Shown piece after piece: positions 1-64,000 of a stretch of DNA of 64,000 nucleotides; the first letter of the stretch is position 1, and the number at the start of each line of letters is the position of its first letter. A program made the position numbers and the translations under genes. The notes under the pieces are model-generated. The model was given only the letters and a program-made list of their open reading frames with translations. It ran no database searches and was not told the origin of the DNA. Origin of the DNA: Morinoia aosen (Eukaryota > Arthropoda > Malacostraca > Amphipoda > Talitridae); contig CM059574.1 in NCBI GenBank assembly GCA_030386875.1, positions 2,487,934-2,551,933 on the forward strand, given 5' to 3'.

Positions 1-175
1 ATATATTCAGTATATTTTGGTAGTAACCCTTCCTTGATACAGGTTTCATTAAAAATAATGCCATATTGATTATTAATAATAGTTTTGTTCAAATTTCTAG
101 TTTTCGGAAGAGTTTACTTTGATCGAAATTTATTGAATTTAAAAGCTCCCCTAACGTTTTGTGATTAAAATTTTG

Positions 176-212
176 CGACGCGTTTCGTCCTGTGTCCACG
201 GACATCATCAGG
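176..212 (-). ncRNA. Hammerhead-ribozyme-like motif (left arm)
   Basis: On the minus strand the core boxes CTGATGA and GAAAC are separated by a potential stem II (GTCC/GGAC) closing a 9-nt loop, and CGCGTC follows. Penelope-like elements are known to carry hammerhead ribozymes, so the location fits. One extra T lies between CTGATGA and the stem, and stems I and III are not obvious, so activity is doubtful. Confidence 0.35.
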
Positions 213-422
213 CTAAAAGCAGTTTGAGTTGTGCAGCTAATAGAATGGAGAAGTGGGCAGAGTGGCTGCGGTTACCCGAATGTAGAAATGTGCATTTGAT
301 GCAAGTTAGAAGGTGTACAGTTGGTCTGCGAAGTGAGGAGGGCTAGGCGACCTAGGTTCCGTAGTGGAAGGTACATTCTCCGTTCTCAATATTATTAGCT
401 GCACAACTCAAACTATTTTTAG

Positions 423-459
423 CCTGATGATGTCCGTGGACACAGCACGAAACGCGTCG
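423..459 (+). ncRNA. Hammerhead-ribozyme-like motif (right arm)
   Basis: Inverted copy of the motif at 176-212. Here the second half of the putative stem II reads GCAC instead of GGAC, which breaks one pair. This copy is therefore less likely to fold or cleave. Confidence 0.25.
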
Positions 460-591
460 CAAAATTTTAATCACAAAACGTTAGGGGAGCTTTTAAATTC
501 AATAAATTTCGATCAAAGTAAACTCTTCCGAAAACTAGAAAAATTGAACAAAACCAATATTAATAATCAATGTGGCATTATTTTTATTGAA

Positions 592-612
592 ACATATATA
601 TATATATATATA
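592..612. repeat. (TA)n microsatellite
   Basis: About ten uninterrupted TA units at the junction between two fold-back elements. Confidence 0.9.
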
Positions 613-614
613 AA

Positions 615-956
615 CGGTGTTATGTAATTCGATGCACAGATTTTAACCAAATGCAGAAAAACGCGAAATAAAACGATTTTAATGAGTGACAAAACCTCGA
701 AACTGCTTTGTTTTCGAGAAATGACCTGAAATAATTTCAGATTCCCGTAAGAATGGGCTTGACATGCAGCCAACGAGTAAAAACGAAACTTCTTTGGCAC
801 GCGCTTCAGGCTATTCTTACAGGAATCTATAATTATTTCAGATCATCATTTCTCGAAAACAAAGAAGTTGTGAGGTTTTGTCACTCCTGAAAATCGTTTT
901 ATTTTGCGTTTTTCTGCCTATGGTTAAAATCCGCATCGCATCACACAACACCCTGT
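615..956. mobile_element. Fold-back MITE-like element
   Basis: Arms of about 130 bp at 615-745 and 830-956 are imperfect reverse complements, including the shared run TTTCTCGAAAACAAAG on the right and CTTTGTTTTCGAGAAA on the left. The centre is about 85 bp and has no coding potential. It lies directly beside the next fold-back at 961. Confidence 0.7.
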
Positions 957-960
957 AAAT

Positions 961-1842
961 ACCGGGTGTCCCACAAAAATGTCCCCGAGTTTTCAATTGA
1001 TTGTATATCCGCTTTAAATTAATATATTTGAAAGGTCTTTTTTCACAATGCAATGAATTTTGTTCCCTTTTCGGATAATTTAAGTTTTTGAAAATCGTTT
1101 ACTAACCACTTTACAGTGATCGATTTGGTGAAACCGGTAGAACAGCTAATTGCTCATAGGAAAAGTTCTCAAAACAACACTGGTGTTCTTCATTTCTCAA
1201 TACATTACTTACTTCCTTATTTCATCATTTGAAGACACCTAAAATGCAGCTCACTCACGATCAAAGAATTTTCCTCGTATTAGAATTTGAAGCAACGGTA
1301 AACTGTGAACAAGTAAGAGGAGCATTTAATTTTCTTTTTAATTTTCTATCTGTACGATACACAGTTTTCTTATCGGACGTGTATCTTCCCGGAAATTTTT
1401 CATTAATTGCTCTTCGAATTTTTCACAGTTTTTCGTTACCTCATATTCCAATACGATGAAAATTATTTGTTCGTTAGTGAACTGCATTTTAGGTGTCTTC
1501 AAACAACGAAATAAGGGAGTAAAAAACTTCTCAGAGCGTTTAAATACTTGGTGGTATGTAGGATACATCATTGTGAAATTATTATAAACAGAAAGTATTG
1601 AGAAATGAAGAACACAAGTGTTGTTGTTTTTAAAACATTTCCTTAGAACAATTATATTTTCTACCTCTTTCAGTAAATCGAACACTGTAAAGTGGTTATT
1701 AAACGATTTTCAAAAAATTAGACTATTCGAAACGGAAACAAAATTTAATTCATTGTGAAAAAATACATTTCAAAAATGTTAATTAAAAGCGGAGATATAA
1801 TCATTTAAAAACTCCGAGACATTTTTGTGGGACACGCGATAT
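961..1842. mobile_element. Fold-back element from a mariner-type (DUF4817) transposon
   Basis: The ends read GGGTGTCCCAC on the left and its complement on the right, and inverted arms of over 200 bp run inward. Both arms preserve the same N-terminal protein segment, facing the centre. On the plus strand from 1229 it reads KTPKMQLTHDQRIFLVLEF, and on the minus strand (read from 1685) it reads KTPKMQFTNEQIIFIVLEYE. This helix-turn-helix-like segment matches the DUF4817 domain found in front of DDE_3 transposases of the IS630-Tc1-mariner group. No DDE domain is present, so the element is non-autonomous and seems to consist of two head fragments in inverted orientation. Confidence 0.6.
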
Positions 1843-1849
1843 AATGTAG

Positions 1850-2123
1850 ACACTCCTCATAGGGATACAACTATTGTATCTATGGGAGCTAGCGCTCCCA
1901 GGGAGGAAAATGTGAGGGCCCGAGCTATGAGTTAGGTAGGCCTTCTTTTTGCTGAAATAAAATTTTTTGTTATGTTAAAGGACCACATATTTTCGGTTCA
2001 CTGCTGTCCTGTTTTTTAGCGCCTACTACTTTCTTCTTCAACTTTGATCTGGTTTCATGAACTTTTTTCTCAACTTACTGTTTTTATACCCTTTCTGCAC
2101 AGATTCCGCGTTCCCTTAAAACG
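1850..2123 (+). mobile_element. SINE-like repeat copy 1 (3' truncated)
   Basis: Member of the roughly 350-bp family best seen at 48196-48553. It has the 5' part GGGATACAACTATTGTATCT, the middle GGCCTTCTTTTT and CTACTACTTTCTTCTTCAAC. Similarity stops near 2123, before the usual AGGGAGGC and AATCT-type tail. Confidence 0.7.
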
Positions 2124-2595
2124 TTGACTCCGTTTGTGCGATTGCTACGGTTGGTTCGGTTAAGTTGTGAGTAGCAGAATTTAGAAACTCTCTGTACTGC
2201 TCAAGTCCATTCTTGTCCTTTATAAAAGGTGTGAGAAATAAAAGTGCACTATAATTTTTACCAGGTAGGTTCAAATCAATTCTAAAAAAGGTAGTGAAAT
2301 TTTGGAAATGCTATTCATTTATGCCGGTATTTAATGTACCTAATGGTACACATATGATATGTCCCAAAATGTAGTGCACGTGTTTATATTTGTTTCGTAC
2401 ATGCAGCATTTTAAATGGAGTGATTTCATTTTCAATTCCTATATTATTTTGGAGTTTCATTGGTGAGAAGGCTGTGATTAATGGAAGTAAGATATTCATG
2501 TAAATTTTAATGTAGAGAATGTTTCAGTTGTGTAATAAAAGTTCAAGAAAGAGCGGGATTCTATGTGCTTTCTAATGTATTGTCTTATGTACCTG

Positions 2596-2763
2596 AGCTC
2601 CCAGTTGCACGTGCCTCGATCTCATTGGATGTACAATATTGTTCTGAGCTAGCTTAATGAGTCAATACATTCACAATGCATTAAGTGTGAATGTATTGTA
2701 AGATCCAAAGCTTCCAGTGCAATATTGTACACCCCATGAGGCGAGGCACGTGCAACCGGGAGC
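2596..2763. repeat. Small fold-back with nested hairpin
   Basis: Arms GAGCTCCCAGTTGCACGTGC and the complementary GCACGTGCAACCGGGAGC enclose a second, inner inverted repeat (AATACATTCACA / TGTGAATGTATT, 2663-2700). The flanking 2124-2595 holds nothing I recognise. Confidence 0.65.
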
Positions 2764-3099
2764 GATTTTTTAACCTATAATCCATGGACGGCCAGCCGCG
2801 ATTCGAATCTGGTCCTGAGGCGGTAAACGGCCGTTAGGTAGGGCGGAACAACGGCGATTCGCGTGCAATTTGTGTCCGAAAAAGTGGACATTTGACCCTT
2901 AAACCGCGCGTAATACAAGTAAAAAACGCATAGGAACCGGCGCGTTCCCACCGGCGATACGTCCTTGATTTTCAATTGGGTAAGCTCATTCTCAACAAAA
3001 AGTCTGTAAATAAAATTATAGACAAGTCAATACATCGAAAATTACAGAAGCGCAGAATATAAGCAAGAAAAACAAACAAAAAAACATAATAAAAATATA

Positions 3100-4372
3100 T
3101 CGGTTGACTATTTTCAGAGGGTATGCACTCTGCATTTCGTTGAGAGAAGGTTTGAGTTTATGAATGAATAAGGACTCTAAAATACGTAGGTCTAAGTTGG
3201 CGGTACAAGTATCTAATATTTTAAATTTGCTAATATCAATAATCTACTCACAGGAACCATTACTACAATGTTGTCTGATGCTAGAATGAGTTTGAATGAC
3301 CTGTACGATGACTTCGACTTGCATGTTCAGCAACCCTGACGTAAAGTTCTCCGTGGGTGGAACCCACATACTGCGATGCACAATGCGCACAACTGAAATT
3401 GTAGACGAGGGAAGATCGCATGCCAGTCGGGAGCACATCTTTAAATCTTAAAAATGATCCAATGGTGCATTTGTTAACTAAAATAAAACGGAAGGAAATT
3501 TTCTGGAAAAATTTAGTCAAAAACATTATAAGGTCTTTTCTCAACTTTTCCGATTGAAATCCGAAATATTGCATAACACAGTAACTATAGTTTAAAGCTT
3601 GAACACGTGATTTCGGAATAAATTTACTATTCACGAACTCATTAATGACACGAAAAATAACTAAATGTGGATAACCATTGGTTGTAAAATAAGATTGCAA
3701 AAACTTAAATTCTTTATGAAGGTCAGTGTAGCTTGAAGAAATACTATAGGCCCGAGTTATAAGGGTTGAGATGCTGTTAAGTTTAAATTTCTTGCAGCAG
3801 AAACTAAAGTAACTTAAACCTAACCCGGAGAATGTTGGTTTTCTGTAGATTGAGGTCATGAATTTATTACCAGATCGGTGAACATTGACATCAAGATAAT
3901 TCAATTAATTTTTTTTTTCCAGATCTAAAGTAAATTTTATATTGGAATGTCTAGAATTGAAATATTGAAGAATGGAATGGACATCAAATTTATTTTTGAA
4001 AAGGACAAAAGTATCATCAATATAGCGCTTATAGAAAACTGGTTTGAATGAAGTCGGACACTGATTTAAACCATTTCTGTTCATTGTGGCACATGAAAAT
4101 GTTGGCGAAAGTAGGGCCTAAAGGGAGACCCATACCTAACCCTTCAATCTGTTTATATTTACGGCCATCGAAAATAAAGAAGGAACTTCGCACACATAGC
4201 TCTAAAAGAGACCTAAAATAATTTTTCGTTAAACCTGTAAGTGTAGAGTACAGATCACAAAATAGAGAATTTATGCAAATATCAATGGTTTCGTCAAGAG
4301 GTACATTGGTAAAAAGATTCTCAACGTCAAGAGAAGCCATAAAATACTTATCAGCATCAGGTTGACTACACC
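3100..4372 (-). pseudogene. Penelope-like element RT and GIY-YIG endonuclease fragment
   Basis: Read on the minus strand. The first block (4372-4029) has the RT motif SLDVENLFTNVPLDETIDI followed by GLPLGPTFANIF. Next (4028-3905) comes the catalytic RYIDDTFVLF motif. Then 3904-3281 carries LDVNVHRSGNKFMTSIYRKP and the endonuclease motif QYVGSTHGELYVRVAEH. Reading on through a frameshift gives RILESLFIHKLKPSLN near 3150, the usual C-terminal end. RT plus a C-terminal GIY-YIG nuclease is diagnostic of Penelope-like retroelements. An in-frame stop (about 3905), at least one frameshift (about 3280) and loss of the N-terminal half beyond 4372 make it a dead fragment. Confidence 0.9.
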
Positions 4373-4380
4373 TTTTTCAC

Positions 4381-4522
4381 TTCAAATTAATCTCAGTCAA
4401 GTTCAATTTAATCCAAGTCAAGTTGAATTTAATCCGAGTCAAGTTCAAATTAATCCGAGTCAAGTTAAAATTAATCCGAGTCAAGTTAAAATTAATCCGA
4501 GTCAAGTTCAAATTAATCCAAC
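4381..4522. repeat. 21-bp tandem repeat
   Basis: About six to seven copies of a 21-bp unit, roughly AGTCAAGTTCAAATTAATCCG, with single-base variants. The array directly abuts the 5' break of the Penelope-like fragment. Because the period is a multiple of three it gives a repetitive minus-strand frame (NLTRINF), which I regard as spurious. Confidence 0.9.
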
Positions 4523-4850
4523 CCTCAGTTGAGTTAAAAATGACGTAATAATTTGTTAAGTTGAGTTTTTTGTTATATATGTATCTATTGGATGTGATGA
4601 GCAAAACTGGTTTCGAGGATTTATTTACACCCATAAATATTTATAAACGTGAAATTCCACTTTATCACATATATGAAATCAAATACATGCAAGTACAAAA
4701 TATTATCATTGGACGATATGTAGATTTATTCTTTAAAAGAAATATACAAGTGCGATTCACTGAGTACTAATGTACGATTCCGTTTGATTACAATTTATAC
4801 TTGTACATTACTACCCAGATACATTCCTGCATTAGCAATAAAAATATTGT

Positions 4851-4919
4851 CATGAATTCTAATTCCGCGTTAGTCAATGTGAAGAAATGTTGGATCCATT
4901 TACAATACACAATAATAAT
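4851..4919. repeat. Inverted flank, left copy
   Basis: About 70 bp (GTTAGTCAATGTGAAGAAATG within it) recurs in inverted orientation at 7157-7230. The pair brackets the truncated BEL/Pao fragment and its LTR-like DNA. Confidence 0.7.
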
Positions 4920-4989
4920 ATGTGGAGATTTTCTTCACACAACTCTTGCTGGAGGGTCAAACAAAAGTAATAATACCAATAGATTTATT

Positions 4990-6444
4990 GGGTCTAACTC
5001 GGAACAAGGCGCAAACCAAGGCGCAAAGCTCCAACGGGAGCCCAAGCTCAACGCAGTAACAAGAGTAGGCGTAAAACCCTCCAGTTTGGTGACAAATTAT
5101 TGTCAGTTAATTAAGGCCGTTAAGAGGACATCCAGAAATAGCAACGACTAGGTTTACAAATTCTTAAATGAAAATAGACGTCATAGCCAGCACTTCCGTT
5201 AACTTCAGCGAAGAACAGACGGCTTAAGAACTTGGAAGGTTGAAATTTTGTCGGCCGAACGTCGGGGCATGCAGAGCAAGGCAGCGGCATGCGAACCCCG
5301 CTAAGGCCGAAAAACGACAATCTAGAAAGACAAATTAAAATTAGAGGCAATAGGAGAAAGAAAGTGAAGTTTGAGCTTAATTTTAATATCTCTCAAAATT
5401 TAGAGGAATTTAATATGGGAGTATTTACCTCATAGCCAAGTACTGAGTGAAATCGAAAGAAGTAGCAATAACTGGTCCAAGGGAGCCATTGCAGCGAGAG
5501 TTATACTGAAAAGAAAGATTAAGGCATTGGTAAGCATACAGCCAGAAACTTAAGAAATATAAAGAAGGAATTTATCAAGTTATACTCAAATTTAGATTGA
5601 ATTACAGACAAGATGCTCCGTACCTGAACTTAATTTAGTCCAGTGTGCGGCGACTTTCGGACGTAGACTTGTAGTTGAGAAAAGATTTAAGGTGGCAAAG
5701 GAAACAAGAAGAAAGAAGAAAGAAGAAAGAATTGCTCGGAGAGAGTTTGCACTCTCTTGCTAAATGAGCAAATCTTAGTTAAGGTAATATAGGCAACAGC
5801 CAAGGTAAGGTAAGGTAAGGTAATATAGGCAACAGCCAAGGTAAGGTAAGGTAAGGTAATATAGGCAACAGCCAAGGTAAGGTAAGGTAAGGTAATATAG
5901 GCAACAGGTAAGGTAAGGTAATATAGGCAACAGGTAAGGTAAGGTAATATAGGCAACGGCCAAGGTAAGGTACAGAAATATAGGCAACGATCAAGGTAAG
6001 GTAAGGAACGGCCAAGGTGAGGTAATTTTACCTCGCACACAATTATACACACACACACATAAGCACACATACAAAGTCACACCAAGCATCACGGAAAGGT
6101 GCAAGTAAGGTAAGGGGCGTTGAGTAAAGGAGAGAAACGATTGCGAGAACATTGACTCGCACTTGCACTTGCAGATCTTCCACACAGTTGAAGTTACGCT
6201 AATCTTGGCAAAACGGCAACATGCCAGACGAGCAAGCATGAAGAACGCAGATTGCTGGGCACATAAACTTTAAAGAACGTAAAGGTGTTCGACACTAACT
6301 GACGAAAATCGCTAGATGGACGAGCTTTCCGAATTAAAGGCTGGCCTGGAGATCACTACTCTCCATCGTTCTACTACACCCTAAGTAAAACTTACAAAAA
6401 AATCCACTGACACAACAAAAGGTTGGCCCGCAATGTTACGGTCA
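4990..6444 (-). other. Probable LTR and flanking sequence of the BEL/Pao fragment
   Basis: Downstream (minus strand) of the polyprotein stop at 6475 there is a short spacer, a purine run AGTGGGGGTC that could be the polypurine tract, and then TGACCGTAACATT at 6444, a plausible LTR start. The LTR's far end is not identifiable, because the region is invaded by the minisatellite at 5780-6005. No second LTR copy is visible, so the assignment rests on position only. Confidence 0.4.
5780..6005. repeat. Minisatellite of AAGGTAAGGT and ATATAGGCAACAG units
   Basis: Units of about 20-38 bp built from AAGGTAAGGTAAGGTAA and TATAGGCAACAGCC repeat about seven times. GGTAAG resembles a splice donor, so the array is a string of donor-like sites on the plus strand. 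A short (CA)n tract follows near 6050. Confidence 0.9.
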
Positions 6445-6474
6445 GACCCCCACTAAAAAATGTGAGGGAATTCC

Positions 6475-6912
6475 TCACACACTCCCGGGGGGGCCGAGAG
6501 AGTCGTCGAATATCTCTTTCAATCGAGCTCGACAACGCAACGCAGCGGCTCTGGTTGTTCGCCTTCTCGGAACCGAGCCGCTTGTAGTATCTGTGTTAGA
6601 CGAGGAATTCATGGGATTAGAAGAAGTATCGTGTTCCTGAGAGTAAGGTGAAGCAACGGCTTCAGCAAAAAGCTCCAAGGGATAAAGTAACGAGACCGCG
6701 TAATCTCCGAGAGACCGATCGGCCCTCATAAGCTGCACAGAGCGAGTTCGGCCGTCTGCACCGGTATACAAACGCACCACTCGCCCCAACGACCAGAAGG
6801 GCCTTGATTTCACGGGTGAAGATATAAGAACTACTTCGTTAATTTTTATGCGGTCTTCCCAAGAGGGTTGATAAGTAGGCAGGTGCCGCTCTCTCAGAGA
6901 AAGAAGGTAATC
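6475..6912 (-). pseudogene. BEL/Pao polyprotein C-terminal end (DUF5641)
   Basis: A minus-strand frame open from 6912 to the stop at 6475, about 145 codons. It begins LRERHLPTYQPSWEDRIKIN, continues KSRPFWSLGRVVRLYTGADG and VSLLYPLE, and ends in a Ser/Arg-rich tail. The W-x-LGRVV-x-L-x-GxDGxxR pattern is the DUF5641 domain that closes BEL/Pao pol polyproteins. Everything upstream (integrase, RT, gag) is missing. Sequence before 6912 is unrelated AT-rich fold-back DNA, so this is a 3' fragment of an old insertion. It differs clearly in sequence from the plus-strand BEL/Pao copy at 36.6-42 kb. Confidence 0.85.
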
Positions 6913-6959
6913 TGAAAAGAACGAATACTTTACTTTCTTAACTTATAATTTGTTAATGC

Positions 6960-7166
6960 AAATAATGCAAGAAAAATGTTTCTATTTCACTACTGATTTT
7001 ATTTGTGTGTGTTTACAATTCAATATATAATACTTTTAAGACAATAACTTTCATAAAAATCATTTAATGAATATTTAAGTCTTGAAAGTATTATAAATTG
7101 ATTTGTAAACACACACAACCAAAATCAGTGGTGAATTAGAAACATTGTTTCTTGTATTATTATTAT
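6960..7166. mobile_element. Short fold-back MITE-like element
   Basis: Arms of about 85 bp (for example TTTGTGTGTGTTTACAATTC and the complementary AATTGATTTGTAAACACACA) around a short AT-rich loop. No coding potential. Confidence 0.7.
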
Positions 7167-7230
7167 TGTGTATTGTTAGTGGATCCTACATTTCTTCACA
7201 TTGACTAACACGGAATTAGAATGAATGTCT
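7157..7230. repeat. Inverted flank, right copy
   Basis: Reverse-complement partner of 4851-4919, with the same blocks (CATTTCTTCACATTGACTAAC). Between the two lie the BEL/Pao fragment, LTR-like DNA and a MITE. Confidence 0.7.
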
Positions 7231-8223
7231 TGCAATCTAAATAATTTAGTATATATAATTTTATATATATATAAAATTTTTCAAACTCTGTGGCTAACAA
7301 GCTGATCAAACTCTGTGGCTGATGACTAACAAACATATATATTTTATCAGTACCTGTGCGAAAAAATGTCATTGTACTTGCGCACTCGTGAAACTCATTT
7401 CACAGATGCGGTCATTAGGGCTATCTTTATGAGCATGACAGAGAAATGGAAGAAGCGGACTCCAAACAAATAAACCATGGGTATTGTTTGGTAGTAGCAG
7501 GACCCGTAGAACTTCCTCGGACAATGTCATCGTTAAGCTAGGTGGACGCGTGAAAAAATTCTGTCAATATTACCTAACCTATGCTAAACTTTCCTATCCT
7601 AATCTAACCTAACCTATCCTAAACTGATATGTCCTAATAAAATGTCAAACATATCAATGCATGGTAAGGCCATCTTTTAATGTTGTACTGAGGAATTCGG
7701 TATCCATGATACCGCAAACTCAGACATCCGACGTTTCTTAAGAAGCGGACACCAAAAAATATAGAAATAAACACACAACGGGTATTATTAGGTTAGATAC
7801 TTATATTGCCGAGCTATACAATAATAAATGTTCGCACTAGAGTTCTGTCACACAGTGACGAGAGGCAGCTGTTGAAATGCGCATGGTAGTGATTCTTGGT
7901 GGTGGTGACGAGTAGTACATGTCCACGGAGTCGCTCACGCACACAGAATGTGCGAGGTTGACATGGGTGCTGCCCGAGTGGCCAAAAAAGTACGTACGTG
8001 TGAACGCACAGCTCAAGCTTGGAAGCTAGATAGGAGACTACCAGCGGCAGTACACAAGAGCAGTGCAACTCTTCTCAAAATTTATGCCCCTATTCGTCTC
8101 GAAACGTTTGGTATGCCGTTACGATTTAAATAATGCAGAGACACACTCGTTGTGCATATGACGTTGCGCCCGCTATTTTTGCCTTATTTTTTTGTAGTGC
8201 CCTTTGCACGCTTGCTCAAACAT
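7231..8223. other. Unassigned, with a degenerate CCTAA array
   Basis: At 7569-7640 there is a run of TAACCTA/TCCTAA-type units resembling the insect telomere repeat TTAGG in degenerate form. Such interstitial runs are common in insects. The rest has only short open frames with no recognisable domain. Confidence 0.4.
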
Positions 8224-9257
8224 TTTAAGGGGACCATTTACTTTTTGGCTTCTAAACTTTAAAAATTAATAAATAATACTTCTAGAGCGAAATAAGCTTG
8301 GAGGTATTCACAACATGTTTAGAATATTCGAATGAATGTTCAGAGCCCAAAATTTTTTAAAATTTGCCCATCTTCTTCACCCCCCTCCATGAAAAATTTC
8401 TAAAAATTCAAATTTCTCAGCCAATATTGTACGTAGAGTCGATTAGTTTTTTGTAAGATTCACAATGAACTGGTCTACAAATGTATCTTGACAGTTTTTC
8501 GATATCAATTGAAAAAAATTCAAAATTTTTTTTTAATTTTTTATCTCTAAATATGTTGAATTTTAGTTATTACTTTGAATGGCAATAAAAAGATTCTAAT
8601 AACCTGATCAAAAAATGACAATGCAGGTTTATAGTGCTTATCTTGATCTTTACAATGCAAAAAAGATCTTCTTCATCCCTAAAAAACTGTTGGAGATATA
8701 TCTGAAAAAGTTGAGCACATTTGTCTCTCAGTGATTTTTTTTTACTGTGCGGCTTTATTTCTCCTACAGTTTACCACTTATGAAGGAGATCTTTTCATAA
8801 TTGTAAAAATCAAGGTGAGCACTAACAATTCAGCTAGTTGTTTTATGATTAGTTGATTGCAAATTTTTTTATTACCATTTGAAGGAAAAAACACCGAAAA
8901 AGTACATTTTTGCCTGCAAAAATTTTTTGAATTTTTTTTAAGTGTTATCGAAAAACTGTCAAGATACATTTGTGGATCAGTTCATTGTGAATCGGACAAA
9001 AAATAATCGTCTCTACGTACAATATTGGCTGAGAATTTAAAAATTTTAGAAATTTTTCTTTGAATGGGGATGGAGCAAAGAAGACGCGATTTTTGTGACG
9101 CGATTGGGGGATGGGCAAATTTTAAAAAATTTTGGGCTCTGAACATTCATTCGAATGTTCTAAACATGTTGTGAATACCTCCAAGCTTACTTCGCTCTAG
9201 AAGTATTTTTATTAATTTTTGAAGTTTAGAAGCCAAAAAGTAAATGGTCCCCTTAAA
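8224..9257. mobile_element. 1.03-kb fold-back element with long TIRs
   Basis: The ends TTTAAGGGGACCATTTAC and GTAAATGGTCCCCTTAAA match perfectly. The arms (about 8224-8530 and 8935-9257) stay complementary for about 310 bp, including AATATTCGAATGAATGTTCAGAGC and its complement. The centre is AT-rich with no ORF of note. I cannot assign a superfamily, and no clear target duplication is seen. Confidence 0.8.
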
Positions 9258-12200
9258 GCAATCTAACTAAGAAATAAGCACATGCCGATTTCTTCGGACC
9301 AAATGCCAAATGCACTCGTTACCATATTTTTCCTTCTTCTTTAATGACAGCAGTGGACATCGATTTTTCTAATTTTTACATTACAAATTGTCTTCGTGCT
9401 AGAATGTTATCTTAATAGACTACATACCTTTCTATATTACATGGTTATTTTCATTTATCATGTGGGACTTGAAACCACACACCGTTCATATTGTGTCATG
9501 AGGTTGATGAAATACAATGAAATACAAAGTTCACTCAGTATATTTTTATGTTTGTTTTATAATGTCATTGTTTGATTGTTGAAGTAGAGGGTGTATGTAT
9601 TAGGCTTTCCCTTTGATCCGTTCGTTCATTTGAGTGAAACTGTCCTTCAGATTTCATTCATTTAGTTGACTTCGTGATGCTTGGCATGTCTTTTTCCCTA
9701 TATTTCCTTACGTTATTTGTTATTTTTTTAATTTTGAACAATTTGTTACAGATTGTTTGTTCCATATATAGGTAGATAATTTTTTAATCATTTCATTTCT
9801 GGTTTGCCGGTTTCCTTCTTATCGCTTCGTTTTTTTTTAACTTTTTCAATTTTTTTATTCATCTGGACGAAGTTTTGATTTTAGGTTCTGATTTGATTTT
9901 AGGTTATGAGAAGGATGTCTTCAATAATATTAAATTTTTAAAACAATTTTATAACTGAATTTTTCATTAGTTTTTTCTCTAGTTTTCGCATTTGTTGCTG
10001 ATTGTTTCGATTATTGCATTCGACTTACTATTTTTTAACTTTTTCAACTGCTTTATTTCTTCATCTATTATTTCCAGTAATCTGCTTCATTTTATCTGCT
10101 ACTTTATTTCGTATTTTTGTTCTATTGTTTATACTGCTCATTTCAAAATAAATATGTTTATTAATGTGTTATTTTGTTTTGACAATCCTAACTTAACACA
10201 GAGTGAGCAAACACTAAGTTGATATACTTATATAATTTGTAAATTGATATAATTTGTTGTTGTAATTTGTTGCACGTCTCTTTTCATTGCTTCTTCATAA
10301 TTACGACTTGTTTCGGTCTGGTGCTACCTAAATATGACTAGTCAAAGCAGAGAGGTTACATTTACCGGTCGATTCAATATTTTACTTCATTTATCTCTGT
10401 CGCAACACCATGGCATTCCCTCAATGCTCATGTAAGACTGGAAATATGAGTTCGTTTATTTGTTAACGTGGAAGCAGCAATGAACAGTTTACAACAGTGA
10501 TGCGTCAACCCGATGCAATGTCCTTCATAATCAACAATAACAACTACGAACACAAAATTCGCTGCATTGGTTGATTGAGCAAAACTGAAGAAGCACGTCG
10601 TTGATAGAAGTTATCACATAAACCCGATTTCGTCAGAATGTTAGAAGACTTTGTAGCCAATGGCACATAGAATTATGGTAACTTTCTGGCCCATCGAATT
10701 ATGGAATTATTATTTCTCCGTTTTTGTTAGTAAAATTCAAATATTCGATGCGAAGAAAATATTTCACCCCACATTGTGATACAGGGTTATGTTCAGAACT
10801 CCTCTAAAATGTTTTTTCTTCGCTGATGCTTTGAAAGTCCGGATGACATTAATCAAATATATTCATGCAGATCCAGAATGTAATTAGCGGCATACTGCCT
10901 GCTTATTTGATGTAGCGTTTGGTCCTGCGAAAGAGGTTAGTCATTCAACAACTGTCACTGAAAATATCTTAGTCCATTCACATTTGATTTAATAATTTAA
11001 TTTCTTTTTAGGTGACATTTCTGAGGAGGGACAACTAACTCTCATCATAGGAAACTACAGTCTTGCTGTGGAAGAAAATTCAACATTTCTAAGTGCCACA
11101 GCGTCTTCGCCACCTAACACTCACATTCCTTATTTCATCAAGAGTTCTCCATGAAATAAGTATGCCTTTATTCAAATATTTTAATATTGCAAAGGAACGA
11201 TTTGGTTCACGTTTTTCACACTATGCGGAAAAAATTTGATGGTGTTGAGTGAAAAGATATTTTAGATCTTGTGATCTGCAACGTTAAGAACCTCATATAG
11301 GAAATTTTGAACGGTGGTTGGTAAAAAACATATTAGATTAGCATCCGACATATTGCAATTACCTGGCGTGAAACTGCAAATACCTTTGGCGTTCAGAATG
11401 GCTTGAAATATATTGTTGATTGAGCCACCCAAAGTTATGTAAAGTTCTCCAAGAGAGTAACATTCTTCCTTTGGAGCAGCTGCACAAAGTTTTCTCCACC
11501 AATGACCACATTGTTTCAATGATATATTCAGGCATCGCGACTGTGGAGACTATTGGAGATGTGACAGTCTTGGAGCAAAACCTTACAGACGGGGAATAAA
11601 TAAATGGACGGAGACAACTCTGAGTTTTAATTTAACCGTAGAAACGGTCTGGATAACGGTTATAAGAGTTTTTAACTCATGCCCGGTGGAAATTTGTGCG
11701 ACCCGACTTCACCCGTGTGAAACGCGAAGAAATTGGCACATGGGTGCACCCCCGTATGGGCCTGCTCCTCTCATTACTACAACCTGCAAAAGTTAAATTA
11801 CATTAGCATGCTGCAAAGCACTTTAAGATGTTTGCCACGCTGCAAAAAAGGATTGTCAAAAATTTCATGAACAAACTCTTCCACTGATATTTATAGAATA
11901 AAGAAGTGGAAAATTTAGAAGCGAACGAACAAATTTGCTCGTCAAGTAGGCGTAAGTCAAAAGATTAAGTTTGAATGAATTAAGAGTGAGCCGCCCCTAC
12001 TTCGTGACCGAAGTTACTACCTTGCCTGAATCACCCTAACGAGTGCCTTTCGCTAAGGGCGACATACCTAAGACAAAGCTGGGCATGAGAGCTGTGCTGT
12101 GGTGCGGTGTGCTGTCATCTCCCAGCTCCGTTGAGTGGCTGAGACGGGACGGGAGCCCCGGTCGGAGATGGTTTACTCCATCAAGATGGCGAAGTTATTT

Positions 12201-12300
12201 CACCAATGAAAGTGATGACGGCTCCGAGTAGCTCTTACTACCAGACAATGCCCTAGTACAGGAACGAAAAAATGGCTGAAGTAAGGAGTAAGTGGCCTGC
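9258..12300. other. Unassigned region
   Basis: No frame shows a recognisable domain. A minus-strand frame at 11262-11519 (85 codons, Cys-rich start, containing CFLPTTVQNFLYEVL) has faint resemblance to the start of DUF4806. A plus-strand stretch at 11021-11155 is preceded by an acceptor-like TTTCTTTTTAG. Neither is strong enough to call. 12040-12360 is noticeably more GC-rich than its surroundings. Confidence 0.3.
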
Positions 12301-14837
12301 GCATTGCCCTTCACCGTCGTTCTAACTTCTGAGTTACGGGACTACCGGTGCTTGAAGCAGACTAACCTTTTTCATTTTCTTCAATCTTGAAGAAAAGAGG
12401 GCAAAATTTAGGTTCGTAACCCATAACGAAAGGCACATACAAGCTTCAGTAATTAAATTACTTACTAGTTATTCAAGAGCAAATATGTGTAGGGACAGAT
12501 TAAAAGATTGGGCAGTTATGCATAGAAATATTATTAAAAATTTCTGAACAGTCTTAGCGCCGGGGCGATTTGTATAGGTTCACTACGGTTTCAGTAATTT
12601 GAAACAGGGCATTGGCCACTCCAGAGAAAAGCCTACATCATGAGATGATGACGCGTTCCTTCGCAGTAATGTTAATGATGTTGTTAATGGGTCAGGGAAA
12701 ATATCAGGATATGGCAACCCCAGCCCTCACTTAACGACAAAAATGTGTCGCCATTGTGTTGGCGATGTCATAATAATCTGTATCAGAAACACGTGCTGGC
12801 GTTTTACACACCGAAATCCGGGCAGGAAGTAACACATTTAATCTTCTGTAAAGTCATCAGTGGCTGTAAAGTTGCTGCACTGCCGAACATCTTTTGTTCG
12901 CGGATCTCTTCTCTGATTGTTTTCCACTACCAGCGTTTGCCAGCTTCATTTTTTTATTCCATGAATGACTTTGGGCGCCTGGGGACCTCCTTGGCGCAAT
13001 CATACCCCATGTGTTTTTATTCCTATCACGCAACACTCTCTTGGTTCACGTAAGTGGTTTCATGGTACTCGTGAGGAGTTTGAATCTGTGAGTACTGTAT
13101 TTTGATACCCCAAATATTTCCTTTTTTCATCACTGAAGTTCCCATTGTACGACCGTCTCCTTTTTTTGTGTCCATGGGCTAGAGAGTTAGCCTATTTTTT
13201 TGTGTCATTGGCTACAGGGTCTTCTAACATTCTGATAAAATTCAGGTTTGAAGTGACCACTTCTTTCAACAAGGTGCATCTATAGTTTAGGTTATGCAAC
13301 CAATTTTGTGAATTTCAGGTGAATTTTGTGTTTGAACTTGTCATTGTTCGTGATTCAAGGCATTGCATTGGGCTTTCACATTCTTGTTGTAAACTAATCG
13401 CTGCTGCTCTCACGTGTACGAATTGCAAAAAACACTTATATTTCCAGGCTTGCTGGTACATTTTTCATATTCGTTCACATAAAAAGCACAAAGCTTGGTT
13501 ATAAAAAGTTTTCAATATATATATAACATGCGCTAAAATTAAAGGTAAATTTGATCTAATTGCACGATAGTTGCGCAAAGTTTAAATATGATATTGACTG
13601 TTGGATAGCATATTAGAACGTTCTCCATTGCGTTAATGAGCTTGAATTTGGAAAAGCTGATGAACAAGAGTCAAAAATATGTTTAATTTCAATATATTTG
13701 ATACAACAAATATAATACTACAGACATTGGGTATGACAAATTGTATTTTCCATTTTATTTCCTTCCCTTCGAATGTTGATTCATTGTATGCGAACGAAAT
13801 ATAGGAAACAATAGAAATGGTCGTTTTTTATTAGGTTTGCCATGTGTGACTATATACGAAAGGGAACTGGTTAAGCATATAATTAGCAGTAAAAATTGGC
13901 AGCCTATTAGCTGCATACTCTTAAACTCTTGTGTCTCTCGTTTCTTAAACCAATCTGGGAAAATACGGGCTGCATCTGAAGGTCACCTTATATCGGCTGC
14001 TGTTCAATGTTAACAGTTTTGTTCTGCCAGTGTTTTCTTAGTCAAACAGATAAAGCTTGGGTTGCTGTGGGTTGTTTTGTGTCATCCGCTTACAGCGTAA
14101 CGCTTTCTTATTAAACTTATGTTGTGTAGGATTGCATTGCTCCCATAATGTCTAGAAACCAGTAAGTGTGACCTCATTCATATATACCATAAAATACCCT
14201 TGGAATCATATTCCGCTCTCAAAACATCGATCGCAAATATGATCGTTTTTGGCGTTGAAAATTCTCATATTCGACCTACATAACGCACATCACCTTGTTC
14301 CTCAGATTACACTTCGAGCTATAGCAACGATCATCTATCTACATATGTATTTTCACTTGAAATTTTGTCGCATAAAAATCTCTCCACGCATTGAAGCTCT
14401 GGAGTACTGTTTCACCATTCTTTCCTTCAGTTCCCTTTGTGTTCGATCCGTTTACTAAGCGTATAACAGTTAAATTCTATTGTCCTAATTAAGATAAACT
14501 GTCATTCTTCGAACATTTATTCAGTAAGTCATATTATTTCTATATTATTTCACCTCAAGAATATATGAATGCATTGGTTAATCATTTTCCATGGTCCTCA
14601 CTCTGGCTTTATTACTACCGGTAAAACTTCATGCATATAATTTTTTAACCCATTTTACACTCAACATTACATATGTTTTCGTCCTCACGCAGCAGGATGT
14701 GTTGTTGTCACTAATGTTTCCACTGCAAACATTATTTAATCATTAGAACTTGGGCTAAAGATATCGAAACGATTAGCTCCTGAAATTTTAAATTTGTTGT
14801 ATTTACTTCATATCCTTCCCAAGTAAACTCTTCGCAG
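12301..14837. other. Unassigned AT-rich region
   Basis: Only short random-looking frames, for example 12745-13053 and 13319-13504. I recognise no domain, terminal repeat or RNA gene. Confidence 0.3.
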
Positions 14838-14995
14838 CTAATCATTACTTGTGGAATCAGCTATTAACGCTTCGACGTTCGTAAAAAATGGCATATCGGT
14901 AGGCTTGAGTGCGTTTTTTAAATTGCTCATTTGAACCAGCACTTTACTATTAACTGCAAGTAAAACTCCATTCATGCCACCCCACGTAGCATTTA

Positions 14996-15380
14996 AGTTC
15001 CTCTGAATATTCGCTAGGCATCCACCTGAACATCCCCGAATGTCCCTAGTGAATATTCGCCTGACTCCCTCATTTACAATATCCCCGGGATCTTCATGTT
15101 GAATATTCATATATATCCCAATGGATACTAAACATCGTACATCTTCACAAAAGTAACTTCTTGAATATACATCGCCGAATATTCAGGAATGTAGGGATTT
15201 GAATATCCAAATTCGTACCTAAACGAATATTACTGAGTGCTCATTGATGAGTATTCATGTGTATCGGCTACAGATATTTAATATCGAGTTGGAAGTACAT
15301 GTATATTCATTCGCGAATATTCTACGACATTCCATATAAAACGTCGTTAGAATTTCATACATAACTTTCATGAGTATTCA
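14996..15380. repeat. GAATATTC palindrome cluster
   Basis: The palindrome GAATATTC or one-base variants (GAATATAC, GAATATCC, GAGTATTC) occurs about ten times within 385 bp, at irregular spacing of 20-70 bp and in both orientations. This layout resembles the subterminal repeats of elements 1 and 2 in this window. No CCCAGTC terminus is visible beside it. An overlapping minus-strand frame (15110-14838) has no recognisable domain. Confidence 0.6.
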
Positions 15381-15715
15381 CTACCTACACTACACTACTA
15401 CATACCTTGACTTATTAAATATGATACATTTTTTCGTAGACAAGACGTTATTAAGCCTCGCATGCGCGTCCATATAACCATTTCTCAGATCGAGCTCTCT
15501 GGTTAGCGCAGTTGAAACCCATCGCTTTACGTCATGAATGTTGGCTTTGATGAATCCCTCCTTCCAGCTCCACTCCCAGGGTAAATGTCATTGAAAAGAC
15601 TGTTTACCTAGACAGCGTTGCTAAAATGTCATGTATTATCATCCTCCAATAACCGCATTATCGGTGAGAGCATGTTTGCATGAAAACTCTTTGTTTGCTG
15701 AGTAGTAGCATTACT

Positions 15716-16120
15716 TCAATTTTAAACAATTTCAATTTTAAACAATTTATTTACCACAGGTGATACAGGGATAAAATGTTTCTTAAGTCTAGTACAATGG
15801 TCAAATTTGAGTATAGCTACCTGTGGGCCCGAATAAGTTCAGTGACTTCTAGGGCATCCTACCATCAAGGTTAGTCTTAGGAGTACAATAATGTTTAACC
15901 TAATTCACTTAAACTAGAGACGTATTAGACTGATCAATGAGATAATTAACTCGAAATTAGATACTTCATTTCACAATATAGTTCATATGGACTTGATTTA
16001 ACAGTATAGTCGACAAACGATTCAAGAACAGACTGAAGATCGGCGAAATTAACCAAGGCGAATTACATTATTAGGACCAGTTATGTAGGTGACAAGGTTT
16101 GACTCTGTGATCTTACACGA
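15716..16120 (-). mobile_element. LINE 3' untranslated region and tail
   Basis: Follows the LINE stop codon at 16121 on the minus strand. It is non-coding and ends in two direct copies of a 16-bp AATTGTTTAAAATTGA-type unit (15716-15749), a plausible short tandem 3' tail of the kind some non-LTR elements carry. Confidence 0.5.
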
Positions 16121-17178
16121 CTAGTAATCTGATAGGAAGTGAGACTCAAGATTATTTTTGAATACCTTATAAGAATTACTTTCACGGATCTCCGCAGGTA
16201 TTGAGTTCCAAGTTTTAGTTCCAACGAAGAGGATACTGTGTTGTGACCGAGCCTTTGAGTAATAAGGAAGCATGAATTTACTTCTATTTCGGGTTAAATG
16301 GTCGTGATGACCAGTTTGCGCAGTTAATAGTTGTTTTAGGCTATTGTCGCCATCATTTGTTAATGTTTTGTAAATGAAATTGCAAATGGAGATTTTGTAG
16401 AGATCCGAGAGCTTAAGTATTCGTAAATTTTTGAATGAGTCATTTGTGTGAGCATTATATTCTAGATTCTTTACCGCTCTTATGGCTCTTTTTTGCAGGG
16501 TAAAATTTTGTTGGTTTTATTTTTATCAGTTCCGTACCATGCTTCTATTCCGTATTGCAAGTATGGTGAAATGAGCGTTCGGTAGAGCATTTGTAAGGCT
16601 GTTTCAGGCAGGAAATTTTTAACTTTATTTAGCATTCCGATAGATTTTGATAATTTAGAACTTATATGAGCGATGTGCTCTTTAAAGGTTAGATGTTTGT
16701 CTATTATGATGCCCAGGAATTTACTTGAGTTGGTTTCTTCGATTTCACCTTCGCCAATTTGAATGCGTGGGAGAGATATATTTTTCTTGTATGAGAATGT
16801 AATATATTTTGTTTTATCGATATTAAGGCTTATTTTATTAGCTTTAAGCCACAATGAAACCTTATGAAGTTCATTATTTATACGCTCCGACATCCTAGCG
16901 GGATTTTGGTCTGGAAGGACCGCAGAAAGGGTACTGTCATCGGCAAAGAGTATGAATTTGAAGAATGATGTAGATTGAATGAGATCATTGATAAAGATTA
17001 GAAATAGGAGAGGCCCAAGGACAGATCCTTGTGGAACTCCATGGCTAATTGTCTGTGGGTCTGATTTTGCGTCGTCAATGACAACGTATTGTTTCCGATT
17101 TGCTAAGTATGATCTGAACCAATCATGGGCAGCCCCTTCCAGTCCCACTTCCAGTCCCACTCCCTGATTAATTGTCAC
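16121..17178 (-). pseudogene. Jockey-superfamily LINE reverse transcriptase, 5' truncated
   Basis: Minus-strand coding with RT motifs in order: WFRSYLANRKQYV, GVPQGSVLGPLLFLIFINDL, the catalytic FADDSTL, NKISLNIDKTKYITF, KFLGIIID and ISPYLQYGIEAWYG. A frameshift near 16500 breaks the frame. After it the C-terminal part resumes (LQKRAIRAVKN, LSDLYKISICNFIYK, then GTKTWNSIPAEIRES) and ends at TAG, 16121-16123. This is the C-terminal RT of a non-LTR retrotransposon of the Jockey/CR1-like type. The endonuclease and the N-terminal RT motifs are missing, and the frame loses similarity at about 17170, which fits 5' truncation during insertion. Confidence 0.9.
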
Positions 17179-17179
17179 T

Positions 17180-17900
17180 GAGGAGACTTTTCATCGTGAG
17201 GGCTGAGCTAAAAGTGGGGCAATACCTTTACGAACGAGAACATTATCGAATTCGTTTACATTAAAGACTGCGAACACGAAAATATTAACTTACTTGAATA
17301 TAAGCAATGCAGAAATTCCGCAAATGCAATTAACGGCCTCCGATATTGTAGTCTGATGGACTTTCCCACTGCATGCTTAAAAATTGTTGAAGGTCTTTAC
17401 TTCACACGTTCAAGTGTATAGTGACTTTGAAGTTCCTCGGTGTAGATTGCAAGTCACTATCTGAAACGTTCAATCACAAATTATTGTCATGATTCATCAT
17501 TAACAATTTATAATAAAAAATTCACTTAGCAAACAAACGTTGTACTACTTGTGCTCTTGTGCTATGATGACACGGCGCTGCTGCTCTCAAATGGGTTTCT
17601 GGAAAGAGAAGTTTATTTCAGAAGGCTTTCCAATGCACGATCAAGGCTCTCACTAACAACATTAATCAAAATGCTGATATTCCATGAGGGCCTTGTGTCG
17701 TACCTTTTGCGGCAATCGTTGAGATTTTTTTAACGAGGTACTGTCACAAAGTGCATTCATTAGATAATTAATTTTAAAAACTCAAGAATACAATACTAAA
17801 TTCGTTTGCATTTTATGAAAATGAAAATAATTTCAACTTCTAGACAAAAATGAGTGCACCTCGTCCTATCATCCTCGTCAAGCAATTATTCCCCCTGGGA
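17180..17900. other. Unassigned
   Basis: Nothing recognisable between the LINE 5' break and the SINE-like copy. Confidence 0.3.
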
Positions 17901-18090
17901 ATAGATTATGAGTTAGTTTAAGCCTCCCTAACCACTTACAGTAGATGTGATCCCAAGAGAGGAAAGTGGAAGGCAGCATTTAGTATTCGACTAAAGGAAG
18001 GCCTGCATAATCTTCAGCTCGGGCCCAGACATCTTCCACCCTGGGAGGGCTAATTCCCATAGATACAATTGTAGTATCCCCCTGAGGGAC
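17901..18090 (-). mobile_element. SINE-like repeat copy 2 (internally deleted)
   Basis: Minus-orientation member: the tail side (GTTTAAGCCTCCCTAACCAC) is at the left and CATAGATACAATTG...CCCCCTGAGG at the right. At about 190 bp it is roughly half the usual length, so it has an internal deletion. Confidence 0.8.
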
Positions 18091-18203
18091 TGGAATTCAT
18101 AATTTAACATTTCAAATCAGCCAGTCATAAAGTTTTCATCTTCAAAGTATTTTATTACGCTCCACGTTATTCTTCATTACTTAGTACATTAATCGGAATT
18201 GTA

Positions 18204-21177
18204 TTAAATTTCATACTCCAATGGTTCTGAAGTTTCAGGCATAAATGTTCTGCTACGGGTTTTTGTTGTGCTAGGAGAAACAACTTCAGTGAAGGCAGGC
18301 GCAGAAGCAGTATCAGTGGAAGCAGGAATTGAGGTACCACAGGCTGAGAGGGCATGTGTAGCAGGCAAGGTGATGGCAATTTGCACAGAGGTTGAAGCAA
18401 CGATTTCCAACACCGGTGTGTTGACACTACTTTGTTCTCTTTCATGATTACCACTGCCAGAAAGACTTCTAGCTTTTCGTTCTTTCTCCGATGACAGTCG
18501 ATCTTTAGCATGAGCTAAATCACTACCAATGAAAGCTGAAGTGGTTTTCGACTGCTCATCACGTCCGATGATGTCCTTCTTCACGACTTCTGAAAAGCGA
18601 ATATCTTGATGAAAAAATAAATCATTACATTTTCGGAACAGACGATGCTGCTAGGTAAATTTCAACTGAACTCATTTGATATTTCATACCATCTCTACAA
18701 AAAAAACCAAAGAATTAGATGTTCTAAAATGTCTTTCCAACACAGAGACCACACTATAAGCACTGTCTCCAGCTCATCGATGCAACCCACCCATGTCTGC
18801 TCGGGGACTGACGCACTATCCGTTGTCTCTAATTGGTTTAAATGTGGAAGCAATACATATAGCTTCGTCTCATTAAGATAAATTCATAAATACTAAATTT
18901 TACCCTACTTAGACCCCAGAAATATGTTTATCCGGGCGTGACGGACAGGTACACACACAACTTCACACTGAAAACAAATTTGTCGTATTGACTAAGCCGG
19001 TTTAGGCATATTCATATATTGTTAAATAGACTATTTCTTAAGTTCAATCGATCAAAACAGTCAATTATACTAATATTTGTTTAACAAAAGCCACTCGATT
19101 TTAAAGTCAGTGTTGCTAATTTCCTAGTGTTATCTACTTCAATGGCAATGCAATATCATTGAAGGCCAAGAAATAAAAGTTGGCCAAGCACGGTTTACCT
19201 AACCTAATAACCGCCGTTGCCAGGGTGATCATATCTCTCGAAAATTATATATGAGCAAGGTATGACTATTCTCAATATAGTGGCAAGGTTGTGTTTTTCT
19301 TATTCAGACGTTAGAATAGATTTCAACTGTGAATCTTCATAATATATGAGTAAATTTACAACTGCAGTTGTTAGGTTAGGTAAACTGCGCTTGGCCTATT
19401 TCTGTTTTTGGCCTTCAACTATTGTCGTGAATGAAGAATTTAGAAAATTATACGAAAATATTGCGTCAATTTGAAGGCTGTTTTGACTAAATTCATTCAA
19501 TCAAGCCTGAAAGCTCAAATTATGCTGCTGTAACTATAGAAATAGTTCAAATAAATGATTTAGTTGAATCAACTAAACACATAACTACATCAAACATACA
19601 TTGCTACTAAATCGTATTGAAAATGCAGCTAAGAATATTGCCGGTCCTGGAGTGACGAAGTTGTTTAGTTAAATATCCTAAATTTATTAAATATGACAAA
19701 ATTGTTCTATCTGTGTAAGCACGATAAAAACAATGCAAATTTTTTGCATTCCAAGCGATCTGTAACTATTTGTTCTATGAATACTGATGTCAAAAGAATT
19801 TAAAAATACATAAAATGGTAGATAATAAAGTTGTTTCGACTATTTTTAATTCCCACGAAATGAGAGAATGTATTGTTTTCACCGTGTGTGTCTTGTTGTT
19901 TGCGTATCTGTCCATCAGGCCCAAACATGTTCTTTATTGAGGGCTCAATAGTGTCACATGGGGTAACAATGAGACAAAGCTATTGTTACCACTTTTGTTA
20001 CCGTCACACGTGACGAACAGAGCGTGAAGTCCACAATTCAGTCACGGGTTAGCTGTATGAATTGAAATGACATTCCCATTAGTTCAACCTATCTACACAT
20101 TCGCACATTTATACCGCACTACAACACTAGAATTCTTTGGTCTGTAAGTATGCGCGGAATGTATTTGATGTTAAATTGGGTAGAATATAGTTAGATGCCA
20201 AACGTATGACTATAATATGAACTACAATTCAGTGCATATAATGTAGAGGCCTAAATATATAGAGTAACGCTGATAAAATGTTAAGTACCTGCGATGCAAA
20301 GTGAGACCAAAATATCAAGAATGCTATTCATGATTTTGAGTGCGATTTATATTTCTAGAAACTCCTAAAAATATTCGTTCGCTCTCAGCATAAATGAATT
20401 TGCTCAATTGACCCATCGTCGCAGAAACAGAATAAGGTATTTTATTTAGCTGCATTCAAAATACATCAAATGTATAAATTTGAAAGTTGTGAAAAGAAAG
20501 CGCTACCCCTTGAACCATTTCATGCAAATTCCAGAGAACTACGAATATTCTCAGATAACATTTAATAGCTCCTTTCTTTCTCAAATGAAATTGTTATAAT
20601 AATTCATAAACCTACCTTACAGAGTTCTTAGTTACTTAAACGTTGTCGGTTCACCTACCAAGGATGCACATGCAGATTTGTGTAGTACAGGACGGCCGTT
20701 TCTTTCCACTACGGTCCTGTATGCTGAGCTGTTAAGCCACGTCTCTGGTGAGTACTAGGTTCATTATATTATTCACCAAGCTGCTCAGGTGGGTTCCTCC
20801 GAAGTTTGAAAGGATGTTCATGAATATTTTCCTCTCGGAATCCACCAGTAAAACTTCTTCAGTAAGATCAAAATCAGTCTTTGATTTAATCGGAAGCTTA
20901 GGAAGCCTTTGGCTTACATGTGATGGTTCTTGTTCTTTTTGCATGTGAGATTTCTTGAAAGCACGCAGCTCATCTCTCATATTTGTCCCTTCCTTATGGA
21001 GTGCTGTCATTCCTGCAATTAGTAACTCTATTTTCGTTGATGTCTTCTGTCCGTGCTCAATAATGACCGATTTATTATTTTTAAGCTCAGTTGTTCTTTC
21101 TGATGCTAAAAGACTGGTGTTATCATCTTTCGCGTTTATGCTTGAAATTTTAGCGGTCCGTCTCTTCGTAGCGTGAG
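18204..21177 (-). pseudogene. DUF4806 gene relic C (two exons)
   Basis: Two minus-strand exons. The first (21177-20659) follows the acceptor CTTAATTCAG and encodes a charged linker, then the DUF4806 core: LPKLPIKSKTDFDLTEEVLL, SNFGGTHLSSLVNNIMN and LTRDVA, then an in-frame TAA at 20734-20732, then QLSIQDRSGKKR. It ends at the donor CTTG/GTAGGTG. The second (18589-18204) starts after TTTTCAG in the same phase and gives EVVKKDIIGRDEQ, then HAKDRLSSEKERK, a Ser/Thr-rich tail and a stop. Intron phase and the initial Glu codon match the last exon of copy A at 34.5 kb. The N-terminal exons were not found. One nonsense codon suggests recent inactivation. Confidence 0.65.
18646..20650. other. Intron of relic C, with a fold-back
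   Basis: Mostly unassigned AT-rich sequence. At 19160-19420 two arms of about 50 bp are reverse complements (TGGCCAAGCACGGTTTACCT and AGGTAAACTGCGCTTGGCC) and both include TTAGGTTAGG-type sequence. A small hairpin around GGTAACAATGAG lies near 19965. Confidence 0.5.
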
Positions 21178-21835
21178 CTGAATTAAGGAGATCAAGAATG
21201 CACCAGTAAAAAGTCATGGCATTTATATAATTTTTGCACAATTTGTTGCTATGATTGCAGGTATTTTAATTCCAACAAAAATTTTACTGTTAATGTGAGC
21301 TTGTATCTGTTGATGAGAAAAATTGTGCACACTGATCATATGTGAAAAGGCTTGAAACGCATAGCTTCTTACAGCAAGATGGTATGCAGCATTGTAGAAG
21401 AAATGCTTTATAAATATTTTACCATGAGTTTTATGAACTTTGGAGTCAACATATTTTATAGTTGAACCATTTCATTGCTAAAATTTACAAAGCATAAGAA
21501 ATCAACTAACATGTCTAATTTTCACTGAATTGAAACGTGCTGTTAACGTAAATGTTTCATTTTATGTAAATAATATATGTTCCATTGAATAGCCTACTTC
21601 GCCTCTCACAGAATCGTTTTAAAAATTGAGTATATTTCAAAAAAGTAACTGTAAAACTAATTTTTCAATTGTTGCACAATTTTTCGCATGTTGCCGGGAT
21701 TGATCGTCAGCCAAAAATCACAGCTTTTGATAAAGACGTTACAGAGTGCAGCAGAGGGTAAATTATGTTTGCATATTGCAGAATATAGTTCCATTGCAAT
21801 TGCTGACCATCTTTCGTGGGTGTGTTGCAGTTCAT

Positions 21836-22068
21836 TTACTGACTGTAAAACGGCACAGGGTATCAAACTTCATTCCACGAAGTGCATGGAAATTTCTGTA
21901 AATGTTCTTGCACTTAATTTTATAAGTAAACTGTGTGCTGATATCTCAGCATACTGATTGTAAAACAGAACCGGGTATCAAACTTCATTTCACCAAGTAC
22001 AGGGAAGTTGTGAATGTTCTTGCACTTCATTTTGTCAGTAAACTGTGTGCTGATATATCTCAGAAAAA
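21836..22068. repeat. Tandem duplication, about 115 bp
   Basis: Two diverged head-to-tail copies (21836-21952 and 21953-22068) share GGTATCAAACTTCATT, AATGTTCTTGCACTT and AAACTGTGTGCTGATAT. Neither is clearly coding. The surrounding 21240-23056 is otherwise unassigned. Confidence 0.6.
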
Positions 22069-23056
22069 TTAAATATACTAATTGCTGAAAGCACTGATAC
22101 ATCAAATAATAAATTACTTGGTGAGATATTTCAGCAAATCATTGAGACAGGATGTTTCAACACAACTTGGTCAGATGCTTATGCCAGTCAATTAAATGGT
22201 CAGTATCTAATGCTTGAGCAGAAGGTCCGCTTAGAAATGTAGATTTTATTGTTAAATAAACCTATAATTGATTCCCTCAATCAGCTAAAAGGCGAGCGCC
22301 TTATTCTGCCTTAACTACAATACAGGAAAATAAAAAGCATTAAAGTAGCATGAAACAAACTGAGCTTGTTACAGTAGAAGAATATTGAATCCACGACAGA
22401 ACTTTACTTAGTAGTAACTGAATCTAAAAATGCTGCAGGCAACAATGCATTCAATCACGTTTCTTTCATAGCAATGAATTTATTAGCATTGCCACGCTCA
22501 ATCGCCAATGAAGAAACACTTTTATTAAATCAAATTAGTCCATACTTGCACGTCACTTTTAACATGTTTACCGCGCTATGCTGACTTAATATTTTTTTGT
22601 AATTTACTGCCTAAACAAAATATATCATTCAACAATTATCTAGCGGATTTCTGTTAAAAATCTAGCTCCTTGCTGCGCTTTAGAGTTGGCAACACTGCGA
22701 CTGACTTGCCAATCTTAAATGTAGGGTGTATCTGTCAGTTCATTTAATTCAAAAGTACGTACCTGTTAACAATCGTAACACATAATTTTCGCTGTTATGC
22801 TATTATTAACCCAGGATGACTCGTGGAATGACTTGGATATAATTTGTGTAACTTATTTCTGTAATTCTTGAATTCTTCACGAATACGTTTACGTTCTTGT
22901 GCCAGCCTCCGTGGAATACTTTGCAGGTTAAAAACATGAGGTACTATCGGCATTAAAAAAATTTCTGTGGCTGGAATGTCAAAAAACGGATGCCGAAATA
23001 ACATTTTCATCAACGAATTGAGTTCATTTGGAACTAGTCGTTCCCTCCGGAGTATA

Positions 23057-23404
23057 CAATCGATATTTATGAGAATTAGCGCTCCCATGGGGAAGAGTGA
23101 GGGCCCGAGCTGAGAGTTAGGTGGGCCTTCTTTTTGTTGAAATAAAATGTTTTTTGCTATGTTAGGGACGACTTTTTTCGGTTCACTGCTCTCTTGTTTT
23201 TCAGCACCTACTACTTTCTTTTTCATCTTTTATCTTATTTAATGATCTTTTTTCTTTAGTTACTGTTTCTATACCCCTTCTGGATAGGTTCCGCATTTCC
23301 TTATCTCCATACTAAATGGTGACTTCCTCTTTCCTCTCTTCGATACGCTTTTTTTTGTAGCGGTTAGGGAGGCTTAAACTAAACTATTTTCTAATCTAAT
23401 CATG
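23057..23404 (+). mobile_element. SINE-like repeat copy 3
   Basis: Full-length member with diverged 5' 20 bp and a TTTCTAATCTAATC tail. Read backwards it is open for over 100 codons (GAEKQESSEPKKVV), as are the copies at 47, 55 and 59.6 kb. I take this as a by-product of the family's base composition. Confidence 0.8.
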
Positions 23405-23745
23405 AAACTAGTCTTTACTTATCGTACTAATTTGATGTCGGATCTGTTCATCTATTTCTGGTATTAAAAAGGACCCCACTGTTTTTCGCTTTTTTTATTT
23501 CATTTTTGTTCTATTGAACATAAGGTATCGGCATTACGAAAACTTGAGTGGCTGGAATGTCAAAATAATATTTTCATCTACGAATTAATGAGTTCATTTC
23601 ATACTAGTACCTACTGATCGAATTAATTTGATGTGCATCTGTTCATATATTTTTGGTACCAAAAAGTATCCAACGTATGTTGTATTTTTTCTGTGAATTT
23701 TTTTTTTGGTTCAATCGAACAGGAGGTTTCGGCATTACGAAAATT
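23400..23745. repeat. Diverged tandem duplication, about 210 bp
   Basis: Two copies share ACTAATTTGATGT/ATTAATTTGATGT, TCTGTTCATCTATTTCTGG and GGCATTACGAAAA. A third partial match, GGCATTAAAAAAATTTCTGTGGCTGGAATGTC in parts, lies upstream at 22945-23040. Function unknown. 23745-24854 is unassigned. Confidence 0.55.
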
Positions 23746-24854
23746 TCTGTGCATAATAGCACCAGTTTTATGGAGAAGTTCCGTTTGAGAAATTTGAGTT
23801 GTTCATTTCTTTATGATGTGAATATCTTGTAAATTAAGAATCATAAAGAGAGTACGAACGTCGGAGCCGCATAGAAGCGGGTGGTGGAGGGTAACTTCTT
23901 CTGAAGAGGTATAGCTGAGGAGGATAATTCCACACTCTGCTACTTGCGACTCGATAGCATTAGTGCAAGCCCTGTCGTCTCCTCATCCCAATTAAAGGAC
24001 GAAGATGTGTAGTGGTTGAGAGGACTGCTCATTGTAGATGTTTGATGTCTGAGAATGGAAGTGTGCCAATTTAAATTAAAATTGGTAAAATTTTCTTAGT
24101 AATCGGCTGCTTGACGAGTCATTTTGTGGTGGTGGTTAATTTAAAATGAAAGTTATTACGTATTGTTTGCAGTGGTGAATCTTATAAAAAACCTGTGATG
24201 GAATTCTTTGCATGCCGAAGATATTTTTGTAAGAATTTATTTTAATAGTCAAATGACTGCTGTTGAAAATGAAATAAATATATTTGTTGAACATCGGTTG
24301 TTAACGAGGCTCATGCGTGTACGGTAGGTACATTTAGTCTCGAGCTTTACCTTGATCTATAGCACGTCAAAATCGGTAACAGCCCGAGTCGTTTCACTCG
24401 TTGTCTAGACACGGAAGAGCAAATCGAAAGGGGCTAATAATTCGGTAAGGTTTTAATATTTTGTTAATGTGTCATAAACTATTTTATACCGTGCAATAAT
24501 CCCGAAATTGTTTTGTGTATATGATAGGTTTTAGCATTTTCGTTGATCGTGTTTATTTAGTTTATTAAAATGCATTATAGGTGAAAGTTGTGAATTTGAA
24601 GTGCAATTAACAGAGTTTTTAAAGCTAGATCTTAAGTTTGTTTGTATCATATTTTTACAGAAACCGTTTGGGTAAGCCTACGCGTTTTCGAATACCCTAT
24701 AAGCACCCAAAGAACCACGAAGTTCTTTACATCGGTAATGTTTTCCCCTATTTATATATCAGTGGTGATTTGAAATGAAAAGATTGTACTGTGCGACTTA
24801 TCGTAATTGTCTCGTTTTTTAATGAAGAAGACAATTTAAGCCCTTTTATCCTCT

Positions 24855-25203
24855 CAGGGGGATACAATTATTGTATCTATGGGAACTAGCGCTCCCATGG
24901 GGACAATGTAAGGGCCCGAGCCGAGAGTTAAGTAGGCCTTTTTGTTGAAATAAAATGTTTTTGTTATGTTAAGGACCACTTTTTTTCGGTTCACTTCTGT
25001 CCTGTTTTTCAGCACCTACTACTGTCTTCTTCAACTTTGATCTTGTTTCATAATCTTCCGTCCCAACTTACCGTTTCTATTCCTTTCTGCGTAGATTCCG
25101 CGTTTGCTTAATTTCATACTAAATGGTGCCTTCCTCTTTCCTCTCTTTGGATCGCATTTGTTGCTGGGTAGGGAGGCTAAAACTAATGACTAATCTAATC
25201 TAA
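24855..25203 (+). mobile_element. SINE-like repeat copy 4
   Basis: Full length, from CTCAGGGGGATACAATTATT to a CTAATCTAATCTAAA tail. The flanks AAGCCCTTTTATCCT and AAACCCTTTTCCT are near-identical, consistent with a target-site duplication. Confidence 0.85.
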
Positions 25204-25529
25204 ACCCTTTTCCTCTAGCATTCATTTGCATCGCAGCTATTTTTTCTAATAATGCATTGTTACTTGTTACAATAATTATTGGCTTCACCCTGTAATACTA
25301 ATCTGTTCAATTATCGTAATTTGTAAGAAACTTGATGAAATGTATAGACAGTATTGAACAAATATGTTGAATTTAAATAAGTAATTTCGGTGGTTTATGT
25401 GAAGTCTTCAAGTTCACGGTAATAGGACAGATGCGTTTCACGAGGTGTGGCTTATTGTTTTTTGGAGCAATTCGCAATTTGTGTGGAAAAATCGTTGCAC
25501 TGCTTTTGAATCTACCGGAATATAGTGGT

Positions 25530-25816
25530 TAGGGTAGCCATTTTTAAAGTTTAATTACCGGTTATTATCGTCAGTTTTGAACGAAGACCGACTATAGTAA
25601 CCGTTTAACTACCAGTAATTAACTGGTTAATATCGTCGGTCTTCGTCCAAAATGTACGATAAAAACCGGTAATTTAACGTAAATCGGACGATAATATGAG
25701 ACATTCGCGACACTAATTCCGACGATATATCATCGTTTGTAGTAAGATGAAGATTATAATTACCGGAAAATTCAGACGTAAATTATCGTCGGTCAGACGA
25801 TAAATTTCTGACTGGG
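25530..25816. mobile_element. Terminal region of DNA transposon 'element 3'
   Basis: Ends in AAATTTCTGACTGGG at 25816, the complement of CCCAGTCAGAAATTT, almost the terminus of element 2. The last 290 bp is filled with repeats of GACGATAAT/ATTATCGTC and ACCGGTAAT/ATTACCGG in both orientations. That is the same architecture as the ends of elements 1 and 2, but with a different motif. Retrotransposon gag sequence begins immediately after. No matching left terminus is seen in the window, so the element's extent is unknown. The minus-strand DUF4806 relic at 18.2-21.2 kb could belong to it. Confidence 0.7.
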
Positions 25817-26130
25817 CAGTCCTCTTCAGACTGCGAAACTAGTGCAGGTGCTGCCGTGGGTGGTGCTGATTCTCGCAGCGGTGATCTCGGCTTCAAAAAG
25901 TTGAACCTCCCGCAAATTCCACTGCCTGAGTACGGACATGACGCCGGGGAAGATCTTGGTAAGTTTTCCTTAATCTGGAAAGCATTCTCCATAAGTACTC
26001 CTTGTCAGAATACGGAAAGTTTATTTTTATCCAGAGGCAGTTGCGAGGCGCGCCACTCACACTTGTAAAGTCGCTAGAAGTAGGTAAACAAACTTACGCA
26101 TGTGCTCTAAAGAACTTCTTCAGCAGGCTT
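25817..26130 (+). pseudogene. BEL/Pao gag, first part
   Basis: Contains KLNLPQIPLPEYGHDAGED (from about 25890) and, after a frameshift, LRGAPLTLVKSLEVGKQTYA, typical of the conserved BEL/Pao gag segment (DUF1759). It is bounded by transposon ends on both sides, element 3 on the left and element 1 on the right. The gag frame resumes at 36645 after element 1, which shows element 1 inserted into this retrotransposon. The N-terminal gag and 5' LTR are not in view. Several frame breaks mean it is inactive. Confidence 0.8.
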
Positions 26131-26400
26131 CCCAGTCTAACCTTTTCGCCGGAGCATGCATGCTTATCGCCGTCCAAGCGATTTTATCGCCGAAGAGGCG
26201 GCTATTCTACTTATCGATTCATATCGCCGCTCAATGTATGCAATTTTATACAATATTTTGCATAAAAATGCAAAGAAAATTATGTGTTCCACCGGTCAAG
26301 CGATTTTATCGCCGAAGAGGCGGCTATTCTACTTATCGATTCATATCGCCGCTCAATGTATAAATTTGTAAGCAACATTTTGCATAAAAATGCATATAAA
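26131..26400. repeat. Left subterminal repeats of element 1
   Basis: A direct duplication of about 120 bp (26160-26270 and 26285-26395) carries CAAGCGATTTTATCGCCGAA, then AGGCGGCTATTCTACTTATC, then CATATCGCCGCTCAATGTAT. It is followed by TTGCATAAAAATGCA. These are probable transposase or accessory-protein binding sites, by analogy with CACTA elements. Confidence 0.75.
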
Positions 26401-28566
26401 TCAAACTGCAAGTGCGACCGCGCGGCTTCAATTTTTACTTTCATTTCACAATATTGCACACACTTTTATTGCCTATATAAACAACATTTACAAATTATTT
26501 ACAAGTTTTGAAACGTTTCAATAGCTTTCTCATGTCTCTACGAGTATTTTGTTCTTTTCTTTTCCGTTCTTTTCGTTTTTGTTCTTTTTGGAAAAATTAA
26601 TTTCGGAAATGCAGTCAGATAATTTCAACGTAAAACATATCGTAATTGGAAATGCTCAAATTGCGATAAAGCTATTCGTTCGCCTGTTCAAAAGTTGAAG
26701 TACTATACACTTCCAAATTCGAATTTAAATCTTGAGGTATACGAGTTCAGTGACAGTGCATTACAAGTTTTTAATCTTCAAATCACGCGAAGTATTGAAT
26801 CCGTCTATACAAGTGTATACACGTAATACTCGATGCTTAGGAATTTAACTTCATTATCTGAACATTTGTGAGGTGGTAGGTCGTCTAGTTTTAGCACGGG
26901 CCGATTTGGTTATCTGAGAAAATTTGCATTTATCTAAAGCTATTCAACTATTTAAAATGTTTTTGATTACTATCTGCAGATTGCTGTAAAATATATGTAT
27001 GTATAAATATATTCATCATATATAAACATTTATTTATGTATGCCATTGAAATCCGAAAGTTTTTTTTTGCAAACGTTCACATTCAATCGTTATATTTTGA
27101 ATTGTTAAATACGCTGCTTCCAAGTTCAGAAACACGAAAAAAATTAAAATAAGGAACACATACGATGAAAGTTTGCCTAAATCAAGAACAAGAATGTCAC
27201 AGAGTTTAATCGTGCTACGTTTCTTAAATAAGGTAAAAAAAATCCAACATGGGGTTTCCATTTCAGCTTTGCGTTTACGTATTAAAAAATAGTCATGTTT
27301 TTAGGATAATAGTTCACAATGCTCCTTTTGAACTGTCTGTTTCGCCGTGCAATTAGAATTTGACTTGAAATCAAGTAAACTTGATTCAATCAGAGAGTTT
27401 AGAAGTATGTTGGCAGGTATTAATCTTATTTTTGCAGTGCATTTACTATGACTCAGCGTTGTGGAAATGTATACATAACCGTACTTAGTAATTTTGTTTA
27501 CAAGGAATGTCCGAAATCAAGTTCAATAATACATAAAAATACATTCTTCTAACTTATTTTACTGTACCTATGATTCAAATATAAAACTACTGGAATTGCA
27601 AGCTATCTACGGATGATTCTATTGGCAGCTCTGATTGAGTCTTTTTGGATATTTTCGAAGGTTGGCACTTGTGAAAATTGGCGCAAAGGCGGGTTACATA
27701 ATCACTTACATTTAATCCGATACTGTCGGCCCTCAATTTCAAGTTCAAGTTCGTTTGGCTCTTGCGATTGATGTTGGTAGTCTGTGGTTAGGTAAAATTT
27801 GAGCGTAAATAATATCGGAAGATAGAAATGTGACTTTCAGTTGAATCCTGGCATTTTTGCTGAAATGACAGGTGCAGTGCCCAAAAAACGAAGTGTTTCT
27901 GGAAGCAAATGTTTTGTGATTCACAGCCTGCCATAAACTTTACATTTAAAATGATGAGACAGTGGTGTACTAGTAGGTAGGCTGAATAATGAAAGGCAAT
28001 GTTTTGAATTCTGTGTTGTGTAAGCGTTGTTCAGATAAATAGGACTTCCCCTGCATTTGGAAAAATCAAGTAAAATTATAATTGTTTTATGGTGTTATTT
28101 GTCAATAGGTATATGTGGATAAATTATTCAAATTTTAAGAAATTTTTGATGTGCAAGTAAACATGCAGTGTTAAATACATGTATCAAGCTACATTTCAAA
28201 TGACTAAATTTACTCGTGTAATACAGAAACCTAAATTGTGCTTGTTTTGTGAGAAGTTACTTCTTTAGATTTTAATTTTTATTGCATAAAACAATTTGAT
28301 ACCAATCATTTACACACATTTGTTTTTTTTTGCCATTTTTGCTCAGTGTGATCTTCTTTGCCTGGGATATGAGTAGTATTATGTCAGGTTAGGTTAACAA
28401 TGAAGCCACTTGAGGAAAACAATATTGTAAAAATCTATGAAAATGGTAATTAATCAATTGGTTGTTTTTTGAACAGCTTTTATCACACATTTGGGGCATA
28501 GTCCTTCTAAATTTTCTCTATTTTGTGCCTTACTGTGTCACTTTCGGTTTTATAATATAACTTTCT

Positions 28567-29717
28567 TAGGTAAATGTTGAGGACTTGACCATAATTGATT
28601 TTCGAATTTTCGATGCCCAAATAATGCTAATCAGATCAAAAGAAACAAGTTTTCTTCAATGCACTTTCCGGTGGAAACGAGTATTTTAAAAGTTATAGCG
28701 GTAAATGAGTTAACGGAACTCCAGTGTTTTAGGCGGGAATAAATGAATAAGGGAAGCATCACCCTATTACAAACGTAAAGAGGTTGGGTCGAGAGGGGTA
28801 GCCACAGTTCTTTTAGTGAAAATTGGAAATGAATTGAAATTCTACTATACATAAACATAATTAATGAGATGACGAGTTATATTGTCGATGCGAAAGACTT
28901 AACTCGAAAGTTCCCAGATACGTCGAACCGACGATATACCGTCATCTCAGGGCTGCCAGTGACGTCGAAGCAGCGGTAAACACTTTATAAGCAGCGGTAA
29001 ACACTTTATTATAAACGTAAAGAGGTTGGGTCGTGAGGAGTAGCCACAGTTCTTTTAGTGAGAATTATCAATAAAGTGAAATTCTAGTATGCATTAGTAT
29101 AAAAACTGAGATGACGAGTTCATTTGTCGATCCGAACGAATTCATTCGAATGCTCTCAGATACGTCGAACGTTCGACGTACATTTGTCGATCCGAACGAA
29201 TTCATTCGAATGCTCTCAGATACGTCGAACGTTCGACGTACATTTGTCGATCCGAACGAATTCATTCGAATGCTCTCAGATACGTCGAACGTTCGACGTA
29301 CATTTGTCGATCCGAACGAATTCATTCGAATGCTCTCAGATACGTCGAACGTTCGACGTAGTGGGTCGGTTAAAACCTTTCTTAATAATTTTCATTAAAA
29401 GAACTGTTGCCAGCCCTCACGACCCAACCTCTTAACGTTTGTAATAGGGGGTTTGCTTCTCTTCTTTATTTTTTCTAGCGAAGTCGGCTTGGTTGGCGCG
29501 CGGCAACGCCTGTTTACTTTCACGTCGGACCGCGCGGTATATTTTTCCCCGCCTGAAACACTGGAGTTACGTTACCTCATTTACCGCTATAACTTTTAAA
29601 ATACTCGTTTCCACCGGAAAGTGCATTGAAGAAAACTTGTTTATTTCCATGTCATTCACATTATTACGGCATTGAAAATTCGAAAATCAATTATGGTCAA
29701 GTCCTCAACATTTACCC
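28567..29717. mobile_element. 1.15-kb fold-back element with a repeat core
   Basis: Arms of roughly 290-330 bp (from GGTAAATGTTGAGGACTTGA on the left to its complement ending at 29717) share CCGGTGGAAACGAGTATTTT and GGTTGGGTCG-type blocks. The centre carries the 60-bp tandem array at 29121-29360 and a diverged single version near 28870-28950. It lies inside element 1. Confidence 0.85.
29121..29360. repeat. Four perfect 60-bp tandem units with palindromes
   Basis: Units 29121-29180, 29181-29240, 29241-29300 and 29301-29360 are identical. Each contains the perfect palindrome GTCGAACGTTCGAC and the imperfect palindrome CGAACGAATTCATTCG. The period is divisible by three, so several frames on both strands are open. 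I regard these frames as accidental. Confidence 0.97.
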
Positions 29718-30913
29718 TTTCTTAAAAAATTTATGTTTTGTTAGTAAATCTTTTTAAACTATCATTGTAAAATCTTTGAAATATTTGAAAAAAGTCAAGG
29801 CCCTATCTGAAAACTCAAACAATGGGTGAATAAGGTTCTCAATTGAGGGACAATAATCTTGCTATTTAATTGATAATACATTGTGTTAAAAAATAATTGT
29901 AAAAAACAATGACTGAGGATCATATCAATGAAATATTTTAGATTTTTATAATTTTAATTGATATGTAATAAGTCTTGATTTGTTGATCATTTTTAATAGT
30001 GCTTGAGTGCAAATTTTATGTACAGGCTCACAATACAATTCTTTTTCTGTCAAATAATGGCAATTATTTTCTACAGAAGCTGCCACTTATTGCATATCAA
30101 AATGTTTCCCAATTAAATTAATATCCATATTGTGAATATTCATTTCTTTGTGAGAAATATGCATGTTAAGTACTTACATGGTTAAGCCGTACATGTTAAG
30201 CCGTGTGTAGAATCTTTTCATGATGTGATATGTGTAAAAATTGTTCTAAGTGCAAGAGATCTTAATTAAAAGAGCTGATTGTATTGTTAGCTACAAAGTA
30301 ACATATTTCTCTCATATTATTGCATCATATTTGTATGATTTTTTGTTGAAAAAGTAGGGGTATTTGTGAAGGAGAGGACAACAAACAATTTTTCAATTTT
30401 TGGTGTTTGATTATTGGTTATTAGATTGATAAAACAATTTTTCTTCTATGCATATTCTGTCATGGCTTCATAGCCAGAAGAAGAAAAATTCTTATTGCTG
30501 TTTTGCTGCTTCAAATGTCAAACCTGCCACACTGAGTCCTTTCATTGCATGAACTTTGGAAAAAAAGCCTGATGAACATTCTTTATATTTGAAAACACAA
30601 CATCTGTGTCAACCTGTGCCATGATCTATGTTGCAGATTAAACCAAGCGCAGTGATGTCTTTGATTAAAAAGAAATTTTCTATGCTTACATTTAGTGATA
30701 AATAAAATAGGGTGGTGCCATCAAGCTGGCTAATATAATAAAAGAATTTTTTTGCAACTGGCCTTCAAAAAATTTAGAGTTGAAGATAAGAGACTGTGTA
30801 GCATCATCAGCACACTGGAGAACTTATGTGGCCACAAACATCATAGCAACTTCAAGTAAGTGTAAAGTTACTTTGTCGCTAAATATTATTTGGTAAATAA
30901 TCTAGCTTTTACT

Positions 30914-31300
30914 CCTCAGGGGATGAAACTATTGTATTTATGGGAAGTAGTTCCCCCTGTGGCAGAATATAAGGGCTAGAGCTGATGGTTTGGTATCCCT
31001 TCTTGTTGTTGAAATGTATATTTTTTGTTTTGTTAAAGACTAATTTTTGTCTCACTGCTATCATTTTTTTCAGTGCTTACTAGTTTCTCCTTGAACTGTT
31101 ATCTTGTTTGAACTTTCTTCCTCTGTTTGTATGTACGGAGAAAGCTATGAGGGAAAACACTGGTGCATAGATTCCCCGTTAACGTGTTCATGTGTCTATA
31201 CCTGATGGCCCATTTTGGCATTTTCTATGCCTCTCTTGGGAACACCTTTGTTGTGGGGTTATGTAGGCTTTAACTAAATAGTAATAATGATATTGATCTA
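30914..31300 (+). mobile_element. SINE-like repeat copy 5
   Basis: Diverged full-length member (CTCAGGGGATGAAACTATTG at the 5' end, GTTATGTAGGCTTTAACTAAA near the tail), lying in the first intron of DUF4806 copy A. Confidence 0.7.
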
Positions 31301-33649
31301 GTTCATGATCTTTTCTCATAAATATATGTCATTTAAATCATCATTATATAAGTTGTGCAATATTGATGATTAGCAGCAGTGTTTCAAATATATATATTTT
31401 TTTGTTTAGTGAAGAATTTTCCATCTCTATCATGTGTTAGACATCCTGTAATTAGTAACAACACTTAAATATGTATAGATTGGTAGTTTGCTTCGAATTT
31501 TTGTTTCCACAGATACTGTTTTCTAATAGAGCAACTGTTCTGAGATATAGGTATATTCTACATATAAGATTGGATACAAAATAATGTTTGTACATGTATA
31601 CTAATTAGCATTAGCACCTTGGCCCATGAGAATAAATTTTAATTTGTTTGCTCTACTCTGTGTCACTTTGTGCTCTTCATCAATTGACGAAACAATATTT
31701 AATACTCTTTATCAATATTTAGTCTTTCTATTCATCTGTAAGCTTGTAGCAGGAGGAGTTTTGCTGTTCATCTTCACTTAACTTTTTCATTTATTATAGT
31801 GTATAGCTGAATTTCTGTTTTAGTTTTGCTACGTTTTTTTCTCATACATTATGCTCTCACAACCTTCTAGATTCACAAGCCAGATGTGGGGAAAAAGGAT
31901 ACCTATGAGCATACCCTTCTTCAGCCACCAAAGATGATTCTGCCCGCAGCACCATCTAAACACAGCTTCCATCGTTTCAAGTTTCATCACTGGTGCAAAG
32001 TTGCAATCCTCCCAGTTAATCACGGTGAGATATCTTCTATCAAGTACGATACCATTATCCTGACTTTCCTCATTCACGTTAACATTGAATTGGATGCTAA
32101 CTTTCTAATTATCATAACCTTTCTTCAATCTTCATGACATTGGAAGGCTGAATTTGTATCATAACTACTTCTCTGGTATTGACATTGAATAATTATGTAT
32201 TCCACTTGTTTAACAATAATCACTTTGGAATGCAGGGCAGTTAGATATATCATACTGTAGTTGACAAAGTTTTGTTATCTACAGGAATGAATGCACTTCC
32301 ACTGAAGTGATAGGCAAGCGACACAAAGTGGCAAGTAATGTCAACGATCTACAAACTGGGCTGAAGCGCATCAGCAATCAACAATAAAGATTTGCAGATA
32401 TACTGTCAGAGAAATTTAAGAAGTTGAAGCATTGGTCGAGGTGAAAAAGCCCCAACCTTCAAGCAACGAGCCCTTACCTGGACCATCCAAGACAGTGGAA
32501 GAACTGGACGTTCTTTTGAAGCAACTTGAACTAGTGAGTTAAATAGAATGATTTTTATTTCTTACATAGATGATGCTGTTCTTAAGTCCCTGCAATAATT
32601 ATTTATGTGCAGGTAACTATTTTTTATATAAAGGTTAGATCGAAGCAGTAATAATGAATAATTTTTGTTTATTTTTTATAGTTTGGATGAGTTACAGTGT
32701 GAGAATATCCATTTCTTAGAATGAATGGAGCATTGTAAACATCATAAGAAATATCTAAGATAAATTGTTCATGGAAGTTTTTACTAAATTATTACCTTCA
32801 AGAAATGGTTTCTTATGTAAGCGCGAAAAACAGAGGCATTTCACATGAAGGCCCATAACCTTGCAAAACATTGCAACAAATTTGAGAACAGGAAATATTA
32901 AGCTTCAATAGGAAATGTACCAATATTGAATTAAACAAATACACCAATGATGCATTCAGGTAGTCATTTTCTTAATTTGTCTATGGTCACGAGACTATTG
33001 TACAAGTCACGGTAAGTGTGAATATGAAGCTTGTGCTAAAACCTAGGTAAAATATGAATCTAATGAAAAATATTGTTTTTTTGCAGCCGGTAGCTCTCAA
33101 AAGGCCATGTGGGAGTAAGCGTTTCAGAGTCCAGAGACGTATATTGAAGCGCCTGTTCACCAGAGAACTGGTGATGCAGTTCAGCTTCTCAGGACTTGGT
33201 GGTCATCGGAGGCAGCAGTCAAAAATTGCCTTCAAGGACCACAATGCAATGCACATTATTCATGGTAAGCAGTTATTACTGAGAAATGTTTTTACCCTCC
33301 CTGATAATTTTGTTTTTATATATATTACTAACCTATTCAAATAAAGCTTTGCAAGATAAAAAAAATTGAACCAGTGCATCAGGAGTAGGTGGTTCTTTTT
33401 AATTTTGATCTATTTTCCTTTTCCTTGTTGATCATCTTGTGAAATCAGCTGTGAAAGCCATAAATTCTGTGTAGCACCTAAAGAACTGAAACTTGAAGAT
33501 TGGCATTCCTTTATCCTTCACGTATTGTTCAACTAGAGCACCTAGATGTATCTTTTTCTGCTATTGCTACACTTACTTTTGAATGCGAAGCCAGTCACTC
33601 ACAGATTATGCATTTTTCTGCTGAATTATACTCAAACAAGGATAAAATA

Positions 33650-33999
33650 ATTGTACCTATAAGAAGAAGCATTCCCAGAATGAAAATTTAAGGCCCAAGC
33701 TAAAAATTTGGCTCTTACAGGTTGAAATAGTGTGTTTTTTATTTTGTTTACGACAGCTAATCATTTATTCAGTTTACTGCTATCCTTGTCTTCAGCAACT
33801 ACTTGTTTCATCGTGAATTTCTATAGTGTTTGAACTTCCTGACTTTTGCTGTTTCTATGCGCATTCAGTATATGCTGAGTGGGAACGCACTTTGGCTTAG
33901 GTTCTTCATGTGTGCGTGTCCATTCTTGATGGTCCTTTCATTATTCCTCTATTTGGAACACCGTTTTCGTAGTTTAGGAAGCTTAAACTAACTCATAAT
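33650..33999 (+). mobile_element. SINE-like repeat copy 6 (diverged)
   Basis: Recognisable by GCATTCCCAGAATGAAAATTTAAGGCCC-type 5' sequence and AGGAAGCTTAAACTAACTCA with an AATCT tail. In intron 4 of DUF4806 copy A. Confidence 0.6.
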
Positions 34000-34083
34000 C
34001 TAATATCTGTTATATTATCTGTAATGTCACAATTGCGATAGAACATGAATACACTTGCCATTCGAAATAGTGATCATTGATCA

Positions 34084-34396
34084 CTCCCCGGGGGATTATG
34101 TGAGGGCCCGAGCTAAAGGTTAGGTAGGCTTTCTTTTTGTTCAAATAGAATAGGTTTTTGTTTTCTCACGGACCATCATTTTTTTCGGTTCATTGCTGTC
34201 TTGTTTTTCAGCACCTACTACTTCTTCAACTTATTCTTGTTTCATGATCTTTCTTTGCTTACTGTTTCTATGCATATTTGCATATATTCCGCGTTCCCTC
34301 AACTCCATACTAAATGGTGTCTTCATCCTTCCTCTCTTGGAACATCTTTGTCGTGGTAAAGAGAGGCTAAAACTTTCTTACGTAATAATAGTAAAG
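34084..34396 (+). mobile_element. SINE-like repeat copy 7 (5' truncated)
   Basis: Starts at CCCCGGGGGATTATGTGAGG and keeps AGCACCTACTACTTCTTCAAC and AGAGAGGCTAAAACT. It lies immediately after copy 6 in the same orientation. Confidence 0.7.
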
Positions 34397-34852
34397 TGAT
34401 CATTGATATGAACATTAGTAAATCATTCTTTAGTTTACAACTCGTATGTAATTTATGTTTTCTCACTATTGTATTGGTACAACTTTATCCATCACGGAAC
34501 TAAGTTGCTCTCGTATTTTGTAGAAGTGTTGGCAGCCGGTGGGTTCACTAACCACAAAGTTATCGCAGTCGCCACGCAACGAGGTCTGCGTGGATCGGTG
34601 GACTGGGATGGAAGTAGACATCACCGTGGAACAGGTGCTACAGAGGCTGCAGGAATAGCAACCACCACCAATTTCAGCACCATCACCACAACCGAATCAA
34701 CTGACCCTGTCCCATCACCGAGCATCACTGATACAGCCGAGCTCGTGCCTTCGTCGAATCTAATTGTGGAATCAGACAGTGAATAAGTGTCAAGTCTTGC
34801 GTTTAGACCAATGGATGTGGCTTAAATTCCGACATTCTGGGTAGGTTTGTCT

Positions 34853-35222
34853 CCTCAGAGTGATACTATTGTATATATGGGATGTAGCACTCCCAGAGAG
34901 GCAATGTGAGTGCCCAAGCTAAAGTTTAAGTAGGACTTCTTTTTGTTTAAATAATGTATTTTTTGTTCTGTCAAGGATCTTTTTTTTCGGTTTACTGCAA
35001 TCCTTTACATCAGCTCCTACTACTTTCTTCTTGAACTTTTGTATTGTTTGAACTTCCTTCCGGACATGCTGTTTCTATGGTCAGGGAATCTTGTGTGGGA
35101 ACACACTAGTGCATAGATTCCAGGTTTACGTGTCCATGCCAGATGGTCCCTTCATTATTTGTCTCGTAGAAACACCATTGTTGGGGCTAGGGAGGCTTAA
35201 ACTAACTGAAAATCTAATCTGC
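34853..35222 (+). mobile_element. SINE-like repeat copy 8
   Basis: CTCCTCAGAGTGATACTATTG at the 5' end and AGGGAGGCTTAAACTAACTG with an AATCTAATCT tail. It begins about 65 bp after the stop of DUF4806 copy A. Confidence 0.75.
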
Positions 35223-35339
35223 TTATGTTTGTTTCTCATTTTAAGATTTTTTCGATTACATAAATCCAAGTATTTATCATTAGCAACTGAGTTTTGCTTA
35301 TGCGGTAAAATTCTCGTGTAGAGTAGTAAGTGTTTTTCA

Positions 35340-36060
35340 ACGATCCTGTTTTTTCAGAAGGAGAATGTATCAGAACTAGAAGGATAGGCCTTCTTTTTGT
35401 TACATAGGAAGTCTATTATTTTGTTACGCCGTATTTTTTTGGTTCCGTTATTTCTTCAGTAGCGTTTAATATTTTATTGAACATTTTTCTTGTTTTAGGA
35501 ATTGCTTTCCTATTTTTCTTAGCACCGGGTGTCCTGTGCGAAACTAGACTTTGGGCATAAAATCCCCGTATTATTTTTATATTAAATGGTCCCTGGAATA
35601 TTTCTCTTGTGGGGACTCTTGCTGTGATCAGTAAAACTCATACTATGATAAATATTCAATAATGGAAATTATTCAAATAATTTTGTCCTAGGGGGACAAA
35701 ATAAGCGCCCGAACTAATGGTGTATAGCCTCCTTTTTGTTGAAATAGTATACGTTTATTTTGTCAAGGTCCAACTTTTTTAACACGTTAACTGCGATGGG
35801 TTAAACTGAAGTTCAATATTGAATTTAAATTAAAAGTAAATTGAGGAAATCAACTTTAAAAACAGCAAACATTAATTGGATCGGGCTTTTATTTAGCTTT
35901 CATTAAGTATTTATAAAAAATGAGTTAGTGACTGCAGGTGGGTCAGCAGCACTATGAAAATCACCTACGTGACCACCGGTGGGTCACTTCGCAGGAAATG
36001 TGTTAAGTTCACTACTATCTTTTACCTCAGCAGTCAGCACCTACTAATTTCTTCTGGAGT
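35340..36060 (+). mobile_element. SINE-like repeat copies 9 and 10 (diverged)
   Basis: Two degraded same-strand matches. The first, about 35340-35640, keeps GGCCTTCTTTTTGTTACATAG and ATTAAATGGTCCC. The second, about 35690-36060, keeps GGGGGACAAAATAAG and CCTCCTTTTTGTTGAAATAG. Insertions interrupt the second. Confidence 0.5.
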
Positions 36061-36229
36061 TCTTGAAATATCCTGTGATTTTTTTTACCCGAACTCTGTG
36101 ATACTATTTTTATTTTTCGGTGAAAACTTGTTGATTTCAGCTTGTAATGGATGGCCATATATAAAATCTGTGATGATGTTGATTTATTTGAACCTCATGA
36201 ATTTCAATAGTCTATTAATAATGTATAAT

Positions 36230-36644
36230 TGTGCTATATTATCGCCGCCTTTCGCTTTATTATGCTTATTTATCTATTCGAGGCAGCGATAACTCCTATT
36301 GGAAAGAAATGCTTAATAATAGCAGAAAATACTCGTGGTACGCACGGATTTTAATAATGGCGCTCAGAAATAAAAGTATTTACGTCTGTGTACCGTGCTA
36401 TGAAAATGCATATTGTTTACAATATTATGCATACTTATGCATTTTATCAGCTTTCTGTCATGCAACTTTATGCACAATTATGCTTTCGAGGCGGCGATAA
36501 TTATCGCGGCAAAAGAGGTCTTTGGCGACGATAAAGTCGGCTATATATCGCCGCCTTGGTGACGATAATCATGCATAAATAAGCATACGACTCGGCGAAC
36601 CGTGTGCATACTTTTCGAAGAGGCGGCGAAAAAGTTAGACTGGG
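36230..36644. repeat. Right subterminal repeats of element 1
   Basis: Repeats of TATCGCCGCCT/AGGCGGCGATA, GAGGCGGCGATAATTATCGC and TATGCAT-type sequence up to the terminal GACTGGG. The TCGCCGCC motif matches that at the left end, so both termini share the same putative binding sites. Confidence 0.75.
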
Positions 36645-37326
36645 TTCCGCTTCTCCATTATCTCAGCAATATGATGCAATTAAACGTCTTTCGGAAATGA
36701 GGTTGACTGTTGGTGATGATCCCTTTGAATATATCGGGAAAATGCGTCTGCTCGTAGAATCATTCCAAACTCTTAAAGTTACGACTGATTCCGTGCTCCA
36801 CTATTTTTTTCTGGCACGGCATGAATGAGAATTTCCAGTCCCACTTTGTTCAGGTCACTAATAAAACCAGACCGTCGCTAGAAAATTTACTCTCGAAAAT
36901 CTTCGACGTTATCAGGGAGCTGTGAAACGCAAGCATAAGTTAGATAAAGTCCATTCTGACAGCCCAACTAGTTCCTCAAAGTTTGTGTCTAATTCCGCCG
37001 TGGACTTGGAGCCACGTATTGAGAAAGTGGAGAGGCCACCGCGTTGCACCTTTTGCGATCAATCTAAAAGCGGGGACGCTCATTCCACCTACAACTGTCC
37101 AGTATATAAAACGGCAGAAGCAAAGAGAGACAAATTATTTGCCCTCGGTGGCTGCTTGAAGTGCGCTAACTTGTCTCACATGGCAGGAGATTGTAAATTT
37201 CGCTTCAAGAAAAGGTGCTATTTTTGTACTCAATATCATTACAGCTTTCTTTGTCCAAAATCAAAGGTTCCAAGGTCCTCAACGCGACCTGGGCCGACTG
37301 CAGAGTCTCTGCCTCGCAGCTATTAA
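36645..37326 (+). pseudogene. BEL/Pao gag, second part with zinc knuckles
   Basis: Resumes the gag interrupted at 26130, giving YDAIKRLSEMRLTVGDDPFE and then, after a frameshift near 36825, NENFQSHFVQVTNK. The frame from 36922 carries the Cys-rich nucleocapsid region: CTFCDQ, then NCPVY, LGGCLKCANLSHMAGDC and CYFCTQYHYSFLC, the usual pattern of BEL/Pao gag. At least two frame breaks separate the blocks. Confidence 0.85.
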
Positions 37327-37838
37327 AATCCAGCGACAAGAAAGAAATTAGTTCGGGGTCTGCATTGGTGGGACAGGCATTGGCAGCAGCTCCAAGTGAC
37401 TGTGGTCAAGACGTAATAATTCCTACCTTCAGTGTCGAACGTCACGGTGTGGCGATTCGTGGAATGCGTGACAGTGGTTGCCAGCCGAATTTCATTACCG
37501 TTGCATGTACTAGAAAATTAAACCTCGAAACCATTCTTCATGAATATAATGTAACTGTGAAAGGTTTTAATTCTAGCGTAACTCATCAGACCCGAACAGT
37601 CAAGTTTGACCTATTCGATTCAGAGCCACCAATTGAAGCAATTTGTATTCCTACCATAAAAACGACATTAGAGCTGCCGCAGCTGCCAACCGTAACCAAG
37701 GCTTTTGTCGATAAGGGATACGTGTTGGCTGATAAATCCTTGTCAAGAAACGAAATCAAAATTGCCGAATTGGATTTCGTACTTGGGAATAATGATGCAC
37801 AGTTGCTTCCCCAGAAAGATGTAGTTTTCGGTTCGTAA
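37327..37838 (+). pseudogene. BEL/Pao aspartic protease region (DUF1758)
   Basis: In a new frame after the gag block, with VAIRGMRDSGCQPNFITVAC, where DSG is the expected catalytic triad of the retropepsin. Further on come VTVKGFNSSVTH and a C-terminal stretch ending LPQKDVVFGS before a stop at 37838. The normal protease-to-RT connection is interrupted here. 37984-38160 contains a degenerate repeat of AAAPGDDLSSGV-type codons. Confidence 0.8.
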
Positions 37839-38237
37839 CCGTGTTCTCTTTTTTCAGAAACATCTCTGGGAGTGATGTTGAGTGGCAGCGTTAGTAGAAT
37901 CATACGTAATCTTCCTAGTGTACCGCAAATAGGGGTTAATTTCTACACCTGCAGCTCAACTCGTAAAAACAGGCTCGATAATCGTGTCTCAAAGCGAGGC
38001 TTGCCCTTCGCCGAGGGCATCGCAGCTGCGGCCGGGGACGATCTCTCCAGCGGTGTCACAGCAGCGCCCGGGGACGATCTCTCCATGCGCGTCACCGCAG
38101 CGGCCGGTTACAATCTCTCCAGCGGCATCGCAGCATCGTCCAGCAACGATACAAATTGTGCCACAGAGGTCAGTAAGAAGGTTGTAGCCAAACCTAAGTT
38201 AGGCGAGTTGGAACTTTCTGCAGATTGTGAGCCATAA

Positions 38238-39083
38238 AAAGCTACCCTGAACGAGGCCGTACGCGCAATTTTGACAGATAAACCCGTAGATTCTTTCCTG
38301 TACGAAAAAGGAATTTACGAGGAAGACAGCATAGAAGAAAATGATCGACTCGTTAAACATGTACTTGCTGAAACCCGTCACGAAGCAGATGGCCGTTTAA
38401 TGATGCCTCTCGCATGGAATAGCAAAGTGTGTGATCTATTAGGCAGAAACGTATCTATGTCAAAGCAAATTCTCAAGAGTAACTTGACTAAACTTCAAAA
38501 AACCTTGAGCGCCTCCTCAGGTACGATGACGTAATTAAAGAGCAAGTTGCTTCCGGCGTTATTGAGCGCATAAATAACCTTCCAAAATTCTTGGAAGAAC
38601 ACCCTAGCGCTAGCTTCTTGCCTCATATGGGGATCTTTAAGTTAGAGCGTGAGAGTACTAAATGTAGGGCTGTGTACCTTTCCAATTTGTGCGATAATGA
38701 TTCCTCTAAATTGAAAACTATTTCTCACAATCAAGCTATGCTTAGCGGGCCAAACCTAAATCAAAAAATAACCTCATCCATTCTTCACCTGCGCTTTGAC
38801 AAGTACTTGTTATGTTTCGACCTGAAAAAAAGCTTTCCTGAGCATAGGTTTGAGGGAAATCGATCAAAATCGGCTAATGCTGTTCTGGTTTCGTAACGTA
38901 GCTAAGCAGGACTTTTCCATTGTCGCTTACCGTCACAAAAGACTGATTCTCGGTTTACGGTGCTCTCCTTTTCTTTTAATGATGGCTCTGCACAAAATTC
39001 TCTTGCAAGATTCTAGTAATGATTCTTCAGAATTATGCAACGTGAAGAAACTTATGTACAGCTTGTTCTACGTGGGCAACTAA
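38238..39083 (+). pseudogene. BEL/Pao reverse transcriptase, catalytic motif lost
   Basis: Blocks in three frames: EDSIEENDRLVKHVLAETRH, then HMGIFKLERESTKCRAVYLS, LNQKITSSILHLRF, DQNRLMLFWFRN and LILGLRCSPFLLMMALH. The position of the catalytic YxDD/YVDN box reads LFYVGN followed by a stop (39081-39083). An active-site Asp is therefore replaced by Gly, in addition to several stops and frameshifts. Confidence 0.85.
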
Positions 39084-40061
39084 GCCATAACCTCTAACGA
39101 TGAATCCTTCTAAGAGTGGGCTTACTCTCAGCTGCAGGGGATTTTTCAGCCTTATCGCTTTGACCTGCAGCAGTTTGTTACGAACTCCAGTGACCTACAG
39201 CAGTCGATTGATGAAGCAGGTGAAGCTGTGGAAACCGCAAGCCAGGTAAAATTGTTAGGTCTCAGTTGAGACCGTACTAACGATAAAATCTCTGCAAGCC
39301 CTCTTACTTTAGAGAGTTCAGCCAATACCAAGAGAAAAATCTTGGCTTCCATCGCTAATAACTACGACGTTTGCCAGTACGCGGGACCACTACTGAACCG
39401 CGCGCGTTTGTTCATTCATAAACTTCAATGTGACCAGTCTGTTGCTTGGGACGATATTATTTCTGTTGATCTGCAAAGAGAATGGACTAATATTTGCAAG
39501 CAAGTGAACAAATCACCCTCTATTCCGATTAAAAGATTCGTCGGAAGACGCGACAGCACGTTCGAACTTGTAGCATTCACGGACGCAAGTTCTTTGATGT
39601 ACGGTGTTGTAGTATTCATAAAAAATGTGGAAACTGTTGAGGTAAATTTACTCCTGGCCAAAAACAAAATCGTAAACAAACAACTCGAAACAAAGTCAAT
39701 CCCATCGCTTTAATTCCACGCCATATCTTTGGGTGTAAAGACTTTGATCGATGTGCGTAACGAACTAGGAGGACCTAAATGTGTGACTCCAATAAAAATC
39801 TCTAAGCTATCACTCTTCTCAGATAGCATGGTCTCTTTGACCTGGCTAAACTCAGCCGTGCACAAGCTAGACAAAATGCAAAAGCTTTCTGTGTTCGTTA
39901 AAAATAGACTAAATTTCATTTGCCGGCAGTGCGAATCGTGCCCGACCGAATTTGGATTCATTTCCGGTTTGAAGAATCCAGCAGATTGCATCACGCGTCC
40001 TTTAAGCTATAAACAATTGATGAACACAAATTACCATCAAGGACCGAGCTTATTACGTTAG
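39084..40061 (+). pseudogene. BEL/Pao RNase H and connection region
   Basis: SQVKLLGLS near 39240 marks the connection. Then come RKILASIANNYDV, YAGPLLNRARLFIHKLQCDQ and the RNase H-like VAFTDASSLMYGVVVF and SLFSDSMVSLTWLN, ending in GLKNPADCITRPLSYKQL. One stop at 39711 and one near 39268 interrupt it. The order matches BEL/Pao pol. Confidence 0.85.
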
Positions 40062-40082
40062 CCTAATTTCACGGTAAATGAC

Positions 40083-41636
40083 TTGTCCTTTCATTTCCTT
40101 GTACCCTTTACCGCAGAAACTGGATGCGCAACCGCTGTGGCAGTTCCGTCACGAGGAGCTGTGAGCTCCATTGGCGCGAATGAGCCTCATTGCAGCGAGA
40201 GCGACGACTTGTTTGATCCTACCGAACCTGATAGTAAGGAAAGCAAGCCGGCGGTGGGTGATCTAGTTCTCCTAGTTGACGAGAATCGTTACTCTAGCTT
40301 TCATCGCTTGGTCGCCGTGCATCGACTTTGCATCAAATTTATTAACAATTGCAAGCTGAAGCTTAAAGCTAAAGATCAGGTACGTTTCAATCATTCAACG
40401 TGTTTCAGTAACGTAAGCGATAACCTGTACGAAGTTGCTAGCGATCATGTGATTCGTGTGCATCAGAAATCAAATTTTGCCAATTGCCAAAATTTCTTGA
40501 ATAGCAAGCAGAAAACTTTCTCTGCAATTACTGCTTTACAAAAGCAACTCAATCTATTCCTTGACAGGAAGGGCATTTTGAGGGTACGAAGCAAATTTGA
40601 TAGGTGGAGAGATCACTCGAAGTATTCCTATCCCATAATCTTAGGAAATTACAGCCATCTAGCGGACGTAATTATCTCTGACATTCATCTCCGCATGGCT
40701 CATAAGGGTTGTTACTCTGTATTGGCTCAATTTCGAAAGGAATTTCATGTGTCCTGTAACTTCTCAGCTGTTTATCGCGTTGTCAGAAAATGCCTTTCTT
40801 GCCGTCGTTTTAACGCTAGGGCAATTACATTGAACTAATCCTCCTATAAGGAGTTTAGAGCTGAGCCTCCAAGCGTACCCTACAAGTATCTATTTCTAGA
40901 TTATTTCGGTCCTTACTGGATCAAGAAAGAAGGACGCTAAGTCAAAGTTTGGGTGCTTTGCATCACGTGTCTTTGGTCTAGAGCAAATTTGAAGCTTTGC
41001 GTAGACATGTCTGTCAGTGAATTTCTCAGAGCTTTTCAGCTCCATGTCTTCGACCATGGCTTACCCCAGCTCGTAATGTCTGACTTAGGAAGTCAGATTG
41101 TCGCAAGCGCAAACATAATATCCGACCTTTTAAAGGACTCTGAAACTGCCCTGTTTTTAGAAAAACCAAATTCACGATTCGTGAAATTTGAGCAGTACTT
41201 TAAAGGCTGCAGCGCCTTAAAAATGGGCTCTTTGGTCGAATCGTGTGTAAAATTAACTAAGCGCTTAATCAATGGGTCTTTGCGTAAAGCAGTGCTCACT
41301 CTCTTGAATTTTGACTTCATACTAGCGCAAACTGTTCATTTGGTGAGCAAACGCCCTGTGACATTTAAAGAAACATTAAGAGGTTCAGACTCAAACGAAG
41401 TTCCGGCACCAATTACTCCTGAACAAATAGTTAAGGGGCACGAGCTGATCTCACTGAACACTATTCCTGACAGTGATCAGTCTCGGCCAGACCCTTCCTG
41501 GTCACCAGAGGTGGATCCCATTGAGAGAATCAGACAGGGTTTTCTACAGTTAAATAAAGTTCGTGACCGTCTTCGCGATCTCTATCAATCTGAATTTCTC
41601 GCAAACTTGGCTTCTAACTTGGGCAGCTAACTCGAA
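40083..41636 (+). pseudogene. BEL/Pao integrase
   Basis: First comes a 251-codon block with the H2C2-type zinc motif (DIHLRMAHKG, then VVRKCLSCRR). After stops at about 40836 and 40938 comes the core domain: LDYFGPYWIKKEGR, HGLPQLVMSDLGSQIV and LVESCVKLTKRL, supplying the expected D, D and E residues. It continues to VDPIERIRQGFLQLNKVRDR. Two nonsense codons lie between the zinc domain and the core. Confidence 0.85.
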
Positions 41637-41639
41637 AGA

Positions 41640-41963
41640 CAGGTATAAGCCTGTTAAGCACCATCCGCTGAAAAAGAACCGCATCAAAAGGCTCTAAACT
41701 ATCCCATGGGCAGGGTACAGAAGGTGTTTATTAATCAGTTGGACGAAGTAACCAGCGTGATTGTGCTAAAAAGAAATGTAAAGCGCCATTCCACCTCACT
41801 AATACCTTTACTTAATTGTGACTCTAACCCTCTCACTACTACAGAGCAGCAGCTGCAGCTCCAGCCGCAGCATCAAACTGCGCCGGAACCTGGGACGAGG
41901 CGGGCAGCAGCCAAGCGCTGCATTGAGCATAATAGGGCGCTCGCGTCAGCTGATGCTCTCTAA
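41640..41963 (+). pseudogene. BEL/Pao DUF5641 C-terminus
   Basis: MGRVQKVFINQLDEVTSVIV, RHSTSLIPLL and a tail RRAAAKRCIEHNRAL ending at the stop 41961-41963. This is the same polyprotein end as the minus-strand fragment at 6475-6912, but from a different BEL/Pao lineage. A further frame (42027-42374) downstream has no recognisable domain. Confidence 0.8.
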
Positions 41964-42673
41964 TTATATTTAATTGTGCAGCGTTCGACACCTCTTCACA
42001 CGCTTTTTTATCTATGACATTAGATATTGCAGACTAGTTCCATTGAATTTTGTATTCTTAACGAAAATTCAATCCCTTCCCCGGACTGTTGTAGAAATTC
42101 TTTTTTCTTAGTCCGGGACTTAGTATTAAGGCTTCGTAAATTTAAGAAACCAGTTAGAAACATTTATATTTTCGAGGACGTTCTGTGCAGTTTGCCCTTA
42201 CCTACAAAATCATTGGTACCCTTCAAGTACGAACACCTCTTAAACCAACCTCAGAACATCGTGCCTGACAAACCTCAGACACGCTCCAACGTCCACAGCG
42301 CTAACGAAATGCTTACGGACACCGTCCCCCATATTATGAGATCATGGTTGATATTGGGATTATTGCTGCAATAGGAAGTGTAGGAGGTCAGGTATATCCT
42401 GTGAAAAAAATGAGACTCGTACGTTCACTCGTTCGCCCGCTACGGGGGTTTGGAAAATGGGGGGAGGGGAAGGGGAAGGGGTATTTTATCATGTTACACC
42501 TCCCCCAAGGCACTTTCTTCACGGCTTGACGTTGCTGTCATCTCCTATGTCTCTGTATTACTCTATGATTTCAGGGGTTTAAACTTAACCGATATGTATT
42601 TAAAAATTCTAGTTATAATTGTTTATATACTTTTGTTTCGTTTATTATGTAAACAATGGATTTTAGGATTCAA

Positions 42674-42965
42674 AATGCTTCTTCTCCTACAGTTTTTGAG
42701 CTACAGTGATGATTTTGAGATCATTGGATGCTGAAAAACAAGGAATTTCCAAAACTCAAATGGTTTTTCACAATAAATTTATGTTCAAAAGATATGACGT
42801 CATAAATCCGCATTTTTTCGATGACATTTTTCTCAAATTTTTTACTTTTTTAGAAAATGTAAAATTGGGAAAAACAATTTGAGTTTTTGGAGTGTCCACG
42901 TCTTTCCGCATCCAATGATACCAAAATCATTACTGTAGCTCAAAAACTGTAGGACAAGAAGCATT
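42674..42965. mobile_element. Fold-back MITE, copy in first tandem unit
   Basis: Arms of about 57 bp: AATGCTTCTTCTCCTACAGT through CATTGGATGC, and the complement ending GACAAGAAGCATT. An AT-rich centre contains GACGTCATAAATCCG. Confidence 0.8.
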
Positions 42966-43423
42966 ATAAAAACCCCTCCCCAAATGATCGTTTTCTTCGA
43001 TTTCCCATTTTCTTTTCAGGAAAATCGCACTTTGTCATAGAAGATAATCGATTCTCATTTGCATTTCCTATCAGTCCCCCATATTATGAGATCATGGGTG
43101 ATATTGGGATTATTGCTGCAATAGGAAGTGTAGGAGGTCAGGTATATTCTGTGAAAAAAATGAGACTCGTACGTTCACTCGTTCGCCCGCTACGGGGGTT
43201 TGGAAAATGCGGGGAGGGGAAGGGGAAGGGGTATTTTATCATGTTACACCTCCCCCAAGGCACTTTCTTCACGGCTTGACGTTGCTGTCATCTCCTATGT
43301 CTCTGTATTACTCTATGATTTCAGGGGTTTAACCTTAACCGAAATGTATTTAAAAATTCTAGTTATAATTGTTTATATACTTTTGTTTCGTTTATTATGT
43401 AAACAATGGATTTTGGGATTCAA

Positions 43424-43716
43424 AATGCTTCTTCTCCTACAGTTTTTGAGCTACAGTGATGATTTTGGGATCATTGGATGCTGAAAAACAAGGAATTTCC
43501 AAAACTCAAATGGTTTTTCACAATAAATTTATGTTCAAAAGATATGACGTCATAAATCCGCATTTTTTCGATGACATTTTTCTCAAATTTTTTACTTCTT
43601 TTAGAAAATGTAAAATTGGGAAAAACAATTTGAGTTTTTGGAGTGTCCACGTCTTTCCGCATCCAATGATACCAAAATCATTACTGTAGCTCAAAAACTG
43701 TAGGACAAGAAGCATT
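43424..43716. mobile_element. Fold-back MITE, copy in second tandem unit
   Basis: Duplicate of 42674-42965 carried along by the 750-bp tandem duplication, with a few substitutions. Confidence 0.8.
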
Positions 43717-44028
43717 ATGAAAACCCCTCCCCAAATGATCGTTTTCTTCGATTTCCCATTTTCTTTTCAGGAAAATCGCACTTTGTCATAGAAGATAATC
43801 GATTCTCATTTGCATTTCCTATCAGTCCCCCATATTATGAGATCATGGGTGATATTGGGATTATTGCTGCAATAGGAAGTGTAGGTCAGGTACATCCTAC
43901 GTTCACTCGTTCACCCGCTACGGGGGTTTGGAAAATGGGGGGGGAGGGGAGGTGGAAGGGATATTTTTTACTAAATTTCATTGCTCTAGGTTCAATAATA
44001 AAGAAAAAGGTTTTTATGGGGGACGGTG

Positions 44029-44880
44029 TTTTTAAGCCTTCCTGTGGAGCACTGCTTTCTTATCCATCTTTAGTTTTTCTCTTATTCTAAGAAGCAGTTT
44101 TTAGGATGGGCGTTTTCGGGTGAAACCCTCCTGTGACCTGCACTACGGTTCCCTACGCTTGACGTCGTGGAGAGGGCTTGTGGCTGACGGCCGAGGCATG
44201 ATGACGGCTGCCACTACGGTTTCGCACCGCTCCGAGACTGCTCCGGACTCAGCTGCTTCTCCGACTTCTCGTCTACGGGACTACGGAGGCAACCTTGATA
44301 TGGAGCCAGTGTCAACTACGGCAGTCCAGCGCTTCAGCGGCTGGGCAGACGGTCATCGACCTTCTCTTCTCGCTGTCGTCACGTGAACTTCGAGGGATCC
44401 ATTGGGAGGGTACGTTTGGAGATAAGTAGGTGCATTTGTCCCGAACGTTCCTCACTGGCCTACATTTGGCTGTAGTTTCCCGTACTCTGGCCGTACCCTA
44501 AATTTAAAGCCGTGACTTAAACAGAAATTATTATGTCTTCAATATATTCCAGATAGAGTGCATTGCCATATCTGTTAACGCAGAATCTTTAACCTATTCT
44601 CGGCAGCTCTCAATCTTACCACCGTCAAAATATTTACATTTGTCTAATTTATCTCAACAGGTCACGGTTATGGCAAAATTGATGTGGGAGGCTGTCGGAT
44701 GCTCCAACTTCCGACTTCTTTACTTACCCAAGAAGTCACCGACGTGCCTGCACTTGAAGACTACCTTCGCTGTTATTTATTACCATCATTATTAATTCGC
44801 ATTTGCATCACTAAATTAATAACCAGCATTGTGTCTTCCTTTTCCCCACTCTGTTTTTTCAATAAAAGCTGCATCCTGAC
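44029..44880 (+). other. Possible 3' end or LTR of the BEL/Pao element
   Basis: More GC-rich than its surroundings. It contains a frame of 88 codons (44120-44386) without a recognisable domain and an AATAAA at 44861-44866 in a CAATAAAAGCTGCAT context. The position after the polyprotein fits a 3' LTR, but with no second copy in view the call cannot be confirmed. Confidence 0.3.
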
Positions 44881-45960
44881 CCGATTCCACGGTCGACGGA
44901 GCTAATAAGCGCGTCTTGAGCTGTTTGCTCGGTCGAATGCAATGAAAAGCTGGTCTTAGGCTGTTTCCTAGGTCGAATGTGGGTTAAATCGTATTTTTTT
45001 TGCTGTTTGCCTAGTCAACAGAGATGAGAAGTTCATCTTGAGCCGATTCCACTGTCGACAGAACTAAAATGCGCGTGTTTGGCCGTTTCCTAAGTCATAT
45101 GTAAGTACGAGCGCGTCTTAGCAAATGCCTAGGTCGAATATGGGTAAAAGCGCGTTCTTACTCGTTCGCCCAATCGATTGAGGGGTAAATTGCATCTCAA
45201 GCCGATTTCACTGTCGACGGAGCTAAAAAGCGCGTCTTGGGCAGTTTCCTAGGTCGAATACTGTAAAATTTGCGTTCTTTGTCGTCTGTCCAATCGACAG
45301 AGGTGAAAAGTGCATCTTCAGCCGTTTCCCCGGTCGACGGGGCTAAAAAGTACGCGTTGAGCCGATTCCTAGGTCGACTGCGGTGAAAAGCACATCTTAG
45401 GCTGTTTCCTAGTCGAATAAGGGTAAAAACGCGTTCCTTGCCGTTTGCCCAGTCAACGGAGTTAAAAGTGCATTTAAAGGCGATTCGACGTCGACGGAGC
45501 TGAAAAACACGTGTTGAGCTGTTTCCTTCGTCTAATGCGGTGAAAAGCGCGTCTTAGGTTGTTTCCTCGATCAAATGTGGTGAAAATCGCGTCTTTTGTC
45601 GTTTGCCCAGTCGACCGAAGTGACAAGTGCATCTTCAGCCGATTCAAAGGTCGACGGTACTAAAAATCACGTGTCGAACCATTTTCTAGGTTGTTTGTGG
45701 CTAAAAGCGCATCTTAGGCTGTTTCCTCGGTCGAATATGGGTAAAATTGCGTTCTTTGCCGTTTGCCCAGTTGTCAGAGGTGAGAAGTGCATCTTGAGCC
45801 GATTCCACGGCCGACGAAGCTAAAAAGCATGAGTTGAGCCGTTTCCTAGCTCGAATTTGGTGCAAATCGTGTCCTTTTCTGTTTGTCTACTTGACAGAGG
45901 TGAAAAGTGCATCTTGAAAGATTCCACGGTCGACGCTAAAAAAGCACGAGTTGACCCAAT
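44880..45960. repeat. 40-bp minisatellite, about 26 diverged units
   Basis: Units of about 40 bp with consensus near GGTCGAATGCGGTGAAAAGC, then GCGTCTTAGGCTGTTTCCTA. The variable position TCGAC/TCGAA alternates, suggesting a higher-order two-unit pattern of about 80 bp. The array starts right after the polyadenylation-like signal of the putative LTR. Confidence 0.9.
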
Positions 45961-46149
45961 CGGAAATGGCTTAACCGATCTTTGAAGGTTATTTCAGTTC
46001 TCGGCAAACATTCTTTGCAGATTATTGAATACCTCCGCAGCAGTATATGCACTTAGTGCAGATTTAATGCAGAATTATTGCAGTCGATGTCCGGTTTTGA
46101 AGTGCAGATCGGTATCGATTTTCTGCAAAGATCTTCTTTGACCAAGAGT

Positions 46150-46758
46150 ATATTGGTAGTTTAGTTTTATTTCTGGTCACGGATGCAAATGTTTTTGCTG
46201 TTCTCGCCGAAGAGCTCTGCTTTGGTTTTATAAACTGTTTTCCGATCTAACTCGCGCTGTAATAATGTCTTTCAAAAATCGTACGTCATCGAAGAGAGTC
46301 TCGCCCCTCCGTCATAGATGCGAATGTCCGTGCAAGCGGGAGAAACCCTTCTCTCACAGACACTTTATTGAACAAAAGGGCTCACACGCACTTGAATAAT
46401 TTCTTTTCTAACTTTTCAGCCTTATGAAATAGTCGAATTACTCCACGTGCAAGTTGATTCAGAAATGCTCCTTGCATTTTTGTGCCAGTCATTTTTGTTC
46501 CAGCCATTTTGTGCCAGCCATTTTGCTAAATAAAGTGTGTGTGAGAGAAGGGTTTCTCCCGACCTACACGAACTTTCGCCTCCATGACAGAGGGGCGAGA
46601 CTCTCTACGATTACGTACGACTTTCGGAAGATGTTATTACAGCGTGAGTTAGATCAGAAAACAGTTCATTCATTTTAACCAAAGCAAAGCTCTTTGGCGA
46701 GAATAGCAGAATCATTAGCATCCGTGAATAGAAATAAAACTAAACTACCAATATAATC
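46150..46758. repeat. Fold-back of Penelope-like 5' sequence
   Basis: Arms of about 235 bp (46150-46385 and 46520-46758) are reverse complements with scattered differences. The right arm read forwards gives VCVREGFLPTYTNFRLHD and ITYDFRKMLLQREL, resembling the N-terminal segment of Penelope-like proteins and paralleling EGLLPKYT at the window's left end. It is a second, independent example of inverted Penelope-like heads. Confidence 0.5.
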
Positions 46759-47059
46759 ATTCGGTACTGCAACAACAATTTGTAACAGCAATTTTTAGCA
46801 AATAAAATAAGATAGGAATATAATAATTGTTATTTCTGACTTTGACCTTGTGTCAAGAGAGCAACATGTCTCACAAATCCCTCCCTCCCATACATTTCTT
46901 GTACCCATAGATTATTGTGGGGCACTATGCTGAGATTAGTTATGGCCTCAGCAGACCATCTTTTTTACTTTCTTGCTGTGAGACTAGACTAGAGCCAAAC
47001 GTGGCGACTCTAGACCCGCAGCAATGTTTATAAATGAGGTGATGTAAATATTGATCGAA

Positions 47060-47403
47060 TAAAAAACAGTTTTAGCCTCCCATTAGCACGAAAAAAGTGT
47101 TCAAAGAGAGACAGGATGAAGGCATCATTTAGTCTAGAGTTAGGGAACGTTGACTCAATGCACATGGGGCATAGAAACAGTAAGCTAAGAAAGAAGTTGA
47201 TGAAACAAAAAAAGTTAAAGAAGAAAGTAGTAGGTGCTGAAAAACATGACAGCAGTGATCCGAAAAAAAGTTGGTCCGTAATGAAACAAAAAACTTACTT
47301 TATTTCAACAAAAGGAAAGCCGATGATACATTTAACTCGGTACCTCACATAATCTCCCTAAGAACGCTAATTCCCATATATACAACAGATGTATCTCCCT
47401 GAG
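47060..47403 (-). mobile_element. SINE-like repeat copy 11
   Basis: Minus-orientation full-length member. On the plus strand it starts AACAGTTTTAGCCTCCCATT and ends ACAGATGTATCTCCCTGAGG. Confidence 0.8.
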
Positions 47404-48195
47404 GTGAGTGATGTTAAAAAGTTAAGCAATTTCTAAATGATTTTTTTTTACAGCGGCCCAGGAGCTGCCAGTTGTGCACATCTGTTCTGAATATAATAAA
47501 GTAAATTTCAATCATATAATTTTTTACCAAATATCGTCACGTGTATACTCGTTTGACAGAAACGAGTATTGTAAATATTATAGGTAGACGCCTCTGAGGA
47601 ATTTTGTCATCTATTTCATATACGTGAGACACCTCATTTTTTAGTAACAATTAAAATCGACTATTATCCACTTGTTCCTTATTTAATAATTCCACGAGAT
47701 TTGTGAAATAAAATCGGTGTATGTTTTCTTCAATAGTAATGGCTTCATCCATTGCAAAACCTAAAATAGAAAATACAGGTTGAGAGCAGCTGCTGTTGTC
47801 AAGTGAAAGAGTACCATTGCCTCATATTGTTGTACATTTGCAACATGGCAAATATTCGGTTGCTACGAACATTTCGTTATCACAAAGAGCTTATGGTTTA
47901 AGCGTAGTTAAAATACACAATTTTGCCCAGCTAGTAATATCATTTTCTAGGTTTTTCGTTAATGCATACAGTTCCAAACAATGCTATGGGGACAATAATA
48001 AATTGATACCTTTAAAACGTGAACATTCAAACAGCCAGTGTTCAGCAAAACGAACACGCACAGCCTCACTCGGTGACGACAGATGCACTACTAATTTCTT
48101 CACACAAACGAGCCCACATGAGCAGCCTGACATCAAGTTCTTCAGGGTTCCATTCTCCGTTCTCGCCTCCGATGTCTGATACCGAGACCTGAACC
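47404..48195. other. Unassigned region with one open frame
   Basis: A plus-strand frame at 47796-48179 (127 codons) has no domain I recognise. It ends beside the SINE-like copy 12 insertion. Confidence 0.3.
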
Positions 48196-48553
48196 CCTCA
48201 GGGGGATACAAATATTGTATCTATGGGAACTAGCGCTCCCAGGGGGACAATATCAGGGCCCGAGCTGAGAGTTAGGTAGGCCTTCTTTTTTGTTGAAATA
48301 AAATGCTTTTGTTATATAAAGGATCACCTTTTTTCGGTTCACTGCTGTCCTGTTCTTCAGCTCCTAGTACTTTCTTCTTCAACTTTGGTCTTGTTTCATT
48401 ATCTTCTTTCACAACTTACTGTTTCTATGCCTTTCTGCATAGATTCCGCATTTCCTTAACTCCATACTAAATGGTGCCTTCCTCCTTCCTCTCTTTGGAT
48501 CGCATTTGTTGCTGGGTAGGGAGGCTAAAACTAACGACTAAACTAAACTAAAC
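48196..48553 (+). mobile_element. SINE-like repeat copy 12 (reference copy, with TSD)
   Basis: Begins CCCTCAGGGGGATACAAATA and ends with the tail AACGACTAAACTAAACTAAA. It is flanked by the perfect direct repeat ACCGAGACCTGAAC (14 bp) on both sides, a target-site duplication of the length made by LINE machinery. Internal landmarks are a GATACAA...TTGTATC hairpin, GGGCCCGAGC, GGTTCACTGCTGTCC, CTTCTTCAACTTTG and GGGTAGGGAGGCTAAAAC. The short (TAAAC/TAATC)n tail and variable TSDs indicate a SINE. No convincing pol III A and B boxes are seen, so its origin is open. Confidence 0.85.
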
Positions 48554-48564
48554 CGAGACCTGAA

Positions 48565-48692
48565 CTAAGATGCATCTTCATCAATGCCTGAAGAAACCTC
48601 CCGCGAAGATGATTCTTGTTTCCTGTGCCAGTCTCCGGCTCTTATTGCCTTCAATCCCAATTCGGCAGCGCCATTTAAAAATTGAAGTGCTG
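48565..48692 (-). pseudogene. DUF4806 relic D, probable last exon
   Basis: Minus strand. After the acceptor ATCTTATAG the frame reads AALQFLNGAAELGLKAIRAG, then DWHRKQESSSREVSS, and stops at 48567-48565. Phase (one base carried over) and the D-W core agree with the exons after the DUF4806 core in copies A and B (VDWDG, PDWDG). It lies about 1 kb downstream of the split core exon of relic D, as expected for the same gene. Confidence 0.5.
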
Positions 48693-48761
48693 CTATAAGA
48701 TAATACTAAACAATGAACAAAATGTACCAATCAATATATTGGTTATTATTCTAATTTAATT

Positions 48762-49120
48762 TAGTTTAAGCCTCCCTAACCACGAGAGGCGTTCCAAAGA
48801 GAGGAATAATGAAAGAACCATCTAGTATGGACACGTACATGCAGAATCTATGCACAACGTGTGTTCCCACATGGGGCATCCTTATGAGGTAACATCAGTG
48901 TGTTGTCAGTTAACTTAACACAAGGCGCATAGAAACAGCAGGTCTCAAAAAGAATGTGTCAACAAAATTTAGGTTCAAAAAGTGATAAGTTCTGAAAAAA
49001 AGATAGTAGTGACCCATAAAAGGTCCTTAGCAAAACAAAAACACTATTTCATCCAAATGAATTCCTACCTAGCCGTCAGATTTAGCACGTATGTAATCTC
49101 CCTGGGAGCTCAATGCATCG
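48762..49120 (-). mobile_element. SINE-like repeat copy 13 (diverged)
   Basis: Minus-orientation member starting TTAGTTTAAGCCTCCCTAAC. It lies in the intron between the two recognised exons of DUF4806 relic D. Confidence 0.75.
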
Positions 49121-49621
49121 TGAAGATATACATTTTTTCGATGTCAGACCGTTTAAAGGCAATGTCGTGGTGGATTTTACAGCGAGAAATAGTTTTGGAT
49201 CATATTTAAGGCTATTTGACCTTTTCTTTGAATGACATCAGTGGGTAATTTGAAGGATAAATAAAAAGAGATACGAAATTTACGTGTAGCAATAACGAGA
49301 GGGTTTCCAGCCAGCTAGGCTTAAAGTAGAATCTCGGTCAACTGATTAGAAAACCTGTGTAGGATTCAAAAACCTCAACAATCAAATGAAGAAACTTGAA
49401 AAAAGATTATGCTGCATGAAAATGTGAATTGTCAAACTCTGTGCCCATACATGCTAAACAAATGCGATTAATACCTTTTTAACAGATAGGCATCGGTATA
49501 TTGCATCAGAATAGCTAGTATGTAGTGGTTGTATGATATATAAATATTATAAGTTAAACTAATTAAAATGAATATATTAATTAGTTGAATATTGAATGAA
49601 TGCATGGAATATTAAGTCTAC

Positions 49622-49753
49622 TCAGCAATGATTTGGACGCAGAATGGATGCACTCTGAATTCCTGTTATTCTTGCCGCCGGTTTTTCCCTATCTCAGTAG
49701 CCAAACTGGACAGCAAGCTCTCGTGATACCACTCTTTTGAGGATGCGGCGAAT
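49622..49753 (-). pseudogene. DUF4806 relic D, core exon, distal part
   Basis: Minus-strand continuation of the exon that starts at 63934. After the AT at the element boundary it reads RRILKRVVSRELAVQFGY, then a TGA, then DREKPAARI. R-R-I-L-K-R-x-x-x-x-E-L-A-x-x-F is the DUF4806 signature also present in copies A and B. The exon is split by element 2 (14.1 kb). It also has its own stop codon, so the gene may have been dead before the insertion. Confidence 0.7.
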
Positions 49754-50000
49754 CCCAGTCGGAAATAATGGTTGTGATTTTAGTAGAATATAGTGGTGTA
49801 TAAGAGATTAAAGTCGATTATGGACGATGAAACAATATGGTAGATATATCGACCATAACTTAATGTTGATTTTAGTATATTTCGGTCGATATTGGTAGAG
49901 GTAATATTGGTTGGTTATGGTTTGTAAACATATCGTAGATTTTAGTTTATTCAGGTCGATATTGGTTGGAGGCAACAATGGTTGATTAAGGTTTGCTATT
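49754..50000. repeat. Left subterminal repeats of element 2
   Basis: Repeated GTCGATTATGG, ATATCGACCATAA, AGGTCGATATTGG and TGGTTG motifs in both orientations within 250 bp of the terminus. 50000-51106, up to the transposase start, has no recognisable feature and should hold the promoter. Confidence 0.7.
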
Positions 50001-51106
50001 ACATGGATGTTTCAAGACTACATATGGCACAGTATAGATAAATATAGCCTTAACTTTGCTCCGTAAATTAAGTACTTAAAAAACAGCTGTTCATGATAAA
50101 TTATGAATTTTGTCGTCTTCATGTTTGCAAAATGTTTTGTTTCTTCATTTAGCACCTATATAAGCTAAAAATATTTGGAATTACGCAATGTATTTCTATT
50201 TCCTTTAGTTATGCATATACGGTATTGTTGATTCAAGTTGTTTCCTCACATAGTGTATCAATTAAATATTCTATGAGTGATGGTCAAATGACTCTTAGAA
50301 AAAACGTACTGTGACGTTACTGTTTATATGTTGAAGTTACCTGGAAAGCAATACTTTAATAATAAAATGACATTTAAGACAGTCCAGTCTATTTTCATTC
50401 CTTCGTTACGAATCACTTTTGAAATTTGCCTACATACTTTAGGATGAAACACTGTTTTCCCATCCAGAGAATGATTACTGTAATGAAATGTGCCATAAAA
50501 ATTGAAAAGTTATGTGACGCGTTCAAAATTTGTTACCCGAACGCAGCGTTTCATACGTGTTCCATAGAGAGAAATAACAAGGTACACCCATGGTGTAATA
50601 CTTGTTCGGTCGTTGTACCTAACTCCAGAAGTTGATTCCAATTTTTACAGTAACTTTTTTTGCAGCGACATTTGACACTCTTGTACTGCAAAGGTTTTCC
50701 TTGTACCTTCACACTTACAAGACGTTAAAATGCGAATCAAACCAATATAACAGTTTTACTGCGTTCGTATGCAACGTAGCTTATGTTTGTACGAACTACG
50801 CAAAGTATAAAGTGTGTCCGAAAAACTAATTTTTTTCACTGTATTACTTCTACGCAGCGTATAAAAAATTACATGAGAGTTACAAGAGTCTATAGCAAAA
50901 CAATGATTCGGAACACAGAGAATTAATTCATAGAAAAAATAACTTCTACTCTAATGTGATTCATTTCCTTGTATTTTCATTAGAATACTTGAATCTTACC
51001 TCTGGCAGCTCACTTAGGCAAAAGTTGACGGTTAGTTAAGACTCAACAGCCGGCGTGTCTGCATCTGTGCACTGAACTGTTGTTTCAATTGATCGTTTGA
51101 TCCAAT

Positions 51107-53260
51107 ATGGGTAGAAAAAAGAACTTCGAGGATTTGTCTCAAAGGCAGAAGCGACGCCGTATAAAAATATCTATGTTAGAGACTAGTAGAGTGCCTACTA
51201 TCTGCGAAACTACTAGTAGTAATCTTTTTGCTAGTAGGAGTGATGCCAACTTTAGAAGTGACCTTAAGCTGCATGCAAGTGCAGAACAAAATATACAGCC
51301 AACTACTGAAACTTATCAGAAAGAAAGTGATATAGGAAGTGTATCTCCGCTTGAAATGATGGATCACAGTGACTCATCAATACAAACTAGTAGAGCTGAG
51401 AGTGCTGCATCTGAAATACAGGATTTATGTGAAAATTTTTATGTGAAAAGCGCTGATGTACCAACTACCACATGCACCATCGACTGCGGAAATTTTCTGC
51501 GATCAAAATTTGAAAATTGGATAAATGAAGAAAAACAAGTTCCTCACGCAGCTGTAGATAGATTATTAAATATGTTGGCTCCAAGGTACCCGGGCTTACC
51601 AACTTCAGTGAAATCATTGTGCCAAAAAGGTGATGAATTTAATATAAAAGACATGGGTAATGGTGAATATTCTTATTTTGAATGCTGGCGGTTTCAATTA
51701 GAAGAATATATTTTGCAAAATTATACGGATGAGAAGCAACAAAATATATTGCACGTCAAAATTAATGTAGATGGGTTGCCTCTTACTAATGCTTCAATTA
51801 GGTATAATGCTTATCCAATTCTTTTACAAGTACTGGAAATTCCCAAACATATATTCGGTGCAGCAATATATTGCACCAACAAGGTATGTTCTAATCACAT
51901 GCCGCCAACAAGAGAGTTCTTAGAACCATTTTTGAATGATTTTGCCTTACTGCAACAATCAATGGGGAATAAGGGGTTCACTGTGAAGCTGGGACCTTTT
52001 GTGTGTGATGCTCCAATAAGAGCAGCTCTAAAAGAAATTGTTAGTCATAGCGGTTATTCAAGCTGTGAGCGCTGCACTCAACGCGGTCAGTATCATGATT
52101 GCACTGTTGTCTACCCTGAACTGGACTTCGATGAAAGAACAGATGAAAGTTTTGCAAGACGATTAGATAATAATCATCATAAGGCATTGTTAAAATCTCC
52201 ATTAGAACAATTTGGATGCAATATGGTTAGTGACTTTGTCATTGATTACATGCACTGTTGTCTACTTGGGACTATGAAAAGATTCTTGAGCAGACTCAAG
52301 AGCAGCAGAGCCAATCAAAAGAAAATGCATATGAGTTCACAAGCCAAATTAAAGTTCAATGAAAAGCTACTTCAATGTTCCGTGTATTTGCCAGATGATT
52401 TCTCAAGAAAATTAGAAGGGGGAATTGAAAAAATGGTGCATTGGAAAGCAACAGAATTTCGAACATTTCTTTTATATTGTGGAATACTTGTTTTACGCAG
52501 CTCCAAAATTGTGAGTAAGGAGGTGTAAAATAGTTTCTTACATTTTTCTCTGGCCATGAAATTACTTTTACTTGATGATCAACAAAAAAATGTTGACGTG
52601 ATTAAAAATCTTCTCCATGCATTTATTCAGAAAACAACAAGTTTATTTGGGAGAGGTTTTATCAGTTATAATGTTCATGCCATGATTCATCTTCCACAAG
52701 ATTATATTAGATTTGGCAAACTCGAAAATATATCTACCTTTCCGTTTGAAACATACTTAGGCACTCACATAAAAGGTGCTGTAAGGTCTGGTTTTAAACC
52801 CCTGAGTCAAATCTCCAAACATGTTGCTCATACTAACTTCAACTGGAAACAACAGACTGAAAAGGAATGTGTAAACTGTTGCAAAATATCCAACAAAGAG
52901 TGCCGTGGGAAAACTCAAAATGAAAAGTGCTACAAAAAGTTGAAAATTAAAAACAATTTGTGCCTGAAAATAAAATCTCACTCGGAAAGAAACAGTTGTG
53001 TACAATTGGCAGATGGTCGAATTGGATTTGTCATTGAAATCCACAAACTTGAAAATAATATAACATTACTGTTTACTCATTTTCTACACAAACTTGATTT
53101 TTTCACTGACCCTTTCCCTTCATCAAAAATTGGAATTTTCAAACTAACTAATTTAATTAATGATGCAACTTGGATATCTTTAGATGATATTGCATCAAAA
53201 ATGGAAATTTTTCCTTATAAAAATGATTTTCTTGCACAGGTTCTCATACACAGCACTTGA
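51107..53260 (+). pseudogene. Tnp2-like DDE transposase (one internal stop)
   Basis: Starts MGRKKNFEDLSQRQKRRR, a basic start common in arthropod members of this family. A 473-codon frame ends at TAA (52526-52528). The same frame then continues uninterrupted to 53260, so the whole is 717 codons with a single nonsense codon at 474. Candidate catalytic residues are D301 in FVCDAP, D380 in VIDYMH and E548 in FPFETYLG. A C-x2-C pair (C320, C323 in SSCERCTQRG) follows the first Asp. The text around them matches Transposase_21/tnp2-type transposases of CACTA (EnSpm) elements and their animal relatives. The product would cut and paste element 2 via its termini in the nucleus. The stop suggests recent inactivation or, less likely, readthrough. 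Assigning D/D/E is inference by family pattern. Confidence 0.85.
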
Positions 53261-53309
53261 GCAAAACTGTTCACTTAAGTATATTTAGTTCCTAGCTATA
53301 AGTACAGTC

Positions 53310-56300
53310 ATGAACATAGACAAGAAAAATGTAAAAAAATTCTGTGGCATACAGTTTTCTGACAATAGTCATGAAGTCGTGCCTCGAGAGTGGCTCAAGA
53401 AAAAAATGACGAAGTGTCTCTGGCCAAAAAATAATGATGTTCAAGAAGTAAGACTGCGCGCACCTCGAGGACTTGCAGCAGATGACAGCTGGGAACTTAT
53501 CCCAATTAAACTACTGACACATTCAAGTAAGTTGTGTTTAATAACTTTTTTGCACATTCATAGACCTGAGTGATTTTTATATTTATGGAGTGCCAATTTC
53601 AAAATTATACCACTGACGATATGCATAATGTAACTATCCCATGGGTTATGAGTAAAGTTCTAGAAAACATGTTTTTCATGTTTTTGGTTTCTATTCTAAT
53701 GAAAAATGTTTTTTATTCGTTTTTGTTTGTTTTTCATCAGTTTTTGTTGTTTTTACTTGTTTTTTCATTGGGGTTTATCTAGTGATGCAAAAAAACGGTT
53801 TTATTTGATTGCGTTTTTAAAAAAAAAAACGTATTTTTTATGTTTTTTTTTGTTTTTTTTTTGTTTTTTTTTGCTCACCTAAATTTTGTTAAGTATATGT
53901 CTGTTTTTTTTTTTGGGCACCTAAAATATATCAATATCCATGTTTTTTAGTCATTTTATTGTTATAAAAACATCAAAAAGAAAGCATACAGTAAAAGTGG
54001 TGGCAGATAACCCACAATTACCTAGAGGCGTCTAAGAGGAACAGCAGGAGCCACAGAACTTATATTGATGCAGTCAAAATTCAAAGCTTACTATCTCTAC
54101 TAAGTCTGATTTTATTTTTATGTGACCAAAAAAATCAGACATAGCAGAGATATATGCAGGCAGAGATATATGCAGGCAGAGATATATGCAGGCAGAGATA
54201 TATGCAGAGATAACAATGGAGAACTGCGACATTTACTGGTACGATGTTGTACAGGTAGGGATGCGGACCAAATGCGCGGGCCCTAAAGAGCTCACCGCTT
54301 ATCAGACCTCTGAGCACAGGGGTAGGGAGGCATGCTCGCTCGCACAGATAATAAGCTCTGAATTTTGACTCCATCAATATAAGTTCTGTGGCTCCTGCTG
54401 TACCTCTTAGACTCCTCTAGGTAATTGTGGGTTATCTGCCACCACTTTTACTGTATGGTTTCTTTTTTATGTTTTCATTACAAAAAAATGACTAAAAACC
54501 ATAGATATTAATATATTTTAGTTTTTTTAAAAACATGTTTTTTTTACAAAAAATTCTGACTAATAAAAATGATTGTTAATATATTTTCTGGTACCAAATA
54601 TAACCATGCTGTTTTTTTTACAAAGAATCATAACTAAAAAACAATATAATTTATGTGACCTAAAAAGCCCAATGCAGTTTTAAAAAAACATGTTTTTTAC
54701 TAAAAAATCCTGACTGAAAAAAACATGAATATATTTATGAGACCAAAAAAATGTTTTTGTCCCAAAAAATCATGACTAAAAAACATGAATATAATTATGA
54801 GACCTAAAATGGTGTTTTTTAAAAATTGTTTTTTTACAAACAATGATGTATAAGAAAACCTGGATATGAATATATTTTATGCGACCAAAAAACCATGCTG
54901 TTTTAATTTATGCATTTTTCATAAAAAAATTCTTAAAATCATGGATATTAACATATTTTATGTTGCTAAAAAAATCATTGTTTTATTTTAAACATGTTTT
55001 TTCATTAAAAAGTTATGATTCATTTTTTGGTCACGACTTTTTTGTAAAAAAAAACACCCCCTCAGGGGGATACAACTATTGTATCTATGGGAACTAGCGC
55101 TCCCAGGAGGACAATGTGAGGGCCCAAGCTGAGAGTTAGGTAGGCCTCCTTTTTGTTAAAATGAAATGCTTTTGTTATGTTGAGGACCACCTTTTTTCGA
55201 TTCACTGCTGTCCTGTTTTTCAGCACCTAATACTGTCTTCTTCAACTTTGATCTTGTTTCATAATCTTCCTTCCTCTCTTTGGATCGCATTTGTTGCTGG
55301 GCAGGGAGGCTTAAACTAATGACTAATCTAATCTGTAAAAAAAACATGGATATTAATTTATTTTAGGTGACCAAAAAAACCATGCTTTTTGAAAAAATAT
55401 TTTATTACAAAAAACAGGAGTGTTATTAAATTTAATCTGACCAAAAAAACATGACATTTTAAAAACCATGTTTTTTTCACAAAAAGTCGTTAATATCCAT
55501 GTTTTTATGTCATGATTTTTTGGTAAAGAAAACATGATTTAAAAAAAACCAGCATGGTTTTTTTGGCACATAAAATATATTGATATCCACATTTTTTTAT
55601 CATGATTTTTCTGTAAAAAGATGTTTAAAAAAACAGCATGGTTGTTTATGGTAAAATAAAGTATATTAATACCCGTGTTTTTAAGTCATGACTTTTTTGT
55701 AACAAAAACATTCAAAAAATAGCATGGATTTTTTGGTCACATAAGATATATTAATATCCATTAGAATCATACCAGGTCTTAGAATACGAGTAAAATATCC
55801 AAAAAGAATCTATTCACTCTATAAAACCTTTCGGAGACTAGCTCCATCCTCAGTAAGTCATTCAGTCAAATGTTTTTCAAAGGAACAGTGAAAATTCATT
55901 GTCCATTTCACCAAATTTTACTGAATGACTGAGGATGGAGCTGGTCTCCAAAAGGTTTTATGGAGTAAATAGATTCTTTGTAGATACTTTATTCTATGAC
56001 CTAGTAAAGTTCTAATAAACCTGACTTCAATATTAACAGCATTCTTTGTTTATAAGTTTCTAAAGACAATTCGATTAAAGAAAAATAACTTTCCTGATAT
56101 TTACATCCGTGTTTTTTTTAGTCATGATTTTTTTAAATGTTTAAAAAAAAACAATTTTTTGGTCCCATGAAATATAATAGCCATGTTTTTTTAGTCAAGA
56201 TTTTTTGGTTAAAAAACAATGTTTTAAAAAAAACAGCATTGGATTTTTAAGGTCACATAAATATATTATTATCCATGTTTTTTATTCATAATTTTTGTAT

Positions 56301-59300
56301 AAACATGTTTTTTTTTAAACAGCATGGTTTTTTAGTCACATCCCTATCAATGACCATAAGTAAAGATATGTTATTATAACACACCATTTTGGGACTTGAA
56401 GGTCATTCACATGTATTGTAAAATAAATGAAATATCAAAGCATGAAACCTCAGAAAATGAAAAATTTCATAAAACCATGGAAAACCACCAATTAAGAAGT
56501 ATGTTGTTTTATTTTATAATCTGACATGAAAACACATAATGTAATGTGGTTCTTTTTCTTGCCGAGTTATTTTAAGACAAAATATTAAAAAAAAACAAAA
56601 TATGCACATTTTTCTGGCCACGGTTTTTTTTGTAAAACATACGTGTTTTTTAAAAAAAAAACGGCATGGTTTTTTTTAGTCACATCTCTAGGTTTATCAA
56701 ATAAATTAATTACTGTGCATAATTCTGAACGTATAAACAAATATCAACTAATGTATTATTATTGAAATACCTCAGTGATATTATTTATTATCAATGAAAG
56801 AAAGAAAAAGGCAAGAAAAAAGGAAAGAAAAAAGGTTTGTAGGTAAACTACAGGACACAGTTGCAAGGACTTTGACAAAACTTTGCAATTGGCCCTTGAG
56901 GCGACTCAAGTCATTCACATAAAAACCTGTAGGGGCCCCAAGATTCTAAACTTACCAATCATCTTGCCCATAAACCTCTCAAAATTTCAACTATTGTTCA
57001 TAATCTTGTCAGAATATTGTTGTGTCAGAAGGTGAGCGGCAACTGGGACAGGCCGTCAGGTCTATCAGGAGCAGGCTCTTCAAACGCTTCGAGTATTTAG
57101 TACACACATTTGTGTTTATCAGAGAAAATTTAACTGTCGTTTTATTTCACAGAAACGTTTGCTGGATGTGAGAAGAAGCTGTATGCAGCTTCAGAAACTG
57201 ACGGATACACCAGCACAGACTGCGCTTCATCTACAGAGGACATTCGCAGTAGAATACGTGCACCGTCGCCGCTTCTTCCTCGCTGCAATGCCATGCCGTC
57301 TGAAAAGAGGTAACAGCTAGCTACCTATATATTTTGCATGGATTACATCAATGTACATTAGTTGCATTTCTATCTGCATAATCATTGGTAATCATGCTTG
57401 AAATTATTAGGGGTCCCCGCTATGTATGAACCATTTAGATTTTGCCTGATTTTTTAGGTTCTTCTGTTTGGGCTTGGCTGTTTTTTATTGTCTGTTTATC
57501 CGTCTGTCAAATGTAACGCTCTTTTTTATTAATTCACTCCACAGTTGTACTCTGGTCTCATCGACAGTTGTTTTAATCGATGTGTCTTGACATTCCCGAC
57601 AGGGTGGTTGTAGCTGATTTTTCTGTCCATAATTTTGATTTAGCTCCATCAAAAATGATATCAATTCATTATGCCTCATCTTGGCTGTTTGAAAAAATTT
57701 TCAAATTTGAGTTAGCCCTATTCTCACCCCCAAAAATTTAAATTCCCCAGTTTTGCTATGATTTTGCCGTAAGTGGTATAAATCAATTTATCCTGTCAAT
57801 TTCTAAAAATGAATGGTGACAATTTATGAATTTGACCATCCCTTACTCTTAAATTTTGAATGGGAACTCATCTTCCTACCCATCCATAATTAAAAAAATA
57901 ATTTTGCGTTCATCTACTTTGTAATTTTATTCCTATTTCATCAATAAAGATCAGTACTGATTTCTCTTGCTATTCCAAATATGGAAACTGTAGTTGCAAT
58001 TTGAATTTTGGATTTATATTGACATGTCACCATTTTTGCTCACCATTCTAACTTCGAACTATTCCAGTTCCACGTGAAATGAAACCCATCTGCAGTTTCA
58101 GTTGACTGCGGGTCTAGTTATCCCGTGTTTCAACAAAAATACAAATGCTATACGTGACTTCTAATGCCGATATGTTTGAGCAGGTGTAAAAAGGCTCTTG
58201 ATGGCCAGGAATTATCAGTTGAGTTGTCACAACTGAAACAAGTTCAGGAAGAAAATTCTAAGAAATTGGACAAGATTCTTTTCATACTTCATCAGGACAA
58301 ATTGTCCCAAGCAGCTGCGAAGGAGCACTTATCACGTAGCACAGGGCTACCTCCACCAGCTGAGACTCTAGATCAACTGGACGTCCTACTTCAGACTCCA
58401 ACACTCGTAAGTTAATTGATATGAAAAACAGTTCCTAAGGTATGAGATATGATCATACCACAATTTACTCTTAAATCACTTCCAGATCTGTATTGTGCGC
58501 GGTGAACTCGAAACATTTTTCTTCTGTGCAGGGTGTCTACTAGGTAGTAAAGTAGTATAAAGTAGTAAAAAGTAGTAAAATTTAGAAAGTAGTAAAAAGT
58601 AGTAAAATTTAGGAAGTAGTAAAAACTAGTAAAATTTACCTCAGGGTAGTAAAAAAATTGTTAAGTGGAATAATTCTCTGAAATTTTAAAGTAATGTTAC
58701 AAATTTATATAGCGTATAAAGATTTTTTTTTACTTTATTTTTCCCAAAATCAGAAATTTGCCTTGATTTGGGGGAAACATTCCTGTACAGGTGGGGTGTA
58801 ATTTTAGGATTGGAGCACACAAAATAGAAAAAAATTTCAAAATTTTTGCGAACACTAAAAACAGTTCATTTTTTCTTCTCATTTCGTCTGAACTGAAAGT
58901 TATCTAGTTGTTTTATGATGGAAGTTTCATTTGAGCCATTTTATCATTAACATATTATTGAGAGAAAACAATAAAACGGCTCTCGCCTTGATGCGGTAAC
59001 CGAGGTTTCATAAATCGTATAAAAATAAATTTAAAACATGTAATACCAGTGGCGATGCATTGTTGAAAACACTTGTATTACTGCGCACTTTCATTGAGAT
59101 AAAAGCTTAGGAACATGAGATAGCAGGGACTAGTACTGAAATTCAATAAGGATTTAAAAATTGTGCATTTATGATTATGAGGTCGACATTTAACATCTTT
59201 TATTTTTACGTATCAAATATGCATTATGCGATCTCAAGGAAAAATGAAATAGCATAGCTACATATTTTCTTGTGGAAGCATATCAAGTGGCTTTGATTTA

Positions 59301-61251
59301 AATATGTTTGTCAAGTAAAATAATTCATATTTTCTGTTACAAATTACAATGCTTTTAAATGTAAAACATCTTGTGAACTTTTTCTTTTAAATTTTATGAA
59401 TAAACATTACAACTAGCCAAAATATTCAAATAGGTAGGTGCACTTATCACTAAATAACTATTACATTTTATTGAATTTTATCGTTAGTGGATGCAGTTGC
59501 CCGTAAGATATATAGCATAGTTGGTATAATTGTTCTTTTTGTGCAGTTGATACTCAAAACTTAAAGTATTTTATTCCCAAAAGAACAGAATTAAAATTAT
59601 TTTCAATTAGCGTTCCCCTCAGGGGGATGCAACTATTTTTTCTATGGGAATTGGCGCTCCCAGGGGAACAATGTGAGGGCCCGAGCTGCGAGTTGGGTGG
59701 GCCTCCTTTCTGTTGAAATAAAATGTTTTTTGTTAGGTTAAGACCCACCATTTTCGGTTCACTACTGTCCTGGTTTTCAGCACCTCCGACTTTCTTCTTC
59801 AACTTTCATCATATTTCATGAACTTCTTTCTCATCTTACTGTTTCTGTGCCCTTTCTGCATAGATTCCACGTTCCCTTTACTCCATACTAAATGGTGCCT
59901 TCTTCCTTCCTCTCTTTGGATCGCATTTGTTGCTGCGGGTAGGGAGGCTAAAACTAACGACTAATCTAATCTAATCTTTTTTGAACCTTTGGTATTGCGT
60001 ATATTATTGATTCAAATTACTCATGATAGGCCGATTACTTACATCTGGACATTTGGACAACATTCATTGTGTAAAAAAAGGTAGTAATTTTTTTGCCGTT
60101 GCAGGTAGTAAAAAGTTGTAACATTTGAAAATGAAATATCAATTGTCACCTTGCTGTGCATTGATTGACAGATCAAATAGATCAGTGTATTTAATTGTTT
60201 TTGATAAAGTTTCATAATGTACTACTTTGCTTCATGTCATTTAAACAACATGACACATCACAATAAATTTCATTATTTTAATCTTTATACCACTCTCTGT
60301 TACTTGGTATCATTCAGAATAGAAATTTAGTCTTTCACATACAGTCAATGTAGTAATGTCATTCATTTATGATAACATGTAGTGCCGTGAATTTTAGTTT
60401 GAATTTTCTGTCTTTCTGAATGTTTTTAATTTCCTTATGAACTATCTTCACTATTTACTGCTACATCAAGTAATATTTTAATGGATAACTTTTCAGATGT
60501 AAATATTTTAGAAACCAATTCAATCATGTTTTTTATTTTCAGCTTGATGCTCTGAAGGAACTTCAAGGCAGGTCATCCAGTGACACAGTTCGCCGCATTA
60601 TTCGAAGGCTTCTGTCAAAAAAACTGGCGCTATCCTTCAGCTGGACAGGACTGGGACCTTCCAGAAAGCCTACAAAAATCAGCTTCAGAGATCATCAAGC
60701 TGGGAAATTATGTTATGGTATGACCATAGGTCATTCATGTCATCTTCTAAATGTTTTAATTTTGAAAAATTTGCAGTGAAACTGACCTAAATGTCCCTTA
60801 ATTCCTTCAATATTGTATTTAAGACTTTCTACGATACCAATTTTTTGAGCATGAAAAGCAAAATAAAATTTCATTACCTCCCATTTCAAAAAGAGCTAGA
60901 GGAGATTTTATCTGATAATGTAAATTTTACCATTGCTTCAAAACCATTCCCCAAAGGGACTTGAGCTTTCAAATTTTTTGCGAGGTCTTCAGGAATGCCA
61001 GGTTCCTGGGTTCTCCGACAGGGCCCAGTACAGCGAGCCTTGCAGTATAGGTGTTAACTTGCAGCTGGATTGTTCTCTTTCAGTTGGGTAGGCTTTTTAA
61101 GTTTTCTCCACTGTGTCACGTACATTACATCTTTGAATTGTAGCTTCTTTACAAGCCCCTGGCTTAGGATACGTTTCTATCTTGGTTCCGTTTAGATAAT
61201 TAGGCCTATGCCTTGCTCCTTCAAGAACCCAACTTTATTATTATTATTATA

Positions 61252-61309
<58 letters not shown>

Positions 61310-62109
61310 TCTCAGTTTGAGCCTCCCTAACCAAATCAAGAGAAGGAATAATGAAGACCATCTAGTATGTAAAAGTAGAAGGGGATTCTATCCACGAGAT
61401 GTGCCTCGCACAGAACATCCTTGAATGTCAACATGTATGTGTTACCAAACAGGATACCAAGCGCATAGAAATAGCCAGTTAAGAAGGAAGTTCAAACTAG
61501 AAAAAAGTTCAAGAAGAAAGTAGTCAGGGCTGAATGAAATATAGCAATGATTTTTATGTTCATTTAGACAGTCCGAAGTCTTATAAAATCTCAATTTTAA
61601 TTTCAACAGATGCCTGGAAATTCTGCTACCCTCCTCTGGCTTTCAAGGACTTCAGCGCTACAGTGGCGACAGTTCTGAAATCGGTTCCCGATTGGGATGG
61701 TGGCCGCTCACGCTCCGCTGCATTGGCTTGCATAACGTGAGTTTTGATGTTCTCAACTAGAATAGAAAATATCGTGACTACTAATCGACTTTAAAACGTC
61801 AAAAGGAAAGTAAAACTAGATTTTACCATTTATCAAAATGAGACGTAACGTATGTAAGTTTTTTCTAGTGATGGTAAAGCTCACAAAATTTTAGGATTCT
61901 AAATCGCAACCTTTTTTAGTGCAGGAAATGTGCAGAACGCAGCAGAAGCATCAGCTGGGCCTTCAACTGACACTATGATGAGCTGCGCACAGAACGCAGC
62001 AGAAGCTTCAGCTGGGCCTTCAACTGACACTATGATGAGCTGCGCGCAGAACGCAGCAGAAGCATCAGCTGGACCTTCAACTGAACCCTTCAACAAGCTG
62101 CCCGTCTGA
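53310..62109 (+). CDS. DUF4806 protein, six exons, intact (copy B)
   Basis: Exons 53310-53526, 57153-57309, 58184-58406, 60543-60717, 61610-61736 and 61920-62109 all have GT..AG introns and sum to 1089 nt, a complete 362-aa frame. Exon 1 has IQFSDNSHEVVPREWL and KCLWPKNN, the N-terminal Trp-containing module that usually precedes DUF4806. Exon 3 is a probable coiled coil (LSQLKQVQEENSKKLDKILF). Exon 4 is the DUF4806 core (TVRRIIRRLLSKKLALSFSW). Exon 6 has three 19-residue repeats (CAQNAAEASAGPSTDTMMS). The start codon is 49 bp after the transposase stop, with an acceptor-like AGTACAG just before it, so transcripts may be shared. AATAAA lies at 62183. The biochemical role of DUF4806 is unknown. 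A DNA-binding accessory role is inference. Confidence 0.8.
53960..54480. mobile_element. Fold-back element
   Basis: Arms of about 130 bp share ACAGTAAAAGTGGTGGCAGA and GATAACCCACAATTACCTAG with their complements at 54410-54470. The centre carries a 16-bp tandem repeat. Confidence 0.8.
54143..54206. repeat. 16-bp tandem repeat
   Basis: Four perfect units of GCAGAGATATATGCAG, within the fold-back 53960-54480. Confidence 0.95.
55059..55333 (+). mobile_element. SINE-like repeat copy 14 (with TSD)
   Basis: From CCCTCAGGGGGATACAACTA to ATGACTAATCTAATC, flanked by TGTAAAAAAAACA-type direct repeats. About 80 bp of the middle is deleted relative to copy 12. It lies in intron 1 of the DUF4806 gene. 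Confidence 0.85.
55795..55995. mobile_element. Short fold-back element
   Basis: Arms of about 65 bp (AAAGAATCTATTCACTCTAT through CTCAGTAAGTCATTCAGT, and the complement ending ATAGATTCTTT) around an 85-bp loop. Confidence 0.85.
57420..58125. repeat. Direct repeat within element 2, first copy
   Basis: The clearest part is 57985-58125: CTGTAGTTGCAATTTGAAT, then CTATTCCAGTTCCAC and CCCATCTGCAGTTTCAGTTG. It recurs at 62355-62500 in the same orientation. Both are non-coding (intron 2 and the 3' flank of the DUF4806 gene). Confidence 0.65.
58530..60130. repeat. AGTAGTAAAA repeat element split by a SINE
   Basis: At 58530-58660, GCAGGGTGTCTACTAGGTAG is followed by about ten copies of AGTAGTAAAA-type units. 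The same unit reappears at 60080-60125 (GGTAGTAAAAAGTTG). This suggests one element spans the interval, with SINE-like copy 15 inside it. Superfamily not determined. It lies in intron 3 of the DUF4806 gene. Confidence 0.5.
59616..59976 (+). mobile_element. SINE-like repeat copy 15
   Basis: Full length, CCCCTCAGGGGGATGCAACT to CTAACGACTAATCTAATCTAATCT, with three tail units. Confidence 0.85.
61231..61309. repeat. (ATT)n microsatellite
   Basis: About 25 units with one interruption, next to the tail end of SINE-like copy 16. Confidence 0.95.
61313..61530 (-). mobile_element. SINE-like repeat copy 16 (truncated)
   Basis: Minus-orientation member beginning CAGTTTGAGCCTCCCTAACC and running to AAGTAGTCAGGGCTGAATG. 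The 5' half is missing. It lies in intron 4 of the DUF4806 gene. Confidence 0.7.
61927..62095 (+). repeat. 57-bp coding repeat, three copies
   Basis: Three 57-bp units in the last exon of the DUF4806 gene (CAGAACGCAGCAGAAGC within each) give the 19-residue protein repeat. Near-identity of the units suggests recent expansion. Confidence 0.9.
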
Positions 62110-62182
62110 TGATTCTGCAACATCTACAGCTCCCCTCTTCTAATAATTATAAGTGTTCTAGTTTTGCTAACAGGTAAAGAGG

Positions 62183-62188
62183 AATAAA
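62183..62188 (+). promoter_or_regulatory. Polyadenylation signal of DUF4806 gene
   Basis: AATAAA 74 bp after the stop codon at 62107-62109, the first such hexamer downstream. Confidence 0.5.
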
Positions 62189-62189
62189 A

Positions 62190-63400
62190 TGTTTATGTTG
62201 CTTAAGTGATCGTTACATGTATTCTACGAGTTCCTATTCATTATTATGCTAAGAGTTCCTGTTCATTATTATTCATTCATTATTACGGATAACCATCTAG
62301 GTTTCGGCTAATTTCTCCATTTTTGGTTAGATTGGTTTGAAACTCGTTTTTTAGACATGGTGACTGTAGTTGCAATGTGAATTTCGTTTTAAAAATCACG
62401 ATTTTTGTGTTCAAAATTTGAGCCACAAGCTATTCCAGTTTCACTAGAAATTGGACCCATCTGCAGTCCCACTTGACTGCGCGTGTAGTTTTTGCTTTGC
62501 CTGGGACTTTACAAATGCTTTTCCCCGAGTGCATGTTGAAAAGGATTATCTTGTTATGGTTTCCCTCACGTGAGGGTACCATGTAGTAATCGGACATGAC
62601 CCATAAGAAGTGGTCGTAGAGAAGTGGGGTTCAAATTTCTTGGCGTATCTTATGTTATACATTAATTATTTATGTCTTTCCGTCAGTAATCTTATATTTT
62701 CTAATTTCGGCCACAGTTTTGAGTCGATATCGTCGAAAGTAGTCTCATTCGCTTGGTTTCGTCAATGTCAATAAATGAACTGTTGCCGACCTTAGAAGTT
62801 CGAATTAGGGACCCCCTACAGTTACTTTTTGATATATTTTAGATTACTAATTTAGACTTCATTCCTGAGAATTGTCGAATGATATATCAGTAGATTCGTC
62901 TCGACAATAAAGATAAATGCTAAAGTTTTTTTTTTTTGAATTTGAAGTTAAAAAACACTCGCCCCTCTTTTTTTATTTTTTAATTGAATTGTGAGCTCGT
63001 TCATTGGTCACTCAACCGCGTTGTAATTTTTTCATGATAGACAAACTGTTCATGTTACTTGAGTTTTTCTCTGCGGAAAGTATTTTTTACTTTCATAGGT
63101 TTAGTTTGATTTAAATACGATAATAACGTTTCTTTTTGCGATATTAACGATTTGTTATGTTGTGTACTCATACAGTCCAGATCTTACTAATGATCCTCAT
63201 CGGAATGTGCTTAGTTCTTTGTTCGTCACGGTTATTTGCAATTTCTTTGATTATTTCGAAACCTTACTGAGTTTCGCTAAAAAAAAATATTTTTTCTTCA
63301 ACTCGTTCCAGCAAATATATACAATAAATATTGCAATTAAAAAATTTTTCATTGACATTTGTTTTGAGAAGCTCTGAAGATTAGGATATACCACTAAGAA
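62190..63400. other. 3' flank inside element 2
   Basis: Contains the second copy of the internal direct repeat (62355-62500). Otherwise unassigned, with only short open frames, for example 63162-63377. Confidence 0.4.
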
Positions 63401-63887
63401 CAACTATAATCATCTAATGAATCATTAGTTGAATATAGTTGTTTTTAGTGGTGTATGGTAATGTTAACAGTTAAATAAAGTTGATCATGGTAGAATATAG
63501 TTGTATCGTTAGCTGCTAACAATACAACTATATTCCACCATGATCAACTTTATTTAACTGTTAACATTACCGTACACCACTAAAAACAACTATTTTCAGC
63601 TAATAGAACTATACAACTATATTCTACCATAATCACAGTCGATTATGGTTGTGAATGGTGTTTTATACGGTTCACTATGGTTGAACATGGTTGTGGAGCC
63701 AGACCCTGAAAGGTTGATATTGGTTTTTTATGGAAGGGTATTATGGTTGGTCATGGTCGCGAAAAGCGGACATATCCCTACCATAATGCACCCCATAAAT
63801 AGTTGAATATGGAGGATATTTCGATAATAAACAACCGAAGATCTCGACCATAATCATCGTTGCTGCATACCATAATTTCTGACTGGG
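63400..63887. repeat. Right subterminal repeats of element 2
   Basis: Dense ATATAGTTG, ACCATAAT/ATTATGGT and GGTTG motifs up to the terminus. It includes a near-perfect palindrome (63435-63593) with arms of about 73 bp (ATAGTTGTTTTTAGTGGTGT and its complement). The motif TCGACCATAA is shared with the left end. Confidence 0.8.
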
Positions 63888-63934
63888 ATGGTAACTCCGG
63901 TGTTGACCCGAACGAAAGGCTTGAGCATGTCAAT
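63888..63934 (-). pseudogene. DUF4806 relic D, core exon, proximal part
   Basis: After the acceptor ACTTTCAG the minus-strand frame reads IDMLKPFVRVNTGVT and is then cut by element 2 at the AT target. The match to exon 4 of copy B is positional (LDALKELQGRSSSDTV) and starts at the same codon phase. Upstream exons of this gene would lie beyond the right edge of the window. Confidence 0.7.
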
Positions 63935-64000
63935 CTGAAAGTAATAGTTTAGTTGAAACATAGTTTACTGTGTGCATGATCAATTCATACAGAATAACTT

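Follow-up and report, generated by a model that had tools for sequence, protein, structure and literature searches.

Plant En/Spm elements, which are bounded by CACTA, encode two proteins, a transposase (TnpD) and a smaller partner (TnpA), carry subterminal repeats near both ends and generate a 3-bp target duplication, and in ProtoRAG an accessory gene adjoins the transposase. The element described here shares the two-protein organization and the repeats at both ends with En/Spm, and the adjoining second gene with ProtoRAG, but it terminates in CCCAGTC instead of CACTA, and it differs from RAG1/RAG2, ProtoRAG and Transib in its ends and in that no RAG2-like gene was among the frames seen. A 2006 paper on the CCC-ended TRC elements of animals already described 2-bp duplications, a tandem second ORF and a comparison with TnpA (PMC1636069). 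SmTRC1 and the Aedes aegypti element, CCCAGTCAAC, whose ends are also CCCAGTC, have in common with our element the CCC termini, the 2-bp duplications and exons of a second protein behind a Tnp2-like transposase, which in the TRC elements is of the Transposase_21 type (PMC1636069); conservation of the non-transposase TRC products was not detectable in 2006 (PMC1636069), whereas here the second protein belongs to DUF4806 and is conserved from one family to another. The present unit also differs in that its second frame has six exons and a start codon of its own, and it is larger, 14.1 kb versus 9.2 kb (Aedes) and 5.2 kb (Tribolium) (PMC1636069). Spongebob (EnSpm-4N1_HM), from Hydra and insects, has CCCAGCC termini and a 2-bp duplication and is assigned to TRC, but, unlike here, an intact transposase was not found and a second gene is not described in the accessible portion of that report (PMC4298943). 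The first-pass annotation had not seen the system described in these terms; ends, duplications, second ORF and TnpA comparison had in fact been published, while we did not find in print the identification of the second TRC gene as DUF4806.

The whole stretch of DNA analysed (the window, 64 kb) harbours at 49754-63887 one copy of a real 14.1-kb DNA transposon, with the following features.

49752..49753, no strand: left target-site duplication AT (flanks AT and AT)
49754..63887, + strand: end-complete two-gene transposon copy, 14,134 bp; 8 further end-complete copies elsewhere in the genome
49754..49772, + strand: left terminal inverted repeat CCCAGTCGGAAATAATGGT, 17 of 19 bases matching the right end
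49754..50053, no strand: left subterminal WTGGT cluster, 9 in 300 bp
51107..53260, + strand: Tnp2/TRC-like DDE transposase gene spanning 717 codons, interrupted in frame by a stop at codon 474
52526..52528, + strand: premature TAA (codon 474), upstream of conserved H524, H528 and E548
53310..53526, + strand: DUF4806 gene exon 1, N-terminal W..WP domain
57153..57309, + strand: DUF4806 gene exon 2
58184..58406, + strand: DUF4806 gene exon 3, linker; constraint not seen
60543..60717, + strand: DUF4806 gene exon 4, DUF4806 domain core
61610..61736, + strand: DUF4806 gene exon 5
61920..62109, + strand: DUF4806 gene exon 6, with three in-frame repeats of 57 bp; stop codon 62107-62109
63588..63887, no strand: right subterminal WTGGT cluster, 12 in 300 bp; aligns with the family B right end over about 250 bp
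63869..63887, - strand: right terminal inverted repeat, also conserved in family B
63888..63889, no strand: right target-site duplication AT (flanks AT and AT)

The matched termini (CCCAGTCGGAAA...TTTCTGACTGGG, at 49754 and 63887) and the 2-bp duplication reported in the first pass were both confirmed. The terminal inverted repeats begin with CCC, a TRC-type feature, CACTA is absent from the ends, and the duplication measures 2 bp, not 3 bp as in plant En/Spm; the element is of the TRC/EnSpm (CACTA-related) type of animals. Ten other copies were fetched from the 2-Gb genome of the same organism, and eight of them carried both ends and both genes. Mutual identity among the nine end-complete copies (window included) ranged from 99.36 to 99.66%, and the element is young. 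Matching 2-bp duplications flanked seven of these nine copies and mismatched ones the other two. As to the empty sites proposed earlier, one related uninterrupted site matched the joined flanks of one copy at 78%. The window contains 9 CCCAGTC sites where 2.65 would be expected, one of them within exon 4 of the DUF4806 gene (60649-60655). Seven of the nine sites are not ends of the 49754-63887 copy; among them, the one at 25816 agrees with the right end in its first 14 bases.

The transposase frame of 717 codons described in the first pass turned out not to be open in the window copy. Since the protein is cut short before H524, H528 and E548, mobility of this copy should depend on intact copies. 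The frame was open in all 10 other copies read, which had been preselected for 719-codon frames. Among the 16 best transposase matches, 14 had frames of 719-723 codons, one had 621 and the window copy 475; 475-codon frames were also found in three further copies, 95-96% identical. In an alignment of 56 rows, D301, C320, C323, H524, H528 and E548 were invariant, and D222 was present in at least 90% of the rows. E450, considered as the catalytic glutamate, was dropped, E548 being invariant in the 56 rows and lying 20 residues past H528. In RAG1, E962 follows H942 (RAG1 residue numbers) as E548 follows H528 in our transposase. The predicted model of residues 1-473 resembles RAG1, BbRAGL and HzTransib, although with 8-11% identity in the RAG alignments, those to RAG1 ending before the region of its catalytic glutamate. 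Judged from this model, a DDE-type RNase H-like core is present and the fold appears RAG1/Transib-like; a C2H2 zinc site is probable. Pieces of the window transposase gave no Transposase_21 (PF02992) match at E 1, and a precomputed list assigns PF02992 to the homologues P0053 and P0085. DUF4218 scores fell under the cut-off for the window piece and for every homologue scanned except P0020.

Behind the transposase stop, at a distance of 49 bp, begins the complete six-exon gene recognized in the first pass, with its own start codon and an open reading frame of 362 aa. The PF16064 score of the encoded protein was 17.4 bits, under the cut-off of 25, as were those of family B (14.4 bits) and P0121 (17.8 bits). 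When a three-sequence profile (A2) was compared by hhalign with L073, which scores 35.1 bits for PF16064 and is over the cut-off, a full-length match of 237 columns was obtained with 94% probability and E 1.1e-7. It is this profile match, together with the related families, that supports the homology of the window protein to DUF4806, the Pfam match alone being weak. A single-sequence search with the spliced protein retrieved no relatives among 8000 candidates, a search with a profile of families A and B retrieved one distant, full-length relative, the tunicate protein P0121, and sequence searches of the PDB gave nothing usable; an alignment assembled exon by exon as a basis for modelling was of poor quality. 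Comparison of family A, that of the window copy, with family B indicated purifying selection on most exons, with no constraint seen in the linker of exon 3 (dN 0.609, dS 0.575) and little in exon 6 (dN 0.508, dS 0.743). The variable linker may be a coiled coil. The DUF4806 domain has been termed a BEN-type DNA-binding domain (PMC11075544, citing Pan et al. 2023), and the protein probably binds DNA. In some copies the second gene is damaged: C7 has lost most of intron 1 together with the 13-15 bases that close exon 1, C6 has a 1-bp deletion in exon 1, and in C19 the last base of exon 4 is changed.

In family B, whose transposase is 65% identical to that of family A, the DUF4806 gene occupies the same position with the same six-exon plan, and exon 1 was found behind the transposase in 54 of 54 examined copies of A and B (90 scored); Tnp2-like genes regularly lacking a partner, the case that the first pass had put forward as refutation, were thus not seen. 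In the same genome, families D, E and F, which are more divergent and were read at one locus each, also carry a DUF4806 gene behind a Tnp2-like transposase, at about 900 bp in family E and, in family F, behind a transposase recognized by a 57-residue match (E 1e-5). Both ends were identified in family A and the right end in family B, whose left end falls outside the compared DNA; the pairings in D, E and F were read from the genes. In one distant family, an exon-1-like frame begins four bases behind the transposase. Two of the 148 canonical DUF4806 matches were followed upstream, and Tnp2-like sequence precedes both, in one case as a 57-residue remnant; when the 148 were compared with 74 of the 90 transposase copies of A and B and with the 51 places that match DUF4218, 1 lay within 30 kb of any of these. 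P0081, a candidate transposase-DUF4806 fusion (blastp E 0.43), was discarded for lack of hmmscan support. The evidence supports that the DUF4806 gene belongs to the element and travels inside it. The partner gene proposed in the first pass stands for A and B, and for D to F at one locus each, but two unpaired DUF4806-like stretches in the window speak against strict pairing. The first lies in a second bounded unit.

26131..36644, + strand: CCCAGTC-bounded unit with DUF4806-like exons; 20 of its 21 first terminal bases match, flanks TT and TT
30670..30732, + strand: exon-1-like remnant with an in-frame stop (tblastn E 0.015)
33093..33341, + strand: DUF4806-core-like coding stretch (tblastn E 3.5e-8)

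No transposase match was found inside this unit, which is probably a transposase-less relative. For the other stretch, at 20663-21049 on the minus strand, no transposase match and no boundary were identified.

The subterminal repeats noted in the first pass were also borne out. WTGGT, a motif picked after inspecting k-mers, had shuffle means of 2.2 (left) and 2.5 (right), and at either end none of 1000 shuffles attained the observed count. The first motif tried, WWTWKGGTH, was enriched at the right end only, where none of 1000 shuffles attained its 6 occurrences; at the left end it occurs once, a count that 402 of 1000 shuffles attained.

We consider it probable, by analogy with TnpA, that the element is a two-protein system in which a DUF4806 partner of the transposase acts on the ATGGT repeats and the ends. 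Two proteins encoded on one strand would serve a cut-and-paste transposon: the transposase would make its cuts at the CCCAGTC ends, which it would then join to the target with a 2-bp stagger, and the DUF4806 protein would bind the ATGGT repeats clustered inside each end and either pair the ends or hand them to the transposase, as TnpA for En/Spm, a process that would involve contact with the transposase and a need for both proteins. Alternatively, the DUF4806 protein could be a regulator of the element (a promoter repressor or an anti-silencing factor), kept for expression control and acting outside the strand-cutting complex. Conservation and selection fit this role equally well, promoter functions are known for TnpA (PMC1636069), and the literature presents BEN-type proteins as factors of chromatin and transcription (PMC11075544; PMC10080584). 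However, WTGGT is clustered at both ends and not just near a promoter, and the right cluster is present in both A and B, which favours end recognition; we regard the regulator as the less likely reading, though deserving serious weight.

Considerably less probable is that the element picked up a DUF4806 gene of the host as a passenger that plays no part in transposition. The expanded DUF4806 families in host gene sets (Hydra table; beetle), the tunicate relative and the two window stretches without an adjoining transposase match would agree with such an origin, but family B keeps the position and exon plan under purifying selection on most exons, the same neighbour recurs in D, E and F, and CCCAGTC ends enclose one of the two unpaired stretches. 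A single recent capture was refuted by the exon comparison between A and B. That a transposase remnant merely neighbours a resident DUF4806 gene, with CCCAGTC present by chance, could appeal to the shortness of this motif and its excess in the window, but copies of the 14-kb unit bearing these ends lie at other places in the chromosomes, which refutes it and leaves it virtually no probability.

Beyond the two-protein element itself, DUF4806 might belong first and foremost to transposons: in this proposal, to which we give somewhat less than even weight, it would be the accessory DNA-binding protein of TRC/EnSpm elements in animals, and its pairing with the Tnp2-like transposase would predate the split of the families. 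If it is true, most of the DUF4806 'expansions' in Hydra and a beetle, and most of the zebrafish cluster, would consist of transposon copies, and any DUF4806 (BEN-type) gene present in a host as a single copy would be a domesticated remnant. A domain listed under 'unknown function' would gain a concrete job and a testable target sequence, and the animal CACTA branch would become a two-protein system with a defined partner. Assays of excision and binding are feasible, given the near-identical copies whose frames are open, and, as a caution, DUF4806 counts in animal gene sets may be counting transposons.

The two-gene transposon that the first-pass annotation had placed at 49754-63887 of the window (C19:2487934-2551933 of the Morinoia aosen genome, 1.99 Gb in 29 contigs) is real and constitutes a mobile unit, here called family A. 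Its features were as follows.

49754-63887: transposon unit, ends CCCAGTCGGAAA and TTTCTGACTGGG, AT on either flank
51107-53260: transposase frame of 717 codons, with a single in-frame TAA at codon 474
49 bp behind the transposase stop: second gene, encoding DUF4806, six exons of 217, 157, 223, 175, 127 and 190 bp, GT-AG borders, 362 aa
53921-54521: in intron 1 of the second gene, an inverted repeat whose 176-bp arms are 93% complementary
55058-55280 and 59615-59837: duplicated 223-bp sequence (81%), one copy in intron 1 and one in intron 3 of that gene
61933-62103: within exon 6 of the second gene, a 57-bp unit (19 aa) repeated three times in frame
63424-63604: near-perfect hairpin, 90-bp arms (94%), 1-bp loop, just inside the right end

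Left and right ends were identical at 17 of their first 19 bases. The annotated length of the transposase frame was correct but, given the internal TAA, the frame is not intact in this copy. The six-exon structure is a model drawn on genomic DNA, by eye and by comparison with the related family B (loci L029-L030); for exon 6, the acceptor at 61920 was preferred over 61925 because the latter makes the reading frame close early. The inverted repeat in intron 1 probably stems from nested insertion of a foldback element or MITE, and the 57-bp repeats of exon 6 carry a small indel in the copy on contig C3 and are absent from family B.

A six-frame genome search with the first 473 transposase residues as query gave 90 scored matches among 1,511 candidates. 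From the match list, ten near-identical copies were selected for their 719-codon frames, all ten therefore being open by choice of sample, and 20 kb was fetched for each. Of these 10 copies, 8 had the two ends and matched every one of the six exons; in the other two (C22:15.96M and C4:26.63M) the right end was not found within the 20 kb. The nine end-complete copies, window included, were 99.36-99.66% identical in pairwise comparisons. Individual copies had lesions: that on C7 (11.2 kb) was missing the final 13-15 bases of exon 1 together with most of intron 1, that on C6 had lost 1 bp from exon 1, and in that on C19 the last base of exon 4 was altered. Amongst the best 16 matches, frames ran to 719-723 codons in 14, 475 in the window and 621 in one. 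Three older copies (C9:63664851, C10:32797047 and C21:96334080; 95-96% identity) had 475-codon open frames like that of the window. The 2-bp duplication proposed for the window (AT/AT) extended to 7 of the 9 end-complete copies (TA in four, AA, AC and AT) but not to those on C26 (GT/AC) and C8 (CT/AG). In a search for empty sites, the joined flanks of seven copies were compared with the fetched sequence. Those of C7 matched, gap-free across the junction, an uninterrupted stretch of locus L009 (200 of 258 bases identical).

The second gene is part of the element. Tnp2-like genes devoid of a DUF4806 partner were looked for, and all 54 A and B loci examined had exon 1 in position behind the transposase (48 tested as a batch, the window among them, four further A copies and both B-type copies of L029-L030), several of them (L045-L048) decayed and matching over just 26-43 residues; the remaining 36 of the 90 scored loci, including a 70%-identical subfamily, lie outside this count. 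Family B, whose fetched DNA included the right end and not the left, encodes a transposase 64.7% identical to that of family A, followed after 47 bp by a six-exon second gene with exons 3, 4 and 5 as long as those of A and a product 54.8% identical across 321 aligned codons. Between A and B, Nei-Gojobori estimates of dN and dS were 0.264 and 1.335 for the transposase, and 0.348 and 0.994 for the second gene, where constraint is uneven between exons (dN/dS pairs of 0.154/0.812 in exon 4, 0.609/0.575 in exon 3 and 0.508/0.743 in exon 6). Across the nine A copies, variable sites amounted to 7.3 per kb in second-gene exons (8/1,089), 12.1 in the transposase (26/2,154) and 25.2 in second-gene introns plus the intergenic gap (193/7,669). 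Outside this genome, P0121, an uncharacterised 345-aa protein from a tunicate, aligned with the second protein over 94% of its length (E 6e-15); it shares the FSWTG.G.R..TK.SFR.H core and begins with a W..WP motif of similar form.

Comparable gene pairs were read in three more divergent families (D, E and F), each read at one locus, for its genes. Family D, one locus read out of 51 DUF4218 matches, every one below the DUF4218 cut-off, has a transposase whose C terminus is about 35% identical; 4 bp behind the stop begins a frame resembling exon 1 (E 3e-6). At L071 650-670 the end of this transposase reads TACAG|GTGAGAAGATG, the stop, a splice-donor-like GTGAGA and the second-gene start all falling within about 15 bases, an arrangement that might allow alternative splicing of a single transcript. 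The DUF4806 Pfam family, PF16064, matched above cut-off at no fewer than 148 places, contig C21 accounting for 32. Many form dispersed groups that share score and frame length; DUF4806-bearing repeated families are probably more numerous than those read. Two of these loci, chosen for their PF16064 match alone, represent families E and F. Family E (C5:53432495) has a single 308-aa frame in which an N-terminal domain of similar type accompanies DUF4806 (E 1.7e-8). A window-type profile aligned with this protein across 237 columns (94% probability, E 1.1e-7), and about 900 bp upstream a Tnp2-like frame ends (E 1e-33, 29% identity in 371 aligned positions). Family F (C26:2052438), whose transposase is the weakest case, retains 57 residues from the C terminus of a Tnp2-like protein (30% identity, E 1e-5 versus family E), with exon 1 of a DUF4806 gene 36 bp beyond (E 1e-14 versus E). 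When compared with 74 transposases of A and B and with 51 DUF4218 places, only 1 of the 148 PF16064 places had one of them within 30 kb, so the pairing has been sampled rather than surveyed; this value is consistent with E and F as families of their own. In P0081, a Tnp2-like protein of 756 aa, C-terminal residues 683-733 resembled DUF4806 by eye (blastp E 0.43) and had no Pfam match; it is possibly a transposase/DUF4806 fusion.

The window held further related stretches.

26131 and 36644: second CCCAGTC pair, first 21 bases matching at 20, TT on both flanks, ends CCCAGTCTAAC[C/T]TTTTCGCCG
30670-30732: exon-1-like remnant with a stop (E 0.015), within unit 26131-36644
33093-33341: DUF4806-core-like stretch (E 3.5e-8), within the same unit
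20663-21049: a third stretch of DUF4806, on the minus strand, matching the family E protein at E 5.6e-14

None of the transposase queries used had a match in unit 26131-36644 at E 0.05, and the longest frame there was at most 124 codons; the unit is probably a transposase-less relative that retained DUF4806 exons. The third stretch had no adjoining transposase match within the window at E 1e-4. A GACTGGG site at 25803-25816, whose first 14 bases fit the right end of the element (CCCAGTCAGAAATT), is possibly a related end.

The annotated subterminal repeats were confirmed with the motif WTGGT, selected post hoc after inspection of the sequence, which occurred 9 times in 300 bp at the left end of A, 12 times at its right end and 15 times at the right end of B (shuffle means 2.2-3.1; counts reached by 0 of 1,000 shuffles each). 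No such enrichment was seen in the transposase frame (9 in 2,154 bp, shuffle mean 10.4). A longer motif, tried earlier, failed to show enrichment at the left end.

The idea that the system was undescribed stood only in part. Excerpts of PMC1636069 already report the animal TRC elements, with their CCC core, a 9.2-kb Aedes CCCAGTCAAC element with 2-bp repeats, and a second ORF in tandem likened to TnpA, the accessory protein of plant En/Spm. Spongebob of Hydra (CCCAGCC, 2-bp duplication) is placed in TRC in the excerpted PMC4298943, and Daphnia has CACTA elements, the excerpts of PMC2884549 making no mention of a second gene. This kind of transposon is already known. On the other hand, excerpts of the open-licence literature on DUF4806, where the domain features as expanded or enriched in Hydra and a beetle and as a BEN subtype in zebrafish, revealed no link to a transposon. 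Open-licence searches found nothing on EnSpm together with a BEN domain; among the matches listed, the one paper to combine BEN domain, CACTA and transposase mentions BEN solely in a cited title, and none, those on BEN domains by structural homology and transposons included, identified the second gene as DUF4806. As to the mechanism of the two-gene system, which we infer, the WTGGT repeats at the ends are a possible target of the second protein. Within the open-licence literature searched, what appears to be new is that the partner is a DUF4806 protein and that it recurs next to Tnp2-like genes across several families within one genome.
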